The translations under genes and the position numbers were made by a program. From the IMG/VR virus record IMGVR_UViG_3300005915_001138, positions 88,424 to 152,423 of that record: DNA of 64,000 bases; one strand, given 5' to 3'. The notes under the pieces were generated by a model. That model made no database searches, was not told where the DNA came from, and saw only the letters and a program-made list of their open reading frames with translations. This DNA is from a virus. Of this stretch, positions 1 through 64,000 are shown piece after piece. Every line of letters starts with the position of its first letter. Position 1 is the first letter of the stretch.

Positions 1-3000
1 CAGCCTGTTGCTTTTCAGTTAAGACTGCTTCTCCTGCTTTTAATATAGCAGGAACATCTTTTCCAGGTTGTCCTTCTACGATTCCACCTGAGTGGAATTT
101 TGGTGGGGCTGCACCCATTTTATTATCTTCTCTTTCCTTCAGCAGCTTCGTATTTTTTAATCTCATTTCCAACTGTCTTACTTTGTCTGGGTTCCCTTCT
201 TTTTTTGCAGCTTCAAGTAGTTCAGATATATTTTTTATTTTTTCTTCGGGTGACATACTACCGTAATCAATACCCTGACCCATTCCCTCTAACGCTCGTT
301 TTCTTTCTTTCTCTTTAATTTCTCTTTCGAGTTGTTTGAGTCTTTTCTCTTTTCCTTCATCTGTTTTCAACTCTGCTAATTTTGATTTTCTTTGTTGGTA
401 TACAGAGCTCTCTCTCCAACCAGTAAATACTGAGGAATTTGAGGAATCCATTTCTGTCTTTGTATTTCTTAATTCTTGCCTATAAAGGCGACCAGCTTCT
501 TCTTTTCTTTTTCCTTGAGATTCTTCAGACTCTATTGCTTCGGCGGCCTTAGAATCTAGGCGTTCAAGTTTTCCTTTTTCTTTTCCAGCCATCACCCCAC
601 CCATGGATCTAACCGCTTTTTGATTCTGTGTAAGTCTCTTCTCGCTTTCACTTGCTGCCTTTAATTCTTTAGCAGTCTTTGCTGCAGACATAGCTAACAT
701 AATCATAGGTCCTGCTGCTGCACCTGCTGCTGCACCTATTCCAGCACCTGCTGGACCACCCATCATGAAACCTAAAATAGTACCGACTAATGCTCCGGTT
801 GCCATTGCTGAGGTAGAATTCATAGCACCAGATGCAAATCCACCCTTAGCCATGTCTTTATCGTCACCGCCAAATACACCTATCATTTTTTTAATAGTCC
901 ATACAGCACCGCCAGCGATAGCTCCAACTGCTAGTCCAAGAGCAGCACCAAGTCCGAGACCTATAGGTAATCCAATTGGACCACCCATTGCAGTTCCAAC
1001 TATTCCACCAAGTATTGCTCCGGCTGCTGCACCCATACCAGCACCACTACCTATCTCTCTCGGAAGTCCTAATTTTTCTGCCATGTTTCCAAAGAACCCA
1101 CCTGAAATTCCTACGACTGTACCTACTGCACCACCAATGGCAGCACCAGCAGCTATACCAAATGGGATTCCTGCAAGCGTAGGAGCAGCAAGCATACCAC
1201 CTAGGATACCACCGAGTACTGCTCCAGTTCCAGCCATTGCTGGGACCTCTGGTCCAAATGCATCTGCTAATTTTGGTATAGCGAATCCTGTTATAGCTCC
1301 ACCTAAAGCTGCACCAATACCAACACCCCATATGGTACCAAGTACTGGTACGGCTGATCCTAGGAATCCACCAAGGACAGCACCAACAGCTGCACCAACA
1401 CCTAGGCTTACTCCACCCATTATAGGATGTTCACCTAATACTTCAGATAATGGTTTAACTACAAATCCTCCAAGAAGGCCACCTAATGCTGTACCTACTG
1501 CAAACCCAGCAACAGAACCAACAGGTCCTCCTGCCATTCCAATAATACCACCGAGGATTCCACCTATCATTCCTCCACCACCAGCAAACATTGCTGTCTT
1601 AACATCTCCGGTTATTGCTCCAGCAATTATCATCGGAATAAGTCCAGCTAATAATTTGGGACCTATGCCTCCTAGCATGCCGCCAAATACTCCGCCGCCC
1701 ATTCCACCGCCTCCACCTTTCTCATCTTTCTTCTCTCTCTTCTTTTTAATCCTATCCCATATTCCACGGTACCTACTTTGTTCTTGCGCTTCGTCACTTC
1801 CTTCTTCTTTACCACTGAAGTGTGCAGCCATCGCACTTGTATTACGTTTTATTCCTACTAGGTGTCTAATTATTGCACCTGGCCATCTAGCTTTAATGGG
1901 TTCGCCCATTGAGTCCACACCAATAACTTCGTTACCTAACAATTTATCTTTAAGTTTGGTTACACCTTTCTTCATTGCTTCCCAAGGTTTCTTAAGAAAA
2001 TTAGAAATGAATTTAAATGGTGCAGTTATTACTGCTTTGAATCCTCTCCACCCGACTTTAATTGTTTCTCCTACTGCTTGAACAGCATAACCTAATGCTT
2101 TGAATCCAGTATTAAGCGCTGATCCAATCGCCTTTGACGTTGCATGTATGGTTGCTCTTACAGCTTCTAGTCCAAGATTAATAGCTTTCATTGGGAACTT
2201 AAGTGCTTCGCCTACTGCTGCACCAATGTGCCCGGCTATGCCTCGGAATCCTGCAGCTATACCAGCTGTAACTTTGAGAGGAATACTTACTATCGCACCT
2301 ATGATTCCATGACTCTTACGACCCTTACCAGAATAAATATTAGTTGTTTCTTCAATCAACCGTCCAAGTAAACCAGTATGTACTTCTAGTTCTGCCTGCA
2401 TATGTTCTAATATAGTTGTAACAGGTGAAAACATTTCTTTATTGTTTTGACCATCTAAAGATAGAACTCCTTCTCCTGCATGTCCAACCATATCCACAGG
2501 AGCACCGGCTGGTTGACCTTCTCCTATCACCCCACCTTTAGCATGGGACTCAATTGGTTTCTGGGGCTTAATCGGTTTTTGATTCATCGCAGACACAGTA
2601 GCTTCATCTCTACCCATAACAGATACACCCCAGACATCTGAAAATCTATCATGAATATCATGAGAAACATTTATAATATTAGTCCAAGTATCTAATACAT
2701 CTCCCATTACACTTTTAACAAATGATACTATGCTTAGATTTCCTCCAGAGGATTTACCTCTAGCATAGAATTCTACACCAGCCCACAGCTCTTTAATATT
2801 ATCTTTTAGTCTAGCTACAAAATCGAAATATGGTTTCGCACCAGCCCAAGCAATGTTTCCAAGTCCTGCCCATATTCCTTTAAGATTTGGAAGGCCGAAT
2901 CTCTGAATGTAAGCTTTTCCTTCCTTCTCTTTCTTAGCAGCCTTCTGCCATACAGCTTCTCTATACGCTACACCAGCAGTAGCAGCTCCATCTTTTGATC

Positions 3001-5980
3001 CAAACATTGCTCCGATCACACCCTCAAGTGAGTGGAAAGAAGACAGTGCCCAGTCAAACATTCTTTCTTCTATTGCTTCATATATATGTTGAAATGGATC
3101 AGACAAAATATTTTTGGCTAGCTTAACTCTCATGTCCTTCATTATTCTTTTCATTTTAGCTGGGACATAATATAGTTCCATCTGGGAATTCATTATTTCC
3201 ATTAATCCAGATCCAACTTTAATGGTACCATCTATGAAGTCCTTTAAAAGAACTGGTATCTCTGTGAGCGGAGCCATAAGTTTCTTAAAACCTCCGGCTT
3301 CTTTATCGTTCCATATTTCCTTTACAGAATCTTTATACTTAGATAAAGAATCTCCAAAATTTTTGACAGCATTAAAAAATGTAGTACCTGCTTCACCAAA
3401 TACCTTAGCAGCTTTTAAACCAGCATCAAATATGCCTTTCATTATTCCAAATATACCAGTGGGTTTTCCTTCTGCATCTGTATCTCCGAACAGAGCAGAG
3501 GTTACTGCTTGTGGTACTAACTTCTGATAAGCAAATATGAGTCTCTCACCTATAGATTTATTAGCAGGATCCAATTCTTTATTAATTGTTTCCATTAATT
3601 TACTATGACCAGAAGATATGGCGCTTACAACAAAGTCAAAGAATCTAGCAATAAATCCCTGCTTCTCTTGGAACCCTTTGAACTTACCTTCTTTCCATTC
3701 AGTATCATCCCAAAGAGAACCTAGTCCTTCTTTTAAACCCGTAGCCATTGCCACTATCCCATCTTTAATTCCTATAAGTAAACTTATTATTCCGCCTTGT
3801 GTATTTCCTTCTCCATCTATTTTCCCGAATATAGCATTAGATAGGAGAGATGGGATCTTCTTAATACTTTCCCACATACCTAGTAATGATTCCTTAATAC
3901 TTTTTAAATTAACTAAGGCTCCAAAGAATGCTCCTATCTTTCCAAAGATTCCTTTAGCTCCACCGCCTCCTTCTTCGCCTTCCTTGTTTTTAGCTAGACC
4001 TTCATCTCTTATTTTAGACTTATCTTTAGCCTGTGCAACATTTGATTTTTCTTCTTGTGCAGTTTCCTGAGCAGATGATATCTTTTCTTTACCTTTCTCT
4101 CCAGCAATGATTAACTCTCCACCGTGTTCGCCAACAGTACCACCATCAGCAAACCTTTTTATATTTAAAAAGAACTCTAATTGCTTTTGAAGTATATCCC
4201 TTATGCCTATAAGTATACCTGCTTGACCCCCTTCAGCAATTTTGAAGTCGGCTTCTCGTCCATGTTCAATATATGAATCTACTAAGTCTCCAGCCATCTT
4301 TTGATACTCTTCACTCTTAATAAATTGTCCCATTATTTTATTAAGTTGAGAGTCTGGATCCTGTTTTTGTTTAATTAACTCTTGAGCTATTCTACTTTTA
4401 ATAGCAGAACCAAGCCATTGACCAATAGATCTAGACTTAGGTCTTTTTAGATTACCTTCTATTCCAAATCCTTCTTGTATTAATCTAGACTGTTGATATA
4501 CTAAACCATTAATTTCATCTGATGCAAATCTAGCATGCACATATATAAGAGATAGTACTTTATATATTGCTGGAATAACTCCTATAGATCTGGGGTTAGG
4601 TAATTCAGATCTATAACCCATACCAAAGAATGGAAGAGCATAACCAATAACAGATTTAATACCAAATATATTAGAGAACTGTTCTCCAAGGAACCCAGGC
4701 ATCTCTGGGGATTTCGGTCCCTTGTCATCTTTCGATTCTCTTTCATTCTGAGTCCATAGTATTCTACTCTTACCTTGTCTAACTCCAGGCATTCTTCTGA
4801 GTTGAACTCCTTCATGCGCGGCGTGGGCAACAGCTACTTGTTTTATATCTTCCAGTCTTTTTACGACTGGATCATCCATTTCACTACCACCATCAATATC
4901 TTTTTCTTTTGTAGAGAGGATTATATTTGCACCCCTATTATCAGATTTTATTTCATAATCATCTTCTGGTCCTACTATTTCCCCACTAGATGCTAATCTA
5001 AATGATCCTTTTGCTGCATCTCTTTTTAAATCTTTGGCCCATTCATTGCCATCTCTTCCTTGCTTAGCACCAGGTATATTTTTTATCCACCCAACCATCT
5101 CACCCATCGTATTCTGTAGACCACCAAAACCAGCTAAGGTAATATCTTTAGATGCCCCGAGTATTTTTGATATTGTTCCAGAGCCACCTTCACCTTCATC
5201 TCCTTTCTTTCCAAATATAGAACTGAACCCAGTTCTTACCATTGCATTTGCATCCGCAGCTACAGGACCTCCCTTTCCACCTATCAGTCCAGCGCCCAGG
5301 AGACCTTTAAAATTATCTACTATATTATCTGTTTCTTGTCTAGCGGGATCAAGCACCTTATCTCTAGCTTCACCCATGACTCTCAGAGGAGCTCTGATTG
5401 GAGCAGTGGCTATACGTGCAGCCTTCTTTGTAGCAGCCACACCTGTCTTCGCACCATACTTAACACTTAAAAAACTAATAGCTTTAGTAGCACCAAAGAC
5501 ACCCTTCGCCAACTTCAGGGAAGATGATTCAAATCCTTTCATCACATAGTCTAATCTATCAGAGTGCTCTGCAGTCATGTCTCCAAATTCAGAAACAGAG
5601 TCTCCAATATCTGAAGATGCTTTAGCCATCTTTTCAGATGAATCATTTATTGTTTCAAAATTAGTAGTCATACTATCTACTGAAGTGAAGAGAGAATCTG
5701 TAGCCTCAGTGATAACTTTCAATCCCTCTTTGTTTGCATTTTTTACTTTACTTACTTCAGTGTCCATAGATTTAATCATGGACTTAGTAATTCTATCCTT
5801 AGCCATCTTACGTATCTCTTCCATCTGCTGGGTGCCTTGAATAATTCCTTTATTCATAGTTATAGCAGCTTTTCTAGATGCACGTTCGACTTCTGAAGAG
5901 CTTTGAGTAATGGTCTTACTTAGCCCACCGAGACTTTTTGCTAGTTCTTGTTTTTCTTTTTTGAAATCTTCTTCTGACAT
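1..5980 (-). CDS. Tape measure protein (3' end beyond window)
   Basis: The minus strand is one open frame from an ATG at 5980 (AGGA six bases upstream) to the left edge, giving at least 1993 residues without a stop. The first ~130 residues are charged and helical. The middle mixes amphipathic helices, and the last ~450 visible residues include a long Gly/Ala-rich hydrophobic stretch (about 1765-730 on the plus coordinates) with repeated GGxxG patterns. The motif GG(I/V)xGxxPGxxVPAxLxxGE near the left edge is typical of phage tape measure C-terminal parts, and a related HAKGGVIGEGQPAG segment lies near 2500. Such proteins set tail length and are delivered through the tail tube. Position next to the terminase and a hub-like gene fits. 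The C-terminus and any lytic domain are outside the window. Confidence 0.85.
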   Translation of the reverse strand, partial: MSEEDFKKEKQELAKSLGGLSKTITQSSSEVERASRKAAITMNKGIIQGTQQMEEIRKMAKDRITKSMIKSMDTEVSKVKNANKEGLKVITEATDSLFTSVDSMTTNFETINDSSEKMAKASSDIGDSVSEFGDMTAEHSDRLDYVMKGFESSSLKLAKGVFGATKAISFLSVKYGAKTGVAATKKAARIATAPIRAPLRVMGEARDKVLDPARQETDNIVDNFKGLLGAGLIGGKGGPVAADANAMVRTGFSSIFGKKGDEGEGGSGTISKILGASKDITLAGFGGLQNTMGEMVGWIKNIPGAKQGRDGNEWAKDLKRDAAKGSFRLASSGEIVGPEDDYEIKSDNRGANIILSTKEKDIDGGSEMDDPVVKRLEDIKQVAVAHAAHEGVQLRRMPGVRQGKSRILWTQNERESKDDKGPKSPEMPGFLGEQFSNIFGIKSVIGYALPFFGMGYRSELPNPRSIGVIPAIYKVLSLIYVHARFASDEINGLVYQQSRLIQEGFGIEGNLKRPKSRSIGQWLGSAIKSRIAQELIKQKQDPDSQLNKIMGQFIKSEEYQKMAGDLVDSYIEHGREADFKIAEGGQAGILIGIRDILQKQLEFFLNIKRFADGGTVGEHGGELIIAGEKGKEKISSAQETAQEEKSNVAQAKDKSKIRDEGLAKNKEGEEGGGGAKGIFGKIGAFFGALVNLKSIKESLLGMWESIKKIPSLLSNAIFGKIDGEGNTQGGIISLLIGIKDGIVAMATGLKEGLGSLWDDTEWKEGKFKGFQEKQGFIARFFDFVVSAISSGHSKLMETINKELDPANKSIGERLIFAYQKLVPQAVTSALFGDTDAEGKPTGIFGIMKGIFDAGLKAAKVFGEAGTTFFNAVKNFGDSLSKYKDSVKEIWNDKEAGGFKKLMAPLTEIPVLLKDFIDGTIKVGSGLMEIMNSQMELYYVPAKMKRIMKDMRVKLAKNILSDPFQHIYEAIEERMFDWALSSFHSLEGVIGAMFGSKDGAATAGVAYREAVWQKAAKKEKEGKAYIQRFGLPNLKGIWAGLGNIAWAGAKPYFDFVARLKDNIKELWAGVEFYARGKSSGGNLSIVSFVKSVMGDVLDTWTNIINVSHDIHDRFSDVWGVSVMGRDEATVSAMNQKPIKPQKPIESHAKGGVIGEGQPAGAPVDMVGHAGEGVLSLDGQNNKEMFSPVTTILEHMQAELEVHTGLLGRLIEETTNIYSGKGRKSHGIIGAIVSIPLKVTAGIAAGFRGIAGHIGAAVGEALKFPMKAINLGLEAVRATIHATSKAIGSALNTGFKALGYAVQAVGETIKVGWRGFKAVITAPFKFISNFLKKPWEAMKKGVTKLKDKLLGNEVIGVDSMGEPIKARWPGAIIRHLVGIKRNTSAMAAHFSGKEEGSDEAQEQSRYRGIWDRIKKKREKKDEKGGGGGMGGGVFGGMLGGIGPKLLAGLIPMIIAGAITGDVKTAMFAGGGGMIGGILGGIIGMAGGPVGSVAGFAVGTALGGLLGGFVVKPLSEVLGEHPIMGGVSLGVGAAVGAVLGGFLGSAVPVLGTIWGVGIGAALGGAITGFAIPKLADAFGPEVPAMAGTGAVLGGILGGMLAAPTLAGIPFGIAAGAAIGGAVGTVVGISGGFFGNMAEKLGLPREIGSGAGMGAAAGAILGGIVGTAMGGPIGLPIGLGLGAALGLAVGAIAGGAVWTIKKMIGVFGGDDKDMAKGGFASGAMNSTSAMATGALVGTILGFMMGGPAGAGIGAAAGAAAGPMIMLAMSAAKTAKELKAASESEKRLTQNQKAVRSMGGVMAGKEKGKLERLDSKAAEAIESEESQGKRKEEAGRLYRQELRNTKTEMDSSNSSVFTGWRESSVYQQRKSKLAELKTDEGKEKRLKQLEREIKEKERKRALEGMGQGIDYGSMSPEEKIKNISELLEAAKKEGNPDKVRQLEMRLKNTKLLKEREDNKMGAAPPKFHSGGIVEGQPGKDVPAILKAGEAVLTEKQQA

Positions 5981-5988
5981 ATCTTATC

Positions 5989-6870
5989 CTACAGTTTAAG
6001 ATTATTAATCATAGTTATTGTAAATCTTGAAGGTTTAAATTCATTACATATTGCTACTATTTCTGATGGATAAATAGCTTCTTGACATGGAGTGGTTATT
6101 CTCCCATCCACACCGAGCGAATCATACGCTTTAAAATAGTGAGGCAATGTTCTTTTGGCACATATACGATACTTAGATTTTCCCATTACAAAATATGCAT
6201 ACGATCCTATCATATTTGTTGTTACTTCATCCGCTCTATCCTTACTTAAAAATGTAGTTAAAAAACTATTCAATATAGCTGCGTGGTTTTTTAAACTAAA
6301 TACACTTTCCATACCATCAGATATAAGCGTTAATTCTATTGCAAACTCTCTAAGTCTTTTCTGATCTATTTTTTTATATTCATTGGGCAGCATAGATCTA
6401 AAAAATTCTTTATAGAATGGTGCAATATAAGGACCCAATGAATACTTTAAAAATAATTTGGTGTCTATGTTAGCAACAAAGTGAACGAGCTCATGTACTA
6501 ATATTGGTGGTAGTTCTCTCATAGCCTTACCAAAAAATGTAACATTCTTATCTAATACTAATGCAATGTTCTTAGTATTGGATGCATAAAACCCTAGAGT
6601 AGTAGTACCTCTATTTTTATATAGAAGTTTTTTAAATAAAAAAGAAACTGTACTTGAGTCTAAGTATCCAGGTATGATTCTTTTCTTATCTATTCCCTCT
6701 GATATTTTAGCATTTATATCTTTTGTGATTTTTGATTTGCTGCACCAATCTTTAGTATTCTCTCCAATCTTTTCGTTGGAGTGTATCATCTGACTCCCAA
6801 CTATCCCATATGGTTTTAACATAACAGGAGAGAGTTCTAAAAATTCATTAATATTTACCGGCTTGCTCAT
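5989..6870 (-). CDS. Putative zinc metalloprotease-like protein (HELVH)
   Basis: 293 residues. The only recognisable motif is PPILVHELVHF near residue 130, which fits the HExxH zinc-protease signature inside a hydrophobic helix. No third zinc ligand can be assigned with certainty and there is no signal peptide or membrane segment. The start overlaps the terminase stop by 23 bases and the stop is 8 bases before the tape measure start, so it is in the structural operon. A role in tail or head maturation is inference from position; it may also be a non-catalytic structural protein. Confidence 0.6.
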   Translation of the reverse strand: MSKPVNINEFLELSPVMLKPYGIVGSQMIHSNEKIGENTKDWCSKSKITKDINAKISEGIDKKRIIPGYLDSSTVSFLFKKLLYKNRGTTTLGFYASNTKNIALVLDKNVTFFGKAMRELPPILVHELVHFVANIDTKLFLKYSLGPYIAPFYKEFFRSMLPNEYKKIDQKRLREFAIELTLISDGMESVFSLKNHAAILNSFLTTFLSKDRADEVTTNMIGSYAYFVMGKSKYRICAKRTLPHYFKAYDSLGVDGRITTPCQEAIYPSEIVAICNEFKPSRFTITMINNLKL

Positions 6871-8596
6871 TATCTTGTCTCCAAAGGTCCATTACATTTA
6901 CATGACCAGTAAGTTTGGTTCCTACATTTTCTTTAATGTATCTCTCTAATGACTTTTTAAATTGTTTAGGTTCTTGTTCTAATGAATCTAAATACAATGA
7001 TCCATTCGTATTATTCATTTTTATTATATTGTCTATTGTATTCTCTAATGGCATAGTCTCTAGTTCGCTCTGGGTTACAGTGGATGTGTTTCCTAATTGT
7101 ACTGAACAGTATTTTCTTACGTAACAACAGAAGCCCCATGATAATGCTAAGTCATCATTGAATCCTAAGTCAGCTTGAATCTTATCATTTTTATTTGTGA
7201 GTCCTAATAACTCCATGGCTAATCTCTCAGACTTAATTGTATTTGTATCTGTAGTTACATAATCAAATAAAGAATCTAAAATCAATGGTCTAGATTTACC
7301 ATTAGTACTTAATCCATATACGAATTGTTTATTTTGTTCTTTCTTATGACTTCTACTGCTACTATGATTGGGTTTATTCTTACCTCTAAACTCACCGAAG
7401 ATGTTAAACTTAGTTTGTGTATCGAATTGTAATTCATTTATTACAGTTAATCCAAACCCACCTGTATTTTCTACAACTATTATATTATGTGGTACCATTC
7501 TGGCTACCATCTTAACTACTTCGGAAAACATTTTAGGCTCTAGCTTTCCTTTATACTCCATAATCTGTTCACATGTTTCAAAGTCCATCACCTGGATACC
7601 AGAGAAGTCATCACCCGCAGAGGAAGCAGTGTCCACTCCTATGATATAAAATTTACCATGTTGTCTTTCACTAAATATAAAAAGTTCTCCACCCCATTTT
7701 AATTTCATTTCTTTTAATGGAGTTCTGTCTCCTTCCTGTAAAGCTTCCTGAGTATCTGCATCAAACAATGTACTATCTGTACCAATGAATTTGAGTTCTA
7801 ACTCTTGAGCAATCTTTCTTTGATCATTATTTAATAGATTGCATTGTCGAACATACCAAAATGGATCATTTTTAAACAGTGGAATCTCAGACCAGTGGAT
7901 CTCATGAGGAATAAATTGATTTTCTTTTCTCTTTGCCTTTTGATAGTTATTAAAATACCACTTACCTATACCCTCTGTTTTATTTGGAGTAGAAATAACT
8001 ATGTTTCCATATGGAATTCCTGCTGCCTTTGCATCCTGCTGCGATCTATTTACTGACTGAGAAAGAGCTGTCCATGCATCGTCTATGTTTCTTAAGAAGG
8101 CTGCCTCATCTACAACTAACATAGTAATTGCTTTACCACGAAGAGTAGAAGCTGGGTTAGTGGTAGGTATAGTTGCTGCATATAGTGCTGAACCGTTTGT
8201 TAATACAAAATATTGTATCTGATCATTAGCATATTCTGGTTTAATCCAATCAGGAAGATGGAATAACATGTCCTTTACTTTTCTACAAAAGTCAGACGCC
8301 TCAGCATTATCTCTAGATACTAATCCAATTATACAGTTGTCAAAGAAAATACTTAGATATGCTATCATAGCTTGACAGATAGTACTCATACCAATCTGTC
8401 TGCTTTTTAATAGGATTAAATCATGATTTATTAAAAAATCCTTTACAATTCTTTTCTGTGGTTCATACAATTTAATGAATTGGGAGCCACCTGGAACAGG
8501 TATTTTAATACACTCTTCCATAAATTTAATAGGATCCTTTTTATATTTAATTATTAAATTAGCTTTTTCTACTGAGTTAGTTGTTACAACTGCCAT
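6848..8596 (-). CDS. terL: Terminase large subunit
   Basis: 582 residues, normal for a large terminase. The N-terminal ATPase has the terminase-type Walker A LKSRQIGMST (residues 63-72) and Walker B MLVVDEAAF (159-167), followed by a coupling-motif-like VISTPN. The C-terminal RNase H-like nuclease shows GVDTASSAGDD, then VENTGG and DLGFNDDLALS, supplying acidic metal ligands. It packages concatemeric DNA into the prohead at the portal. It lies upstream of the HELVH gene and the tape measure gene in the same transcription direction. No small terminase subunit was identified next to it. Confidence 0.95.
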   Translation of the reverse strand: MAVVTTNSVEKANLIIKYKKDPIKFMEECIKIPVPGGSQFIKLYEPQKRIVKDFLINHDLILLKSRQIGMSTICQAMIAYLSIFFDNCIIGLVSRDNAEASDFCRKVKDMLFHLPDWIKPEYANDQIQYFVLTNGSALYAATIPTTNPASTLRGKAITMLVVDEAAFLRNIDDAWTALSQSVNRSQQDAKAAGIPYGNIVISTPNKTEGIGKWYFNNYQKAKRKENQFIPHEIHWSEIPLFKNDPFWYVRQCNLLNNDQRKIAQELELKFIGTDSTLFDADTQEALQEGDRTPLKEMKLKWGGELFIFSERQHGKFYIIGVDTASSAGDDFSGIQVMDFETCEQIMEYKGKLEPKMFSEVVKMVARMVPHNIIVVENTGGFGLTVINELQFDTQTKFNIFGEFRGKNKPNHSSSRSHKKEQNKQFVYGLSTNGKSRPLILDSLFDYVTTDTNTIKSERLAMELLGLTNKNDKIQADLGFNDDLALSWGFCCYVRKYCSVQLGNTSTVTQSELETMPLENTIDNIIKMNNTNGSLYLDSLEQEPKQFKKSLERYIKENVGTKLTGHVNVMDLWRQDNEQAGKY

Positions 8597-8653
8597 AATC
8601 TCCTCTGCTCCAATCGTTTATAGTTTGTCCTCATTTTTCTTTATATTATCAAA

Positions 8654-8950
8654 TTAAATAAAAAAAGAAATAAAAAATATACGGTACTGACCCTCATCGG
8701 GCCAGCACACAGATAAGGGTATTGATATGATTAAAGCCCTTTGGGCTATTTGAAGAGTATCTTTCAGTACGAGTAGCATCTTCTTGAATGATATAATACC
8801 ATCCCATGCAAGCCCCTCGGCAGGGAGCTTTCCATCTGTCATGGAAGATGACTCTTCATCTCGTACCACAATACGACCACCACATCGAAATCTTGCCGAA
8901 CACTTGTCTGCTTTCATGCAGAACCCCTTCCTGGAATGCCTCTTAAACAT
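8654..8950 (-). CDS. Doubtful small ORF in structured region
   Basis: An open frame of up to 98 codons; a start at codon 12 (8917) is preceded by AGGAAGGGG at good spacing and would be better than the first ATG. The protein matches nothing I recognise. Its last codons run through a terminator-like hairpin and a T-rich tract (8660-8705), so the stop lies beyond the likely transcript end. That argues against a real gene. Base composition is more GC-rich than in the neighbours. It is listed because no better coding solution covers this 450-base stretch. Confidence 0.25.
   Translation of the reverse strand: MFKRHSRKGFCMKADKCSARFRCGGRIVVRDEESSSMTDGKLPAEGLAWDGIISFKKMLLVLKDTLQIAQRALIISIPLSVCWPDEGQYRIFFISFFI
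8660..8705 (-). terminator. Rho-independent-like terminator
   Basis: On the minus strand CTGGCCC-GATGA-GGGTCAG forms a 7-pair stem (one G-U), followed after about eight bases by a T-rich tract (TTTTTTATTTCTTTTTTTATT region). It would end transcription of the small basic gene at 9044-9277 before the terminase gene, whose own start is at 8596. Confidence 0.6.
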
Positions 8951-9043
8951 CCCTCAGTTGCACATCCATGTGAACTCTCGCCTTTAGGAGATCCATTTTC
9001 TAAAGGGCAACTTGAAGTTATAGAAGTGTTTCCGGATCGGATA
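8706..9043 (-). other. Structured, possibly non-coding tail region
   Basis: The stretch between the terminase start (8596) and the small basic gene (stop at 9044) has no convincing gene. It holds several short hairpins on the minus strand: CCTTTAG/CTAAAGG (about 8981-9006), TCTGC/GCAGA (about 8908-8923), AGCCC/GGGCT (about 8736-8748). It also has two complementary pairs in interleaved order: GTACGAG at 8860-8866 with CTCGTAC at 8767-8773, and GAAGAGT at 8851-8857 with ACTCTTC at 8752-8758. It ends at a terminator-like hairpin. It could be a structured 3' UTR or small RNA of the unit that starts near 9325. Confidence 0.35.
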
Positions 9044-9277
9044 CTACTTAGAACTTCTATTTTTCCGTCTCTCCTTTCTCTGTCGTGATTTGTTCCGCTT
9101 ACTCTTAGCAGCTCTTATGGAAAGAGGTACTTTAGGGCCAGATGTCTTCTGGAGGGCTTTGCCTCGAAGAAGTTTTCGCATCTTCTTCTGAGCCTTCAAA
9201 GCTCCAAGCAGATTGTCATCGACGTCTGCAGGATCTAATCCCGCTTCCCGAATTGCATTCCAAATACTACCACTCAT
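9044..9277 (-). CDS. Small highly basic protein
   Basis: 77 residues. The first half is a mildly acidic helical region (SIWNAIREAGLDPADVDD) and the second half is rich in Lys and Arg (about 25 of the last 45 residues are basic), so nucleic-acid binding or a virion-internal role is plausible. A strong AAAGGAGA lies in front of the ATG, and the promoter-like box at 9324-9349 plus a leader hairpin sit upstream, so it is first in its unit. Its codons are more GC-rich than those of the flanking genes. No family recognised. Confidence 0.7.
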   Translation of the reverse strand: MSGSIWNAIREAGLDPADVDDNLLGALKAQKKMRKLLRGKALQKTSGPKVPLSIRAAKSKRNKSRQRKERRKNRSSK

Positions 9278-9304
9278 GGCTCTCCTTTCGGGGTGCTTGA
9301 AATG

Positions 9305-9330
9305 ATAGTGACAACGTGTGCTGTCACTAT
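9305..9330 (-). promoter_or_regulatory. Leader hairpin
   Basis: ATAGTGACA and TGTCACTAT form a perfect 9-pair stem with an 8-base loop, overlapping the downstream end of the promoter-like box and lying just 5' of the ribosome binding site of the small basic gene. It may protect the transcript 5' end or control translation, or be a dyad operator. Confidence 0.5.
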
Positions 9331-9349
9331 TTAATATATATAATCATTT
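9324..9349 (-). promoter_or_regulatory. Candidate phage promoter, copy 1
   Basis: Minus strand reads TTATATATATTAAATAGTGA, one of four near-identical intergenic boxes in the window (others at 11124, 33736, 57553). Each faces a downstream gene on the minus strand. This one is followed by the gene at 9044-9277. No bacterial -35 element is apparent at the right spacing, so recognition by the phage RNA polymerase is a reasonable inference. Confidence 0.6.
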
Positions 9350-9391
9350 CAAAAGTTACCCACTCTTTATTTTACCACTTAAAATCTTCTT

Positions 9392-10651
9392 CTATCCCCC
9401 ACCTGTCTCTAGAACATTACCCCTGAAGCATTTATTCCTCACATGACAATCATACATTGTTCCAGAAGATCGTTCGAATACTGCGTATGAGGAGCTAACT
9501 ATATATTTTCCTTTATATTCATCGTACTCTGCTACATGAGGTTCTATTAATATAGGAACCCCTATCTTAATTAGTTCACTAATATCCATATTTCTATGCA
9601 ATTCAAATGTAAGGTATGTTAAATTAGATATACTTCTTGCTAGATCTGCTCTTGCAAATGTCTCAGTTGTTTCATATCCAGTATGATTTGTGTGTACTTG
9701 ATATCTTTCTTTTACATCGTCATTATAATAGAAGTCTCCACCGGACGCGGACTGTACAGAATTGTCATTATACACATCATCCACAGTAAAATCTATATTA
9801 TGAAATAATTTATCCATAGGTAGAGATACATATCTTTGTTTATATGCGTTCTTCATTACCTGTTTATTACCTTCGTATTTAGATACCATTGGATTATAAA
9901 CATAAAAAACATTATTAGTAGGATCAGATTCCTCATATATTTTTGATTCATCTCCACCCTCAGTTAACAAATGGATTTTATATTTTTCTTCATCCTTTAT
10001 CATATGACTAAGATCAGCAATAGTTAATACTATGTCTCCATCTAATACTGTACAAAATGAATTCATTGGTCCATTAAATATTCCAAAGTATTCATCTAGA
10101 TATTTTATACTCTTAGATAGTGTCATAGGAGGTATAATTATTTGATAAATCTTTTCTGTATTTTTATTTTTATCTATTATATTTGGAGAAATATCTGTAC
10201 AGTTATCTATTATATCCTGCAATGCTTCAATGGGAGTGAACTCTTTTGACTCATCTATAAGTCTATTTATTGTTGTATTCATTGCTTTAAATGCTTCTTT
10301 TATTACACATGTCAGCTTAACATGATTAGATTCTTGATGATCAGATTCTTGGTTCTGTCCCTTAGGTTCTATTGTAGATTTAATATCAACATTAATTAAA
10401 TTAAATTCAAACATACCTTTCTCATCTTGATCTTCAGTAGTTAATTTAATTGATAATGTAATAGATTCTTGTCCATATATTTTCTCTAACACCATCTCTG
10501 CCGCATCTATTTCAAATTCAATAACTACAGCAGGATAAACAGACGCTATTGAACTAGCTAATTTAACCGATGTTACATTTAATGATAGGTCCATATCGCC
10601 TACATTAAAATTAATAACATAAAATGGTCTCTCGTTTCTTGGAATTGACAT
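9392..10651 (-). CDS. Putative baseplate hub / tail structural protein
   Basis: 419 residues, ATG preceded by AGGGG at six bases. The first ~100 residues are beta-rich with alternating polar/hydrophobic strands. The C-terminal part (YDEYKGKYIVSSSYAVFERS and following) resembles the closing domain of tail hub proteins of the gp27/gpD kind, in which a Y-x-G-K-Y-x-V strand precedes a repeated-strand sandwich. The position between terminase/tape measure genes and a separate small-gene unit suits a tail protein. The assignment is by pattern only; a different virion protein is possible. Confidence 0.45.
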   Translation of the reverse strand: MSIPRNERPFYVINFNVGDMDLSLNVTSVKLASSIASVYPAVVIEFEIDAAEMVLEKIYGQESITLSIKLTTEDQDEKGMFEFNLINVDIKSTIEPKGQNQESDHQESNHVKLTCVIKEAFKAMNTTINRLIDESKEFTPIEALQDIIDNCTDISPNIIDKNKNTEKIYQIIIPPMTLSKSIKYLDEYFGIFNGPMNSFCTVLDGDIVLTIADLSHMIKDEEKYKIHLLTEGGDESKIYEESDPTNNVFYVYNPMVSKYEGNKQVMKNAYKQRYVSLPMDKLFHNIDFTVDDVYNDNSVQSASGGDFYYNDDVKERYQVHTNHTGYETTETFARADLARSISNLTYLTFELHRNMDISELIKIGVPILIEPHVAEYDEYKGKYIVSSSYAVFERSSGTMYDCHVRNKCFRGNVLETGGG

Positions 10652-10708
10652 ATTTAACCCCTATAGTTTAATTGGTTTATATAAAATTTGTCCTCAGAAT
10701 AAATACAA

Positions 10709-10740
10709 CCAAAAAAAGAAAGGGTGTTGCAGTGCACCCC
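10709..10740 (-). terminator. Terminator after the 116-aa gene
   Basis: On the minus strand an A-rich run, then GGGTG-loop-CACCC (short 5-pair stem with 8-base loop), then CTTTCTTTTTTT. The shape fits an intrinsic terminator just downstream of the stop codon at 10748. The A-run on the other side would allow it to act in both directions, but no plus-strand gene is seen. Confidence 0.65.
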
Positions 10741-10747
10741 CTCTTTT

Positions 10748-11098
10748 TTATTCCTCATCAGCATCAAGGTCTTCCTCAGACTGAACCTCTGGGAAGATTT
10801 CTTCAATCAATGTACCAGTTGCCACCGCGACACCGGCAGCGACTAGTTCACCAACACCGCCGAATTCATTACCAATCAATGAAGAAAGGAATACGTGCAT
10901 AGAATTGGCAACTACCGTTTGGATGTCACCTTTTCTTACTAAAACGCCACAAACACTTCGAGCTGGAACTGTCGAGCCCTGCTGGAGACCCTCAACCTGC
11001 TTACGCAAAGCCGCATTTTCTCTGAGAACACGCTCAGATACCTGCGTATTTTTGGAATTTCTTAAACGGTTTATCCTTTCGTCCTGGATGGTTGGCAA
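10748..11098 (-). CDS. Small coiled-coil protein with acidic tail
   Basis: 116 residues from a TTG start at 11098, chosen because AAAGGAG lies five bases upstream; the frame stays open to 11128 but the promoter-like box lies there. Residues ~15-45 form a heptad-like helix (VSERVLRENAALRKQVEGLQQ without interruption), followed by a small beta region and a Gly/Ala/Val helix, and the last ten residues are almost all acidic. Own promoter box upstream, terminator downstream: a single-gene unit, probably strongly expressed. Function unknown; virion or membrane-associated roles are possible. Confidence 0.65.
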   Translation of the reverse strand: MPTIQDERINRLRNSKNTQVSERVLRENAALRKQVEGLQQGSTVPARSVCGVLVRKGDIQTVVANSMHVFLSSLIGNEFGGVGELVAAGVAVATGTLIEEIFPEVQSEEDLDADEE

Positions 11099-11123
11099 CA
11101 ATACTCCTTTCTGAAAATGTGTT

Positions 11124-11145
11124 CTCACTATTTAATATGTATAGT
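11124..11145 (-). promoter_or_regulatory. Candidate phage promoter, copy 2
   Basis: Minus strand TACTATACATATTAAATAGTGA. It shares the TATTAAATAGTGA core with copy 1 and lies between the stop at 11147 and the TTG-start gene. The distance to the start codon is about 25 bases. Confidence 0.6.
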
Positions 11146-11146
11146 A

Positions 11147-11374
11147 TTATTTATTATCTTGTTTACCTAAATTAATTTTAATAACTGGAGCAGAGCCAGA
11201 CTTTTCTAGACTCTGCTCCAGTTCAACGTCTGCACACATGTCTGATCCGTCATCGATGTTCACGGACAGTGAGTGCTTTTTATCTGCATCGAGCTCGTAA
11301 CTAATTTTTGTAGTCTTTAACAACTCCGAGAAAAAACTTGCTATTTGATTCTTAGATTTTTTATTCTTACCCAT
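11147..11374 (-). CDS. Hypothetical protein, 75 aa
   Basis: A small soluble protein with a Lys-rich N-terminus (MGKNKKSKNQ), a short helix and a beta-like C-terminal half ending APVIKINLGK. No family recognised. It is 20 bases downstream of the 153-aa gene, in the same direction, and is the last gene of the operon before promoter copy 2. Confidence 0.65.
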   Translation of the reverse strand: MGKNKKSKNQIASFFSELLKTTKISYELDADKKHSLSVNIDDGSDMCADVELEQSLEKSGSAPVIKINLGKQDNK

Positions 11375-11393
11375 TTGACCTTTCGTTTATATT

Positions 11394-11855
11394 CTAATAA
11401 TTTGTGAAGTCGCTATCTGTTCCATTCATTACTGTAGCTGCTTCAACTTGTTCATCTGATAATTCTTCTTCTATTAATTTAATCATTTCATCTCGGTTTC
11501 TTAGCTTGTCACTATGGAACAGACAAGCCACGAGATTCTCTTCTATTCTTGTTTTCAATGCCATCACTAGCCACATTGTTTCAAAGCTCTCTCCGAGCTT
11601 CTCATTGGATGAGGAGTCAATGTCTCCATCATTATGAGAAAGCTCTTCAAGCATTGCTTCTGCGCTCATGGCTCTCAATTCATCTGATTCAAATCTGAAA
11701 TAGAAGTCCAGTTTGTTACCGGTTTTGTCTTTAATAATGCCTACGAAATAGTGATACTGATGTTTAACCCAATTGACATTACTATCTTCTTTAGAAGTCT
11801 CGTCTTTTGCCTCGACCGTGAGCGTCGAGGTGGATTGACTTTGTTCTGCACTCAT
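11394..11855 (-). CDS. Hypothetical acidic protein, 153 aa
   Basis: A low-complexity Ser/Thr-rich N-terminus, then a likely alpha/beta domain (YHYFVGIIKDKTGNKLDFYF), then acidic helices. No signal peptide. The first ATG overlaps the end of the VWA-like gene by 65 bases, with AGAGG nine bases before it; later starts would lose the overlap but lack a better site. No function can be given. Confidence 0.65.
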   Translation of the reverse strand: MSAEQSQSTSTLTVEAKDETSKEDSNVNWVKHQYHYFVGIIKDKTGNKLDFYFRFESDELRAMSAEAMLEELSHNDGDIDSSSNEKLGESFETMWLVMALKTRIEENLVACLFHSDKLRNRDEMIKLIEEELSDEQVEAATVMNGTDSDFTNY

Positions 11856-13251
11856 CTAGGAATACCTCTTCTTTGCTGTTTAGAACCCATATGGTTTCGT
11901 AATCATGGAACCATCTGTAATCTGTATGTATATGTTGTACATCAGAATAATAATCTGTCAGAAATAGTATTGTACTTACCCGTTCTTCCTGAACTATATT
12001 TTGAATTCTATCAAATGGTTCTCTGTGACTAGTGCCACCTCTACCTCTGAATGATTTGACATGCTCTGCGACACCAGCTTCTGTAAGATTACTAGTAATC
12101 ATTAACTCATCTTGTATTGCGTGGTCATGTACAATCATATGAATCGCTTTATAATACTGAGCACTTCCTATTAATACTCCAGCAAATCTCTTCAGATCAT
12201 TCTTACTGATAGATCCTGAACAGTCTACTGTTGCTATAAGATAGAAAGGATTTCGTTTATTTCTTTTACCTGGGACACGAGGATGCCGAATGTAAAAGTT
12301 CTTCTCTACCCAAGATCTGCTCTGGGCGTTTTGAACATTATACAATACAGCATCTTCAAGTACATCGTCCCAAGGAATCTCCACTTTAAATAAAGTGTCT
12401 AGAAATTCTATCATTGATCCAGAAAGAGATCCTCTTGCTTCGGTAGGAGTAGCGTACCATAGGGTACGAGCATCTTGTGCTATATCTCCAAAGGCTTCTT
12501 CTGCCTTTTTCCGATACTCTTCATCTTCCATTTTGGAATCATATACCATTGTTTGTTCGTCACCAGTCTCTATATTTTTGACAGTAACTTTAATTTTACC
12601 AGTACTATTTCCTTCATTGTCTTTTAAGTCTTCCCAGGTGATTTCATATGTCGGATCAGAACAATCTCCAGTACCATAAACATTTGTTATTTTATCTGAG
12701 TCTTCTCCCTCTTTAGAATTCATACTTGCTTTCTTGCACATTATTTCATATAGTTCTTCAGGAATTATATCTGGAAACTCTCTGTGGATATCCTCAAAGA
12801 ATATACATCCACCATGGGGTTCTTTAATATAATTTTTTCTATTGGCTATCTCCCTTACAAATCTATTCGTGACGTGATCGATTGCAAGGTTCCACATCAT
12901 AGGGTGCCTGTTTCCACGCCGCCTAACATGTGAACAAATGATATGAATTATTTCATGGATAGTAATGAATATAATTTCTGATTTAGTTGTTTCATTATCT
13001 GCAAGAAATACTATACATTCGTGATCAGTATATCCAGCCGATGGTATTCCACCACTATTTGATTTATATTGTTCCTTATCTAAAACATGAAACGGAATTC
13101 CATAGGCTAGAGTGCCAAAGAATTCCGTGTCTTGTTTGTTGAGAAGAATGACAAGAGCGTCTTTTAATTCCTCTCCAAATCTTGATAATGATGGAGGTAT
13201 CTCCTCTGTAGCCTCCTTGGGAACCTCGGGGGCTGGAGTTTTTTCTGACAT
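11791..13251 (-). CDS. Metallopeptidase/VWA-like protein (DUF2201 type)
   Basis: 486 residues with two recognisable parts: IHEIIHIICSH at residues 98-108 (HExxH zinc site) and, after a hydrophilic middle, a von Willebrand A-like C-terminal domain starting TVDCSGSIS (341-349), a MIDAS-like DxSxS. This two-part build matches the putative metallopeptidase plus VWA-like family that travels with MoxR-type AAA ATPases. The AAA gene lies directly upstream with 14 bases between. Such pairs act as chaperone/remodelling machines in bacteria; what the phage pair remodels is unknown, virion assembly being a guess. Confidence 0.75.
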   Translation of the reverse strand: MSEKTPAPEVPKEATEEIPPSLSRFGEELKDALVILLNKQDTEFFGTLAYGIPFHVLDKEQYKSNSGGIPSAGYTDHECIVFLADNETTKSEIIFITIHEIIHIICSHVRRRGNRHPMMWNLAIDHVTNRFVREIANRKNYIKEPHGGCIFFEDIHREFPDIIPEELYEIMCKKASMNSKEGEDSDKITNVYGTGDCSDPTYEITWEDLKDNEGNSTGKIKVTVKNIETGDEQTMVYDSKMEDEEYRKKAEEAFGDIAQDARTLWYATPTEARGSLSGSMIEFLDTLFKVEIPWDDVLEDAVLYNVQNAQSRSWVEKNFYIRHPRVPGKRNKRNPFYLIATVDCSGSISKNDLKRFAGVLIGSAQYYKAIHMIVHDHAIQDELMITSNLTEAGVAEHVKSFRGRGGTSHREPFDRIQNIVQEERVSTILFLTDYYSDVQHIHTDYRWFHDYETIWVLNSKEEVFLDECRTKSIHLDAHGRGKRRDF

Positions 13252-13265
13252 AGAATTGGTCCCAT

Positions 13266-14507
13266 CTATTTATCTGCGTTTAATAGAGCTACTGTTTGTC
13301 TCAAGTCATCAACCAGCTTAAGATCAAGGATGCCTGCTTTGATGATCTCTGTAAGGATCTCTGCACCAGAGTAAGCCTTAGCTCCTTTTATTTTATCGAA
13401 CTCTTCAACTTTTGGTTTCTTTGCTATTGTTCTTAATGTTTTGACTGCAATCTCTCTTGAGTGAGTCTGAAGGTCATTCATAATACTAACAAATAGGTGA
13501 GCAGCTTCTTTCTTTCTTTTACCAGAAGTGAACCGATGATAGAACTCAGCACATATGGCAGAAGCGAATGCAAATCTATTAATGTTCTTTTCTGGAATGA
13601 CATATTTACCAGTGTCGAATATTTTTGTAGCATTTACTTCTCGGTATATTCTGTAATACTCTATGAATTTTGCAGCGGCTTTCTTACTTACTGATCCCTC
13701 TAAGATAGCTTGAAGGTCGGCAATTGGAAGCCCAGTCTTCTTGGTTCTAGGATCTACTGCGTGGTACTTCTCATTATTTTCAGCCCAAGTTAACTGAATG
13801 AACGCATGGGTCCAAGATCTCGGAGAACCAAATTGATGTGAAGTGGCCTCTTCTTCATGGAACAATGTGAAATGATCCTTTGAACTGAAGAAGCTTATTC
13901 CAATATCATGAATTCCTTTTGGTGCTGCATAATTATCAATCCAATATTCTGGATCACTGAACACTCTGTAATTCACACATCTATTTCTTATGGCTGAAAG
14001 CTGAACTCTTGCTCCTGCAGCACTGGTTTCATTACCAGCTAAGATGAACTGAGCATTTTCAGGAATCTTATGACCATTGAGTGAATGATATGTAAACAAT
14101 TCAAAACCAATTTGCTGAATCTCTTCTGGGCAGAGATGCCAGTCATCAAGAAGAACTACCGTGGGCTTTCCATTCTCTGAAACTTTTCTTATTTCACAGA
14201 TCAATTGAGGTACTGACCATACGGTATGAAGATCTCCATTTTCCATATGAACTAGATCGGGAATTCCACCGAACTTCTCTACTCGTTCAAGGGCAGGAGA
14301 AGCTGAGATGAAATTGTATCCGCGTTCAAGAGCAAATTTATTGGTCATTTGAGTCTTCCCGCCACCGGGAGTACCTACTAGATACGGAATCGCACATTCG
14401 ATTCCCTGCATCCTCATTTCAACACTATCCAATGCATACATAATTGCTCGTTGAATGGGCATATTTGTTCTTGATAGTTCGTCGTCTATTTTGCTACCTG
14501 ATGCCAT
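13266..14507 (-). CDS. MoxR-like AAA ATPase
   Basis: 413 residues. Walker A GTPGGGKTQ near residue 47, Walker B PTVVLLDDWH near 117, and sensor-1-like FILAGNET near 155, followed by an AIRNR element (arginine-finger region). The order fits MoxR-type AAA+ proteins. It is followed by the VWA/metallopeptidase-like partner in the same operon, a common association. ATP-driven remodelling of a partner is the family role. Confidence 0.85.
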   Translation of the reverse strand: MASGSKIDDELSRTNMPIQRAIMYALDSVEMRMQGIECAIPYLVGTPGGGKTQMTNKFALERGYNFISASPALERVEKFGGIPDLVHMENGDLHTVWSVPQLICEIRKVSENGKPTVVLLDDWHLCPEEIQQIGFELFTYHSLNGHKIPENAQFILAGNETSAAGARVQLSAIRNRCVNYRVFSDPEYWIDNYAAPKGIHDIGISFFSSKDHFTLFHEEEATSHQFGSPRSWTHAFIQLTWAENNEKYHAVDPRTKKTGLPIADLQAILEGSVSKKAAAKFIEYYRIYREVNATKIFDTGKYVIPEKNINRFAFASAICAEFYHRFTSGKRKKEAAHLFVSIMNDLQTHSREIAVKTLRTIAKKPKVEEFDKIKGAKAYSGAEILTEIIKAGILDLKLVDDLRQTVALLNADK

Positions 14508-14808
14508 TTGGTACCTCTTGGGTGTCTACCCTATTTAGTTCCTTGCCTATACTGACAAGGAGTTCTCCAACCTTCTGTACATTCTCCATTGGGAGATTAC
14601 CTTTATTCGATACGACTTCGGTGTTATCACCTTCATCAAACCCTTTGGATTTTTTATAGTATCGTAGTATATTTACTTTTGGTTTACTTCCGTCGTAGGT
14701 ATATACTCTTATCAGTGCTCCTGATTCTGCTCCATCCCACGGATCGGGAACTCTAAATTCTTTAAGTACTTTTAATTTACCATCATCAAAACTAGTTTCA
14801 TCAGCCAT
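14494..14808 (-). CDS. Hypothetical protein, 104 aa
   Basis: A small soluble protein: a beta-rich first half with a conserved-looking LIRVYTYDGSKPK stretch, and a C-terminal helix (MENVQKVGELLVSIGKEL). The stop overlaps the AAA ATPase start by 14 bases, so the two are probably translated together. No family recognised. Confidence 0.7.
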   Translation of the reverse strand: MADETSFDDGKLKVLKEFRVPDPWDGAESGALIRVYTYDGSKPKVNILRYYKKSKGFDEGDNTEVVSNKGNLPMENVQKVGELLVSIGKELNRVDTQEVPNGIR

Positions 14809-14811
14809 TAT

Positions 14812-15405
14812 CTATTTCCTTATTGCAAGGATCTTTAAATACCAATCCCTACCTTCTATTGTAATATGTTCCATGTCTTCAACTGTCCAAAGCCCTTCAC
14901 ATTCTATATAATATCTAGCAAGTAAAGGTGTCCATGCTGATTGATGAGGATCTTCCTCATCGTTAAATATTTCTGTATCTACCCTAACAAAATCTCGTTG
15001 GAATTTATCCGCTTGATCGTCAAACGGATTCAACCGGCGAAGGGAATCAAATACTTTTTCAAAGTCTGGAACAACTATTTCTAACTCTGCTCTTGGTGCA
15101 GACATACCATATAATCCAAACAGGGTATACATCACTGCCATATAATCCAAATGTTCTAGTACTCTCTCAGCAACTATGTAATCATATGTCCCTTCTGGAA
15201 CAGGACGCTCAGAATAATCTCGTATACTTTCAGCATACAATCTGATGTCAGTTGGTCTATTATCTCCAGAGAATGCTATGTTACTAGTTACATCAATTGA
15301 ATCTTTATCTACTATATCAATTCCATCTCTTTCTTTGTAAGTGTATGCGTGGTTACACCAGTGTACCCAACGTTTCCCTGGTCCTATTATAAGGGATCTA
15401 GCCAT
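14812..15405 (-). CDS. SAM-dependent methyltransferase-like protein
   Basis: 197 residues from the ATG at 15405, which overlaps the stop of the bS21 gene by 8 bases; the frame extends further upstream but only within bS21. LIIGPGKRWVHW near the N-terminus is a degenerate glycine-rich motif, YDYIVAERVLEHLD fits the motif before strand 4 of class I methyltransferases, and LEIVVPDFEKV matches the strand after it. It lies directly after a ribosomal protein gene, but the substrate cannot be told. The unusual first motif (GPGKRW) leaves open loss of SAM binding. Confidence 0.65.
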   Translation of the reverse strand: MARSLIIGPGKRWVHWCNHAYTYKERDGIDIVDKDSIDVTSNIAFSGDNRPTDIRLYAESIRDYSERPVPEGTYDYIVAERVLEHLDYMAVMYTLFGLYGMSAPRAELEIVVPDFEKVFDSLRRLNPFDDQADKFQRDFVRVDTEIFNDEEDPHQSAWTPLLARYYIECEGLWTVEDMEHITIEGRDWYLKILAIRK

Positions 15406-15655
15406 GGTGATCCATTTTCTCCAACTCGTCGAGTTCGGCATCCATACAGCGTTTAATTGCTGCTCGCCTTCTCCTTCTACGCTTATCGCTTGGTTTCTCA
15501 AAGCTTTCTTTTTCTCTCAGGTCCTGTAAGACTCCTTCATTGTTACACATTCTTTTAAATCTTTTCAAACCTTTTTCAAAATTTTCACCATGATTATTAA
15601 CTACTACTTCTACGCCTTTTAAATTAGTTATTGGATATACTTTTGGTTTACTCAT
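15398..15655 (-). CDS. rpsU: Ribosomal protein bS21 homologue
   Basis: 85 residues from the ATG at 15655 (AGGG eight bases upstream). The core ENFEKGLKRFKRMCNNEGV and LREKESFEKPSDKRRRRRR follows the bS21 pattern: an amphipathic helix with RRFKR, a short turn, then E-(F/Y)-EKP-(S/T) and a long basic helix. Cellular bS21 sits near the anti-Shine-Dalgarno end of 16S rRNA and is needed for initiation; phage copies are known from large phages and are thought to bias translation to phage mRNA. About 20 extra N-terminal residues precede the canonical start. It overlaps its neighbours on both sides by 8 bases. Confidence 0.9.
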   Translation of the reverse strand: MSKPKVYPITNLKGVEVVVNNHGENFEKGLKRFKRMCNNEGVLQDLREKESFEKPSDKRRRRRRAAIKRCMDAELDELEKMDHHG

Positions 15656-16097
15656 CGTCTCTGCCCTCAGCTTCTTTTTGTAGCGACTCAATTACTTCAG
15701 GATCATCCCAGTCATCAACATAATCAGGTGGAAGCCCCTCTCCAAACTCCTGGTCGCTATACACTTCTTGAGAATTATCTTCTTCGATTAATCTATCTAT
15801 AATACTCATTTCCTCATCGGATATAAGACCATGATCTAATTCCTCAACTAATTCATTATCGAATATAGTTCTTTTACGTTTCTTTAATAGCACATCTATT
15901 AAATCCATTAATCCTAATTGTTGTTCAGCACCACTAAGTCTAATTTTAGCACATTCAATTTTATACATTGCAAATTCAGTTGCTAATTCCTCATGTAGTT
16001 TCATCAATGATTCAATTTTGTCATTTAATTCTTCTACCTGTTTACTTTCTTCTTGTGCTCCGCACAAGTATCTACCGATCTTTTCTAGATGTTTCAT
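15648..16097 (-). CDS. Hypothetical coiled-coil protein, 149 aa
   Basis: Residues ~18-60 form a long charged helix with heptad spacing, and the C-terminal third is strongly acidic (Asp/Glu-rich). No enzymatic motif. It overlaps the bS21 start by 8 bases and follows the 240-aa gene by 3 bases, so it belongs to the polymerase-proximal operon. Function unknown. Confidence 0.7.
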   Translation of the reverse strand: MKHLEKIGRYLCGAQEESKQVEELNDKIESLMKLHEELATEFAMYKIECAKIRLSGAEQQLGLMDLIDVLLKKRKRTIFDNELVEELDHGLISDEEMSIIDRLIEEDNSQEVYSDQEFGEGLPPDYVDDWDDPEVIESLQKEAEGRDDE

Positions 16098-16100
16098 ATT

Positions 16101-16823
16101 TTATCCTATTATATACACAGAAACTAGAGACTGGACAAATGGCCATACGTATTTATCCCATAACAAATCTTTATCTATATCGTTTTGATCTATTGAATGT
16201 AGGCTAGACTTTCTAAGTTTTATTTCACCTTCTCCTTTTACAGGAATAGAGTATTCGTCTTCTGATTTACATGCAAACCATTCTACGTTCTCACTGCTTA
16301 GTATTTTTCTTCTTATTATTTCTATCCCCTTCACTAAATTTTTCTTATTAGTGAAGTCTAAGTTTCTAAATAGATTATAGAAGCTGATGTCTACTGGCTT
16401 ATTTGATACTCCTTTTACATCTACTCGTCCATCCATGTAAAGGATAAGCCATTCATTGTATGTTCTACTTATTATTAATTTAGATACAACTCCTCTGAAA
16501 TCTATTGGTAATGTTAGATTAATTCTTTCTAGATTTTTAGTTAGAATCACCCCATCTTTTTGTCTCACTGCTACCTCATTGGGAGATATATTATTTTCCT
16601 TTAGGTAGAAATCTATTATGGATTTAGTTGAGTCCTGAAGAAAACGGGATAACTTTACATTATCCCGCTGCATCAGTCCCAATTGAATATTTCTAGTTAT
16701 CTTATCGTCTTCGACAACCTCGCTTAAGTCCCAACCAATATTTTTAAGTATTCTATAATAACATGAAGAGATATCATATTCAAATAAATCAGATAGAACT
16801 AATGGTAAGTTTTTATTAACCAT
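16101..16823 (-). CDS. Unknown protein with PolB-palm-like motifs
   Basis: 240 residues. FEYDISSCYYRIL near residue 14 resembles family B polymerase motif A (DxxSLYP), a later VRQKDGVIL is in the place of the motif C strand-turn-strand, and LYMDGRVDVKGV resembles the post-motif-C segment of family B enzymes (GKxxxKGxE). The protein is far too short for a polymerase and lacks a clear DTD, so it may be a shrunken palm domain or chance similarity. It is two genes after RNA polymerase beta in the same direction, with a 4-base gap to the 248-aa gene. Confidence 0.4.
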   Translation of the reverse strand: MVNKNLPLVLSDLFEYDISSCYYRILKNIGWDLSEVVEDDKITRNIQLGLMQRDNVKLSRFLQDSTKSIIDFYLKENNISPNEVAVRQKDGVILTKNLERINLTLPIDFRGVVSKLIISRTYNEWLILYMDGRVDVKGVSNKPVDISFYNLFRNLDFTNKKNLVKGIEIIRRKILSSENVEWFACKSEDEYSIPVKGEGEIKLRKSSLHSIDQNDIDKDLLWDKYVWPFVQSLVSVYIIG

Positions 16824-16827
16824 AAAT

Positions 16828-17574
16828 TTAACCGAATGATATTATTCTATTAGCGTCCATTAGCTGATAGAGATAGTTGGGATCAATTATTTTATTAATA
16901 GCATGATTAAGAAATTCTATAGTATTATATTTTGTATTAAAATATCCATATCGTTTACAATGTCTAGCCAACTTAGGATATAGTTTTACTATCGCATTAT
17001 ATTCATCTATCTTCAGTCTGTCTGTAAGTTTCTTTGTCTTCGCTGGGATATCTGTTAAGGTTGGCACTGGTACATTTCCACCACTATTTGAAGTGTAATA
17101 ACAACACCGACTGCTACTATGTATAGTAGTTTTAAAGTCTTTAAACATACCGAATACTCTGACTTTACCAGAGACAAGAGGGATCATTGCATATGTTGAA
17201 TATTTAGTAGACCCTATTTCAAATGAAGTTCTTACCTCTACTCTATTCTTTAGAGGTCTTTTTCCCTTGAAAAAGGATACAGCTATCGATCCATTTTTAT
17301 CGAGAGCCTGTTCCACAAATGGTACAACTACATCTGATGGTTCTAGAACGATTATGTCTTCTAATCTATTATCCACCTTCATGTGATATACTGATTTATT
17401 TCCTTGATATGCAGGAACATCAACCACACTAATAGATGTTCCTCCCATTAGATTTTTAGAATCTTGTATGTATTTTATAAATTCTTTAAATGTTAAATTA
17501 GAAATCATAGGAAATTTTCCAGAATCTTGTTCTAGAAATGATTTCGTTATAGATCCTGCTTTCGCTATTGGCAT
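16828..17574 (-). CDS. Hypothetical protein next to RNAP beta, 248 aa
   Basis: Mostly beta-strand pattern up to residue ~150, a Ser/Cys-rich turn (SSSRCCYYTSNSGG), then a helical C-terminal part. No sigma-factor or clamp-binding motif is seen. The start overlaps the end of the beta gene by 10 bases, which suggests coupled translation and possibly a polymerase-associated role (inference from position only). Confidence 0.65.
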   Translation of the reverse strand: MPIAKAGSITKSFLEQDSGKFPMISNLTFKEFIKYIQDSKNLMGGTSISVVDVPAYQGNKSVYHMKVDNRLEDIIVLEPSDVVVPFVEQALDKNGSIAVSFFKGKRPLKNRVEVRTSFEIGSTKYSTYAMIPLVSGKVRVFGMFKDFKTTIHSSSRCCYYTSNSGGNVPVPTLTDIPAKTKKLTDRLKIDEYNAIVKLYPKLARHCKRYGYFNTKYNTIEFLNHAINKIIDPNYLYQLMDANRIISFG

Positions 17575-20500
17575 TCTTCTTCATCCTCTTCTAAATCTAC
17601 TCCAAGTATCTTGAAGTATGAGCTAAGTAATCTTAATGATTGTGGTCTAATATCCAGTTCATCTGATGATATCAAATTCGGATTTTGTAAAATCTCAGAT
17701 AGTAATCTATTCTTTAGTCCAGGTGAATCTGAATGTACTGTCAATAGATCTCTCAGATAATCCATCGATCCATGTGACATAAGTGCCCAGACTTCCATCT
17801 CACCTAATCGTTGTCCACCCATTTTACTTTTTCCACCAAGTGGTTGTAACGTCTTCTTACTATATGGTCCAATAGATCTAGCAGCCATCTTCTCGCTTGC
17901 TCTGTGGACCAATTTTAGAAAGTAAATGTATCCCATTGCTATTGGATTTTTAAGTTCTAATTTAGTTTCAGGATCAAATAATTTTGTTTTATATTCTGAC
18001 CCAGTAAACTTCATTATATTATCTAATTCTTTTGGGTGTATACTTTGAAATGGTGGTTGCATAATATAAAGATTGTTAATCGCTATCGCTCTACCAACAC
18101 CCTTAAAGTCTTTCTTATATTCTTTTATTATTTTATTTGTCGCCCAGGCCTTTGGAGTTTTATCTACCAGTGCCATGAACTCTTTTATCATCTTAACATC
18201 ATTTCTAATAGACTCTTTCTGAGCCCTTAAGTTCTGTCTGAAGTTATGGAATGCTTCATTCAGATGTAATTCAAATAATTGCCCAGCGTTCATTCTAGAT
18301 ATGATGCCTAGTGGATTTAATATTACCTCTAATTTTCTTCCGTCGTCTAGAACCGGCATCTTTTCGTCAGGTATGATTCGAGATATAATTCCTTTGTTTC
18401 CATGCCGGTTAGCGATCTTATCACCAATGCCTATCTTCTCTTCGTATACAGCATTGACTTTAATATATACTCCAGTTACTTTTTGTCCTTTAAACGAATA
18501 CTTACCTTTTCTACTATTACAATCTAGTCTAGACAATCCATGTAGAGTAATAAATTTTTCTATTTCATCTTCATCCATAAATGCACATAGTTTATTTATT
18601 AACTGAATAAATCTATCGCCTTGGTATGTCATAAGCTCTTGTATGAATAGATTATATTCTGATACTTTTTTATTCCATCCATTTGGATATATTTCTATAG
18701 ATGTGACCGTACAATTAGTAGGTGAATATTTCTCAAATGGATCTATGTTAATTGCCTCGAATCCATCATCACTATCTAATGTTTTTATCTTAGCATAGAC
18801 TTCACCCTGCTTTAACTTCTGCCCGATCTTTGGTATCGGGGAGTATCCGTTATCTCCTAGACTTAATAATATTTGGCCGGGGTCTATACTGAAACTCAGA
18901 TCTACAGAGTGAACAGAGACAAGCTTTTTAGATGCTGTTTCACTTAGCACTATACCATCTTCGTAGTTATAACCTTTCCATATAGCAATACCTGTCGTTA
19001 AATTTCTACCTAAAGATAGTTCCCCATCTTTTAAGAATTTAGATTGACATAATATATCACCTTTCTTAAATGTTTCCCCTTCCTTTTTCATAGGCTCAAG
19101 GAAATCTATTGTATTCTGATACAAAGTTCTATAGTATGTTTTAAATACATCCTTCTCTCCGTTATCATATAATACTACCATGAATGTAGGATCTAGATGT
19201 ACAACTTTTCCATTGTCTTTTGCGTTATATAAGAACGTGGTCTTATTCATATAAGATCCTTCGACACCAGTTCTTATTAAAGGCTTCTCTGATTTCTTAA
19301 GAAGAATCGCCTGCTTAGTTTGGTTACTTGCCATTTGTAATCTGGTCTGGTCATCGTTCTTCATGAACGGAGTAAGTGTTATCGGAAAACTAGTTACAAT
19401 TTCTCCATCAGTATCCTTAAACTTACCTAACTCATTAAGCCCTACATTTGGAACCATGTTTAGTATCACACCGCAGCCGTCTCTATCTGGAGTATCTGCT
19501 GGACATATAACTCCGAATTGGCTATCGTCTAACGTTCTCAGATGTGCGGGGACATTATCTTTTTTAAATCCACCAGGACCTGTTAACGAGCATTGAATCA
19601 TAGACGCAATTTCCCCAACAGGATTCATAGTAAAGTTAAAGTGTACGATGTCACTTATGTTGCAACCATCTTCTATTATACTTTTAGGTATTTGAAACTT
19701 GACCGTCTTATTATTCTTAAGGGTTACTAACATATCGTATATCTTTTTGACGAGTGGAAATAGAATGTACTCGGAGTATCTTATTCTCTTATGCTTGATA
19801 TTAGTATCTGATCGTTCACCCTCTTGCATAGCATTCAACAACTCTAGGATGAGTGATGATGTTTTAAAGAATGGTCTAGAGAATATGTCTACTTCATATG
19901 CTGCTCTGAATGAGAATATAACACTATTCCCTTTTTTACTTTCATCTATATTAGAAGCATAGAAATAAGAACCTAATTTATTTACTCTCTCTTCTTGTGT
20001 AGTATCTTTCCATATAGTTTTACAAGTACCTAATAGATACTCTAGTTCTGGATTGATGTCTCCTTTGAACTGACTCATGAACTCATCTATTTCTTCTTCA
20101 GTATGTATAGCAGAAACTAAATCTGCAAGTTGTATTTTCTTACCGAACACAGAAACAACTAGAGGTCGTTTCGATAGTACTATAGATACACTAAGTGTAT
20201 TTGTTTTAAGTTTTAATAGATTAGTAGTTCCTTTAGATGCTCTAAATATTATCGGGTCATCTATTAATTGGAAGATAGGTACCTTTAGATACCCACCTAT
20301 ATAAAAGAACTGACCCTCTATTAATTCTGGTAGTTGTATGATGTATGATATCTCTTTATCTCTTGGGTTCTTGACAGTTATTTTAAGAGATTTCATAATA
20401 TGTCGTTTAAGTTCTTCGGCTGATTTACTCTTAAATTTAATCCATTCGGATTTTACAAACTCCCACCCATCAACCAAATTTATCTTTTCAAATAATTCAT

Positions 20501-20582
20501 CTATTAATGATTTAATTCGATCAGGGTTCCATTCAGTTTGACGCCTGTCGAATATAGTAGCTTTCTTAAATCTTGAATCCAT
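17565..20582 (-). CDS. RNA polymerase beta subunit homologue (1005 aa)
   Basis: A single-chain beta subunit with the conserved landmarks in order: LPELIEGQFFYIGG (84-97), NPVGE (320-324), the GPGG...HLRTL...GVICPADTPDRDG region (335-369), GYNYEDGIVLSE (537-548), GIGDKIANRHGNKG (718-731) with both active-centre lysines K722 and K730, and GGQRLGEMEVWAL (922-934). It pairs with the beta-prime gene three genes upstream. At 1005 residues it is shorter than cellular beta (about 1340), losing lobe and flap material. GGAG precedes the start; it overlaps the zinc-protein gene by 17 bases. Role: phage transcription. Confidence 0.95.
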   Translation of the reverse strand: MDSRFKKATIFDRRQTEWNPDRIKSLIDELFEKINLVDGWEFVKSEWIKFKSKSAEELKRHIMKSLKITVKNPRDKEISYIIQLPELIEGQFFYIGGYLKVPIFQLIDDPIIFRASKGTTNLLKLKTNTLSVSIVLSKRPLVVSVFGKKIQLADLVSAIHTEEEIDEFMSQFKGDINPELEYLLGTCKTIWKDTTQEERVNKLGSYFYASNIDESKKGNSVIFSFRAAYEVDIFSRPFFKTSSLILELLNAMQEGERSDTNIKHKRIRYSEYILFPLVKKIYDMLVTLKNNKTVKFQIPKSIIEDGCNISDIVHFNFTMNPVGEIASMIQCSLTGPGGFKKDNVPAHLRTLDDSQFGVICPADTPDRDGCGVILNMVPNVGLNELGKFKDTDGEIVTSFPITLTPFMKNDDQTRLQMASNQTKQAILLKKSEKPLIRTGVEGSYMNKTTFLYNAKDNGKVVHLDPTFMVVLYDNGEKDVFKTYYRTLYQNTIDFLEPMKKEGETFKKGDILCQSKFLKDGELSLGRNLTTGIAIWKGYNYEDGIVLSETASKKLVSVHSVDLSFSIDPGQILLSLGDNGYSPIPKIGQKLKQGEVYAKIKTLDSDDGFEAINIDPFEKYSPTNCTVTSIEIYPNGWNKKVSEYNLFIQELMTYQGDRFIQLINKLCAFMDEDEIEKFITLHGLSRLDCNSRKGKYSFKGQKVTGVYIKVNAVYEEKIGIGDKIANRHGNKGIISRIIPDEKMPVLDDGRKLEVILNPLGIISRMNAGQLFELHLNEAFHNFRQNLRAQKESIRNDVKMIKEFMALVDKTPKAWATNKIIKEYKKDFKGVGRAIAINNLYIMQPPFQSIHPKELDNIMKFTGSEYKTKLFDPETKLELKNPIAMGYIYFLKLVHRASEKMAARSIGPYSKKTLQPLGGKSKMGGQRLGEMEVWALMSHGSMDYLRDLLTVHSDSPGLKNRLLSEILQNPNLISSDELDIRPQSLRLLSSYFKILGVDLEEDEEECQ

Positions 20583-20961
20583 TATTTTCTCCTAAAATAT
20601 TCAATTGCTTATTTGCTTCTTTCTCTGTTTTAAATATCATAGTCTCTTCTACTAAATACACATCTTGAATTGTTGAAAATTCATATAGGTATTCTTCAGG
20701 GGTTAATATTTTTATACAATCAACCCTCAGTGGACCAATTACTTTATAAGATACATTGTGCTCTTCTATTTTACAGATACCACGTCCGTCACATCTATGA
20801 CAAGGCATGTTAATCTTTACAAATTTTCCATAACTGGCCCACTGGGTTTTATTTCCTTTGCATACAGGACACTTTTTTATAGTAGATGATTTATTATACT
20901 CATCATATATAAAATATAATTTAGCATCTGCATTCCATTTAGTTGTTAGATTGATATCCAT
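20566..20961 (-). CDS. DnaJ-type zinc-finger protein
   Basis: 131 residues. Two CxxCxGx elements, CPVCKGNK (about residue 31) and CHRCDGRG (about 54), form one DnaJ cysteine-rich zinc unit; there is no J domain. The rest is a small alpha/beta segment. It lies between the beta-prime and beta genes and overlaps beta by 17 bases. Assembly help or RNA/protein binding for the polymerase is a guess from position. Confidence 0.7.
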   Translation of the reverse strand: MDINLTTKWNADAKLYFIYDEYNKSSTIKKCPVCKGNKTQWASYGKFVKINMPCHRCDGRGICKIEEHNVSYKVIGPLRVDCIKILTPEEYLYEFSTIQDVYLVEETMIFKTEKEANKQLNILGENNGFKI

Positions 20962-20967
20962 ATTGTT

Positions 20968-21183
20968 TTAACTAGTGTAAGTTTGTTCCTCTAATAGACC
21001 GTCTCTTATTTCTTCAAGTTCAGATATCATATGATTGAGTTTATCTACAGTTATATTCTTAGCTTCTAACTCAGCTCCAGTTCCAGATTCCTCATCTTTA
21101 ATTGAAATTCTTAAAATTATAGATTCTGTGAAGCTATCTGACCATTCAGCAAATGTAAATGGACATTGTATACTAGAGTTCAT
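20968..21183 (-). CDS. Hypothetical protein, 71 aa
   Basis: A beta-hairpin-like N-terminal half followed by an acidic helix (VDKLNHMISELEEIRDGLLEE). It sits between beta-prime and the zinc-finger gene. An omega-like role has been considered only because of location; no omega motif is present. Confidence 0.65.
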   Translation of the reverse strand: MNSSIQCPFTFAEWSDSFTESIILRISIKDEESGTGAELEAKNITVDKLNHMISELEEIRDGLLEEQTYTS

Positions 21184-21193
21184 TTAATCTCTC

Positions 21194-23992
21194 CTATAAT
21201 CTAAATAGACTCGTTAATGAAGTTCCTACATCTACTCTATCTTTAATCACACCATCTATTATTTTGGATTTAACATTACTGAATGCTGCACCAAGTAACC
21301 AAGAGGACTCAGAAGGAATCTTAAGTATACTTAACCACTTGTACATCATAGATCGTCTGTCTTTTTGTAAACGCCATAGTCCTTTTCTGGTCCACATCAT
21401 AGCAGATGCTACGACTTCATAGTGAACTAGATGCATAGAACCATACTGTCCAAAGATTTTATAGATCATCATCACCATATCTTCTGGCTTGTTGATGTCT
21501 CCTAGATCCTCGGGCTTATGGAATAACTTATTCGCAAGGGTTATCCCAGAGATAATATCTTCATTGTCTTGTCCATCAGCACTACTAGATGCCACACCAC
21601 TTATATGGAATGTTCTGAGTACTAACTGAGTTGCTCTTTCACATATGGATTGAGTAGCAATTATACCTATTTGTTGACTATGTAATATCTTATGAAGATT
21701 ACCGTAACATGTTTTACATATCTTTTTACTATTACATGTTATAGGTGATCTGATGTTAATTTTCTGTCCAACAATATTATCTAATTCTTTTCTAGTAATA
21801 AGAACTTTCTCTCCACTACCATTTATATAGTATCTCCATAGTAATGTTCTTGCTAGATTGAATGAAGCTCCTCTATCAGATTTACCATTCTTTATAACAT
21901 CTAAATCAATACATATAGTTTCTTCTGTACCACAGTCATCCACTTCTCCTAGTTCCATGAATACAGTGCTGTATATCATTTGTCTAGTAAGGTATCCAGT
22001 TTCACCTGTAGATAAGGCAGTATCTAGTAGACCCTTTCTAGATCCCCAAGAGCTATTAAAGAATTCTTTTGGATTTAATCCAGTCACTAAACTAGATTTT
22101 ATTACATTATCTTTTCTTATCTTATTAGAAGCATCTGCAACATACCCTCTAGATAATACAAGTTGTTTTACTTGATCCCAGGATCCTCTAGCACCACTAT
22201 TAATAAAATCTGATACAGAAAGAGACTCTAGTTTATCACTTACTTCTTTACTTCTCATCTTCGCCATGTCTTTATCGAAATCACCTTCGAAAGAAGTAGC
22301 AATATCTTCTAGATCTTCTCTATATAAATCATCAAGACTCAGAGTATATCCTTCTAGTGTAGAGAGATTGAATCCTAATGTTTTAATTTTATCAAACGAT
22401 TTGATTACTTCATTCGGAGGATAAGATAAAGATATCTTATTGAATATAGACTTTAAGTCTTTTTTATTTAGTGCTTTATTTATTATTGGGAAATCTTCTG
22501 GCAGACATTTATTAAATAGATATCTTCCTTCTGATAATTTTACTCCCTTTAATTCTCTTTCTTCTCCATCTTCTTTAGTGGCTGCAAATATTCCTAATAT
22601 TATATCTTGATTAGGAGCAGGGACTGTACTTATGTCGGTCGGAGAAACTAAGTTATGTTTGATGTGAATTTTATCTCTGACATCTTTAAAAGATTTTTTA
22701 GTTATTGGTATATATACTGCCATCGCGTCACCATCGAAGTCAGCGTTATACGGATGACACACTAATGGATGTAGCTTAATAGTATTCCCAAGGTGTACCT
22801 TAATATTGAACCCTAAAATTCCTAATCTATGTAGGGTTGGTTGTCTATTGAGAACACATAATTTACCAACGCAGAACTCAGATACTAATTTAAACAAAGA
22901 AGGATCTCTATTCTTAATGCACTCTTCTATAATAGAACACGCTTGATTATATCTTCTACACAATTTTCTATTAATCATGTAAGCAACCAACTGAGGTTTG
23001 AATATCTCAAGTATCATATAGTATGGTAATACACATTCACTGAGGGATATTTCTGGTTCAGGAGAGATGACTGCTCTACCAGAGAAGTCTATTCTTTTTC
23101 CTAGGATGTTTGATCTTATTAGTCCTGTCTTCTTTGACAGTTTCTTTAATACAAAATCATACAGTTTTATTGTAGATATCTGTACGTTCCAGAAGTTCGC
23201 ATGAAATATTTCATCGTCTGTTGACACAGTGAATGGAAGGTTCTTCATGTTATTAGATCTAATTATGATCTGAGAATATAGTGCATTTATTTCATCTGCA
23301 ACTTGACTCTTCTTATCTGTTTTAGTTAGAGGTCTAAAGTCAGGAGGGATTACTACAATGTTATCTACCTCAACCTTATCGAAATGATCATTTATAAAAT
23401 CGAATATAGGTTTGCCTTTATTCTTTTCTATTAACCATTTAATATAAGTCTTCACTCCTTCTAATCCATCCAAGAGTTCAGGTTTATTATCTTCTATTTC
23501 CTTAACTACTTCTTCTACTTTGGCTTCTTCTGATTCATCAGTATTTTCTGCTTCAAGTTCTTTTTCTTTATCCTTAGCTTCTTTTGCTTTAGAAACCCTT
23601 ACTAATTTTTTATCATTCTCTATGTAATATTTATATCTATATGATAACATATCCATAATTATTCTCTTAGCTGACATCTTACTATTTGATATCATATAAT
23701 AAAACAAAGGATTTAAAATTTTAAATGGAAGTTTTACCCTTGCGAATCGTTTCCTTCTGACTTCAGAGGATGAGATTTCGACACCACATACCTTACATAC
23801 TTCGCCAGCTCTCATTCTGCTTGCATTACAAGTAGGCTTTCTGAGTGCGCACGAGTAGCTTTTGACAGGACCAAATATCTGTTGACTAAATAGTCCTCCC
23901 TTAGCAAACTTCCCACTCTCATATATCTTATGAGAATCTATTTCTGGTAAATCTTTTACCCAATTATCTGTGTCAAGTACTTTTAACTTCAT
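21194..23992 (-). CDS. RNA polymerase beta-prime subunit homologue (932 aa)
   Basis: An unsplit beta-prime. N-terminal zinc site C48, C55, C66, C69 in a GLFSQQIFGPVKSYSC context; LNRQPTLHRLGI then YNADFDGDAMAVY (415-427) with catalytic aspartates D418, D420, D422; GARGSW (599-604); the SRKGLLDTALSTGETGYLTR bridge/trigger region (651-670); and the second zinc site C687, C753, C759, C762 (TCNSKKICKTCYG). C-terminal LVLRTFHISGVASS matches the jaw/clamp-end motif. Length 932 against about 1400 in bacteria. Most known phage enzymes of this class are split into several chains, so a single chain is notable. Upstream is an E2-like gene that overlaps its start. Confidence 0.95.
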   Translation of the reverse strand: MKLKVLDTDNWVKDLPEIDSHKIYESGKFAKGGLFSQQIFGPVKSYSCALRKPTCNASRMRAGEVCKVCGVEISSSEVRRKRFARVKLPFKILNPLFYYMISNSKMSAKRIIMDMLSYRYKYYIENDKKLVRVSKAKEAKDKEKELEAENTDESEEAKVEEVVKEIEDNKPELLDGLEGVKTYIKWLIEKNKGKPIFDFINDHFDKVEVDNIVVIPPDFRPLTKTDKKSQVADEINALYSQIIIRSNNMKNLPFTVSTDDEIFHANFWNVQISTIKLYDFVLKKLSKKTGLIRSNILGKRIDFSGRAVISPEPEISLSECVLPYYMILEIFKPQLVAYMINRKLCRRYNQACSIIEECIKNRDPSLFKLVSEFCVGKLCVLNRQPTLHRLGILGFNIKVHLGNTIKLHPLVCHPYNADFDGDAMAVYIPITKKSFKDVRDKIHIKHNLVSPTDISTVPAPNQDIILGIFAATKEDGEERELKGVKLSEGRYLFNKCLPEDFPIINKALNKKDLKSIFNKISLSYPPNEVIKSFDKIKTLGFNLSTLEGYTLSLDDLYREDLEDIATSFEGDFDKDMAKMRSKEVSDKLESLSVSDFINSGARGSWDQVKQLVLSRGYVADASNKIRKDNVIKSSLVTGLNPKEFFNSSWGSRKGLLDTALSTGETGYLTRQMIYSTVFMELGEVDDCGTEETICIDLDVIKNGKSDRGASFNLARTLLWRYYINGSGEKVLITRKELDNIVGQKINIRSPITCNSKKICKTCYGNLHKILHSQQIGIIATQSICERATQLVLRTFHISGVASSSADGQDNEDIISGITLANKLFHKPEDLGDINKPEDMVMMIYKIFGQYGSMHLVHYEVVASAMMWTRKGLWRLQKDRRSMMYKWLSILKIPSESSWLLGAAFSNVKSKIIDGVIKDRVDVGTSLTSLFRL

Positions 23993-24698
23993 TATTAATC
24001 CTCTTTATATAATTCATTATTTTTTCTGGTGCGAAATAACAACTTGATAAATTATAAATATGCAACAACTCTATAATAGATTCAACCAAATCAACATTTA
24101 ATTCCCTGAATCGTAGTTCACCAAGACAAAAACTATGGTTCTCTGCGTTAGGATGTTTCCCATCTATATCTACTGATGTTAACTCTCCATTTGGATTTGT
24201 AATAAATGATATTTTTCCAATTGGATAAACTAAATGACTAGGCAGCATGTGTATTCTACCATCTAGTACACACTTATTCGGTCTTATATACTTATGTAAC
24301 GTTATACCGTGTGAATTTATTTCCGATTCAGGATATTTTATTTTAATTTCCTTCAGACCATCTAGACTTTTATTTATATATCTATCTATTTCATACTTAG
24401 CAATCCTAAAGTATATTGGATCGGGTCTATATGCTTTCTCTATATATTCCAACATGTCTTTCAATGCTCGTACAGAAAATAGTACAAATGTTGTATCTAG
24501 ATTATCGTCTACAGCAATTATTAAATCATGTACGATTGCAACCGCATGTTTCTTTGTCAGGTGTTTAATAATCTTTTTCTTATGGATAGCCTCAGCCAAA
24601 AACATTTTCGAATTAATTGGCAGTGTGCTCAAAAGATGTTCAATCATTACAGATTCAAATTTTATCAGATTGTTTTTTATTTTTTTATTAATCTTCAT
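23973..24698 (-). CDS. E2-like (UBC-fold) protein, second copy
   Basis: 241 residues. The last 100 residues parallel the 407-aa E2-like gene at 30778: NKCVLDGRIHMLP (141-153), then KHPNAENHSFCLGELRFREL (181-200), where HPN and the Cys191 of CLG match the HPN..(C)L active-site region of ubiquitin-conjugating enzymes. The N-terminal 130 residues are helical. It overlaps the start of beta-prime by 20 bases and follows a zinc-ribbon protein. Transfer of a ubiquitin-like protein by thioester is the family role; the activity is unproven and the two copies may act with different partners. Confidence 0.5.
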   Translation of the reverse strand: MKINKKIKNNLIKFESVMIEHLLSTLPINSKMFLAEAIHKKKIIKHLTKKHAVAIVHDLIIAVDDNLDTTFVLFSVRALKDMLEYIEKAYRPDPIYFRIAKYEIDRYINKSLDGLKEIKIKYPESEINSHGITLHKYIRPNKCVLDGRIHMLPSHLVYPIGKISFITNPNGELTSVDIDGKHPNAENHSFCLGELRFRELNVDLVESIIELLHIYNLSSCYFAPEKIMNYIKRINNEVKST

Positions 24699-24713
24699 CC
24701 ATATATTATTCCT

Positions 24714-25256
24714 TTACTTATCATCCTTTGGTTTAAATTCTACTACATTATCTTCAGTGGCATCTTCAGATGTATCAGTGGTACCTTCAATAGAGGTGGC
24801 AACACCGTCAAGGGCATCAGCAATACCAGAGAGCTTATCGGCTATACCATCATCCTCGAGATCTATTCCCATAGATTTTGCGAAATGTTGTGCTTCTTCG
24901 TCCGAGATATCTTCGGGGGATCCAATCCCTTCCATGACTTTTGCCATATCTTCTTCGCTTACGCCGTCCATTATCGATCCAAATAAACTTTGTAATATAT
25001 TGTCCTGGCCCTCTGCATCATCTTCTTCATATGGGTCGTATGGTTCTCCTAATACATGTCCACATGTGCAACACGCAACTGCTGGTTCTGGAACGTGTGC
25101 TTCTTGTCCAGAGTCGTTTGCAATATGTGTGATGGGTAATTTTCTAAGTCTTATTCTTTGATCGAATGTAGTATTACCACACTTCACACACGTTTCCAAC
25201 TCAAGCTCTTCTACATTTATGTTAGCATTTCCCTTGCCGCCTATATCTAAAGCCAT
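24714..25256 (-). CDS. Zinc-ribbon protein with acidic C-terminus
   Basis: 180 residues from the ATG at 25256 (AGGA eight bases upstream; the frame is open 16 codons further). C23xxC26 and C62/63xxC65 with intervening strands form a likely zinc ribbon. The rest is acidic and low-complexity with helical segments. It sits between the E2-like copy 2 and the WWRIGGRW protein in the cluster. Could be an adaptor or substrate of the conjugation genes; nothing shows which. Confidence 0.65.
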   Translation of the reverse strand: MALDIGGKGNANINVEELELETCVKCGNTTFDQRIRLRKLPITHIANDSGQEAHVPEPAVACCTCGHVLGEPYDPYEEDDAEGQDNILQSLFGSIMDGVSEEDMAKVMEGIGSPEDISDEEAQHFAKSMGIDLEDDGIADKLSGIADALDGVATSIEGTTDTSEDATEDNVVEFKPKDDK

Positions 25257-25267
25257 TAATGTCATCC

Positions 25268-26116
25268 TTATGTTGTATGCATATCGCAAGCAATCGCAAT
25301 ACAATTTGCATTTTCTTCTAGTAACTCAATACAAAAGTCTACCCATTCTTTAACGGGTTTGACTCTATAAAAACGAAGAGAATCTTCTCTTCTATCGTGC
25401 CAATTTCCATTTGAATCTAGAATTGCAAATGGGATACAGTCAGTAGGATCGTCCCCATTTTTTAACCGTTCTAATAATTCTTGTACAGTTGATAAATTGT
25501 CTTCATATTTTTCATACTCTTCACCTTCATTCATGTTCAGAGAATTAATGCCATCGTCTTCTGAGTGTGATCCTATTATTAATCCGTTCCACCTCCCACC
25601 TATCCTCCACCAATCAAATTTTCCATTCTTATTATAATCACACTTAAGTATACCATCTCCTATACAGTGTTTACAATCAGTATCAATGCTATATCTATTA
25701 GGGTGATTCTCCCACTCTAGTTCTTTCTTTTTTTCAAATGAATATTTAAAGTCATTTCTTAAATCATTATATAAATCCATCACTTCATTATAATTAAACT
25801 TATTCCCATTATACTTAATGGGTTCTTTTTTCTTTTTACCAATAAATAATCTATGAAGTATACCAGACTCATAAAAGTCATGCATTTCTTTACTAACATT
25901 ATTTTTTAAATACACATCTAACTCTTTTTGGAAGTCGTATGATTGATTAATTTTATCCGCTGCATCTGATCCGATGCACCAACACTCTCTAAAGAATGGT
26001 ATTGATTCAAACTCAATATCAAACTTATGTATTTTATTGTTTAATAATTCCTCTACGATTACCTGTGTTGGATTATCTGGAAGTTGATCGAGTAAAACAA
26101 ATGTACAAAATAACAT
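25268..26116 (-). CDS. Hypothetical protein with WWRIGGRW motif, 282 aa
   Basis: Contains a CKHCIGDGILKC cysteine cluster followed by KFDWWRIGGRWNGLI, a motif I have seen in uncharacterised phage and bacterial proteins. Two long charged helices flank it. AAGGAGA precedes the ATG. No enzymatic role can be given. It is within the E1/E2-like cluster. Confidence 0.65.
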   Translation of the reverse strand: MLFCTFVLLDQLPDNPTQVIVEELLNNKIHKFDIEFESIPFFRECWCIGSDAADKINQSYDFQKELDVYLKNNVSKEMHDFYESGILHRLFIGKKKKEPIKYNGNKFNYNEVMDLYNDLRNDFKYSFEKKKELEWENHPNRYSIDTDCKHCIGDGILKCDYNKNGKFDWWRIGGRWNGLIIGSHSEDDGINSLNMNEGEEYEKYEDNLSTVQELLERLKNGDDPTDCIPFAILDSNGNWHDRREDSLRFYRVKPVKEWVDFCIELLEENANCIAIACDMHTT

Positions 26117-26124
26117 ATTTCTCC

Positions 26125-26385
26125 TTATGCTGAATTAACGATTGGCATTAGATATATTGTAACAAGTTCTTTGTCATGATTTATCTTACTTATTGTCGTG
26201 TATGATAGATTAGAATTATCATTTTTAATAAACTCCTCTATGCCATTTTTAATATTTAATTCTTTTGATGATCCGTCAGGATAAACTAATATATGTTTAT
26301 AATCTGTATATGTATTCGTAGATGCTATCGTTCCCATATCACATGAAAACTTTTCTCTAGGAATCACCTTAGTATTTACTGACAT
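26125..26385 (-). CDS. Small protein, possible beta-grasp candidate
   Basis: 86 residues, GGAGGAG before the ATG, overlapping the end of the 189-aa E1-like gene by 10 bases. Strand-helix-strand pattern (HILVYPDGSSKELNIK, then a helix, then ELVTIYLMP) is compatible with a small beta-grasp fold, and small ubiquitin-like genes often stand beside E1-like genes. There is no C-terminal di-glycine. This is a weak suggestion only. Confidence 0.5.
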   Translation of the reverse strand: MSVNTKVIPREKFSCDMGTIASTNTYTDYKHILVYPDGSSKELNIKNGIEEFIKNDNSNLSYTTISKINHDKELVTIYLMPIVNSA

Positions 26386-26945
26386 TTTATTATTTCTCCT
26401 CCAGTTAATAAATTTACTATATATTCTCCTTCACTATACATATCTTTAAACTCTTGATTAAATATAAATTCTGAAAATATAAATGCAAGCTTTGAAACAT
26501 AATAGTATGATCTTTTTATTACGTATCTTGTAAATATAGAAGTATCATTATCTTTTGGGTTAACAGATACGTATCCATAAGGACCATCTGCTGCTAATTT
26601 TAAATTAAAATCTGAACTTGAATTAGTACTATCTCTACAGTCAATCATAAAAGAATTCCCATCACATCCAACGTCAGGATATCTTCCTAATTTTGAAGTG
26701 ACTTTTATGGTGTCTCCAATTATATTTTTGACCTGATACTCTAAAGCAAGTATTTTTGGACTTCCAATAAACTTCAAAGCTTCCTTACCGTTCATCATAG
26801 TAAACGGTAAGTTTTTATTTTCTAGTATATCATTGTCTATCAGAGTGAGTTCCTCAACTCCTCCGAAGTCAAAGTGAAAGAGAGCAATAGTAGTGGCTAA
26901 GGTACTTCCTAGATTGCCACATCCAACTATTGTTATTCTCTCCAA
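26376..26945 (-). CDS. ThiF/E1-like Rossmann protein, short second copy
   Basis: 189 residues from a TTG start with AGGAGG six bases upstream. GCGNLGS (residues 8-14) and LIDNDILENKNL (about 35-46) match the adenylation-domain fold, and MIDCRDS matches the later Asp-containing strand; SPKILALE supplies the Lys. The SNLxR arginine of active E1/ThiF proteins is replaced (NLPF), and no clear catalytic Cys is found, so it may bind a partner rather than adenylate. It lies just after GAT-QueC. Confidence 0.7.
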   Translation of the reverse strand: MERITIVGCGNLGSTLATTIALFHFDFGGVEELTLIDNDILENKNLPFTMMNGKEALKFIGSPKILALEYQVKNIIGDTIKVTSKLGRYPDVGCDGNSFMIDCRDSTNSSSDFNLKLAADGPYGYVSVNPKDNDTSIFTRYVIKRSYYYVSKLAFIFSEFIFNQEFKDMYSEGEYIVNLLTGGEIIKCQ

Positions 26946-26955
26946 AATTATCCTC

Positions 26956-28683
26956 CTATTTTTTTACTAATCGATTCAGTAATCTTTCTTTACCTTCGTC
27001 ACTTATATTAAGTCTATTAATTAATTCTTCTGGATAAGCAACATACATTTGAGTTGCTTCTCCGTGAAGTAGATCTCCAGGATCATCGTCAAGTTCGTAG
27101 TATTTTCTTGGGTCTTCTAACCCTGCTTGAAGGAATGCTAAATGAGAAAGTATTCCTGACCCACATGCTGGCCAACCTTTATAGCTACACCCTTCTAGAT
27201 GCATCCTAGGTCTATCACAACTGATAGTATTGGTAGCAATCATTTCAAATATATCTAACCCATCTAACAGGGTACATATTTCCCGCTTTAATAGATTGCT
27301 ACAACAAAATAATGGTTCTATTTTAGTCCCTATAATAGATGATAGCACAGCAAATTCTTGAAACCTTCTAACAAATCTCTCAGTATTATCTGGATAAACT
27401 CCTGACTCACTTAGGTTTAGAAATCCTCCAGCAATATATACTTTATCGTAATCTTCTTGTGTAATATATCTCTCTGCAAGTGCCCCTAAATAAGAAGCAA
27501 ATATTCCATTTCTAAACGGAGCCCATGCTACTGTAGTTTTTATATAGTTTGGATCTCCTGAGTTGACAGGTACATTCTTATCTAATAACATACCAAATCC
27601 CATCTCTTGCATAGGTTTTTGTATATGCATTACTTTAAGATTATGTAATCCAATTCCGCTCATCTCACACACCCTACGGGCTGCCTGAAACTCTGATTGT
27701 TCTCCAACATGACCATACATAAAGTGTACAGCAGTCACATCATACCCAGCTAGATGTAGCAGCACAGCAGTAGCAGAGCTATCCAATCCACCTGAAAGGG
27801 AAACAAGAACCTTTTCTTTTCCCGATTTCTTTTTCGTTAATGGATCATAATTATTCGTAATATATCTAGGTGTAAATTTTATATCTTCTCGTTGACCAGT
27901 TTGAGTATCTATCGATACTATTGTATTCTCTGGTATCTCTTGACAATAATAATCTTCCCATACTTTTGTATTACATCTAGTTGTATCTTTACCTCTCAGT
28001 CTACTTATGACTCTCCATATTGCATCTTCTGAAGACGCGAAGAACATTCCATGCCCGACTACATATCCACAGAACAATGGGTTGTGATTACATACGGCAT
28101 ACAATTTGTGTTGATATTTTTGATCAACTAAAATAAATGCAAGACCCCCTACTAAATATTCTACAGCTTTTTTAATGTCTCCACTATGTAAATAATAGGA
28201 CCATAGAATTGCTTCACTATCTATAGCTCCACTAGAAATGGATACAAATTTATTCTCTACTTTCTCTCTTAATTCTTCAACTATATGATTAGATATTCCG
28301 CCATTATGAACAAGCTGAAATCCTTCTTCCATTATAGGCTGTAGTTCTAATACACTTGACTCCGCTTCTGTTTCTGGGATGGCTCTGAAATTAGATAGAT
28401 GTATATCTCCTACTTGAATGTTCTTACTATCTATTCTAACTACATTCTGGATATCATCTATCATTCTATTTAATCGTACTTTGTCTCCCATCTTAACTTC
28501 GTAGTTAGGATCTACAACATTAGGATGGGTTCGTCTATGTTGAGAATTTGCTCTTCCATTGGGCTTAATTATACATGTCCCAAACCCATCCATACCTCGG
28601 GCGGGACCCGAACTGAGAAGGCCCATAAGGACCTCCTCAGTCGGTACGGATTCAATCGCCCAATAAGCTGAAATGAAACACAT
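26956..28683 (-). CDS. Class II glutamine amidotransferase-QueC-like fusion
   Basis: 575 residues from the ATG at 28683, which shares TAATG with the JAB gene stop; this start puts Cys at position 2 (MCFISAYW), as an N-terminal nucleophile amidotransferase requires, whereas the earlier ATG would not. VHNGGISN and ASSEDAIW are further amidotransferase landmarks. The second half has the PP-loop SGGLDSS (297-303), HFMYGHVG, and YPDNTERF as in 7-cyano-7-deazaguanine synthase (QueC). QueC normally uses free ammonium; the fused domain would supply it from glutamine. The end has CDRP..GCSYKG..ACGSG instead of four regular Cys, so the zinc site is altered. QueC relatives (QatC, Cap9) also occur in defence operons. 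Confidence 0.8.
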   Translation of the reverse strand: MCFISAYWAIESVPTEEVLMGLLSSGPARGMDGFGTCIIKPNGRANSQHRRTHPNVVDPNYEVKMGDKVRLNRMIDDIQNVVRIDSKNIQVGDIHLSNFRAIPETEAESSVLELQPIMEEGFQLVHNGGISNHIVEELREKVENKFVSISSGAIDSEAILWSYYLHSGDIKKAVEYLVGGLAFILVDQKYQHKLYAVCNHNPLFCGYVVGHGMFFASSEDAIWRVISRLRGKDTTRCNTKVWEDYYCQEIPENTIVSIDTQTGQREDIKFTPRYITNNYDPLTKKKSGKEKVLVSLSGGLDSSATAVLLHLAGYDVTAVHFMYGHVGEQSEFQAARRVCEMSGIGLHNLKVMHIQKPMQEMGFGMLLDKNVPVNSGDPNYIKTTVAWAPFRNGIFASYLGALAERYITQEDYDKVYIAGGFLNLSESGVYPDNTERFVRRFQEFAVLSSIIGTKIEPLFCCSNLLKREICTLLDGLDIFEMIATNTISCDRPRMHLEGCSYKGWPACGSGILSHLAFLQAGLEDPRKYYELDDDPGDLLHGEATQMYVAYPEELINRLNISDEGKERLLNRLVKK

Positions 28684-29783
28684 TACTTCCACATCCACGC
28701 TGGTATTTTTGCGTACTCGTGGTCAATAGATTCCATATATGCTTCCCATTCTTCGGCGTCCATATCGTTGTACGATTGTGCGCCTAGAGGTTTTCCGTCA
28801 TCATCGTCGTCGTCATCGGGGACGCCTGATAATGATTGAAGGTCATCATCTTCGTATGGGTTCCAACCACCTATCCCACCGCCTGCGCGGTCTTCGTCGG
28901 GATCGAGGTCAGCATCTTCGGCGAACGCAGAACCGCTTCTATTCCCGGTCATCCCCGAAGACGAGTCGTTCGAGCCATGACCTTCGGTAGGGTGGAATAC
29001 ACCGCCTTGCCAGTATCCTGGCTTGCCGTTCTGGGTACCCTGGTGTCTCATACCTGCGCCTTGGCTAGAGTGAACGTTGTGGTTGCCTCTGCCTTGCCAG
29101 TTTCCTAGCCCACCAAATTGACTACCACTATAAGCATATGATCTTTTATAAGCATATGATCTTTCTTTTATTTTCTCTGCATGATTTTCCGGAAGGACTG
29201 CTATATGATCCTGCATCGGTATTGGTTTAAGTTTAAGTCTTATTCTTGTTGCACCCATATCTCTGGATCTAGTGTTAGCAATACCATAATGAAAATCGTG
29301 GTTAACCCACAATAAGCTTATTATAAAATTCCTGTTAATATATGATTCATCTGTGGCAGAGAAACTTGTCACTCCACCTGGATGTTTGTGTATCACTCCA
29401 TTGAAGTCTGGATTGTCCTCTTCGTAATCCACATGGGCTCCGGAGACTTCTTGCTGAGGAAGAAAGTATTCGTCTTCCAATACAAACATATCTCTTTCAA
29501 CATCCCAGCTACCCTTTACCAGAATGCTCCACTCTACACTGGGATATTCTGCATCTAATCCTCTACATACTTGATAAATTGGTTCTGGAATTGCGCAAGG
29601 AACTGTTTTACTAGTACTAACGAAATCTATTATTTTTGGATCTTTGGATTCCCACGCGTTCGAAGTCTTTACACCCGCTCCATAGGCGTGAGTCGGGGCA
29701 AGCTTGCTAGCTTTAGGAACCAATCCCGATCCACCCACATCTTTGGGTACACTCTTATCTTTCTTAAGTCTTGTTATAGGCAT
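28683..29783 (-). CDS. JAB/MPN (JAMM) domain protein with acidic tail
   Basis: 366 residues. The JAMM signature is complete: Glu84 (SVEWSILVKG), then H132xH134P with S142 and D145 (HKHPGGVTSFSATD), the zinc-metalloprotease arrangement used to remove or process ubiquitin-like proteins. The C-terminal 150 residues are Gly/Asn/His-rich and then acidic and low-complexity, with higher GC than the rest. Starts by TAATG overlap with the E1-like gene and ends by TAATG with GAT-QueC, so the three are coupled. The substrate is not seen. Confidence 0.8.
   Translation of the reverse strand: MPITRLKKDKSVPKDVGGSGLVPKASKLAPTHAYGAGVKTSNAWESKDPKIIDFVSTSKTVPCAIPEPIYQVCRGLDAEYPSVEWSILVKGSWDVERDMFVLEDEYFLPQQEVSGAHVDYEEDNPDFNGVIHKHPGGVTSFSATDESYINRNFIISLLWVNHDFHYGIANTRSRDMGATRIRLKLKPIPMQDHIAVLPENHAEKIKERSYAYKRSYAYSGSQFGGLGNWQGRGNHNVHSSQGAGMRHQGTQNGKPGYWQGGVFHPTEGHGSNDSSSGMTGNRSGSAFAEDADLDPDEDRAGGGIGGWNPYEDDDLQSLSGVPDDDDDDDGKPLGAQSYNDMDAEEWEAYMESIDHEYAKIPAWMWK
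29130..29164. repeat. 18-base direct repeat in the JAB gene
   Basis: Two adjacent copies of ATAAGCATATGATCTTT with period 18 encode a doubled KRSYAY-like segment in the linker between the JAMM domain and the acidic tail. Recent slippage is the simplest explanation. Confidence 0.7.
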
Positions 29784-30778
29784 TATGAATCTTTCTCCGT
29801 TTCTTTCAATGCGATTTCTACTGCCCTCTCAATAATCTCAGGCGTAAGTTTTTCTTTTATATCATCAAACTGGGCACGTAAATAACGAGCCACTATTTCT
29901 CTGACAATGCCTTTTCTACTAGATGATACTTCCTTCTGTTGGATCATATCTTTAAGAACTATAGACAATTCTATTCTATCTTTTTCTGATGTAGGTGGTT
30001 GCACTAGTGCATGACCCATAGATAGCATTTCGAGAAAATCGGTTGAGTTAAAAGTCATAGGATTATTAAATATCCAAGGCTTCTTGTTCTTATATTCATA
30101 ATATTTAAACGCTGCTGACACTACTAAGAATGCTGCCATAGAAGCTGGGATCACATGTGATGGAGTCTCTGTATATCCGCCTTCTCCCCATGATGGGTGA
30201 CTCTCTGGATCAAAGTCAAGGGTTACAGATATTCCATTATATGCACATCTTAGTATAGCCAACTTATTAAATGAAAACTCGGACGCGAGTCTCTTAATCT
30301 GATCATGGTCTTGAAAGTCATTGTCTCTACAATCTATTACCAACACAGATTTATCTACACAGTCCTGAAGTAATTTCTCAGATATTAAATCATTTGCAGT
30401 CTCTTCATTAAAGTATCTATTTATTGGAAAGATTGTTGTGTCTAATGAAGAACCAGAGATGATAGATGCTAGAGCAGATACTTTTGGTTCTCCTATATGA
30501 GAATAATGATAAGGAGTTCTTTGTAAATTGGATGTCTCTATTGTATCAGGATCAATGAGATAAAGATGCTGAATTGTTCTTATTTTTCCAAGGAAGAAGC
30601 TGGTCCAAGAACCTGTTCCCCCACATCCAATTACTATTGCTGCGTTATATAAGTTATAGTCAGTAGTCCCTATGTTTAATCTAGTCTCTCTGTCGTATTG
30701 ATTTCCAACCGCATCTCTTACTAACTTATCAGTATATTTGGAAAGCTTCCCTGGAATCTTTTTCTCAGATGGTGGCAT
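29783..30778 (-). CDS. E1-like (ThiF/MoeB family) adenylating protein
   Basis: 331 residues with an intact adenylation site: GCGGTGS (51-57), LIDPDTIETSNLQR (74-87, with the DxD..E..NL.R of E1), Lys99 (GEPKV) and D149 (VIDCRDN). A cysteine at 178 (ILRCAY) is a candidate thioester residue. These proteins adenylate the C-terminus of a ubiquitin-like or sulfur-carrier protein. It is joined by TAATG to the E2-like gene before it and the JAB gene after it, the neighbourhood described for prokaryotic ubiquitin-like systems and PRTRC loci. Confidence 0.85.
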   Translation of the reverse strand: MPPSEKKIPGKLSKYTDKLVRDAVGNQYDRETRLNIGTTDYNLYNAAIVIGCGGTGSWTSFFLGKIRTIQHLYLIDPDTIETSNLQRTPYHYSHIGEPKVSALASIISGSSLDTTIFPINRYFNEETANDLISEKLLQDCVDKSVLVIDCRDNDFQDHDQIKRLASEFSFNKLAILRCAYNGISVTLDFDPESHPSWGEGGYTETPSHVIPASMAAFLVVSAAFKYYEYKNKKPWIFNNPMTFNSTDFLEMLSMGHALVQPPTSEKDRIELSIVLKDMIQQKEVSSSRKGIVREIVARYLRAQFDDIKEKLTPEIIERAVEIALKETEKDS

Positions 30779-32001
30779 TATATTTTCCTTATCTTTTTCT
30801 TCTTAGTCTTGTCATAACTCAGAGATTCTTTATCCATTTCACTGAAGCTAAGGGATGACGACAATTGTTTATATGAAGAATCAAAGTTAATCATTTTAAT
30901 AGTAGTCTCTGCTCCTATCAATGCATCCATAAACTGTTGTTCATTAAATTTCCCACCTGATCCAATGGTGAGTTCTTTTGGATGATAGCTACCTAGGCAT
31001 ACTCCGCCGGGCGTTGTTTTACCACCGTTGACATTTGGATGATTACCAACTGCCAAGAATTGAATATGTCTACCAGGTTTTACACAATTAACAGGTATCA
31101 TTAATTTCTTTATAGTGTATGGATGTTCCGCTGGAAGAATATATATTGTACCATCGTGGCAACACTTAGATGGTACCCACTTCGGATGTTTTACAAAATA
31201 CTCTCCCTCAACTTCATATCCTACTTTACGTAAAACGTTTACAAAAGTAAGGCCAACATTGAATCCATCGTTAAATGCCTGTGACTTTAACTTATCATTA
31301 CTAAGTAGATAATCTTTAATTGCTAAACGATAGAATTCATTTCTAGCAAGTAGTATTCTATGAGACATTGGGCTACTGCTTTCGGGATCGACTAGAGCTG
31401 ATACCGACTCATCGATAACACGCGTGATCATCTCCTCCGTTATTTTTCTATCAGTTGGTAATGATACTGCTAACTTGTGCGCAATGGAGTCTGCAGTATC
31501 TGATCTTAATGTACCATCTGCTTCCCCTTTTTCTATTTTTGACTTATCATATCTTAGTACTGCCTGTTCTCTAAATTCAAATATGTCTGCTATTACTGTT
31601 TCGAATTCATCTTTACCTAACACATCATAAAAGTGTTGACATGCCACATCGATAAAGAATATTTTACCACTAGTAGATATGTAAGCAAAGATTATATCAT
31701 CAGCACCATAACAAAATAACGCAAATGCATTGTTAAAGTCATTAACTAGAAATGATTGATTGAGTTTTTTCATTGAGAAGTTCTCTATCAATCTTCTAAA
31801 TGTTTCGTGATTTACATTAATATTTGTCTTGACTGAATATATATGTTTCCCACTTAATGATATAATTGTCGGAAGACCTTCAAATAATTTACCTAACCAT
31901 TTCTTTTTTTCGAAGTTACAATTATCCAGATACGCTGTAATTTCACACTGAGCATCAGTGAAATATTTCATGACTGATACTCTGTATCCACTTGATGGCA
32001 T
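30778..32001 (-). CDS. E2-like (ubiquitin-conjugating fold) protein
   Basis: 407 residues from the ATG at 32001 (AAGGA seven bases upstream; a TTG five codons earlier is unlikely). The C-terminal ~130 residues contain SKCCHDGTIYILP, then NHPNVNGGKTTPGGVCLG, in which His321-Pro-Asn and Cys335 match the HPN...CL active-site layout of UBC enzymes and of prokaryotic E2 families (such as PRTRC protein B). The ~270-residue N-terminal part is of unknown fold. It is the first of four genes joined by TAATG overlaps. A hairpin separates it from the 147-aa gene upstream. Confidence 0.7.
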   Translation of the reverse strand: MPSSGYRVSVMKYFTDAQCEITAYLDNCNFEKKKWLGKLFEGLPTIISLSGKHIYSVKTNINVNHETFRRLIENFSMKKLNQSFLVNDFNNAFALFCYGADDIIFAYISTSGKIFFIDVACQHFYDVLGKDEFETVIADIFEFREQAVLRYDKSKIEKGEADGTLRSDTADSIAHKLAVSLPTDRKITEEMITRVIDESVSALVDPESSSPMSHRILLARNEFYRLAIKDYLLSNDKLKSQAFNDGFNVGLTFVNVLRKVGYEVEGEYFVKHPKWVPSKCCHDGTIYILPAEHPYTIKKLMIPVNCVKPGRHIQFLAVGNHPNVNGGKTTPGGVCLGSYHPKELTIGSGGKFNEQQFMDALIGAETTIKMINFDSSYKQLSSSLSFSEMDKESLSYDKTKKKKIRKI

Positions 32002-32021
32002 AAATTTTCCTTTCAAGGTTA

Positions 32022-32042
32022 GGGGGTAGCTAGGCTACCCCC
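32022..32042 (-). other. GC-rich intergenic hairpin 1
   Basis: GGGGGTAGC-CTA-GCTACCCCC on the minus strand, a perfect 9-pair stem between the stop at 32052 and the E2-like start. No T-tract follows; the next bases lead into the ribosome binding site. It may be a transcript-end protector or an attenuator. Confidence 0.7.
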
Positions 32043-32051
32043 TATTCATTC

Positions 32052-32495
32052 TTATTTTCCAGCCTTGTTGTGTCGTCTAATGTCTAAGAACAACACAGCA
32101 GCCTGAGTATCAATTTCACCGGGCTTAGAAACAGTCTTACCTGTTGCCAGGTCCTCAATGAGTACTACGGAGAATCCTTTATCATCCTTGAACTTGTTAA
32201 TAGCAGAGATGACATCTTCCGGGTCTTCCACAACCCATCTGTATTCAGAGTCGCCATTGATTACAAGGACACTCTCGCCCTTCTCAAGTGTAACTTCTTC
32301 ATTATTTTCAGGAAGTGTAACTACATTCTTTCCACCTTCTTCTCTAATTTTGTAACCGTATTTTTCACCTACTGCTAATGACTTCTTAAATTTTTCTACT
32401 TTACCTAGTACTTCGCTCTCGTCGAGCCCTTTACCATCAGATAGTTTACCTTGTACTTTATCTTCTGAAGGTTTTTTAATTTGGTCTTGGCCCAT
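32052..32495 (-). CDS. Hypothetical protein, 147 aa
   Basis: A Lys/Glu-rich soluble protein: charged N-terminal helix, then strand-rich region (GGKNVVTLPENNEEVTLEKG) and a final segment ending RRHNKAGK. It stands just before the E2-like gene, so it is a candidate substrate, carrier or regulator, but no ubiquitin-like di-glycine or beta-grasp signature is convincing. A strong hairpin follows its stop. Confidence 0.65.
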   Translation of the reverse strand: MGQDQIKKPSEDKVQGKLSDGKGLDESEVLGKVEKFKKSLAVGEKYGYKIREEGGKNVVTLPENNEEVTLEKGESVLVINGDSEYRWVVEDPEDVISAINKFKDDKGFSVVLIEDLATGKTVSKPGEIDTQAAVLFLDIRRHNKAGK

Positions 32496-32506
32496 TTAGA
32501 ATTCTC

Positions 32507-33388
32507 CTATTGGGATGTGAATAGACTCTTGTACATTGCTGACGTGTATGACTTTAATCTCCAGTGCCGTGTATGATCATAATGTTTATGTAGACAATAA
32601 GATGCAATTGATAATACCACAAATAAGTTTCTAAAATCACCTACTAAGTTCTCACATAGTGATGAGAATAGTCTCTTCGCATCTCTTGTAAAAAGGTTTG
32701 TTAGAATTTCTATGTATACATTAATTTCATTATCAATACCAATGCTTTTTAAATTCGCTACTACATGATCTACTCGACCCTGTAATTCAAATATGTCGTC
32801 TTCAATGTTGGCGATTGTACCAGTATGATTAATCCTTTTTGTCAAGTGAGCCAAACAAAGATAGTCTCTATATGATACAGATGTTTCACCAACCCCAGCA
32901 GTAATATTTAATGAGAAACTGAAGTTTAATGCAGAGTTACCATCGTATGAATTGGCACACTGAACTTCAGCTACTACCATTGGGGATGTTATCTCGGGAG
33001 ATTCTATTCCTGTTACTAAACTAAATACTAGTTTCATAGTAGCATCATCGAATAAATTTATTTCTTGACTAGTTTTTCTGAACCACACAGATTTGAATGG
33101 AGATACAGTTATAGTTGGGTCTCCAACAAGATCTACATTTTGTTCTATTAGTTCAACAACTTTATCTAATTTAACTACTACGTAATTTTCAGACAGGACT
33201 CGTTTTGATACAGCCCAGGTCCCACCATCTGTTTGACAAAATACATTAAATACTTTTTTAGGATTAGTATCTGGATCTAATATTTCTTCATAGACATATA
33301 CTTGTCTTCCATCTGAGTCTGTAAGCTCATGGCTACCAGTTAAGGGAAATCTCCAATTACTTTCTGGGGACTCCGTTCTTTGCGGCAT
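32507..33388 (-). CDS. Hypothetical protein, 293 aa (weak DUF932-like)
   Basis: Beta-rich N-terminal half; CANSYDGNSALNFSFSLN near residue 150 recalls the N-S-(H/Y)-D-G-S pattern of DUF932 proteins found in phages and plasmids. The C-terminus is helical. Overlaps the zinc-finger gene by 32 bases. Identification is weak and no activity can be proposed. Confidence 0.6.
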   Translation of the reverse strand: MPQRTESPESNWRFPLTGSHELTDSDGRQVYVYEEILDPDTNPKKVFNVFCQTDGGTWAVSKRVLSENYVVVKLDKVVELIEQNVDLVGDPTITVSPFKSVWFRKTSQEINLFDDATMKLVFSLVTGIESPEITSPMVVAEVQCANSYDGNSALNFSFSLNITAGVGETSVSYRDYLCLAHLTKRINHTGTIANIEDDIFELQGRVDHVVANLKSIGIDNEINVYIEILTNLFTRDAKRLFSSLCENLVGDFRNLFVVLSIASYCLHKHYDHTRHWRLKSYTSAMYKSLFTSQ

Positions 33389-33632
33389 CTCGTTTCATTG
33401 CCTCCGTTATCTCTTTTATGAGATGTTTGTAGTGCTTTGACGATAGAACAGCATTAGACACCTCCTCTACAAGCTGTTCTATTTCATCTCCACGCTCTCT
33501 CCAGGTTGAGTTGTTTTTCTTTTTATTAGGACATGCTTCTCCTACTGGCGGTGGATGTATGTATCCACAAAAGTCACAACGAGATCCGCTCATTGCACCT
33601 ATGGGACCGCCTGAATAAAATCTATTACTCAT
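33357..33632 (-). CDS. Small zinc-finger-like protein, 91 aa
   Basis: Start set at the ATG at 33632 because AAGGAG lies six bases upstream; the frame is open further but through a promoter-like leader. RCDFCGYIHPPPVGEACPNKK has Cys and His spaced like a single zinc knuckle; the rest is a helical region ending with basic residues. First gene of the transcript starting at promoter copy 3. Confidence 0.6.
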   Translation of the reverse strand: MSNRFYSGGPIGAMSGSRCDFCGYIHPPPVGEACPNKKKNNSTWRERGDEIEQLVEEVSNAVLSSKHYKHLIKEITEAMKRDAAKNGVPRK

Positions 33633-33702
33633 TTTGATTCTCCTTATTTTTATTAAAATAAAAAAGTTTGGTGCTCTTAATTTTTCCTCAGCTGAAGATG
33701 CC

Positions 33703-33716
33703 TCATACGTATGAGA
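33703..33716. promoter_or_regulatory. Palindrome in the 33.6 kb leader
   Basis: CTCATACGTATGAG is a perfect 14-base dyad lying between promoter copy 3 and the ribosome binding site of the small zinc-finger gene. It could be an operator or a leader hairpin. Confidence 0.45.
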
Positions 33717-33735
33717 CATTGGTATAAATACCACT

Positions 33736-33760
33736 TCATTATTTAATATATATAATCGTA
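33736..33760 (-). promoter_or_regulatory. Candidate phage promoter, copy 3
   Basis: Minus strand TATATATATTAAATAATGA; it keeps the TATTAAAT core and differs from copy 1 at one base within the final AGTGA (AATGA). It abuts the stop of the SbcC gene and precedes the 128-base leader of the small zinc-finger gene. Confidence 0.55.
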
Positions 33761-36106
33761 CTACATAGGTAGATAATCATCTGCTTCTATATTATCTCTG
33801 AGTGTATGAGAAATTAGGACTACGCACCGTTTCTTAGACAGTCTCCTCAACATATTCAATGCCACAGTTACATTATCAATGTCTAGACCGTCTAATATTT
33901 CATCTAGTAATAAGATATTAATAGATGTTCCATTCATTACTTCTAACAAATGTCTAAGAGACAGAAGGACTATTATACTGGTGAGTCTTGATTCTCCAGC
34001 AGAGAGTTCTCCTAGCTCGGATAGGTTTTGTGTATGTATTACATTTATGGAGAACTTATCTCTATGTTCTCCTGACTTAAGAGTTGTCTGACTGTCGAAT
34101 GATACCCTGATGTTTTCTGTTAAACGGGATAGCTCTAGCGATTTACTATTTAAGATAGGTATGGCCTCGTCTAACAGTAAAGATTTTATTCCCATATTAG
34201 AAAATGCAGTCTTCCAAAATTCTAGAATTTTAGTTTCTTCTTCTAATGATGATATATTTTTATCTAGTTCTTCTATCTGCTCATCTCCTTCATCTAGGGA
34301 GATCTTTATCTTTGATATATTTCTATTGAATGTTTCTTTATTGTCCCTGTATTGGGATTCATATTCTCCAAGATTTCTTTCTCTGTTCTCTACCTGTGTA
34401 ATAGATGTAGAGAGGTCCATCTTAATTTCATCCAACTTCTCACACTTCTCTTTCATATCATTGTAATCGTACTCAATCTCTCCGATCTCTTCTAACTTAT
34501 CTTTCAATTCTCTATTATATTTAATCAGAGAATCGGATATTTTCACCTCAAACTCTCTGTTTATTTTTTCAATTTCTAATTCTAGATCTTCGTTATATTT
34601 ATTTTCCATATCAACTAACTCTAATCTTAATGGCCCGACCTCAGACTCCCGCGCTCTTTTATCTTCCTTATACTTTGAGGTTAATAATTCTGCTGCTTCT
34701 TGTCTTTCAGTTTTAAAAAATGATAAATTGTTTACAGACTTTTCTTCCCAATCATTTTTTTCCTTCTGATAATCTCTAAGAATAGAAGATGCGTTGGCAG
34801 CGTTGTCCTCATTTTCACTCAACTCTCTTTTCAATTCTGATATTTCTTTTTCTAATTGTGATATTCTGCTAGATGTATCATCCATATCTTTTAGACTCTG
34901 CCCACATTCAGGACACTTGGAATTTTTATATTGAGACAGCTTCTCTATTTTATCATTTAAATATAATCCAATAGATTCGATTCTATTATTACATTTAGAT
35001 ATTACTTCTCTTTGATTGGTTAATACAGAATTAAATTCATTTACTTTCTCAGTAGTTAGTTGAAGTATTGATTCGCGTTGTCTGGAGTACTTACTATCCA
35101 TACTACTTTTCTCTACTTCATATATTGTGTATAGTTCTAGTAATTGATTCTCTAATTCATGTACCTTCTGGGTGAGAGAATCTTTCTTATTCATATATGA
35201 TCTATATAACTCTGATCTTATGGAATCTATTCTAGATTCTTTCTCTCTTAATAAATCATTCTTTTTAGTTTGTTTTTCTTCTGAGATCTTTTCAGCTGCA
35301 TGCTTTATAACTACTAGAGCTTCACCCAATTCAGATCTCTTTTCATAGTATAATAAATGAGTATCTATATACCGTCTACCTTCTTCTATTGTCAACCTAT
35401 GTGTTTCTAATTCATCTAATATTAATCTCTTAGTATCATCATGATGTTCATCTAACTCTGATAAGTGTAATTCATAATCAATTAAAATATTATGATTTGA
35501 ATCTTTGATTCCGTTTATATTATCTTTATCATGTTGTTTGTTTACTATTTCAGAATCAATTTCTTTTATTCTATCTGATATCTTATCATAGTAATCATCA
35601 TATCTATCTAATGATAACATTTTATCTAAGATAGTTTTTTGATTTGTATGATTCATCTCTACGAATCCACGGTCACTCCCGATGTATTGTGAGAACAACA
35701 AGCTGTTCATGAACACTTCTGGTTCCATTATGATATCAGCTATTTTCTTATTTGTTAATCGCCTGAGAGACTCTGTAATATCTACACCATTCTTAATTAG
35801 AATTTTCTCATTACTAAATTTATAATGCTTTCTATAACACTTAATAATGTATTCGTCTTCTCCTATGGAAAATTCTAATTCAACATAACAGTTCTTCTTT
35901 GCTCTCTTCCTTATTATTTTGTCGCCGGTGATTCCACGAGTTGTGGTATCATATAAACACCAAAGAAGAGCATCGAATATAGCTGTCTTACCAACTCCAT
36001 TCTTTCCAGTTATACTAACAAATCTATTCGGGGTGAATGCAAACTCCATATCTTCATGACAAAGAAAGTTTTTCATTCTAATTTTTTTGAATATGATATT
36101 AATCAT
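33761..36106 (-). CDS. sbcC: SbcC/Rad50-like recombination ATPase (T4 gp46 type)
   Basis: 781 residues with N-terminal Walker A TGKNGVGKT (34-42), two long coiled coils, a zinc hook CPECGQ near the middle, the ABC signature LSAGESRLT and Walker B ILLLDEILDGLD near the C-terminus. It works with SbcD (37222-38238), two genes away, to process DNA ends in recombination-dependent replication. The length is nearer T4 gp46 (about 560) than bacterial SbcC (about 1050). The ATG follows a 22-base gap. Confidence 0.95.
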   Translation of the reverse strand: MINIIFKKIRMKNFLCHEDMEFAFTPNRFVSITGKNGVGKTAIFDALLWCLYDTTTRGITGDKIIRKRAKKNCYVELEFSIGEDEYIIKCYRKHYKFSNEKILIKNGVDITESLRRLTNKKIADIIMEPEVFMNSLLFSQYIGSDRGFVEMNHTNQKTILDKMLSLDRYDDYYDKISDRIKEIDSEIVNKQHDKDNINGIKDSNHNILIDYELHLSELDEHHDDTKRLILDELETHRLTIEEGRRYIDTHLLYYEKRSELGEALVVIKHAAEKISEEKQTKKNDLLREKESRIDSIRSELYRSYMNKKDSLTQKVHELENQLLELYTIYEVEKSSMDSKYSRQRESILQLTTEKVNEFNSVLTNQREVISKCNNRIESIGLYLNDKIEKLSQYKNSKCPECGQSLKDMDDTSSRISQLEKEISELKRELSENEDNAANASSILRDYQKEKNDWEEKSVNNLSFFKTERQEAAELLTSKYKEDKRARESEVGPLRLELVDMENKYNEDLELEIEKINREFEVKISDSLIKYNRELKDKLEEIGEIEYDYNDMKEKCEKLDEIKMDLSTSITQVENRERNLGEYESQYRDNKETFNRNISKIKISLDEGDEQIEELDKNISSLEEETKILEFWKTAFSNMGIKSLLLDEAIPILNSKSLELSRLTENIRVSFDSQTTLKSGEHRDKFSINVIHTQNLSELGELSAGESRLTSIIVLLSLRHLLEVMNGTSINILLLDEILDGLDIDNVTVALNMLRRLSKKRCVVLISHTLRDNIEADDYLPM

Positions 36107-36128
36107 TATGTCTCCTAAGAATCAAAAG

Positions 36129-36794
36129 TTAGATCTCTATTCCATTATACATAACAAATCTTGACATGTCTTCATTCCTTATTTTATATAACATTTTTGC
36201 TACTACGTATCCTCTATCGGTGAGGTCGTATCTAATGCGATGTTGATCTTTTCTAATGGTACGAGTAAATGGATAATTTCTAAGAGTTGGAGTTGGGATC
36301 GGTACCGTATTTGGTAATGCCTCTTTGGGGGGGCTTACTGTATAAACAAAAGCTTTAGTTTCTTTATCTCTATAAATTAATTCTCTTCTTTTTAAAGCTT
36401 GGCATGTATTTATATATTCTCTATAATAAGATTTAAAGTATGGATCTGGATTGACCTCTTCGTCTTTCTGATCAACCTCTCCAGATTCATATACATATAC
36501 TTCAGTGTGGTGCCAATTCCAACTAGGAACCCCTTCGGGTCTTTTTTCACCAACTCTAGATATTGGTTGAAATTGTCCGCTGAAAATCGTATCATCTTCT
36601 ATCTCTTTTTCATACTTCGTACAATACCTATCGTAATTATAATATCCTGAGTGTAACCACAATCCACAAGGGTAACTTCTATCAGTATCTAAAAAGTATC
36701 CATATATGTTTATCAATGCTTCTTTCATTCTAGGGGATAATTGTTTAATTATACCATAATACCAATCTTTCTTATAACCTATACTAGCTCGCAT
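36129..36794 (-). CDS. Hypothetical protein, 221 aa
   Basis: Tyr/Trp/Arg-rich soluble protein with no recognised motif; the last 50 residues have a winged-helix-like spacing of hydrophobics. It lies between SbcC and SbcD genes, so a recombination accessory role is possible by position only. Confidence 0.6.
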   Translation of the reverse strand: MRASIGYKKDWYYGIIKQLSPRMKEALINIYGYFLDTDRSYPCGLWLHSGYYNYDRYCTKYEKEIEDDTIFSGQFQPISRVGEKRPEGVPSWNWHHTEVYVYESGEVDQKDEEVNPDPYFKSYYREYINTCQALKRRELIYRDKETKAFVYTVSPPKEALPNTVPIPTPTLRNYPFTRTIRKDQHRIRYDLTDRGYVVAKMLYKIRNEDMSRFVMYNGIEI

Positions 36795-36809
36795 TAAACT
36801 CCTTAAATG

Positions 36810-37235
36810 TTATTCTATTCCTGGAAGGTCCATCTGTCCTATTGGTTCACCGTTATGTATTAGCCTTGGTTTTATACCAGCTTCAAACCATGCCTCAGCA
36901 TCTGGCCCTTCACACGGAAGAGCATTTACATTACCAGCCACATGAGTTAAACGTACCATCTTAATAGGAAATACGATTACTGTGTTTACTATATCTTCTT
37001 TATCTTCCAACTTAATAATACTAGGGTTAAAGAATATATAATTAATACATGCTGACATCGATGCTTCATAGCTTCTAGCATGTGATTCTTCATAACCTTT
37101 CTCAAAGAAATTGGTTGCTGTTTCTAAAGTATCAAATGCTACAATAGTTCCATCAGAATCATTTGCTAATAAATAATACTTATTTTCTGCTCTTATCATT
37201 GCTAGATATGCTGGTTCTTTTTTATCCGCTGTCAT
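36810..37235 (-). CDS. Hypothetical protein, 141 aa
   Basis: A small alpha/beta protein with an early YYLLANDSDGTIVAFDT stretch and strands up to IVFPIKMVRL. The start overlaps the end of SbcD by 14 bases. No function recognised. Confidence 0.65.
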   Translation of the reverse strand: MTADKKEPAYLAMIRAENKYYLLANDSDGTIVAFDTLETATNFFEKGYEESHARSYEASMSACINYIFFNPSIIKLEDKEDIVNTVIVFPIKMVRLTHVAGNVNALPCEGPDAEAWFEAGIKPRLIHNGEPIGQMDLPGIE

Positions 37236-38238
37236 CTGATATGGCCCTCACTGCGATCCGTAGATGCTTGTCTCTTTCATTGTCTGGAACTTCTTTGATC
37301 TTCATATATTGTTTCATTTGATCTTCTATATTCATAGAGGAAGTTATCCCTCTCATCTGATGATCTTCCTCATATAAATCTAGAAGTTGTATGTCTTTGA
37401 ATTCTTCTAATGATTTAGGAAGAGTCTTAACTCTTTTCTTTACTATTATAAAGTCACCATTTTCTTTATATGATCTTATTAATTCATTTAATTCTCTAAC
37501 ATCTGATTCCTCAGTGATCTCTACTATTCTATATTGTCTATACCCTTTGGTTGGTATAGACTCAACCTCTAAGGTAGCGGTGTCGACAACTAGGAATCTC
37601 TTTTCTTCTTCTGCTTCATCCCGTTTAAATGGGATAGGTGACCCTACGTAGTGAACATGTCCAATTGTCTGAGGCTTATGATAATGACCCAGTAGAACCA
37701 GATCAAATTTCTTCAGATCATCGGACGATAAATTAGCACGAATAGATATACCAGAACTTAGTTTAGCATCAGATAAACCGAAGTGAGATATTAAAATTCT
37801 ATTTCTATCTGCTTTATAAATTTCATCTGCTATGTTATAGTTCCAGGGTATAAGAGTTATATCATCTATCACAGTAGGATCATTGTATACTAATACATTA
37901 CTAGGACCTACCATTAGATCTACAGCATTATTGTATGTGAATTTTGCTGTGAGGTCATGATTGCCTGGGATGAATATAAATGTTAGTTGTGTATATTCTT
38001 TTTCATATTTCTCAAGTATTTTTCTAAACAATACAAATGATCTAGTATTAACTGTAGATTTTGTATCATTTAAATCTCCTCCAATTATAATCTTTTCTAT
38101 CTTATGTTCTACAGCATACTTACACATGTCTTCAAATGCATTTAAAGTCTCTACTAATTTCATAGGAACTCCATTCTCATCGTGGTCCCTATCTTGCCAC
38201 CACTTAAGATGAATGTCGGCAGTAAAAATAAACTTCAT
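37222..38238 (-). CDS. sbcD: SbcD/Mre11-like nuclease (T4 gp47 type)
   Basis: 338 residues. The calcineurin-like phosphoesterase motifs are in order: FTADIHLKWW (DxH), GGDLND, PGNHDL, ISHFGL and LGHYHKP. These bind two metals for DNA end cleavage together with SbcC. The C-terminal part is a capping and dimer region. Same operon as SbcC. Confidence 0.92.
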   Translation of the reverse strand: MKFIFTADIHLKWWQDRDHDENGVPMKLVETLNAFEDMCKYAVEHKIEKIIIGGDLNDTKSTVNTRSFVLFRKILEKYEKEYTQLTFIFIPGNHDLTAKFTYNNAVDLMVGPSNVLVYNDPTVIDDITLIPWNYNIADEIYKADRNRILISHFGLSDAKLSSGISIRANLSSDDLKKFDLVLLGHYHKPQTIGHVHYVGSPIPFKRDEAEEEKRFLVVDTATLEVESIPTKGYRQYRIVEITEESDVRELNELIRSYKENGDFIIVKKRVKTLPKSLEEFKDIQLLDLYEEDHQMRGITSSMNIEDQMKQYMKIKEVPDNERDKHLRIAVRAISDDSG

Positions 38239-38254
38239 TTAATTCTCCAATGGT

Positions 38255-38908
38255 TTAATGTAACTTATAATTTATATGATATTGACTCTTGTTCCAACAT
38301 CTATAACATTTTGCATCACTACAAGATTTCACACCTTCTCTAAATGTAGCAGGGCAATTATAAGCTCCGACCCCTAGCATTTTTCCATCTACAGAACATG
38401 TAGATATATTGCATCCATCTGGTACTTCAGCTGGCAATTGACTAATATAATCTGCGCTGATTCTTATGTTTAAATTATCTGGAATTACCCCACCAGCTTT
38501 TAGAAATAGTTTAACAGTCCCTACTTCTTTTGTTGGAAGTCTATGTTTGCAATTGGGAGTTCTTTCAGCAACCTCAACTATTTTTCTTAGATGTTTAACG
38601 TTTTGTAGATCACCACTATCAAACCATCTAAAATATTTTTCACCTTTTATTAGAACGACCATAGCATCGGCCCAGTTAGGATCAGATATAGTGTCGAGTC
38701 TTCTTTCTCCTGCCTTTATAACAGTTGTAAACGTATATCTATTCTTAGATGCATAACATTTACTGCAGATAGAATTCTTTTTATTTCTTAAGTTGGATCC
38801 ACGTTTACACGAACTAGCAGGAATCGCCCATGACTTACCGGGCATCTTACTTGGTGATGATAATCCACCTGTAATTTCATTAGCTTGTTTTTTAGTTTTT
38901 ATTTCCAT
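38255..38908 (-). CDS. GP88-like cysteine-rich phage protein
   Basis: 217 residues. SKMPGKSWAIPASSCKRGS, CSKCYASKNRYTF, and YFRWFDSGDLQ follow the pattern of the gene-product-88 family (PF17338-like) known from several tailed phages: paired cysteines, then a W/F-D-S-G-D motif, then more cysteines at the end (CSVDGK, CYRCW). Cysteine clusters suggest metal or iron-sulfur binding, and relatives have been noted near deazaguanine genes, but the activity is unknown to me. Confidence 0.6.
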   Translation of the reverse strand: MEIKTKKQANEITGGLSSPSKMPGKSWAIPASSCKRGSNLRNKKNSICSKCYASKNRYTFTTVIKAGERRLDTISDPNWADAMVVLIKGEKYFRWFDSGDLQNVKHLRKIVEVAERTPNCKHRLPTKEVGTVKLFLKAGGVIPDNLNIRISADYISQLPAEVPDGCNISTCSVDGKMLGVGAYNCPATFREGVKSCSDAKCYRCWNKSQYHINYKLH

Positions 38909-38932
38909 AATTCTCCAGTAGTGATAAGGAAT

Positions 38933-39484
38933 CTAAATTATAATTCCTCCATCAAATAGCTCACTAATATAGTTTGGTATAGAAAGTTTGTTATTATAAA
39001 CCAAACCATAATCTTTTCTATTGTTCCAATAGAATCTACATAACCAATTGGTATAATATTTTTTATACATCATTCCTGATTTAACCTCGATATCTTTTAA
39101 TTTAAACCCAGATAATGCTACATATGTGTAAAAGTTTCTAGGGGATATTACAGTCGGGAATGGTCCCTGAAATAGATCTATCTTTAATGATAATCTATTT
39201 GGGTCATATCCTAACCATTCTAACTGACTTATTGATAACTCTAATATAGAACGGTGTAAACCCTCATCGTATTGTACGTCTCGTATGATTCCCTTAACCA
39301 TATCAGGAGAAGCTAAGAGGATATTAATTTGAGATGCATAGCTATATTGTATGTCTAAATAATTAAAAATTCTAGGGTTAACAATATCATTTACGACGCT
39401 GAAGAGACTATGATGACCAGTAATTTTTAAGTATTCGTTATGTATACGAGTAACAAAAAACTGTGGCTGGTTTTTACCAAACAT
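38933..39484 (-). CDS. Hypothetical protein, 183 aa
   Basis: Soluble protein rich in Tyr and Phe with strand-like segments; no recognised motif. It is 2 bases after the 255-aa gene and 24 bases before the GP88-like gene. Confidence 0.6.
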   Translation of the reverse strand: MFGKNQPQFFVTRIHNEYLKITGHHSLFSVVNDIVNPRIFNYLDIQYSYASQINILLASPDMVKGIIRDVQYDEGLHRSILELSISQLEWLGYDPNRLSLKIDLFQGPFPTVISPRNFYTYVALSGFKLKDIEVKSGMMYKKYYTNWLCRFYWNNRKDYGLVYNNKLSIPNYISELFDGGIII

Positions 39485-39486
39485 AA

Positions 39487-40254
39487 CTAATCAATCTCCT
39501 CCTCTTCTGTCTCTACTTCTGTCCCTAGATCTACTTCTGTACTTGTGTCGATGGTACCATCAATTGTGAATGTAACATTAATGCGCTCAAGAGGAGCAAC
39601 AGGAGTAACATAAGATTGAATGGATGTATACCCACCAGTTATATAGTTACTTAGATCTATTCTATTATAATCCCTAATACTACCAGTACTACTATAACCG
39701 CCAGTAGAATCTGTAGCCGTTCCATAGTCAGATATGTAAAAAGGAGGATGGAAGTTAACGATATCATCTATAATATTTCTATCTATATCGGTTGCAATTC
39801 CTTCCGCCAGGCCCCTTTGGAGTTGCTCCCAATGTGGGCCAGTAGGAAAAGAATTATATCCATCTCTAACAGGAATTGTATGGTTATCGGGTGTGGTTAC
39901 TTCTCTTTCTTTTTCTCTTAATAGATCTGTAATACTTGATGGAGATTCATCTGCAGATATATCATCTTCTTTTCTTGGTTCAGGACTTACCCGTGCCCAT
40001 CCAAATTTATCTCCATCTGGGTCAAGTAGACCTTCAGTAAGTGCCAGCTTCTTATAAGAGATCATTGCTTCTTCGGGATTAGAATAACACTTTACTTTTC
40101 CAGAAGATATATCAAAAGTAGATATTCGTTTATTACCATTAAAGTAAATGTGGTCTGAGTCCTTTCTCCCCACTACAAGAGGACCCTGTAATTCGATTAT
40201 ATTATTTTCTTTATTGGATTTAACAATCCAAATTACTTCTCCATATTTAAACAT
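39487..40254 (-). CDS. Hypothetical protein, 255 aa
   Basis: Alternating strands in the first 60 residues, then a long Ser/Pro/Gly-rich and acidic region ending with EVETEEEEID. No domain recognised; the low-complexity half could be disordered. Confidence 0.6.
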   Translation of the reverse strand: MFKYGEVIWIVKSNKENNIIELQGPLVVGRKDSDHIYFNGNKRISTFDISSGKVKCYSNPEEAMISYKKLALTEGLLDPDGDKFGWARVSPEPRKEDDISADESPSSITDLLREKEREVTTPDNHTIPVRDGYNSFPTGPHWEQLQRGLAEGIATDIDRNIIDDIVNFHPPFYISDYGTATDSTGGYSSTGSIRDYNRIDLSNYITGGYTSIQSYVTPVAPLERINVTFTIDGTIDTSTEVDLGTEVETEEEEID

Positions 40255-40269
40255 AAATTATTTTTCCAT

Positions 40270-41163
40270 TCATTCATACATTCTATGTTTGTGAAGAAGC
40301 CCTTCTAAATCGTCTAGAATTTTACCAGATTTACTAGGAGTAACGATCACTCCATCCAATGATCCATAGTGTTCTTCTAAACAATCCATTAGTAGTTGCT
40401 TGATAGCATCTTCTTCTGCTTCTTCTCGGAGATCAGACTTGACATATATTTCTTCCAGTATTTTTTCTTTCTTAGAAAACCAGTCGAATACATCTTCTTT
40501 AGTCCATTCTCCTCTTCTTATTGATTTAAGTTGTTCTCTGTTTCTTTCAAGATCTATATCATGTTCCAAAAGAATTTGTTCAACCTCACACATCAGTCTA
40601 ACAAGATGGTATGCATACTTAACATCATACCCAAATTGTTCTACCAATTGTTTTCTTTTTCCTTTTGGATTCTTAGTTCTTATTTGATTTATTTGGGAGT
40701 AGGCATAGTTCTTAAACCTGTGCCAGCTACCCTTATGAAGAAACAACTTTCTGTTTTCTTTTACAATGTTTGCTACTTTAGTTGCATGCAATACACAACG
40801 TCTAGATGTAAATAATGAATCAATCATATTAGGATTATTTAACATACATAAATGAAAGTATTTGACTATACTATATATGGTAATATCATAATCTACACCA
40901 GTGTCAGGATCGACTGCTGCGTGTGCTTGAAACTGCTCGAACCTTTTCTTCTGCAGTCCAAACCCAACTATGTCTCCACCTAGATGTGGAAATATAATTT
41001 CTTTTGGGGGTATACAAAACCCATATATATCTACATCAGAATCGGAATTGTTTACTGCATAGGCATGACTACCCATCATGGTTTCATAATGTATATTATC
41101 TAGTAAAAATGGGGGAGGTTGAATCACTCCCTTCTCTTTTAGTTTAGCTGTTACTGCTCCCAT
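40270..41163 (-). CDS. Minimal nucleotidyltransferase (YcgL/RlaP-like)
   Basis: 297 residues. GSHAYAVNNSDSDVDIYGF near residue 31 is the GSxxYG..SDxD signature of polymerase-beta-fold nucleotidyltransferases of the YcgL/COG3541 group; a further Asp in a DYDITIYSI strand completes the metal triad. Relatives occur in RNA repair operons. Here it is a few genes away from HD-Pnk and Hen1-ligase in the same direction, which fits that context. A helical C-terminal region follows. Confidence 0.75.
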   Translation of the reverse strand: MGAVTAKLKEKGVIQPPPFLLDNIHYETMMGSHAYAVNNSDSDVDIYGFCIPPKEIIFPHLGGDIVGFGLQKKRFEQFQAHAAVDPDTGVDYDITIYSIVKYFHLCMLNNPNMIDSLFTSRRCVLHATKVANIVKENRKLFLHKGSWHRFKNYAYSQINQIRTKNPKGKRKQLVEQFGYDVKYAYHLVRLMCEVEQILLEHDIDLERNREQLKSIRRGEWTKEDVFDWFSKKEKILEEIYVKSDLREEAEEDAIKQLLMDCLEEHYGSLDGVIVTPSKSGKILDDLEGLLHKHRMYE

Positions 41164-41169
41164 TGTTTC

Positions 41170-41904
41170 CTATCCTGACCAACCTAGTATGTATTTGGTT
41201 GGGTCTTCTTGTGTCAATACCCACTGGCAAGTTTCTTCTACGATCTCTAATGATCTAACATAACTATCTAAAGCTAGTTCACCATTCTCATCTCGTTTAC
41301 TCTCGATTATAAGATGAATTACTTGAGAACCCATGACGCTCTGGCCAGGGATGACAGCAAGTATTGTGGGAGAATCGTCTAAGAAAAATGTTCCCTCGTT
41401 GCTATTAAACCAATTTGATCCAAAGGGACTTGGCTCTTTATGTTTTTCTTTTACATCTATAAATGTTTTTAAGGCATCGGAATCAGATACTGATGATCTT
41501 GGAGCCTGTTGGAATGGATTAATCATGTTCACAGTCATGATTGTAAAGTCACCATATAACTCTACAAATTTTATGAATTCTTCTTTTACTTCTGTGGCTA
41601 ATCGTAATGATTGTTCCCAATCAACTCGAACATGATATTCATCTTTAACTTTACCAGGAAATATATCTGGTAATGATTTACCTATTCTTTGATCCAATAC
41701 TCTATTAATTCCTGCTTCATTATAACTACTTCTAAAATATCCAATCTTAAATAACTCATCAGGATATAATTTAGAATCTATTCCTATTGATTCTTTAGCT
41801 GCATCGATTTCTTCCCAGCGATCTTCATCAGAATCATTGGACATTTCAATAATTTCATCATACGTAACACCATTCAATTTATATAAAGATACATCTAATC
41901 CCAT
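41170..41904 (-). CDS. Hypothetical protein, 244 aa (MGLDVSLYK family)
   Basis: Begins MGLDVSLYKLNGV, an N-terminus seen in uncharacterised phage and bacterial proteins. Alpha/beta pattern, C-terminal IVEETCQWVLTQEDPTKY. It sits between HD-Pnk and the nucleotidyltransferase, so it is in the RNA repair block by position only. Confidence 0.6.
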   Translation of the reverse strand: MGLDVSLYKLNGVTYDEIIEMSNDSDEDRWEEIDAAKESIGIDSKLYPDELFKIGYFRSSYNEAGINRVLDQRIGKSLPDIFPGKVKDEYHVRVDWEQSLRLATEVKEEFIKFVELYGDFTIMTVNMINPFQQAPRSSVSDSDALKTFIDVKEKHKEPSPFGSNWFNSNEGTFFLDDSPTILAVIPGQSVMGSQVIHLIIESKRDENGELALDSYVRSLEIVEETCQWVLTQEDPTKYILGWSG

Positions 41905-41916
41905 TAATATTCCTTT

Positions 41917-43158
41917 CTATTCGGTGTCGTTCCAGATCACCTCAACTTTATGAAATCCTTCTCGCTGAGTAGGGATACTCATTTTAGGAATCATCCAATT
42001 TATTACATGTTCTTTTACAGTTTTCTCTTTTCTATCTGCATCTCTTGCAATGTAATCTTTTGTGTTACATATTATAAACTTACATCCTATCTTGGATGTT
42101 TTTCCTAGTATTTTCTTCAAGAGACTGAATAATTGCTTACGAGATTTAACCGTAAGACTCGTATTACATATTGCTATTTTCGCATCTGTACCATTGATTG
42201 CTCTGAATTCTACAATCGCATTCCGTAGCAAGGCCATTAAGTCAACCTTATTAGAGTTGCACCATCTGTATGCTTCATTATATAAAGTGTCCGGGTCGCA
42301 GGAATCAACTGCCTCAGGATGTTCTTTAATATATTCGGCTACTCTGATATCATCGAAGCTAAATATTTTGAACCCTAATTTTAATGCGAGGTAGTCTTTC
42401 CCTACGCCCGGAGCTCCACAAAATATACATCCATTAATATCATCGTCTTCTTTTAATTTGGAACCATCTTTATTTAAATAGATTTCTCTATTTAAATCTA
42501 ATATAGGGTCTACCCCACATTCCCGTAGGGATTGAATCGCTATGGTAAATTGGTTCGACCTGAGGTCAGGATTCTTCATCCGATCATTGTCATCATCGGT
42601 GATCTGACCATATTCATCAGCACTTAATAATCTATTGAAGCATTCAGTAATGAACCATGAATTGTTACAAAATCCTTCAATATTTCCTTTATCTTTCAAT
42701 TGATAAGCATCAATGTGTCTACTTGTAAGTAATGTTACGCAATGTAGAATGAGACCAAAATCAGGATCGTCCCCAAACAATTTGTGACACACCTCTGCTG
42801 CAAACTGTGTGCCTGCTTGACCATGTCCATAGAAAGCCACGCCGTCCCCTTTTCTATTGGGTTGCCTACGTGAAATCTTTCCATAGTCATGGACCAAAGC
42901 TGCAGTCAAAATTACTTTATTTCCCACATCACTTATATTTATACCGTTGTAACAGAGAGAAGGATCGAAAAGATTCAGTCCATTGAATACTAACATGGTA
43001 TGAGTCCATAGATTATCCTCTAGATGGTATCGGTTCGGCTCCCCTTCATGGGAGTGCAGGCAATCAGTCATCAATCTATAAAGATAACCATAATGGGTAA
43101 GATACATCTTAAGGAATTTACCTTTTGTTACCCGGTGTAATGAACTTTCTCTTTCCAT
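41917..43158 (-). CDS. HD-Pnk end-healing enzyme
   Basis: 413 residues. N-terminal HD domain with H53 (WTHTMLV) and H90-D91 (ALVHDYGK) and further His; C-terminal P-loop kinase with GAPGVGKD (248-255) followed by FSFDDIR. This matches HD-Pnk, a bifunctional enzyme whose HD domain removes 2',3'-cyclic or 2'/3' phosphates and whose kinase phosphorylates 5'-OH ends. Such ends are made by anticodon nucleases. The Hen1-ligase gene three genes upstream would seal them. Confidence 0.85.
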   Translation of the reverse strand: MERESSLHRVTKGKFLKMYLTHYGYLYRLMTDCLHSHEGEPNRYHLEDNLWTHTMLVFNGLNLFDPSLCYNGINISDVGNKVILTAALVHDYGKISRRQPNRKGDGVAFYGHGQAGTQFAAEVCHKLFGDDPDFGLILHCVTLLTSRHIDAYQLKDKGNIEGFCNNSWFITECFNRLLSADEYGQITDDDNDRMKNPDLRSNQFTIAIQSLRECGVDPILDLNREIYLNKDGSKLKEDDDINGCIFCGAPGVGKDYLALKLGFKIFSFDDIRVAEYIKEHPEAVDSCDPDTLYNEAYRWCNSNKVDLMALLRNAIVEFRAINGTDAKIAICNTSLTVKSRKQLFSLLKKILGKTSKIGCKFIICNTKDYIARDADRKEKTVKEHVINWMIPKMSIPTQREGFHKVEVIWNDTE

Positions 43159-43170
43159 TCTTCTTTCTCC

Positions 43171-43485
43171 TTAGCTAGTTGTCGTCGTCAGGATGTAACT
43201 TCCAAGTAGTATCATTAGTGATCCTACTATCAATTTTAAATTAATTAATTGGTTGTCGAAGTAAATGGAATAAAGAAATGAAAGAACTGATATACATCCC
43301 GTAGCTATAATCCAAACCACAAATATTGTTGGTCCTCTTTGAAATGCTACCCAATATAAATAGTTAGCGAGTATGATAACAGGTGTAAGCTTTAATGTAT
43401 TTATTAAAGTGATGTCCCAATTAGAGAAACTAATATTAAGTTTAAGAAGGAGCAATGATCCTAAGAGGATGCAGATGATCCACAT
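43171..43485 (-). CDS. Small multi-pass membrane protein
   Basis: 104 residues with about four hydrophobic segments (start, ~30-48, ~52-72, ~85-102), reminiscent of small multidrug-resistance/EamA half-size proteins but with no diagnostic residue. Overlaps the NADAR gene by 25 bases. A role in superinfection or transport is possible but not shown. Confidence 0.6.
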   Translation of the reverse strand: MWIICILLGSLLLLKLNISFSNWDITLINTLKLTPVIILANYLYWVAFQRGPTIFVVWIIATGCISVLSFLYSIYFDNQLINLKLIVGSLMILLGSYILTTTTS

Positions 43486-43949
43486 TGTAATATAATACCT
43501 CTCTCAATTGCAATAGCTCCTCGTACTGTCATTAATAAAATACCTAAATGATTTTCACCTACACCATCACATACTCCCCAGTATTTATCATCCCATGTAT
43601 TTGTCTCTTCTAGATGTGCATTTCCAGTCTCTACTAATTTCTCCAGCAGATCTTCATGTTCGTCAATTTTTTCAAATAATAATATGAACATGACCCCTAA
43701 TTTAACTGCTTCCCAATCCTCTCTTATTTCTATTTCCTGCCCTAGTTTCTTTGCTTGGCCAGGAGTAATATTTACAAATCTCTCTCTTGTTTTTGGGTCT
43801 CTGCTTTTCGCAGCCTGATACGCATTTTCTACAGTTGGATAGATTACCCCTTCAAATTCTACAGGAGCGGGATGAAAATTAGATAGGAATTCATATTGAT
43901 TAAAAAATCCATTAATTGGTTTGTCTCGTCCGTCTGATATACTACCCAT
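43461..43949 (-). CDS. NADAR (YbiA-like) family protein
   Basis: 162 residues. YEFLSNFHPAPVEFEG and YPTVENAYQAAKSRDP match the FLSNFyP and ExxYQaaK landmarks, and KYWGVCDGVGENHLGILLM matches the closing W-G motif. NADAR proteins act as N-glycosidases on NAD-derived metabolites, and some reverse guanine ADP-ribosylation of DNA; a counter-defence role is plausible next to RNA repair genes. AAAGGAGA precedes the ATG. Confidence 0.88.
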   Translation of the reverse strand: MGSISDGRDKPINGFFNQYEFLSNFHPAPVEFEGVIYPTVENAYQAAKSRDPKTRERFVNITPGQAKKLGQEIEIREDWEAVKLGVMFILLFEKIDEHEDLLEKLVETGNAHLEETNTWDDKYWGVCDGVGENHLGILLMTVRGAIAIERGIILQCGSSASS

Positions 43950-43970
43950 TAGATGTCTCCTTTAAGGGTG

Positions 43971-43998
43971 CCAGGGGGAGAACCATTCCTCCCCCTGG
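43971..43998 (-). other. GC-rich intergenic hairpin 2
   Basis: CCAGGGGGAG-loop-CTCCCCCTGG, a 10-pair perfect stem with an 8-base loop, between the Hen1-ligase stop (44010) and the NADAR ribosome binding site. No T-tract follows. Confidence 0.7.
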
Positions 43999-44009
43999 AA
44001 ATTGTATTG

Positions 44010-46643
44010 TTAAAGAGTCGCGTCAATACCTCTCATGTTTACTGATTCCATTCCGATAAACGCTGCAGTGTACCGCTTAAGCATCACCGGATCTCTTCTA
44101 AGGAATGCAGTTAACATATTGAGGGACACGTCAAACTCTTGAGCTGCAAGGACTCTCTTCTTCTTCGTTCCCCTTCTCTTTAATTGTTCGAAATAATCAG
44201 GTTGGAGATAGTCGATACCATATACTATCTGTAGGTATCTCTTTCCTCGAACTTTAACTGCTGGTTGAATGTAATATCCATTCGCTGAATATCTCATGAA
44301 GTCCATTGGTTTGTATACGAATCCTTCGCCTACTTCATTGTCACAATACTTCATCCATCTCTCAATGGAATCTGCTACTGACTTCGGCTCTTGTAAGTAT
44401 ACAACATGTCCAACACAATGTTTAATGAAACTGGCATCGCCTTTTGTATTTGAGATATCTTGAATTAATTCTAGATGTTTTCCATGATCCATAAAGAATC
44501 CATTCACAACATCTCTGAACCTAAGTCCTTTGGGATGCTGATCACATGATCCATATGCTAGAACATGGAACGGTCTTATTTCTAGTCTGGAATCTGCAGC
44601 ATATGTGTCTACTGTTTCTAGGAAGTCTACAGAACTTTGGGTGTAATCGCTTGGAACCTCCAGAGAGGTTCCGGATGCGTATGATCTAGAAAGAAATGCA
44701 CATTCACCTGGCTGTCTGAACTGGCGATCAATCATCTTACCAGCCTTCAAATTCCAGGGCATGATCTCTGCATCTAGTACCATGAAATCAAATTTCATTG
44801 CAGGGGCGAGCTCTTCCCATATGGCCATCAGTGTGGCATCGTCGGTGAAGAATGGGAACCCACCTCTTGAATTTATAACTAGTGGTAATCTGTATCCAGC
44901 TGCCTTAGCATCCTCTGGATTTTTGAAGCATAGTATATATCCTCTTGAACCCATGTACTTTTCTTCACCAATGAGCTTAGTAACTCCACGGTTTCTATAG
45001 TACTCAAAGCAAGAAAGAGGGTGCTCTAAGAAGTCTGGAGCTCCCTCAGTCCAATCGCACGGGCTTATTGTTGGGGCAAGATAGAATATATTTTTTCCAT
45101 TCATTCTGAATGCGCGAGATGAATATCCATTCGCTATCTCATTGGGTCTGACAGTATACCCTACGCGACTGAAGTGAATTCCTTGATACATCTCCTGCCA
45201 TTTTCTTATTGATATTGTTTGATGGTTAACAGGAGATCTACCTCTCCCTCTCTTCTTTTTCTTCTTGATAGGAGTTTCAACTCGGGTACATACTAAACAG
45301 AACGATGGTTGTATTTCTTCTTCTGGGACAAGGAGGCGCATTTCCACAGTGTATTTCTTCGCAAGAGGAATTACTACCTCGGCAACAAACTCATCGTAGT
45401 TGAACTCTATCTTATGATCTCTATGTCTCCATATTCCTTCTTCCAATCCTATTATATCATTATATGCTACGTTCGGTGTAGTCAGTACTAGATGCTTCGG
45501 TTGGAAGACGTCCCTGATTATGGATACGAGGTTACGTCTATCTTCACTGTCGAAGTGTTCTATGAATTCAACACAAGCTAATACGTCTGGATTAACATCC
45601 ACTTCAGTGATATTCGGGAACATCGCATCACATTGTATCAACTTGGTATTCGTATTTCTCATTTTCTTTCGAGCTTTTCTAACACGATACTCTTCTAGCT
45701 CTATACCAACTGCACGTACTGAATTAAACTCTTCTTGTTCTCTGAGGGCATACAATAGTTTACCTTCTGAGAAACCAAGATCAACAAAGGTATTAAACTT
45801 TCCATCTGCATGGAGATTTTTCATGAGCTCAAGTACAAGATCGTGACGCTTCTGATGAAGGCCTATCCGTGTAAATCTCTCATCTATTTTCTTGGCAATT
45901 TCACCTCTAAGATCTTCGTCTTCAATACCTTCTATCAGTCCAGTTTCAAATAATTTAATAAGGTTCTTGTTATATCTACATATTTTATTTACAATCATGT
46001 TTTTGATTGGGCAATCCATTATCCATTCTTTACAAAGATTTATAAACTTAACAACTTGTTCTTCACCCATTGAGTAAATGCTATCTCTATTGAATGAAAG
46101 ATAAAAGCTTACTACATATACCTTCTGGAGAAATTCTGTTATGGACATTGGTTCTATTGAGTTTAGTGAGTACATATGTGTTCCACCAGGAAGACCGATT
46201 GTATCTACACACGATATTCCTACTTGTGAAAATGATGAAGAGGCATACTCATGGTCCACAGTATATGGTCCCATGTATGCTCCCCACATTCTTTTCTCTG
46301 AGAATTGTTCATCAGTTAAGTGTCCACCAGATGCATTTCTTCCCCGCATTACTGATCTGAGGATTTCATCAAATGCTTTGAGGTTATATGGACAGACTGA
46401 AGTCATATGATTGTGGACATATGCTGGTAGATTAAGTTTCTTTGCAGTTGCTAAAAATGATAGGGGCGCATTTACTGCAGACCCATGATATGATTGTCGC
46501 CCAGTCTTTTCATCGACTGAAAACCACCCAGCTATTCGTCTTCCTTCCTTACCCATCTCTCTCATGAAGATGGACTCGGGGTTCTTACAAATAGCCCAGG
46601 AAAAGTTTTCAGTTGGTTCTTCTGGCCATATGTTAAAATACAT
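44010..46643 (-). CDS. Hen1 methyltransferase fused to Pnkp-type RNA ligase
   Basis: 877 residues in three parts. Residues 1-~240 match the N-terminal domain of bacterial Hen1 (YASSSFSQVGIS at 133-144; CPIKNMIVNKICRYNKNL). Residues ~286-450 are the Hen1 methyltransferase: VDLGFSEG (287-294) for SAM, metal ligands E359, E362, H363, then TTPNVAYN and RHRDHKIEF. Residues ~490-877 match the adenylyltransferase (ligase) domain of bacterial Pnkp: LEHPLSCFEYYR, EEKYMGSR with K562 as the AMP-accepting lysine, DAEIMPW, and EGFVYKP. In bacteria Hen1 and Pnkp are separate; here the 2'-O-methylation and ligation steps are in one chain. It begins at TGATG overlap with the 74-aa gene. Confidence 0.88.
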   Translation of the reverse strand: MYFNIWPEEPTENFSWAICKNPESIFMREMGKEGRRIAGWFSVDEKTGRQSYHGSAVNAPLSFLATAKKLNLPAYVHNHMTSVCPYNLKAFDEILRSVMRGRNASGGHLTDEQFSEKRMWGAYMGPYTVDHEYASSSFSQVGISCVDTIGLPGGTHMYSLNSIEPMSITEFLQKVYVVSFYLSFNRDSIYSMGEEQVVKFINLCKEWIMDCPIKNMIVNKICRYNKNLIKLFETGLIEGIEDEDLRGEIAKKIDERFTRIGLHQKRHDLVLELMKNLHADGKFNTFVDLGFSEGKLLYALREQEEFNSVRAVGIELEEYRVRKARKKMRNTNTKLIQCDAMFPNITEVDVNPDVLACVEFIEHFDSEDRRNLVSIIRDVFQPKHLVLTTPNVAYNDIIGLEEGIWRHRDHKIEFNYDEFVAEVVIPLAKKYTVEMRLLVPEEEIQPSFCLVCTRVETPIKKKKKRGRGRSPVNHQTISIRKWQEMYQGIHFSRVGYTVRPNEIANGYSSRAFRMNGKNIFYLAPTISPCDWTEGAPDFLEHPLSCFEYYRNRGVTKLIGEEKYMGSRGYILCFKNPEDAKAAGYRLPLVINSRGGFPFFTDDATLMAIWEELAPAMKFDFMVLDAEIMPWNLKAGKMIDRQFRQPGECAFLSRSYASGTSLEVPSDYTQSSVDFLETVDTYAADSRLEIRPFHVLAYGSCDQHPKGLRFRDVVNGFFMDHGKHLELIQDISNTKGDASFIKHCVGHVVYLQEPKSVADSIERWMKYCDNEVGEGFVYKPMDFMRYSANGYYIQPAVKVRGKRYLQIVYGIDYLQPDYFEQLKRRGTKKKRVLAAQEFDVSLNMLTAFLRRDPVMLKRYTAAFIGMESVNMRGIDATL

Positions 46644-46867
46644 CAGCCGTCCTTTCTGATTTCTCCACCGTCAAACAACTCTAGTTTGACTTCCTCGTTA
46701 GGTTCATTACTCTCAATAGATTCTAATACTTCCTCATGCTCCTGTAATACATTAATTAATTCATCTGATGATGCATCATTAAGATCTAAAGTATCTAGGG
46801 GTTCAGCTGCGGATTTTTTTGACTTTGACTTTCTTTTGGAGTTTTTCAAGTTGATCCAAGTAGGCAT
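46643..46867 (-). CDS. Hypothetical acidic protein, 74 aa
   Basis: Basic Lys/Ser-rich start (KNSKRKSKSKKS) then an acidic, helical remainder. Its end overlaps the Hen1-ligase start and its start overlaps the 94-aa gene by 65 bases in another frame, so one of the two might be artefactual, though both have normal codons and starts. Confidence 0.55.
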   Translation of the reverse strand: MPTWINLKNSKRKSKSKKSAAEPLDTLDLNDASSDELINVLQEHEEVLESIESNEPNEEVKLELFDGGEIRKDG

Positions 46868-47087
46868 AGTTTAATTGTCCTGATATTAATGCTATTTCTT
46901 TTAGCGATTGTTCGTATCTTCTCAGCAGGGCTTGTTCGACTTCGGAAAGATTCTTATCCTTTGTTAATAGTTCATTGATAAATTCTCTACAACTATTAAA
47001 TGTACTAATTCCATTTGGTCCTATTGTAGGTGGTACTATTGGAGCTAATTTAGATACAACTACATCTCTTTCCTTCTGAGTGAACAT
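46803..47087 (-). CDS. Hypothetical protein, 94 aa
   Basis: Helical small protein, MFTQKERDVVVSKLAPIV at the start, ending in Lys-rich VKVKKIRS. GGAG precedes the ATG by about 12 bases. Follows the clamp-like gene by 4 bases. No family recognised. Confidence 0.6.
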   Translation of the reverse strand: MFTQKERDVVVSKLAPIVPPTIGPNGISTFNSCREFINELLTKDKNLSEVEQALLRRYEQSLKEIALISGQLNYAYLDQLEKLQKKVKVKKIRS

Positions 47088-47091
47088 CCTA

Positions 47092-47850
47092 TTAGTCTTC
47101 TCCGTCTGTTTGATTTGATAGTGCCCAAACGGTAATCGGTATTTCGGGAGAGGTACCGATTGATGATTCCATTTTAAGTAGATAGTCTTTTTCTTTTGGT
47201 CGTGAATACAATGTGAATACTATACTCTCTACATTAGTCATAACAACATTTAAATAGTACGGAAGAATCCCTGAGAACTCTTGTTGGAGATCATCTATAG
47301 TTGCTAAGGTTCCGAACGTAGCCAATGACTTATCTGATGTATTTATTTTTAAGTTTACCTTATCTCCCTTTCCTTCGATCACCAGATGCCTAGCACTCAA
47401 GGCCTTTCTGAAAGAAGATATTCTATCTATCATCATTCTATTCATAGTGTATTCAAATATTATTTCGACATCATCTAACTTCAGTGTCTTATCTAAATCA
47501 GAAACAGGAACATTCATTTTGTATGCAATTTCAGGTTTGATGTTATGACAAGTTACCCTAGAGAATCTATCTCTAAATATATAATTATTCTCATTAATTT
47601 CTAAAGTCATATCTACTTCTTGTTTTCTAAACGTTTCAAGTAGATCCTTTTTTGATTCTAATCTACTAACGATTAGATCAATGTCTCCTACTAGTGGTTC
47701 TAAATCTATATCAAAGATTGAACTTTTTCTACTAGAGGATTGACATATCTTCCCACCCTTTATAAGCATGTTATCACATGACTGTTGCATCATTGATACA
47801 ATGGTTAGGAAGATAGAAAATTTATCATTTGGTAATGATACTTCGCTCAT
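47092..47850 (-). CDS. Sliding-clamp-like protein (T4 gp45 type, tentative)
   Basis: 252 residues. The N-terminal order of a clamp half is visible: helix FSIFLTIVSMMQQ, strand MLIKGGKICQ, strand SSIFDIDL, then strand IDLIVSRL with helix SKKDLLETF and strands NENNYIFRD. A second half repeats this layout and ends ITVWALS, comparable to LLLWAKG in T4 gp45. It lies in a replication block beside the UvsW-like helicase. No direct identity pattern proves it, and a structural comparison would be needed. Confidence 0.5.
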   Translation of the reverse strand: MSEVSLPNDKFSIFLTIVSMMQQSCDNMLIKGGKICQSSSRKSSIFDIDLEPLVGDIDLIVSRLESKKDLLETFRKQEVDMTLEINENNYIFRDRFSRVTCHNIKPEIAYKMNVPVSDLDKTLKLDDVEIIFEYTMNRMMIDRISSFRKALSARHLVIEGKGDKVNLKINTSDKSLATFGTLATIDDLQQEFSGILPYYLNVVMTNVESIVFTLYSRPKEKDYLLKMESSIGTSPEIPITVWALSNQTDGED

Positions 47851-48101
47851 TAAATTAATATTCCTTTCGTGTTAGTGTATAAGTACATAGTCTTAGTTAT
47901 ATTTCTAAGTTCTAATCCCAAGTTTGTACCAGATTCTGTACATCTGGTAAGTCGATTTGCACCTATAACAGGTTCAGTTAGACCAAACAAGGTCGGTGTA
48001 AAATTTTCAGGGACCAGAGTCGCCATCGAATTTGTTTTAAAAAAGTAAATCATTAAATATATATCGCCTGGTGTTGTTGAGATATTATAATCACTTATCA
48101 T
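47850..48101 (-). CDS. Hypothetical protein, 83 aa
   Basis: Strand-rich small protein, MISDYNISTTPGDIYLMIYFFKTNS; shares its last base with the clamp-like gene start and overlaps the previous gene by 4 bases. No family recognised. Confidence 0.6.
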   Translation of the reverse strand: MISDYNISTTPGDIYLMIYFFKTNSMATLVPENFTPTLFGLTEPVIGANRLTRCTESGTNLGLELRNITKTMYLYTNTKGILI

Positions 48102-48370
48102 ATTACTATGTCTCTGTTAATCTTATTAAGAGTACATGTATTATCTGCTTTAAATAATCGTCTACCTTTTTGAGACGGTGCAAAATACATAGCATCTTCA
48201 AAGAACCGATCCTGTCCTTCTAATACTCCAGTGCCATAGGTGGTTCTAAGAAATATTCTTGTTTTATCTGATATATACCCCATAGTATCTATCTCATATT
48301 TTGCATCAAATCTTACAGTACCATGTATGGCGATCTCATCAATCGCTTCTCTCATAATACTAATAAGCAC
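48098..48370 (-). CDS. Hypothetical protein, 90 aa
   Basis: Starts MLISIMREAIDEIAIHG; a strand-rich small domain (DKTRIFLRTTYGTGV). A second ATG at codon 6 is possible. It is 60 bases after the helicase gene stop; this gap holds only AT-rich bases and a weak hairpin TTGAG/CTCAA. Confidence 0.6.
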   Translation of the reverse strand: MLISIMREAIDEIAIHGTVRFDAKYEIDTMGYISDKTRIFLRTTYGTGVLEGQDRFFEDAMYFAPSQKGRRLFKADNTCTLNKINRDIVI

Positions 48371-48430
48371 ATATATATATCAGTACAAACTTGAGGTGGA
48401 ATCTCAAATGATTTAAATATATTATTTATT

Positions 48431-50926
48431 TTATTCTTTAAAAAATATCGTCTCAACTTTCCAACCCATCTTAGCATAGAATTCTTTCCTTCTCTGTGCC
48501 TGGTATTCAAATATATAATTTCCAGATTTATTCTTAGGACTTTGGGTATCTACTAAATCTATTACTATTGGTCTACGTTTCCCCTTGAGTTCTCTCTGAA
48601 CTCTACCCACTGCTTGTTCTATGTTGCCAGTCGGTATACATAATACAAGAAAGTCTAAATCTTTTCTGTTGTTTCCATCCCTAGCCATACCATATGTAGA
48701 AAACACAACTCGCTTTTTATAGAATGCTTCTTTAAGATCTGTAGTATCTGAAAGTTCTAGAACTCTTTTCTTATGTTCACTGGTGGCAGTGCTCATAAAT
48801 ATACCGATGTCTTTTTTATGAATATTACATGCCTCGGCCATGTTCATTAGACCCTGAACTCTATTGCCAAGTACTAATATATTTCTTCCCTCTGTGTATG
48901 CTCTCTTTATAATCGACGCAACATTATGAATATACTTAGGTTGCTTCGCCAATAGATTCCAGTATCTAGCATTCTGAAATCGTCCTCCCCACATTAAATT
49001 TTGTTTCATATTATATGTTTCAAATACATGGAACGGCATATGTACCATAAGAACTTTGGGGTTTATTAGTTCATCTTTCTCCGGAGGAAAATACTTTACC
49101 TCTCCGAGGTGATATCTTATTATGTCATCATTTCCATCTGGTCTAAATGGTGTAGCAGATAATCCATATATTCGTTTGGCGTTTATATAAATTGAACTCT
49201 TGGAGAATTCCTCTGGACCTATTCCAACATGGCATTCGTCTATAAAACAAATACCTATGCCTGCTTTTAATAATGCGCGTATGAAATCTTTTTTATTTAA
49301 TCTAATAGCTACAGATATAGTATGGGGTGTACATAAAATGATTTTCTTTTTCAGACAGCCATCAAACTTCTTATCGTCTGTATTAACCTTCTGAATATCA
49401 TCTTCTGTTAGATTAGTATGTTTAAGAAATTCACCTCTCCATTGATCTAATAGTTCTGTTTTATGAGCAAATATAATAGTTCGTTTCTTTAATCTACATA
49501 TAGTTTCTATTGCTGTAACAGTATTATGTGTTACTATAAAATCATCAGTTATGTATAATCCATCATCTGAATCAACTTTTATACATTGACATTCTTCTTT
49601 TCCAATATATTTAATATCTTTTATTGCTCTCGAAGGAGGATATTTATGAATATTATTATATCTTTTAACTTTTCGAGATAATCTAAATGGAATTATATTT
49701 TTATCTAAAGTTATATTTACTACCCAGGAAGGTCTTCCTTTTTTCTTAATATTTTTATATGTATAATATGTTTGTTTTGGATATATTTTGGATTTTCCAC
49801 CAAGACTATCAACTATAAATTTAACATCTTTACATAACGTATAAGATGTAGATGAAAAACTAACTTCTTGTTTTTTATCTGAAACATATCCATCGGTATC
49901 CAAGAGTCCTTGTAGAATACTAATTCGATTATACATAGAATTAAATTTATATGTATTTGGTATAAATTTTTCATATGATTTTTTACCCAGAAGACCCAAT
50001 TCATCCAAATATATTTTTAAAGGATTTAAATATTTTCCTTTTTTTCTAAATTTTTTTCTAAACTTATTATTTTTAATTCTTATTCTGTAGTCATATTTGT
50101 TATCTTTTTTGAACTCAAGATTATATTTATCTAATAACACCGAACAAGTTTCTATCAATTCTTTATCCCTGGAAGATAACGATATAGTTCCACCACCAAA
50201 TCTAATTGTTCCATCTCCAAGCAAACAACCTAAAAGATAAGGGTCTATTTTTATTTCTTGATTTTCAAATTCAATAGGAGATGTAATTGGGATAAAATAT
50301 TTAAGTCTTTTTTGTTTATCTATATAATAATCATTTTTTAAATCATTTAATGGTTTAATCTTCCAATATTCTTTTTCACCAATACATGATCTTTTATATT
50401 TTACTTTCCATAAATGATCATTACAACAAAACGTTGTGGCTCCATCATTAAAAGTTAATTTATATACTTCTTTTTTACCTTGAGGAAAAACACCTAATAC
50501 CTTTACATTTCTTCCAGATACTGGATCAATTACATTATCCCCGATTTGAATATCTTGAAGGTTTTTCCAACCAATAGGTGTCAATATTTTAGAATAAATT
50601 GGTTGAGCTTTCCCACTCCCAGGTTCGAGTCTAAGTATACAATTCTCTGTTTTCTCAAGAAAGTTCATCACCTTCTCTTGTCTAGAATTCAAAGGTTTTA
50701 TTTTTGATTCTATTTCTATATCATCTCCGTCAGTTCTATCATCTCTTATTTTTCCAAGAGCAGGGTAGAATCTAGGGATAACTATGTAGTCTGACATGTC
50801 CTCGTAAAAGGTCATAGTTTTCCATGATCCATCCCACTGAAAGACTTTCCTAGTGAGGTCTGATTTTATCAACTCTAACTGAGGGTCATCTTTCGGAAGG
50901 ATGATACCTGACTTTCGTATTAACAT
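48431..50926 (-). CDS. UvsW-like superfamily 2 helicase containing an intein
   Basis: 831 residues; about 469 after removing the intein. Exteins: PGSGK/T as Walker A, split by the intein after Lys106; then FIDECHVG (DExH box), GLSATPFRP (motif III-like), and EQAVGRVQR (motif VI). The N-terminal ~95 residues resemble the small accessory domain of T4 UvsW. The family unwinds branched DNA and D-loops and helps with recombination-dependent replication. The intein is noted separately. Confidence 0.88.
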   Translation of the reverse strand: MLIRKSGIILPKDDPQLELIKSDLTRKVFQWDGSWKTMTFYEDMSDYIVIPRFYPALGKIRDDRTDGDDIEIESKIKPLNSRQEKVMNFLEKTENCILRLEPGSGKAQPIYSKILTPIGWKNLQDIQIGDNVIDPVSGRNVKVLGVFPQGKKEVYKLTFNDGATTFCCNDHLWKVKYKRSCIGEKEYWKIKPLNDLKNDYYIDKQKRLKYFIPITSPIEFENQEIKIDPYLLGCLLGDGTIRFGGGTISLSSRDKELIETCSVLLDKYNLEFKKDNKYDYRIRIKNNKFRKKFRKKGKYLNPLKIYLDELGLLGKKSYEKFIPNTYKFNSMYNRISILQGLLDTDGYVSDKKQEVSFSSTSYTLCKDVKFIVDSLGGKSKIYPKQTYYTYKNIKKKGRPSWVVNITLDKNIIPFRLSRKVKRYNNIHKYPPSRAIKDIKYIGKEECQCIKVDSDDGLYITDDFIVTHNTVTAIETICRLKKRTIIFAHKTELLDQWRGEFLKHTNLTEDDIQKVNTDDKKFDGCLKKKIILCTPHTISVAIRLNKKDFIRALLKAGIGICFIDECHVGIGPEEFSKSSIYINAKRIYGLSATPFRPDGNDDIIRYHLGEVKYFPPEKDELINPKVLMVHMPFHVFETYNMKQNLMWGGRFQNARYWNLLAKQPKYIHNVASIIKRAYTEGRNILVLGNRVQGLMNMAEACNIHKKDIGIFMSTATSEHKKRVLELSDTTDLKEAFYKKRVVFSTYGMARDGNNRKDLDFLVLCIPTGNIEQAVGRVQRELKGKRRPIVIDLVDTQSPKNKSGNYIFEYQAQRRKEFYAKMGWKVETIFFKE
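49523..50608 (-). mobile_element. Intein with LAGLIDADG endonuclease in the helicase
   Basis: Residues 107-468 (362 aa) of the helicase. It starts with Ala (GK/AQPIYSKILTPIGW) instead of the usual Cys or Ser and ends DDFIVTHN before Thr+1, a VTHN-T ending common in phage inteins. The two DOD motifs LLGCLLGDG (231-239) and ILQGLLDTDG (337-346) identify an endonuclease domain. Block B is present near the N-terminus (DGATTFCCNDHLW region). It sits between Lys and Thr of the P-loop, the most common intein site in ATPases. AT content is higher than in the flanking exteins. Confidence 0.93.
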
Positions 50927-50934
50927 ATGTACTC

Positions 50935-51372
50935 CTAATATAATTTTAATGAGACGCAGTATTTATCTGTTTCCCATAATTCTAATTCGCTGTAACCTTT
51001 ATAGAAGTCTGACTCTAGTGCAAGAAATCTTATATGTTTTGCAATGTCGTTAACTATTACTTCTGCAGTAGGTTCTCCATCTACTAGTGCTATTTTCTTA
51101 GGTGAAATCTCGCCAATAACATCTAACATTTCAGTGTCATGTGAACTTATTATTATAGAATGATCGAACTTCTCTAATACATATCCTGCAATATTTGATT
51201 CTATTTCTTTGAAGTCTTCTACCATTCCACTTGTTGGAGATAGATCTCCTTCATAGTATACTAATAGTTTATAATTGTGGCCATGTAAAAACGCACAGTC
51301 ACTTTTACTATATTTTAATCTATGTGCTGCTGAGAAGTTAACTCTTACTGTTAGTTTGAACATCTTTGTCAT
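50935..51372 (-). CDS. queD: QueD, 6-carboxytetrahydropterin synthase
   Basis: 145 residues. Zinc ligands are seen as FSAAHRL and HGHNY, with the catalytic cysteine at SDCAF three residues before HGH; FDHSII, PTAEVI and LWETDKYCVSL complete the pattern. QueD makes the pterin precursor for 7-deazaguanine (preQ0), used for queuosine in tRNA or for DNA modification. The partner QueC-like fusion is at 26956-28683; QueE and a GTP cyclohydrolase are not in the window. Overlaps the membrane protein gene by 35 bases. Confidence 0.92.
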   Translation of the reverse strand: MTKMFKLTVRVNFSAAHRLKYSKSDCAFLHGHNYKLLVYYEGDLSPTSGMVEDFKEIESNIAGYVLEKFDHSIIISSHDTEMLDVIGEISPKKIALVDGEPTAEVIVNDIAKHIRFLALESDFYKGYSELELWETDKYCVSLKLY

Positions 51373-51661
51373 CTTCTTTTTTCTTTTTTTCTTCTAAATA
51401 TTTCTTATTTTTTTCTTCATAGTATTTAATCATCTCTTCTTGTATTGGACTTCCAATTACTGAGGCTGTTGCAATTATAAATGATCCTATTATTATTCCT
51501 ACTAATGAAGTATATGATAATGCTATAACTATATCTATAATTATTTTACAAGCAAGTAACACCAATACACCACTAAAAACTATACTGCCAAGAACAAATA
51601 GAATAGCTCGTAGAAGTTCGCCGGGCGTTTCAATTTCAAATGGTTTTTTATTTTCTGACAT
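51338..51661 (-). CDS. Membrane protein, 107 aa
   Basis: Two or three hydrophobic segments (about residues 16-42 and 52-72) and a Lys/Glu-rich soluble tail. No signal peptidase site. Could be an inner-membrane anchored phage protein; function unknown. Confidence 0.65.
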   Translation of the reverse strand: MSENKKPFEIETPGELLRAILFVLGSIVFSGVLVLLACKIIIDIVIALSYTSLVGIIIGSFIIATASVIGSPIQEEMIKYYEEKNKKYLEEKKKKEDDKDVQTNSKS

Positions 51662-51676
51662 AATTTTAATCCTTTT

Positions 51677-51988
51677 TTAAACTCTTCTAGTTGTTGTCAA
51701 CCTTCCACTAAGTCTTCGCGGGGCTCTCCGGGGAGTCTCATACATCTTGGCAAAGAATATATCCCTAAAGAAACTACCAGTACACACTATTGATTTCTTC
51801 TCATATTTTTTAGTAATTTCTTGTTTATACGGATCTTCGCTAATGAATTTTAATCTGAATTCAGATCCCTGTTTAGTTGTTATGATTGCAGTATCCTTTT
51901 GAAGGCTACCAAGACCGGGAGTAATTTGAGGTCTGAATGAAACCTCACCAACGAGGGTGATTTGTTTTTCTTCTCGAACCATCTTCAT
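51677..51988 (-). CDS. Hypothetical basic protein, 103 aa
   Basis: A strand-rich body (KQITLVGEVSFRPQ, TAIITTKQGSEFRLKF) then an Arg-rich tail (RRAPRRLSGRLTTTRR). The tail suggests nucleic-acid binding; the body could be an OB-type fold. It is 9 bases after the topoisomerase gene. No family assigned. Confidence 0.6.
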   Translation of the reverse strand: MKMVREEKQITLVGEVSFRPQITPGLGSLQKDTAIITTKQGSEFRLKFISEDPYKQEITKKYEKKSIVCTGSFFRDIFFAKMYETPRRAPRRLSGRLTTTRRV

Positions 51989-51997
51989 TTTCTTCTC

Positions 51998-53329
51998 CTA
52001 TTTAGAAGCTAGAAGTTCTTCGTACGTGTCCAGTGAAAGCTTATCTATGTTAGATAACACTGCTTTTAGACGCTTAATTTTATCTTTGTATTCCTTGGTG
52101 TCTGTATCAACTGTAAGTATCTTTTTAATTTTATATTTATCTACAACTATCTTTACATCCTCTTCGGATACTCCAGATTTTGTAGATAGCCTTGTTATCA
52201 TTCCATCGACAGTAGGTTCTTTGGAGGCCATTGATATATAAGGTCTAATCTTTTTTATTAACATCATTTCATTTATCAATACTATAGTATTAGTTATTCT
52301 TTCTTCTGTATTATTATTGAATGCAAATTTCCAATGCTTAAATGTATTAGATAGCATTTCATCTATAGATGGTCGAGCCAACTCTCCTTTCAAGTTAACA
52401 ACAATCACATCATATTTAATCCTGTCTTCGAGAGCAATCTTCATAGATTTAACTAAAGCTTTAAACGCGGGATCACGGTTTCTAGTTTTATCTATTTCGA
52501 ATACAACCTTAGTTCCATTGTTTTTATTAGATGAGTCTCTATGAATCCAATCATCTCTTGAGATACCTGCGGCAAGCATTAACTTTTCAATTCTAGATAG
52601 TATCGCTTCGAACCTAGTTCCTGGTCCCCATCCGCGTACAATGATAGAATAGTTTTTCTTACTGACTTCATATATCCCTCTAACACTAATGGATCCTGTT
52701 CCAGTCGTTAGCAACTCTTCCAATTCTTTTTTAGTAGATAGTATCTCACATCCCATTATAGTTGGTGAAATTGTTGGTTTAGTTTTTCTTCTACCTTCTA
52801 GGTATAGTAATCTTCTTATCAGATCTTTGAGATTATATGCAGGGATTCTACATTTAAATCCAAATGCTATAGATACTAAATCACTTTTAGCAAACAAACA
52901 TATTGGAATCATCGTTGGTAAAAAAATGGGTTCAGGTTTCAGTTCGTCTTCTGCCCATTTGATATTATTAACAAATTTGAATGCCATATCCTCAATGAAT
53001 GGACTGGCCTTCATCTTTGTGTATCTCATAGCTGCTGGGTCTATCTTGTTTATTCCAAATGTAGTTCCCCATTGTCCAGATCCTAAACAGAATTCGTTTT
53101 GAACCAGGTATGTTGCGGTTCCTTCTGCTGCTGCATGAGGATGGAAGTGACCCATTGTATGTCCCAGTACCTCAGCAGTTTTTACATAGCTTGTTTTCGC
53201 CATCATATGAAGACTTAATAATACTCTTCTTTGTACTGGTAGTAATCCATCTACCATTAACGGTAGCATTTTTTTCTTATTTACATACTCACCATATTCT
53301 CTATACAACCAGGGTACAAGTTTCTCCAT
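51998..53329 (-). CDS. DNA topoisomerase II small subunit (GyrA/gp52-like)
   Basis: 443 residues. DGLLPVQRRVLLSL (28-41) is the conserved start of the breakage-reunion domain and AAMRYTKMKASPF carries the active-site Tyr (about residue 102). GHTMGHFHPH lies between. The length and order are as in T4 gp52. It works with the ATPase subunit upstream to change DNA topology during replication. Confidence 0.93.
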   Translation of the reverse strand: MEKLVPWLYREYGEYVNKKKMLPLMVDGLLPVQRRVLLSLHMMAKTSYVKTAEVLGHTMGHFHPHAAAEGTATYLVQNEFCLGSGQWGTTFGINKIDPAAMRYTKMKASPFIEDMAFKFVNNIKWAEDELKPEPIFLPTMIPICLFAKSDLVSIAFGFKCRIPAYNLKDLIRRLLYLEGRRKTKPTISPTIMGCEILSTKKELEELLTTGTGSISVRGIYEVSKKNYSIIVRGWGPGTRFEAILSRIEKLMLAAGISRDDWIHRDSSNKNNGTKVVFEIDKTRNRDPAFKALVKSMKIALEDRIKYDVIVVNLKGELARPSIDEMLSNTFKHWKFAFNNNTEERITNTIVLINEMMLIKKIRPYISMASKEPTVDGMITRLSTKSGVSEEDVKIVVDKYKIKKILTVDTDTKEYKDKIKRLKAVLSNIDKLSLDTYEELLASK

Positions 53330-53348
53330 TCATTTATCCTTATGTAAC

Positions 53349-53374
53349 GTCAAGAAATGAGATCACTACTTGAC
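53349..53374 (-). other. Short hairpin between topoisomerase genes
   Basis: GTCAAG...CTTGAC, a 6-pair stem in the 55-base gap between the two topoisomerase genes. Probably too weak to be a strong terminator; may modulate translation. Confidence 0.4.
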
Positions 53375-53384
53375 CCTTCTCAAC

Positions 53385-55169
53385 TTAGTCTTCAATTTTC
53401 CACGTATTAAGAACTAGTTTCCTACGTTCCTTAGCATCACTCATCAATTTAAAAATGGCCTTGTAATTCTTAGACCAAGTTACAGGGATTAATATCCTAG
53501 TAGATTCATCAAGAGTAAATACTTTAAGATCATCTGGATCAAATTCACCTAGTCCTTTTATTCGGATTATCGATTCTTTATTTTTTCTTGCTTTTTCTAG
53601 ATCTTTATTTGTCCAAAGAGGAACAAACTTACCTTTCTTTTTGATTCCAAACAATGGAGTCTTACAGATGAAAAGTTTATTCTCCTTTATTAAATCAGGG
53701 ACTAATGATGCAAATAGAATTATTAGTAGAGCTGTGATAAAATACCCTGCTGGATCTGCATCAGCTGCAATGATAACTTTACCGTATCTTAGTTTGGAAA
53801 TGTCACATGATGATCCAATCCCACAACCTAGCGCTCTTATTATTTCTTTTACTTCTTGATTATCAAGAGCATCCTTTTTAGTTAATATATTAGGTATGAC
53901 TCCTCTTAGAGCTAGCACAGCATGTTTTACTTCATCTCTAACTTGTGCCAACCCACCAATTGCAGAAGCTCCTTCTCCAATAATTAGTTCCCCATTATTA
54001 GAAGTACAGTCCTGCAACTTAGTAGACCTAGATGACCCTCTTTTCTTTCCATGAGTCTTAGTTAATTTTTTAGATTGAATTGCTTTTCTATAGTCTTGAA
54101 ATCGTATGAGTAAATTCTTTAACTCTTCTTCACCCATAGCCTTTATAGTAACTTCTATTTGTTTTTCCAATCCATCCATTATAGATAGATCTGATTTCTT
54201 AGATAGCCTTTCTTTTGTTTGACTATCAAAGTGGTTCTTCACCACCATTAAATTAATATATATTCTAGACCAATTTAAGCAATCAGATGGTTCAAATGAA
54301 TAGTTATATTTCTTTTTTAGTTTTTCAAATGCTGCTTTAATAAAGTTATTTATTTTTGTAATATGTGGACCAGATAATACTGGTGCCAAGTTTACTGTAG
54401 TGAATATAGTTTGTTTAGGAGAGTCACATTCCGCCCAGGCAAATGTTAATGTGCAAGACTCATGTTTTTTCTCTACATATGTATTATAATACTCAGGAGC
54501 TTCCCCAAGATAAGTTTTAAATAAATCTTCTTCAGTACATGAAATTTTATCATCATTAATATATAACTTAAGCCGTGGAAATCTAGCAGATGCAATTGAT
54601 AATCTACCAATTATCTGATCCATATTTACACTAATGTCGTCGAAGTATATTGGATTAGGATAACACACCATCTTAGTAGAGTAGGGTGGTTTCTTATTAC
54701 CTCTAGATATCTTTCTCTCTGCCGTGCCATCATGGAGTATTGTATATAATCCATGCTTATTATCTCTATAAATATCTATTAACATTTTATTACTTAATGC
54801 TGATACAGCAGTCAATCCAATTCCGTGAAGACCAACTGATATTTTATATGAAGATCCGTTTTCATTCTTTCTAAACTTACCACTAGTATTTATTTCATGC
54901 GTTATCAAAATAGGAGGATCTTTATCTAATGGAAGTTTCCCATCGAATGGTATACCTCTTCCATCATCTTCAACAGAAAAATAATCATCTCCTATTTCTA
55001 TTTTTATTCTTTTGGCACCACCAGCGGCTACTTCATCCAATGAGTTATCAAGCATTTCAATTAATAATTGAGTAGCATTTGATGTATCGCCTAAATAAAG
55101 ACTTGTGTGTTTTCGAATGTGTGTAATAGCATCAACTAATTCTATTGATGATGTATCGTATTTATCCAT
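53385..55169 (-). CDS. DNA topoisomerase II ATPase/TOPRIM subunit (GyrB-like)
   Basis: 594 residues. GHKL ATPase: EMLDNSLDE (E-x3-N), DDGRGIP, GLHGIGLTAVSALS. TOPRIM: LIIGEGASA (E), then AADADPAG (DxD) near residue 470. Like T4 gp39 plus gp60 in a single chain. It is followed by the small subunit gene. Confidence 0.93.
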   Translation of the reverse strand: MDKYDTSSIELVDAITHIRKHTSLYLGDTSNATQLLIEMLDNSLDEVAAGGAKRIKIEIGDDYFSVEDDGRGIPFDGKLPLDKDPPILITHEINTSGKFRKNENGSSYKISVGLHGIGLTAVSALSNKMLIDIYRDNKHGLYTILHDGTAERKISRGNKKPPYSTKMVCYPNPIYFDDISVNMDQIIGRLSIASARFPRLKLYINDDKISCTEEDLFKTYLGEAPEYYNTYVEKKHESCTLTFAWAECDSPKQTIFTTVNLAPVLSGPHITKINNFIKAAFEKLKKKYNYSFEPSDCLNWSRIYINLMVVKNHFDSQTKERLSKKSDLSIMDGLEKQIEVTIKAMGEEELKNLLIRFQDYRKAIQSKKLTKTHGKKRGSSRSTKLQDCTSNNGELIIGEGASAIGGLAQVRDEVKHAVLALRGVIPNILTKKDALDNQEVKEIIRALGCGIGSSCDISKLRYGKVIIAADADPAGYFITALLIILFASLVPDLIKENKLFICKTPLFGIKKKGKFVPLWTNKDLEKARKNKESIIRIKGLGEFDPDDLKVFTLDESTRILIPVTWSKNYKAIFKLMSDAKERRKLVLNTWKIED

Positions 55170-55185
55170 ATTAATCCTTAGGTTT

Positions 55186-55210
55186 GGGGGCCCCTACAAT
55201 AGGAGCCCCC
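55186..55210 (-). other. GC-rich intergenic hairpin 3
   Basis: GGGGGCTCCTA-TTG-TAGGGGCCCCC, an 11-pair stem (one G-U), between the SSB-like gene stop (55228) and the topoisomerase ATPase start. No T-tract follows. Confidence 0.7.
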
Positions 55211-55227
55211 GACTAACCAAATTATTC

Positions 55228-56007
55228 CTATCTAAAATCCCAATCATAATCCCCAGCAGATCCTCCGCCCTCTTTGACGGATGCTAGATCTTCAGGTTGA
55301 AAGTCATTAGGGGCTTTAGTATCAACATGACGATCAGCAGGATGTTCAATCGTAGATGTAACTCTAGATCTACCAGCAGGAGTTCCACTAACTCTAGATC
55401 TACCGGCTGGGTCTCCTCCTTTGTATTCTCCCCTAGGAAGAGTACTTCTAATTGCTTTACATATTCCACTTGAGAGTGCAGTATAAAACGGAAGATTTTT
55501 AGCACAGTTGGTCACGAAGTCTAGGAACTCATCCTTCTCTTCTTGTGACATTATAAATGTATTGCTTTCGAATCCAGAATCTTTTGGGGTACTAATTGTA
55601 ATTCCAATAGATGGCACTGGAGTACCACCTCTTTCTGGTCTAAACATATTAAAATAACTTTTACCTTCTCTAGGATAATGTTCTACTTGAAAAACTGATT
55701 TATATTTTTCATCTACTTTTGGATTAGGGTTTTCATATGTACCAGCCATTACTTTAGGTGCGGCTGTCACTAATGCTCTACACTCAGAAGGCATTAATGA
55801 GAAATCACACTTCTTTGCATAATTATATCTCTTTACACCTGGCTGGGGTCTTCCTGATTCATTCTTATCTAGTACTGGAGCTACTGATACTTGACAGCGT
55901 CCTCCAGGCTTTAGTACTGAAAGCCCTAATGTTAATTTTCCTACTCTTTGTTTATGAAACTCTGGTCCTGCGAAATTTAGACCATTTAAAATACTTTCTA
56001 AACTCAT
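55228..56007 (-). CDS. Candidate single-stranded DNA binding protein
   Basis: 259 residues. A strand-rich body of ~185 residues, a Gly/Pro/Ser-rich linker containing the decamer PAGRSRV(S/T) twice, and an acidic aromatic tip DYDWDFR after GGGSAG. This body-linker-acidic-tip build is the layout of SSB proteins whose tip recruits partners. The gene stands at the head of the replication block before the topoisomerase genes and is followed by a strong hairpin, as for an abundant protein. There is no match I can name, so this is an inference. Confidence 0.45.
   Translation of the reverse strand: MSLESILNGLNFAGPEFHKQRVGKLTLGLSVLKPGGRCQVSVAPVLDKNESGRPQPGVKRYNYAKKCDFSLMPSECRALVTAAPKVMAGTYENPNPKVDEKYKSVFQVEHYPREGKSYFNMFRPERGGTPVPSIGITISTPKDSGFESNTFIMSQEEKDEFLDFVTNCAKNLPFYTALSSGICKAIRSTLPRGEYKGGDPAGRSRVSGTPAGRSRVTSTIEHPADRHVDTKAPNDFQPEDLASVKEGGGSAGDYDWDFR
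55359..55410. repeat. 30-base direct repeat in the SSB-like gene
   Basis: TAACTCTAGATCTACC repeats with period 30 (55359 and 55389) and codes for the doubled PAGRSRV decamer in the linker. Confidence 0.75.
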
Positions 56008-56022
56008 TCTTTCTCCTATTAT

Positions 56023-56673
56023 TTAAGTAACTATTACAGATACCTCATCCGCCACTGGTTCAACAACCTTCGGTGGGGTGTCCGTAACTACATCATCTGA
56101 TAATACTTCAGGTCTTCTTAATTTGCTTTCAATGGTTGAGATCGCCCATTGGAATGTACCATATACTCTATGAAGTTTAATGACTTCGTCCTGACCTTTT
56201 CCAAATATGGTAGAGAACACTGCCCGATTGAAGAACTCTTCGAAGTTCACAGTACCTACAACTTCAGGGACTGTAAAATCTTCTACGCCATATGTGAATG
56301 GAATTACTCTTCTAACCCAGACATCTGTTATCTCTGTTGGGATATTCATAAACGACGGACACATTATTACTAGTAGTAATTTCTCAGTTCTATTATAAAA
56401 TACAATATTATTTTTCATTAAGAACGGACCTTCGATTCCATCGATGTCGACCCAGTTCTCAACTTTATAACATTTATCTACTGAAGTTACAACTTCCAAT
56501 GTTACTGATTTCTTACACTTCTCATCCTTAGGAGGACGATTTTCCCAACTTAAATTAGTCTTCTCTCTGAACTTTAATAAAATGTGTTCGATAACTTCTT
56601 TTGCCAATAGCATTTTCGCTACAGCAGAGGGGTAAACTACACCCCGTTCTACCAAGAGCTTTTGGATTCTCAT
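56023..56673 (-). CDS. Hypothetical protein, 216 aa
   Basis: Start taken as the ATG at 56673, with AAAGG about six bases upstream, rather than an earlier TTG. Helical first half with KMLLAKEVIEHILLKF, strands after, and an acidic C-terminal tail ending VADEVSVIVT. No family recognised. Lies between the small 111-aa gene and the SSB-like gene. Confidence 0.65.
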   Translation of the reverse strand: MRIQKLLVERGVVYPSAVAKMLLAKEVIEHILLKFREKTNLSWENRPPKDEKCKKSVTLEVVTSVDKCYKVENWVDIDGIEGPFLMKNNIVFYNRTEKLLLVIMCPSFMNIPTEITDVWVRRVIPFTYGVEDFTVPEVVGTVNFEEFFNRAVFSTIFGKGQDEVIKLHRVYGTFQWAISTIESKLRRPEVLSDDVVTDTPPKVVEPVADEVSVIVT

Positions 56674-56695
56674 TAGAGACCTTTCTGTTTTCGTT

Positions 56696-57031
56696 CTACT
56701 TCTGGACTCCTGCGCCAACTACTACTGCAGGAGTAACTTCTTCTCCTTTTTTCTGCATACCTGACCCAACTACCGTTGCTGTCTCTTGGTGTACAGATTC
56801 AGCATTCAATCTATTTCTATCTAGATCAAGCACCTGACCCTTTAAATTATTCACTCCAACTTTTTGCATTAGTTTAATAACCATTGGGGAAACATTTGGT
56901 ATAGTTATTTCAACATCTCCTACTCTAGTTCTAAATTTTAGTATTAATTCATTGTCTGCTCCACCTCCATCAAATCCTATTAGTTGTCCACCAACACTGA
57001 AATTCGACGACTTTTGTTCAACTGTAAACAT
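56696..57031 (-). CDS. Hypothetical protein, 111 aa
   Basis: MFTVEQKSSNFSVGGQLIGFDGG then strands (LKFRTRVGDVEITIPN) and a low-complexity end. AAGGAGA precedes the ATG. Follows the hairpin and the CTAATAAAGAAT motif at 57073. No function recognised. Confidence 0.65.
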   Translation of the reverse strand: MFTVEQKSSNFSVGGQLIGFDGGGADNELILKFRTRVGDVEITIPNVSPMVIKLMQKVGVNNLKGQVLDLDRNRLNAESVHQETATVVGSGMQKKGEEVTPAVVVGAGVQK

Positions 57032-57072
57032 AATACACGTTCTCCTTTTTATTTTAAAACAAAAATATTTTG

Positions 57073-57084
57073 ATTCTTTATTAG
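57073..57084 (-). repeat. CTAATAAAGAAT motif, downstream copy
   Basis: Identical to the motif at 57453-57464, on the same strand and also after a hairpin. It flanks the small membrane-type gene on the downstream side; possible processing or regulatory element. Confidence 0.35.
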
Positions 57085-57089
57085 GGTAT

Positions 57090-57132
57090 GAGACGCGACC
57101 ACCAGGAGATTTCTCTCCAGTGATCGCGTCTC
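57090..57132 (-). terminator. Terminator-like hairpin after the 74-aa gene
   Basis: GAGACGCGA...TCGCGTCTC on the minus strand, a 9-pair stem extended by a further imperfect CACTGGAGA/TCTCCTGGTG arm with loop. It is followed by CATACCCTAATAAAGAATC, so no clean T-tract. Likely a 3' end or stabiliser of the small-gene transcript. Confidence 0.5.
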
Positions 57133-57181
57133 TACCTCTGCGACTCCGCCAGCTCGGCGCGTGTCGTTAAGACTGTTGTAA

Positions 57182-57406
57182 CTAGGCGGTGGCGGGGGCG
57201 GCTGCCTTTTCCTTCTTGCTCTTCTTCTTCTTGCCCTCCGTGCCGCCCTTGCCCATGGTGTGGGTGATCGCTGCCACGGTGATGCCACCGGCGACGGCAC
57301 TGGCTGCGACGATTCCACCGAGGGCCAATGGTGAGAGTCCTTCAGCGACCTCCGCACCTTCTTCTACGATTTCCATTGCCGTTCCGATTGCTCCAAAGAG
57401 ATCCAT
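57182..57406 (-). CDS. Small membrane-type protein with Lys-rich tail
   Basis: 74 residues. The start is the ATG at 57406 because AGGAG sits seven bases upstream (inside the five earlier codons). An acidic helix, then a Gly/Ala/Val hydrophobic segment (LALGGIVAASAVAGGITVAA, about residues 27-46), then Lys-rich KKKKSKKEK and PATA end. Looks like a single-span membrane or virion protein. GC content is well above the neighbours. Preceded by promoter copy 4 and a structured leader. Confidence 0.65.
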   Translation of the reverse strand: MDLFGAIGTAMEIVEEGAEVAEGLSPLALGGIVAASAVAGGITVAAITHTMGKGGTEGKKKKSKKEKAAAPATA

Positions 57407-57452
57407 AATCCTGCTCCTCATGTGTGTAGTGTAGGTAACACGCCCAATTAAA

Positions 57453-57464
57453 ATTCTTTATTAG
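57453..57464 (-). repeat. CTAATAAAGAAT motif, upstream copy
   Basis: Same 12-base motif as at 57073, located in the leader of the small membrane-type gene after GGGTTTCCCGT. The two copies bracket the gene. Confidence 0.35.
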
Positions 57465-57482
57465 ACGGGAAACCCAACTCAG

Positions 57483-57522
57483 CTTCTCCCTCACCAGTAC
57501 GTACCGGTAAGAGAGGAGAAAG
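57483..57522 (-). promoter_or_regulatory. Structured leader hairpin
   Basis: TCTCTTACC...GGTGAGGGA pairs with wobbles in the ~150-base leader of the 74-aa gene, with further flanking pairing. May control stability or translation of this transcript. Confidence 0.45.
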
Positions 57523-57552
57523 ACTGGTAAAACACGGTTGAACCTGTCCTTC

Positions 57553-57577
57553 TCACTAATTAATATATATAGTAAAA
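57553..57577 (-). promoter_or_regulatory. Candidate phage promoter, copy 4
   Basis: Minus strand TACTATATATATTAATTAGTGA, differing from copies 1 and 2 at one base in the TATTAAATAGTGA core. It stands just after the 182-aa gene stop and starts the unit of the 74-aa gene. Confidence 0.6.
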
Positions 57578-57616
57578 CCCTAGAAAATGGCTATTTTTGG
57601 TCGTTTTTTAACCGTT

Positions 57617-58165
57617 TTAGTCAGGAAAGTCAAGGTCTTTTTGACGTAAAATTTCACGTAAAAACTTGACGTAATTCTCCTTATCTAAGTTATAAATTGA
57701 CCATGAAAACAGCCTGCAATATCCCTCTTTTATAGTAAGTTCTTCTAGCTCCTGACGAGTAGTTATGCTGCTAATTTTTCCCTCATTCATAGCGTCTGGA
57801 ACATCAACTTTTAGGCATTTAAAAAGCCTCTTAATATTGACCGGCAAATTAATTGATTCCGGTTTTTCTGAGTTAGGAATTTCTGAAATTGTAAACGATG
57901 GAGACAAAAACATTTTAAGATTATTCAAAGAATAAATCTTAGCTAACTCCACCATTAGATGTGTCCAAAATTCCTGATCATCTATCTCCAAAATATCATA
58001 ATTAAATTCTATATCATATTTAGACATCGGATGTTTTGCAGCATCCAATAACACATTTTGAGAATGGAAATATAGCAGTCGTTCATTTATCTGTTCTTGG
58101 GTTATACTAGGTTCATCCTTATCAAGATAAAGTCTTCCCAATGTTTTATCATCTGTTAAATCCAT
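57617..58165 (-). CDS. Hypothetical protein, 182 aa
   Basis: Soluble, helical protein with an Asp/Glu-rich start and a Lys/Leu-rich end. No motif. It immediately follows the 317-aa gene (58166), both downstream of the large RNA polymerase beta gene, and its stop is near promoter copy 4. Possibly an accessory of the polymerase by context only. Confidence 0.65.
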   Translation of the reverse strand: MDLTDDKTLGRLYLDKDEPSITQEQINERLLYFHSQNVLLDAAKHPMSKYDIEFNYDILEIDDQEFWTHLMVELAKIYSLNNLKMFLSPSFTISEIPNSEKPESINLPVNIKRLFKCLKVDVPDAMNEGKISSITTRQELEELTIKEGYCRLFSWSIYNLDKENYVKFLREILRQKDLDFPD

Positions 58166-59119
58166 TTATTTATTTCTCCTTATCTTCCCACTAATGTGGG
58201 ATGAAATCGCTGGACTATTTAATAATCCGGAGTCAAATTCAATTATAAATTCTGCCTTTGTATGTATAGAATCTATACCTTCTATCTTCTTAACAAACCC
58301 ACCTTGGCGTTTTGTTTTAGTAGTATCCCATATACCATATAGTGCCGTTCCAGTCTCCCACTCCTTTATATTTCTATAAATTTTATGAGCGTCTCCAAAT
58401 AATACCTTTCCAAAGAATACTTTTATTTTAGATTCTCCACCTACCTTCTCAATATTTTTTGGTTTAGCTATGATCAACCAGGCAGCATCACCTACGTTCT
58501 TTCTGAAGGGCTTAAACATGCTCCCAAGCGTCCACATCTGAAGACCGGTTAGTTGGTGTGTTCCTACACTGAATGGGCCTACAACTCCTTGTAGAGGATT
58601 AGATGATACTTCTTGAATGTAACAGCTCTCTGATACATATGAAGACTTAAATGCATTATTTATTTTCTTTGGTAATGCTAACCACCATTTTTTAAATCTA
58701 ATAGGATCTTTATCATGCCATATCTCAATAGTAATTCCGACTCTATAGAATCCTTTATTTCCAAGACCATATCCTGCTACGATATCTTTTTCTTTATTTA
58801 ACGCTTCTACAAATGTTTTAATATATTCTTCTCTTTGATCCTTTAATCTTATAATAAGAAATGTTGGTCTCTCTTCTGAGTGGCCTTCGCATGATGCTCT
58901 CATCTCTATTTCTTTTATTTTTAATAAATTATTAAGAGCCTTATCTGGAATGTTAAAATCAACTGCGATTCTATTCCAAATTTTTTGTCTATGATCTGAT
59001 GTTTGTCCTACAAGAGGAGGGTACGGTGGTTTACCATTTAATATAGTATATATAAATGTAGGAGCATTCTTCTTACCAACTCCGAACATAGCCTCCTCCA
59101 AAAATTCTAGTTTATTCAT
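58166..59119 (-). CDS. Hypothetical protein, 317 aa, coupled to RNAP beta
   Basis: Starts by TAATG overlap with the large beta gene. ASCEGHSEERPTFLIIRL and GYGLGNKGFYRVGITIEIW look like strand-turn segments; the middle contains Lys-rich strands and a C-terminal IIEFDSGLL. Not recognised. Its coupling to beta suggests a polymerase-linked role, unproven. Confidence 0.65.
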   Translation of the reverse strand: MNKLEFLEEAMFGVGKKNAPTFIYTILNGKPPYPPLVGQTSDHRQKIWNRIAVDFNIPDKALNNLLKIKEIEMRASCEGHSEERPTFLIIRLKDQREEYIKTFVEALNKEKDIVAGYGLGNKGFYRVGITIEIWHDKDPIRFKKWWLALPKKINNAFKSSYVSESCYIQEVSSNPLQGVVGPFSVGTHQLTGLQMWTLGSMFKPFRKNVGDAAWLIIAKPKNIEKVGGESKIKVFFGKVLFGDAHKIYRNIKEWETGTALYGIWDTTKTKRQGGFVKKIEGIDSIHTKAEFIIEFDSGLLNSPAISSHISGKIRRNK

Positions 59120-62100
59120 TATTCAGACTCCAAGTGTATGGCTGTCATCATCTGAGAGAATAGATCTTTAACTGGATTATGAACAGGAGTCTTAAATTCT
59201 GTAGATCCAGTTTGATGTATTTCAGATACCATCTGGTTCTTTGTAGCATGATCGGCACTAAGTGGTCCAAAGAACTCATCAATTAGAGTGGGACAATTCC
59301 ATCCTAATAAAGAATACATATCATACTCACCTAACTTCTGACCACCACCTTTCCTTTTACCTGCAGTTGGTTGAAATGTTATTGAATTATATCCGCCTGT
59401 TCCTCTGGAGTGGATCTTCTTCTCTGACATATGCTCAAGCTTGTTAACATAAACATATCCTACTGCTACTGGTTCTGTTGTCACACCTAAATGAGCTATC
59501 TTTAATTTAGTTCTAGCCGATCTACCAACTAACTTCAGAGCTACCTCAATTGCTTTTCTATCTGGACTCTTAAATGGAGCACATATAATTGGAACGAATC
59601 CATTCTTTATAACTTGTTTTCTAATTGTTTCATATGCTGGATCAGATAATGCTGACATCTTTTGATGTACCCGTTTACTATATGTCTTTCCTTTAGTTCC
59701 ATCCATTAGTACAAGTATCTTATGATATATTACTTCGAATCTCTTTCTTGGTAGTTCTTCCATTAGATCTGCAATTCTTTTAGCTACTAATCCAGTTGCC
59801 ATTTCTAATAACTGACCAGTAATCATTCTATTTAAAATACTTAATGGATTATATAACATCTCCAATTTATCACCCCAAGGAGTCTCAGGCATATTTTCAT
59901 CCTTCTCAATGATAGCAACAACTCCCTTGTTGAAGTGACGATTATTAAGTTTATCTCCTTTAAATATACTAAGCTCTTGTGCAATAATAAATTTTACTTT
60001 AATCCCTTCAAACTTCTCACCCTTCTCTCTGAAGTGTCCTATAGGATATTTACCATGCAATGTTTTATATTGATCTCTAAATCGTTCATATGCTGGTAAT
60101 AGCTTTTCTGGTATAGCATCTTCAGGTACATTAGAATATACTTCTATGTCTGTTACACGTCCGTTCTCTGCTCGTATATGTTTGTTTGCCTGTACATCAT
60201 ATATTGCTGTTGAATATGTCAGGAGGATGTCTCCTTTTCTAATTGTGTTTCCGATGCTTTGTATGAATGATATATCTTCTTCTGGGGTGACGAGTGCTTC
60301 GTTATGTTCTGCGTGAACAGATATGAATTTCGCCGCTGCTGACTCACTTATCACCATACCATCCTCAAAATTATATCCTTTCCATGGCATCATTCCAGTC
60401 AACATATTAACACCATTAGATATTAATCCGTCCTTAACATTGGCCCCTTCTGCTATGATAGTTCCTTCTTTAACCTTCTGTTTTAGTTTAACAGTTGGAT
60501 GAAATACACTTAGCCCATCCTGACCGCCACCACTCTTAAGGTTAGCTGGACGAGTACCAACTACATGAGTCTTTCCACTTTTATCAAGTACTAAAATAAA
60601 TCCATCCTTTATATCTACAATCTCTCCGTCCACTGGGCTCTTCTTAATAAAGCTATCTGATAGAAGTGGGGTGAGACATGCTTCGTATCCTGTTTGAACC
60701 GCAGGGTTCTCTGGGAATTTAATAGGCACTGCCTGTTTCTGCTGACCGGCAGCCATAGTAACTCTAGCACCTTCATTCGATTCTACAAATGGTATTAACG
60801 CTGGACTGACACTTAATATTTCCGTGGCTTTAACATTCTTTCTATCCTTAACAATCATCTGACCTCTGACATTACTTATTGTCGCACCGACTGTCAGATG
60901 CTGCTGGAATCCAACCCCTGGCCCGTTTGGTGTATCTAAAGGATCTATACATCCGAAGTATGTTGGGTGGACGTTCATAGCCTGTCTTGGAAATGCTTCC
61001 GACTTAGGAACACCACCAATACCAACAGGGGATATTCTTGTCATTGTTGATAACTCTTCAACGGGATTTATATTTTCTAATATAGCAACGTTCTGAGAGG
61101 TTATAACATCAGTGAACACAGACGTAGGATTTATATATAGAGTAGCAGTTGTATCTCCACCCGCTCTCTTACTCATATACTCATTGTATGCCATCAGTAC
61201 CTGCTTCTGTGCTAATGCCACAAACAATTCAGACGATCTTATTCTGAGTTTATCACAACCATTTCTATCATCTACTCGACCACGAACAACTTCCTTAGCT
61301 ATGAATATAATTATGTCTCTTATATTAGTAGGATCCCCTTTTGATTTAAGAATTTTAATCTCTATAGGGGTCACAATATTTGCCCATATCTGATCCATAG
61401 TATCAACACAGTTTCTATTATCTGTATATGATTCCAGTCCGTGTTGCCATGTCTCAGAAGATTCTATATCTTCTCCTTCTGGAATACTAGGAAGAGCAAA
61501 TCTAAATGATTCAATTACCTCTGGTCCAAGTATATCATCTTCGAATGTAAAATTAATGAATGTTCCATCATGTAACTTTAGAGAATTCTCTCCATCTTTT
61601 TTATCAGTAAGAGTATATTTCATTCCAAATAGATTTAGACATTGTTTTAATCCATATTTATATGCCATGAACATAGTCAATGGAATTTTATAGTTACCTA
61701 TATGAATCATTAAATAAGAAGTTCTTTTAAGTCTCTTGCTATATATTGCTACAGTAGAGTAAGATGATTCAAACCTACCAAGGTATGGTTTTAGAAAGAA
61801 TATAGGATAAGGTATAATCTGATTGATTAATACATTCTCCTGACCATATATCATAAACGTTCCGTTCTCTGTAAGGTGAGGGAGATCCATATATACAGTC
61901 TGGTCTACTCCTTTATCATCAGTCATAGTCACGGTATATCTATCCTTGATTGTAGGGGTTAGATCACTGGGAGGAGACTTCATAGTTTTAACTTCTATAT
62001 CTTTAACCTTCAGAGGCATATCTTTATTTTCTAAGACCTTGAATGCATCAGTTAAATCCTCAACTAAATTCTCAGCAAAGTCTCTCTTTCTTTTCTCAAG

Positions 62101-63162
62101 GAGGTGAGTAGGAACTTGATTATCTATTATATCTGCTGGACTTGCCATCTTAACCATAGCAGATCTAATCTGTGGATAGGCTTTTTGTTTTGGTATAAGA
62201 TCTTTAGCATAGTTTTGTATTATTTTTTCTTTATCAGTTGATGTTGCCTTTTTAGAAATAGATTTTGCTTTTTCAATACTACCTGTTACCTTATATGCAA
62301 TCGCAGCAGCTACTATATTCCCAATAGGTTCTTCTTTGGCAGACGGATCAACTTCTAGGTATTCATCTACTGTTTTCTGAACGTTGTCTTTCTCTACATT
62401 TGTAAGTGTTGTGGTAGAGTTTAGATTTTCTACAGTTTTTTGTGAGGTGATCTCAGATTCGACAGCTTCTTCATCATCTTTATCTAGTGATTTAAGTTTC
62501 TTAAGATAGCTTTTAATTCTAGCTAGATTTACTTTCTTATCTTTATCATACAATAATACAAATCTTTTTTCGTCTTGTCCATATATAAATAGTAATAGTT
62601 TATCGAATGGGAGAGATTCTGTTCGGCCACTAATGTATTGAAACAGCATGGCCCATACAGGATATATCCTTCTGCTTAAAAGTTTCTTAGGTATTGGTTT
62701 ATCTATATTGACAGCATATAATATAACTCTTTCGTGTGATTCTGCAGGTACACTATCTAAAGCAGATATTAATTTTTGAATTGATACGTATGCTCTTCCA
62801 GAGTTATATCTAGTAATTTTAAACTTCGCTTGTAGAGCTGCTATATACATACTCATATCAAGATAAAAGTTTTTGTCTGATACTTTTGTATAATCTCCGA
62901 AGTGCCCTTGTGATGGGAACAACTTATGAGACTTGATTATTTTTTTGTATGTAGGAGTCAACCTAATTCGAACCGGCTTCTGAACTATAGGAACATGAAC
63001 GTGCTTAACAAACGCAGGTTTTATTCCCATTAATCTATAGAAGTCAAAGAACAAATCGTTCTCTGGAAAAACTGCTAAGCATACATTTTTTCCTTTAATT
63101 CCCTTCGGCGGAATTATAATACTCGTAACCGGTTTGAATGGTTTTATACTGGCATATTGCAT
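59119..63162 (-). CDS. RNA polymerase beta subunit homologue (1347 aa)
   Basis: A second, larger beta. About 380 N-terminal residues are not beta-like; then HLTENGTFMIYGQENVLINQ (429-448), DDRNGCDKLRIRS (631-643), NPVEELS (699-705), a VHPTYFGCIDPLDTPNG region (731-747), GYNFEDGMVISE (929-940), GDKLNNRHFNKG (1069-1080) with K1071 and K1079, and GGGQKLGEYDMYSLL (1272-1286). The catalytic lysines are kept. There is no beta-prime partner next to it, so that is likely outside the window. AAGGAAGG precedes the ATG. Having two beta genes suggests virion and non-virion polymerases as in phiKZ-type phages (inference). Confidence 0.93.
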   Translation of the reverse strand: MQYASIKPFKPVTSIIIPPKGIKGKNVCLAVFPENDLFFDFYRLMGIKPAFVKHVHVPIVQKPVRIRLTPTYKKIIKSHKLFPSQGHFGDYTKVSDKNFYLDMSMYIAALQAKFKITRYNSGRAYVSIQKLISALDSVPAESHERVILYAVNIDKPIPKKLLSRRIYPVWAMLFQYISGRTESLPFDKLLLFIYGQDEKRFVLLYDKDKKVNLARIKSYLKKLKSLDKDDEEAVESEITSQKTVENLNSTTTLTNVEKDNVQKTVDEYLEVDPSAKEEPIGNIVAAAIAYKVTGSIEKAKSISKKATSTDKEKIIQNYAKDLIPKQKAYPQIRSAMVKMASPADIIDNQVPTHLLEKRKRDFAENLVEDLTDAFKVLENKDMPLKVKDIEVKTMKSPPSDLTPTIKDRYTVTMTDDKGVDQTVYMDLPHLTENGTFMIYGQENVLINQIIPYPIFFLKPYLGRFESSYSTVAIYSKRLKRTSYLMIHIGNYKIPLTMFMAYKYGLKQCLNLFGMKYTLTDKKDGENSLKLHDGTFINFTFEDDILGPEVIESFRFALPSIPEGEDIESSETWQHGLESYTDNRNCVDTMDQIWANIVTPIEIKILKSKGDPTNIRDIIIFIAKEVVRGRVDDRNGCDKLRIRSSELFVALAQKQVLMAYNEYMSKRAGGDTTATLYINPTSVFTDVITSQNVAILENINPVEELSTMTRISPVGIGGVPKSEAFPRQAMNVHPTYFGCIDPLDTPNGPGVGFQQHLTVGATISNVRGQMIVKDRKNVKATEILSVSPALIPFVESNEGARVTMAAGQQKQAVPIKFPENPAVQTGYEACLTPLLSDSFIKKSPVDGEIVDIKDGFILVLDKSGKTHVVGTRPANLKSGGGQDGLSVFHPTVKLKQKVKEGTIIAEGANVKDGLISNGVNMLTGMMPWKGYNFEDGMVISESAAAKFISVHAEHNEALVTPEEDISFIQSIGNTIRKGDILLTYSTAIYDVQANKHIRAENGRVTDIEVYSNVPEDAIPEKLLPAYERFRDQYKTLHGKYPIGHFREKGEKFEGIKVKFIIAQELSIFKGDKLNNRHFNKGVVAIIEKDENMPETPWGDKLEMLYNPLSILNRMITGQLLEMATGLVAKRIADLMEELPRKRFEVIYHKILVLMDGTKGKTYSKRVHQKMSALSDPAYETIRKQVIKNGFVPIICAPFKSPDRKAIEVALKLVGRSARTKLKIAHLGVTTEPVAVGYVYVNKLEHMSEKKIHSRGTGGYNSITFQPTAGKRKGGGQKLGEYDMYSLLGWNCPTLIDEFFGPLSADHATKNQMVSEIHQTGSTEFKTPVHNPVKDLFSQMMTAIHLESE

Positions 63163-63183
63163 TAATTAACCTTCCTTTTATTG

Positions 63184-64000
63184 TTAAAAGTTATATTCAT
63201 ATACTAAATTCCCACAGTCCCAAATACGATCATACCCATTGAGTTGCATATTCTGCCACTCAGTTAACTTAGGATCAAATGATTCTAATAAATTTTTTAA
63301 TTTATGTTTTTGAAATTGAATTCTACTCAATCTAGAATTATAGTTTTTATCTAAGTAAAAATAGTTTGGTGTAGATTTATTTAATTGATTAAAACCGGAA
63401 GAGTTATATAACTTTCCATCACTATAACGTATATCTGCATATGTAATTAAAGAACATATAGAATGATTTTTAATAACATATTTTAGCAACTTACTAAACC
63501 CACCGATAGTATTCGTATTAATTTTATTACAAAATCTTAATATTTCATATTCGTATTTTTTATTAAATCTAGTTTTTCCAATTGTAAGAATGGATACCAA
63601 CTCGTCTTTAAAATATAGACCAACATGTTTTCCATTTATTCTTCCCTGTACATGATTATCATTCAAAAAATCAGTTGCTTCTTTATTATTAATATTTTTT
63701 ATTAAACATTTTCTAGCGTATATTTTTGTCTCAGTCAATCCCAATTTATTTTTAATAATAGATTTAACTATTTCTTGTTTATTAATCCATTCATCTTCAA
63801 ATATATGAATTAATTGAATTCCTTTTTCTTTACACTTCAAATTTTTATCTAGATGATAATTCTTATTTTTCCCATTTAATTCACTATGCCAATATAATCC
63901 ATTAAATTCTATAGCTATATTTTTTTCTGGAATATAAACATCTAATTCAAAAGGAAAAATAATTTTTCTAGTATTAGAGGTGAAATTAATGCTAAGTGTT
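63184..64000 (-). CDS. Free-standing homing endonuclease (Vsr-like, 5' end cut)
   Basis: The frame is open from the right window edge (the TTG at 63840 is not the real start). The added N-terminal part reads LDVYIPEKNIAIEFNGLYWH and the following part IHIFEDEW, the PD-(D/E)xK/Vsr-like pattern of phage homing endonucleases. The C-terminal module has VSILTIGKTRF, ILRFCNKINT, YADIRYSDGKLY and DCGNLVYEY, a typical mobile-endonuclease specificity tail. AT content is very high. It lies next to a polymerase gene, a usual insertion place for such elements. Confidence 0.85.
   Translation of the reverse strand, partial: TLSINFTSNTRKIIFPFELDVYIPEKNIAIEFNGLYWHSELNGKNKNYHLDKNLKCKEKGIQLIHIFEDEWINKQEIVKSIIKNKLGLTETKIYARKCLIKNINNKEATDFLNDNHVQGRINGKHVGLYFKDELVSILTIGKTRFNKKYEYEILRFCNKINTNTIGGFSKLLKYVIKNHSICSLITYADIRYSDGKLYNSSGFNQLNKSTPNYFYLDKNYNSRLSRIQFQKHKLKNLLESFDPKLTEWQNMQLNGYDRIWDCGNLVYEYNF

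Follow-up and report, generated by a model that had tools for sequence, protein, structure and literature searches.

A Hen1-ligase fusion gene and its neighbors

The window, a 64,000-nucleotide stretch of the IMG/VR virus record IMGVR_UViG_3300005915_001138, encodes on its minus strand an intact, uninterrupted open reading frame of 877 codons (44010-46643(-)) whose product is a Hen1-ligase fusion. In chain order this consists of a Hen1 N-domain, a Hen1 2'-O-methyltransferase, and a Pnkp-type ATP-dependent RNA ligase, with neither the kinase nor the phosphatase of Pnkp. The ATG of the gene shares the sequence TGATG with the stop codon of a preceding 74-aa open reading frame, and this overlap suggests that translation of the two is coupled. 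The features of the gene and of its downstream neighbors, all on the minus strand, are as follows.

44010..46643, minus strand: Hen1-ligase fusion gene, 877 aa plus stop (open reading frame, domain searches, structure model)
45930..46643, minus strand: Hen1 N-terminal ligase-activating domain, residues 1-238 (hhalign against Hen1 N-domains)
45279..45884, minus strand: Hen1-type SAM-dependent 2'-O-methyltransferase domain, residues 254-455 (TIGR04074, Methyltransf_25, match to 3jwg)
45762..45782, minus strand: SAM motif I DLGFSEG, residues 288-294 (motif alignment)
45555..45569, minus strand: metal site E359-x-x-E362-H363 (invariant in five fusions, also kept in related phage Hen1)
45402..45428, minus strand: RHRDHKIEF, residues 406-414 (H410 aligned to the conserved DH histidine of Hen1)
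45114..45278, minus strand: linker between methyltransferase and ligase, residues 456-510 (least conserved; model confidence low at 467-472)
44013..45113, minus strand: Pnkp-type ATP-dependent RNA ligase domain, residues 511-877 (PF16542, identity to Clostridium thermocellum Pnkp, Foldseek)
44958..44960, minus strand: K562, the expected AMP-accepting lysine, in motif I KYMGSR (invariant in alignments)
43461..43949, minus strand: NADAR domain protein, next gene downstream of the fusion (PF08719, E 3e-22)
41917..43158, minus strand: HD-Pnk, candidate end-healing partner (N-terminal HD phosphoesterase and C-terminal P-loop kinase GAPGVGKD; D269, R272)
40270..41163, minus strand: RlaP, RNA ligase-associated Pol-beta nucleotidyltransferase (PF10127)

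A GC-rich hairpin (CCAGGGGGAG...CTCCCCCTGG) at 43971-43998, between the fusion and the NADAR gene, is a possible terminator or processing site. An association of NADAR proteins with RNA repair has been discussed (PMC9503650), and the link of this particular gene to repair is uncertain.

Elsewhere the phage has 22 tRNA matches and two further Rnl2-type ligases, so that the fusion is not its sole sealing enzyme. The window phage carries multi-subunit RNA polymerase genes, as indicated by a beta-like subunit (17565-20582(-)) that is distant from its counterparts in AR9 and YerA41. A QueC-like protein joined to a glutamine amidotransferase domain (26956-28698(-)) and a QueD/PTPS protein (50935-51372(-)) together suggest 7-deazaguanine modification of the phage DNA, and a helicase gene (48431-50926(-)) is split by an intein-like insertion containing a LAGLIDADG motif.

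Domain composition and conserved residues

Both Pfam models of the Hen1 N-domain scored below threshold on the fusion (Hen1_L, E 0.004; Hen1_N, E 0.007), and the domain was recognized by profile-profile alignment with hhalign against 15 Hen1 N-domains, at 98.2% probability (E 4.9e-14) over 212 columns. By this alignment the fusion possesses the N-terminal ligase-activating domain of the type-1 Pnkp/Hen1 systems, and the canonical signature of that domain (YVNDRPYVASSFLSVAI; conserved YVNDRPYVASSF) aligns with fusion residues 75-93 (YVHNHMTSVCPYNLKAFDE). The original prediction had read all three segments from the sequence alone, and domain searches and hhalign bear each of them out; it had also taken YASSSFSQVGIS for the N-domain signature, a likeness that the alignment reveals to be coincidental, the true position being residues 75-93.

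The methyltransferase was matched by the bacter_Hen1 model (TIGR04074) at residues 163-436, by Methyltransf_25 above its Pfam cutoff, and, in a sequence search of the PDB, by the CtHen1 structure 3jwg (E 3e-13). The EXXEH...H metal site of Hen1 methyltransferases is present, with E359, E362, H363, and H410 invariant in five fusion proteins, and the metal-site residues and the RHRDHKIEF motif are thus found where they had been predicted. The SAM-binding motif I departs from the canonical form, reading Dx[GC]xSEGK in the core fusion members (variants DLGFSEG, DLGCSEG, DLCTSEG, and DVGTSEG) versus DxGxGxG in type-1 Hen1. Serine replaces the middle glycine in all core members, and it does so in none of the 63 readable type-1 Hen1 motifs. 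We read the altered motif as a family trait rather than decay because it is conserved and the metal site is intact, and it is the main doubt about methylation. The nearest non-Hen1 NCBIfam match of this domain is CmoA, which has a serine at the same position of motif I yet binds a SAM derivative.

The ligase domain is better conserved than the methyltransferase (51 versus 39% identity with the homolog L015 described below). PNKP_ligase (PF16542) matches residues 512-854 with 200.7 bits against a cutoff of 28.2 (E 5.8e-59), and a sequence search of the PDB found the C. thermocellum Pnkp ligase (4e-36), with which the domain shares 34% identity. The fusion has the KxMGSR motif of Pnkp-type ligases as well as the downstream motifs; K562, correctly anticipated in KYMGSR, is invariant in five fusion proteins, as are R567, R593, E626, E773, K778, and K797. 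The bacter_Pnkp model (TIGR04075) matches through its ligase part alone (profile positions 477-831 of 851). The scores against both NCBIfam models fall far short of their equivalog cutoffs (bacter_Hen1, 104.6 versus 340 bits; bacter_Pnkp, 186.3 versus 750). In type-1 systems the ligase is chained to a kinase and a metallophosphoesterase with Hen1 encoded separately; TIGR04075 matched nothing beyond the ligase part in any of the six records with a fusion, and neither its kinase/phosphatase module nor a HAD_PNKP phosphatase was found above cutoff in any of them, in agreement with the predicted lack of these modules.

A model of the fusion, built from an 86-row alignment, reached a mean pLDDT of 89.9 and a pTM of 0.86. 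Among solved structures, Foldseek placed it closest to 4drf_A (E 9.4e-23, TMt 0.80, rmsd 3.8), in which the C. thermocellum Pnkp ligase is complexed with Hen1-N, and the same ligase alone (3ty5/3ty8/3ty9) fits worse (TMt 0.70-0.72, rmsd 5.7-8.0). Hen1-N is described as unlocking the ligase through immobilization of the insertion domain (PMC4411300), and the better fit to 4drf_A is what would be expected if the fused N-domain holds this insertion module open. The model thus agrees with a ligase kept in its Hen1-activated form, and from the pTM and the Foldseek comparison we infer that the N-domain packs on the ligase in cis. The methyltransferase resembles CtHen1 (3jwg, TMt 0.81) and AvHen1, each with TMt of about 0.8.

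Distribution and phylogeny of the fusion

We scanned IMG/VR and GTDB with the ligase alignment and then mapped domains; these scans are pattern based and may miss distant fusions. Among the matches listed, ordinary Pnkp occurs at about 80 or more bacterial loci, usually adjoining a separate Hen1, which accords with the predicted rarity of the fused form. The first scans placed the fusion, among the matches listed, only in the window phage and the loci L015 and L010; later scans and mapping added L132, L133, and L149 and an internally deleted copy, L148, giving six other metagenomic loci with the fusion or a remnant of it among the matches listed. The idea that the fusion is unique to the window phage is rejected by these loci. 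The fusion recurs elsewhere, and cultured jumbo phages have other arrangements (see below).

L015 is a 24-kb contig of a metagenome-assembled genome (MAG) of Falkowbacteria (Patescibacteria). Among 380 genomes scanned from the phylum to which this MAG belongs, the MAG alone contained the full-length fusion, and the other matches were to the methyltransferase region alone. RtcB and archease lie beside the Falkowbacteria fusion (5684-7665(-)), with a serine recombinase upstream, and this neighborhood is a possible RNA-repair island. In L132 (3326-6152) the Hen1 N-domain occupies a separate frame overlapping the methyltransferase-ligase frame, as either a natural split or a sequencing indel; on this evidence, covalent linkage of the N-domain would not be essential in every member. 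L148 (3021-3903) is a remnant with only the N-domain and the ligase C terminus.

The window fusion (P0001) groups with L015, L132, and L149 with SH-aLRT support of 98, so that its orthologues come from the Patescibacteria MAG and two phage contigs, and in the ligase tree this clade falls on the side of the type-1 enzymes. L010 and L133 are more distant fusions. Placing the six usable fusions in one clade was not rejected (p-AU 0.685), and the tree with them held together was 10 log units better, but L010 and L133 sit on long branches, and the six may derive from one origin or from several.

Candidate end-healing enzymes near the fusion

The HD-Pnk that had been proposed as a partner is present 0.85 kb downstream of the fusion in the window phage, and in L132 a homolog with 31% identity follows the fusion at a distance of 1.7 kb, so that the two genes occur within 2 kb of each other in two divergent large phages (275- and 245-kb contigs), the two longest. 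HD-Pnk was not found with the fusions of L149, L010, L133, and L015, whose records may be incomplete. The protein combines an HD phosphoesterase and a kinase in one chain, as do its Campylobacter phage homologues and the enzyme of Runella slithyformis from the Shuman laboratory, whose type we take it to represent. The HD metal-site residues H53, H90, D91, H112, H148, and D181 are invariant in four homologues, and the kinase P-loop is likewise seen in four homologues. It differs from the known type in adjoining a Hen1-ligase fusion and in its Walker A motif, which ends in GKD versus GK[ST], with aspartate in place of the usual serine or threonine; D269 and R272 presumably form the pattern seen in T4 Pnkp. 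A phmmer comparison of HD-Pnk with solved structures gave no meaningful match, and a model from a two-row alignment reached a pLDDT of 41.6. Campylobacter phage homologues of HD-Pnk (e.g., L153 2950-3981) are often annotated as polyA polymerase.

It is plausible that HD-Pnk replaces the lost end-healing modules of Pnkp. RlaP of the window phage scores above the gathering cutoff of PF10127 (52.9 bits versus 23, E 5.6e-14), and the contigs of L132 and L149 carry RlaP as well. In L132 the fusion and HD-Pnk are separated by an Rnl2-type ligase.

Comparison with known RNA repair systems

The original prediction described Hen1 and Pnkp as two proteins in bacteria, but some bacteria use three, namely Pnkp1, Rnl, and Hen1 (PMC4411300). 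Like the type-1 Pnkp/Hen1 systems of C. thermocellum and Anabaena variabilis (TIGR04074/TIGR04075), the fusion has a homologous Hen1 N-domain and methyltransferase and a ligase on the type-1 side of the tree; unlike them, it is without kinase and metallophosphoesterase modules, has its ligase joined to the Hen1 C terminus, and carries the altered SAM motif I. With the type-2 Pnkp1-Rnl-Hen1 system of Capnocytophaga gingivalis (PMC4411300) it shares a division of labor in which a stand-alone ligase and Hen1 seal and mark while healing resides on another protein, and the Rnl-Hen1 heterodimer of that system is its functional analogue. The type-2 system, also reported in Borgs (PMC11208441), differs in comprising three proteins, with a T4-type kinase-HAD phosphatase and a ligase from a distant clade, whereas the window phage has one chain and probably HD-Pnk. 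No PF25109 match to a T4-type Pnkp1 with HAD phosphatase was found in the 275-kb record that shares an identical stretch with the window, and the fusion ligase separates in the tree from type-2-like phage ligases and lies outside the Rnl clade. Type-2 membership is rejected by tree and composition.

Other large phages arrange the same modules differently. In the cultured jumbo phages XacN1 and RAS14 the gene order is likewise Hen1 then ligase, 1 to 2 bp apart, but the genes are separate, belong to the type-2-like clade, and encode products with 21-25% identity to the fusion. ORF197 of XacN1 (L006 6366-7580), called PNKP in PMC5852040 and annotated as a metallophosphoesterase, contains a ligase domain only. 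Vibrio phages RYC and sm033 also have a fusion that involves Hen1, of the opposite kind, in which Hen1 is joined to a T4-type kinase and HAD phosphatase and the ligase gene is separate; the same Hen1-kinase-HAD phosphatase fusion with a separate ligase occurs in the locus L139.

L003 7104-9257 and L005 7029-9209: Hen1-kinase-HAD phosphatase fusion of Vibrio phages RYC and sm033

At other phage loci Hen1 is paired with a larger protein, about 800-900 aa long, that includes a ligase. The giant viruses Hokovirus, Yasminevirus, and Terrestrivirus have proteins that are Hen1-like and proteins that are Pnkp-like by structure (BFVD A0A1V0SF26, A0A1V0SF21, A0A5K0U9Y2, and A0A3G4ZLK8). The T4 Pnkp/Rnl1 system resembles the arrangement proposed below as a phage counter to anticodon nucleases with separate healing and sealing enzymes; unlike it, T4 has no Hen1, so that a repaired tRNA is unmarked and open to renewed cleavage. 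Across 224 jumbo phages, one survey reports Rnl1, Rnl2, RtcB, kinase-HAD proteins, HD-like phosphatases, and RlaP, and the word Hen1 is absent from its text (PMC7824862). The domains and the type of pathway are already known. What appears to be new, in that the literature searched did not contain it, is the covalent joining of Hen1 to the ligase, the conservation of this fusion in divergent phages and in a MAG, and its occurrence together with HD-Pnk; earlier mention in RNA-repair surveys is possible.

A proposed model of tRNA repair with immunity

These comparisons are best explained if the fusion does in one chain what the Rnl-Hen1 heterodimer, or else the Pnkp-ligase/Hen1 module, does in the "repair with immunity" systems of bacteria. 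We consider it probable that HD-Pnk heals the ends of broken tRNA and that the single-chain Hen1-ligase methylates and seals them, in a pathway whose activities, tRNA substrate, order of steps, cis activation, and partnership we infer. A tRNA-cleaving toxin of the host would leave a 2',3'-cyclic phosphate and a 5'-OH; the HD domain of HD-Pnk would take off the phosphate and its kinase would phosphorylate the 5'-OH, while RlaP may put back a lost nucleotide. The methyltransferase domain of the fusion would then 2'-O-methylate the healed 3' end, and the ligase, which the fused Hen1 N-domain would keep active in cis, would be adenylated on K562 and seal the ends, yielding a junction without the 2'-OH needed for recleavage. 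For comparison, Rnl-Hen1 alone ligates healed ends at a rate at least tenfold higher with SAM, and roughly half the product is methylated and withstands colicin D (PMC4411300).

It is rather unlikely, in our estimate, that the fusion instead uses other healing enzymes, from the host or among unrecognized phage proteins, and that the nearness of HD-Pnk reflects a general RNA-repair island rather than a two-protein complex. This reading draws on the occurrence of HD-Pnk in Campylobacter phages without any Hen1-ligase match, on the several fusions with which HD-Pnk was not found, on the two Rnl2-type ligases of the window phage, and on the one in L132, which could be the real partner of HD-Pnk; it is opposed by the two phages with the longest contigs, where less than 2 kb separates HD-Pnk from the fusion and no Pnkp kinase or phosphatase is recognized. 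We regard as improbable a protein with an active ligase and a catalytically lost methyltransferase retained as a ligase-activating scaffold, which would repair RNA without marking it. The deviation of SAM motif I in all core members and the lower conservation of the methyltransferase part would suit such a protein, but no core member that retains the domain has lost E359, E362, H363, or H410, the altered motif is itself conserved and still ends in EGK, and the serine has its counterpart in CmoA.

Eukaryotic Hen1 methylates intact 3' ends, and with some 22 tRNA genes in the window phage one could picture the fusion protecting or maturing phage RNAs, for instance by 2'-O-methylating the 3' ends of tRNAs or other small RNAs of the phage, while sealing would be a secondary activity. 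This we hold to be very unlikely, since the chain also carries a conserved ligase with its motifs complete, and this ligase and the nearby RlaP argue for break repair. An assembly or sequencing artifact merging two neighboring genes could be imagined from XacN1 and RAS14, where a missed stop between the closely spaced Hen1 and ligase genes might mimic a fusion, but it is ruled out for practical purposes because a 22.6-kb stretch of the window also occurs unchanged in another, longer record (275,542 bp) and because four other uninterrupted fusions of 809-884 aa (L015, L149, L010, and L133) occur on unrelated contigs with 23-43% identity.

Implications

More tentatively, at a confidence that falls somewhat short of even, we suggest that HD-Pnk and the single-chain Hen1-ligase may constitute a third architecture for methylating RNA repair, carried by phages and additional to Pnkp/Hen1 and Pnkp1-Rnl-Hen1. 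Its covalent linkage would make activation of the ligase and marking of the junction inseparable, and sealed host or phage tRNAs would withstand renewed attack by the anticodon nuclease that had broken them. The various phage arrangements (Hen1-ligase, Hen1-kinase-phosphatase, and all separate) show how the same modules get rearranged. How the Hen1 N-domain activates the ligase has so far been studied in complexes of two or three proteins, and a natural single-chain Hen1-ligase is a handy tool with which activation in cis could be tested with one construct. If the model is true, these phages would not stop at undoing tRNA-cleavage defenses: a single polypeptide would both seal the tRNA and mark it, vaccinating it against being cut a second time.
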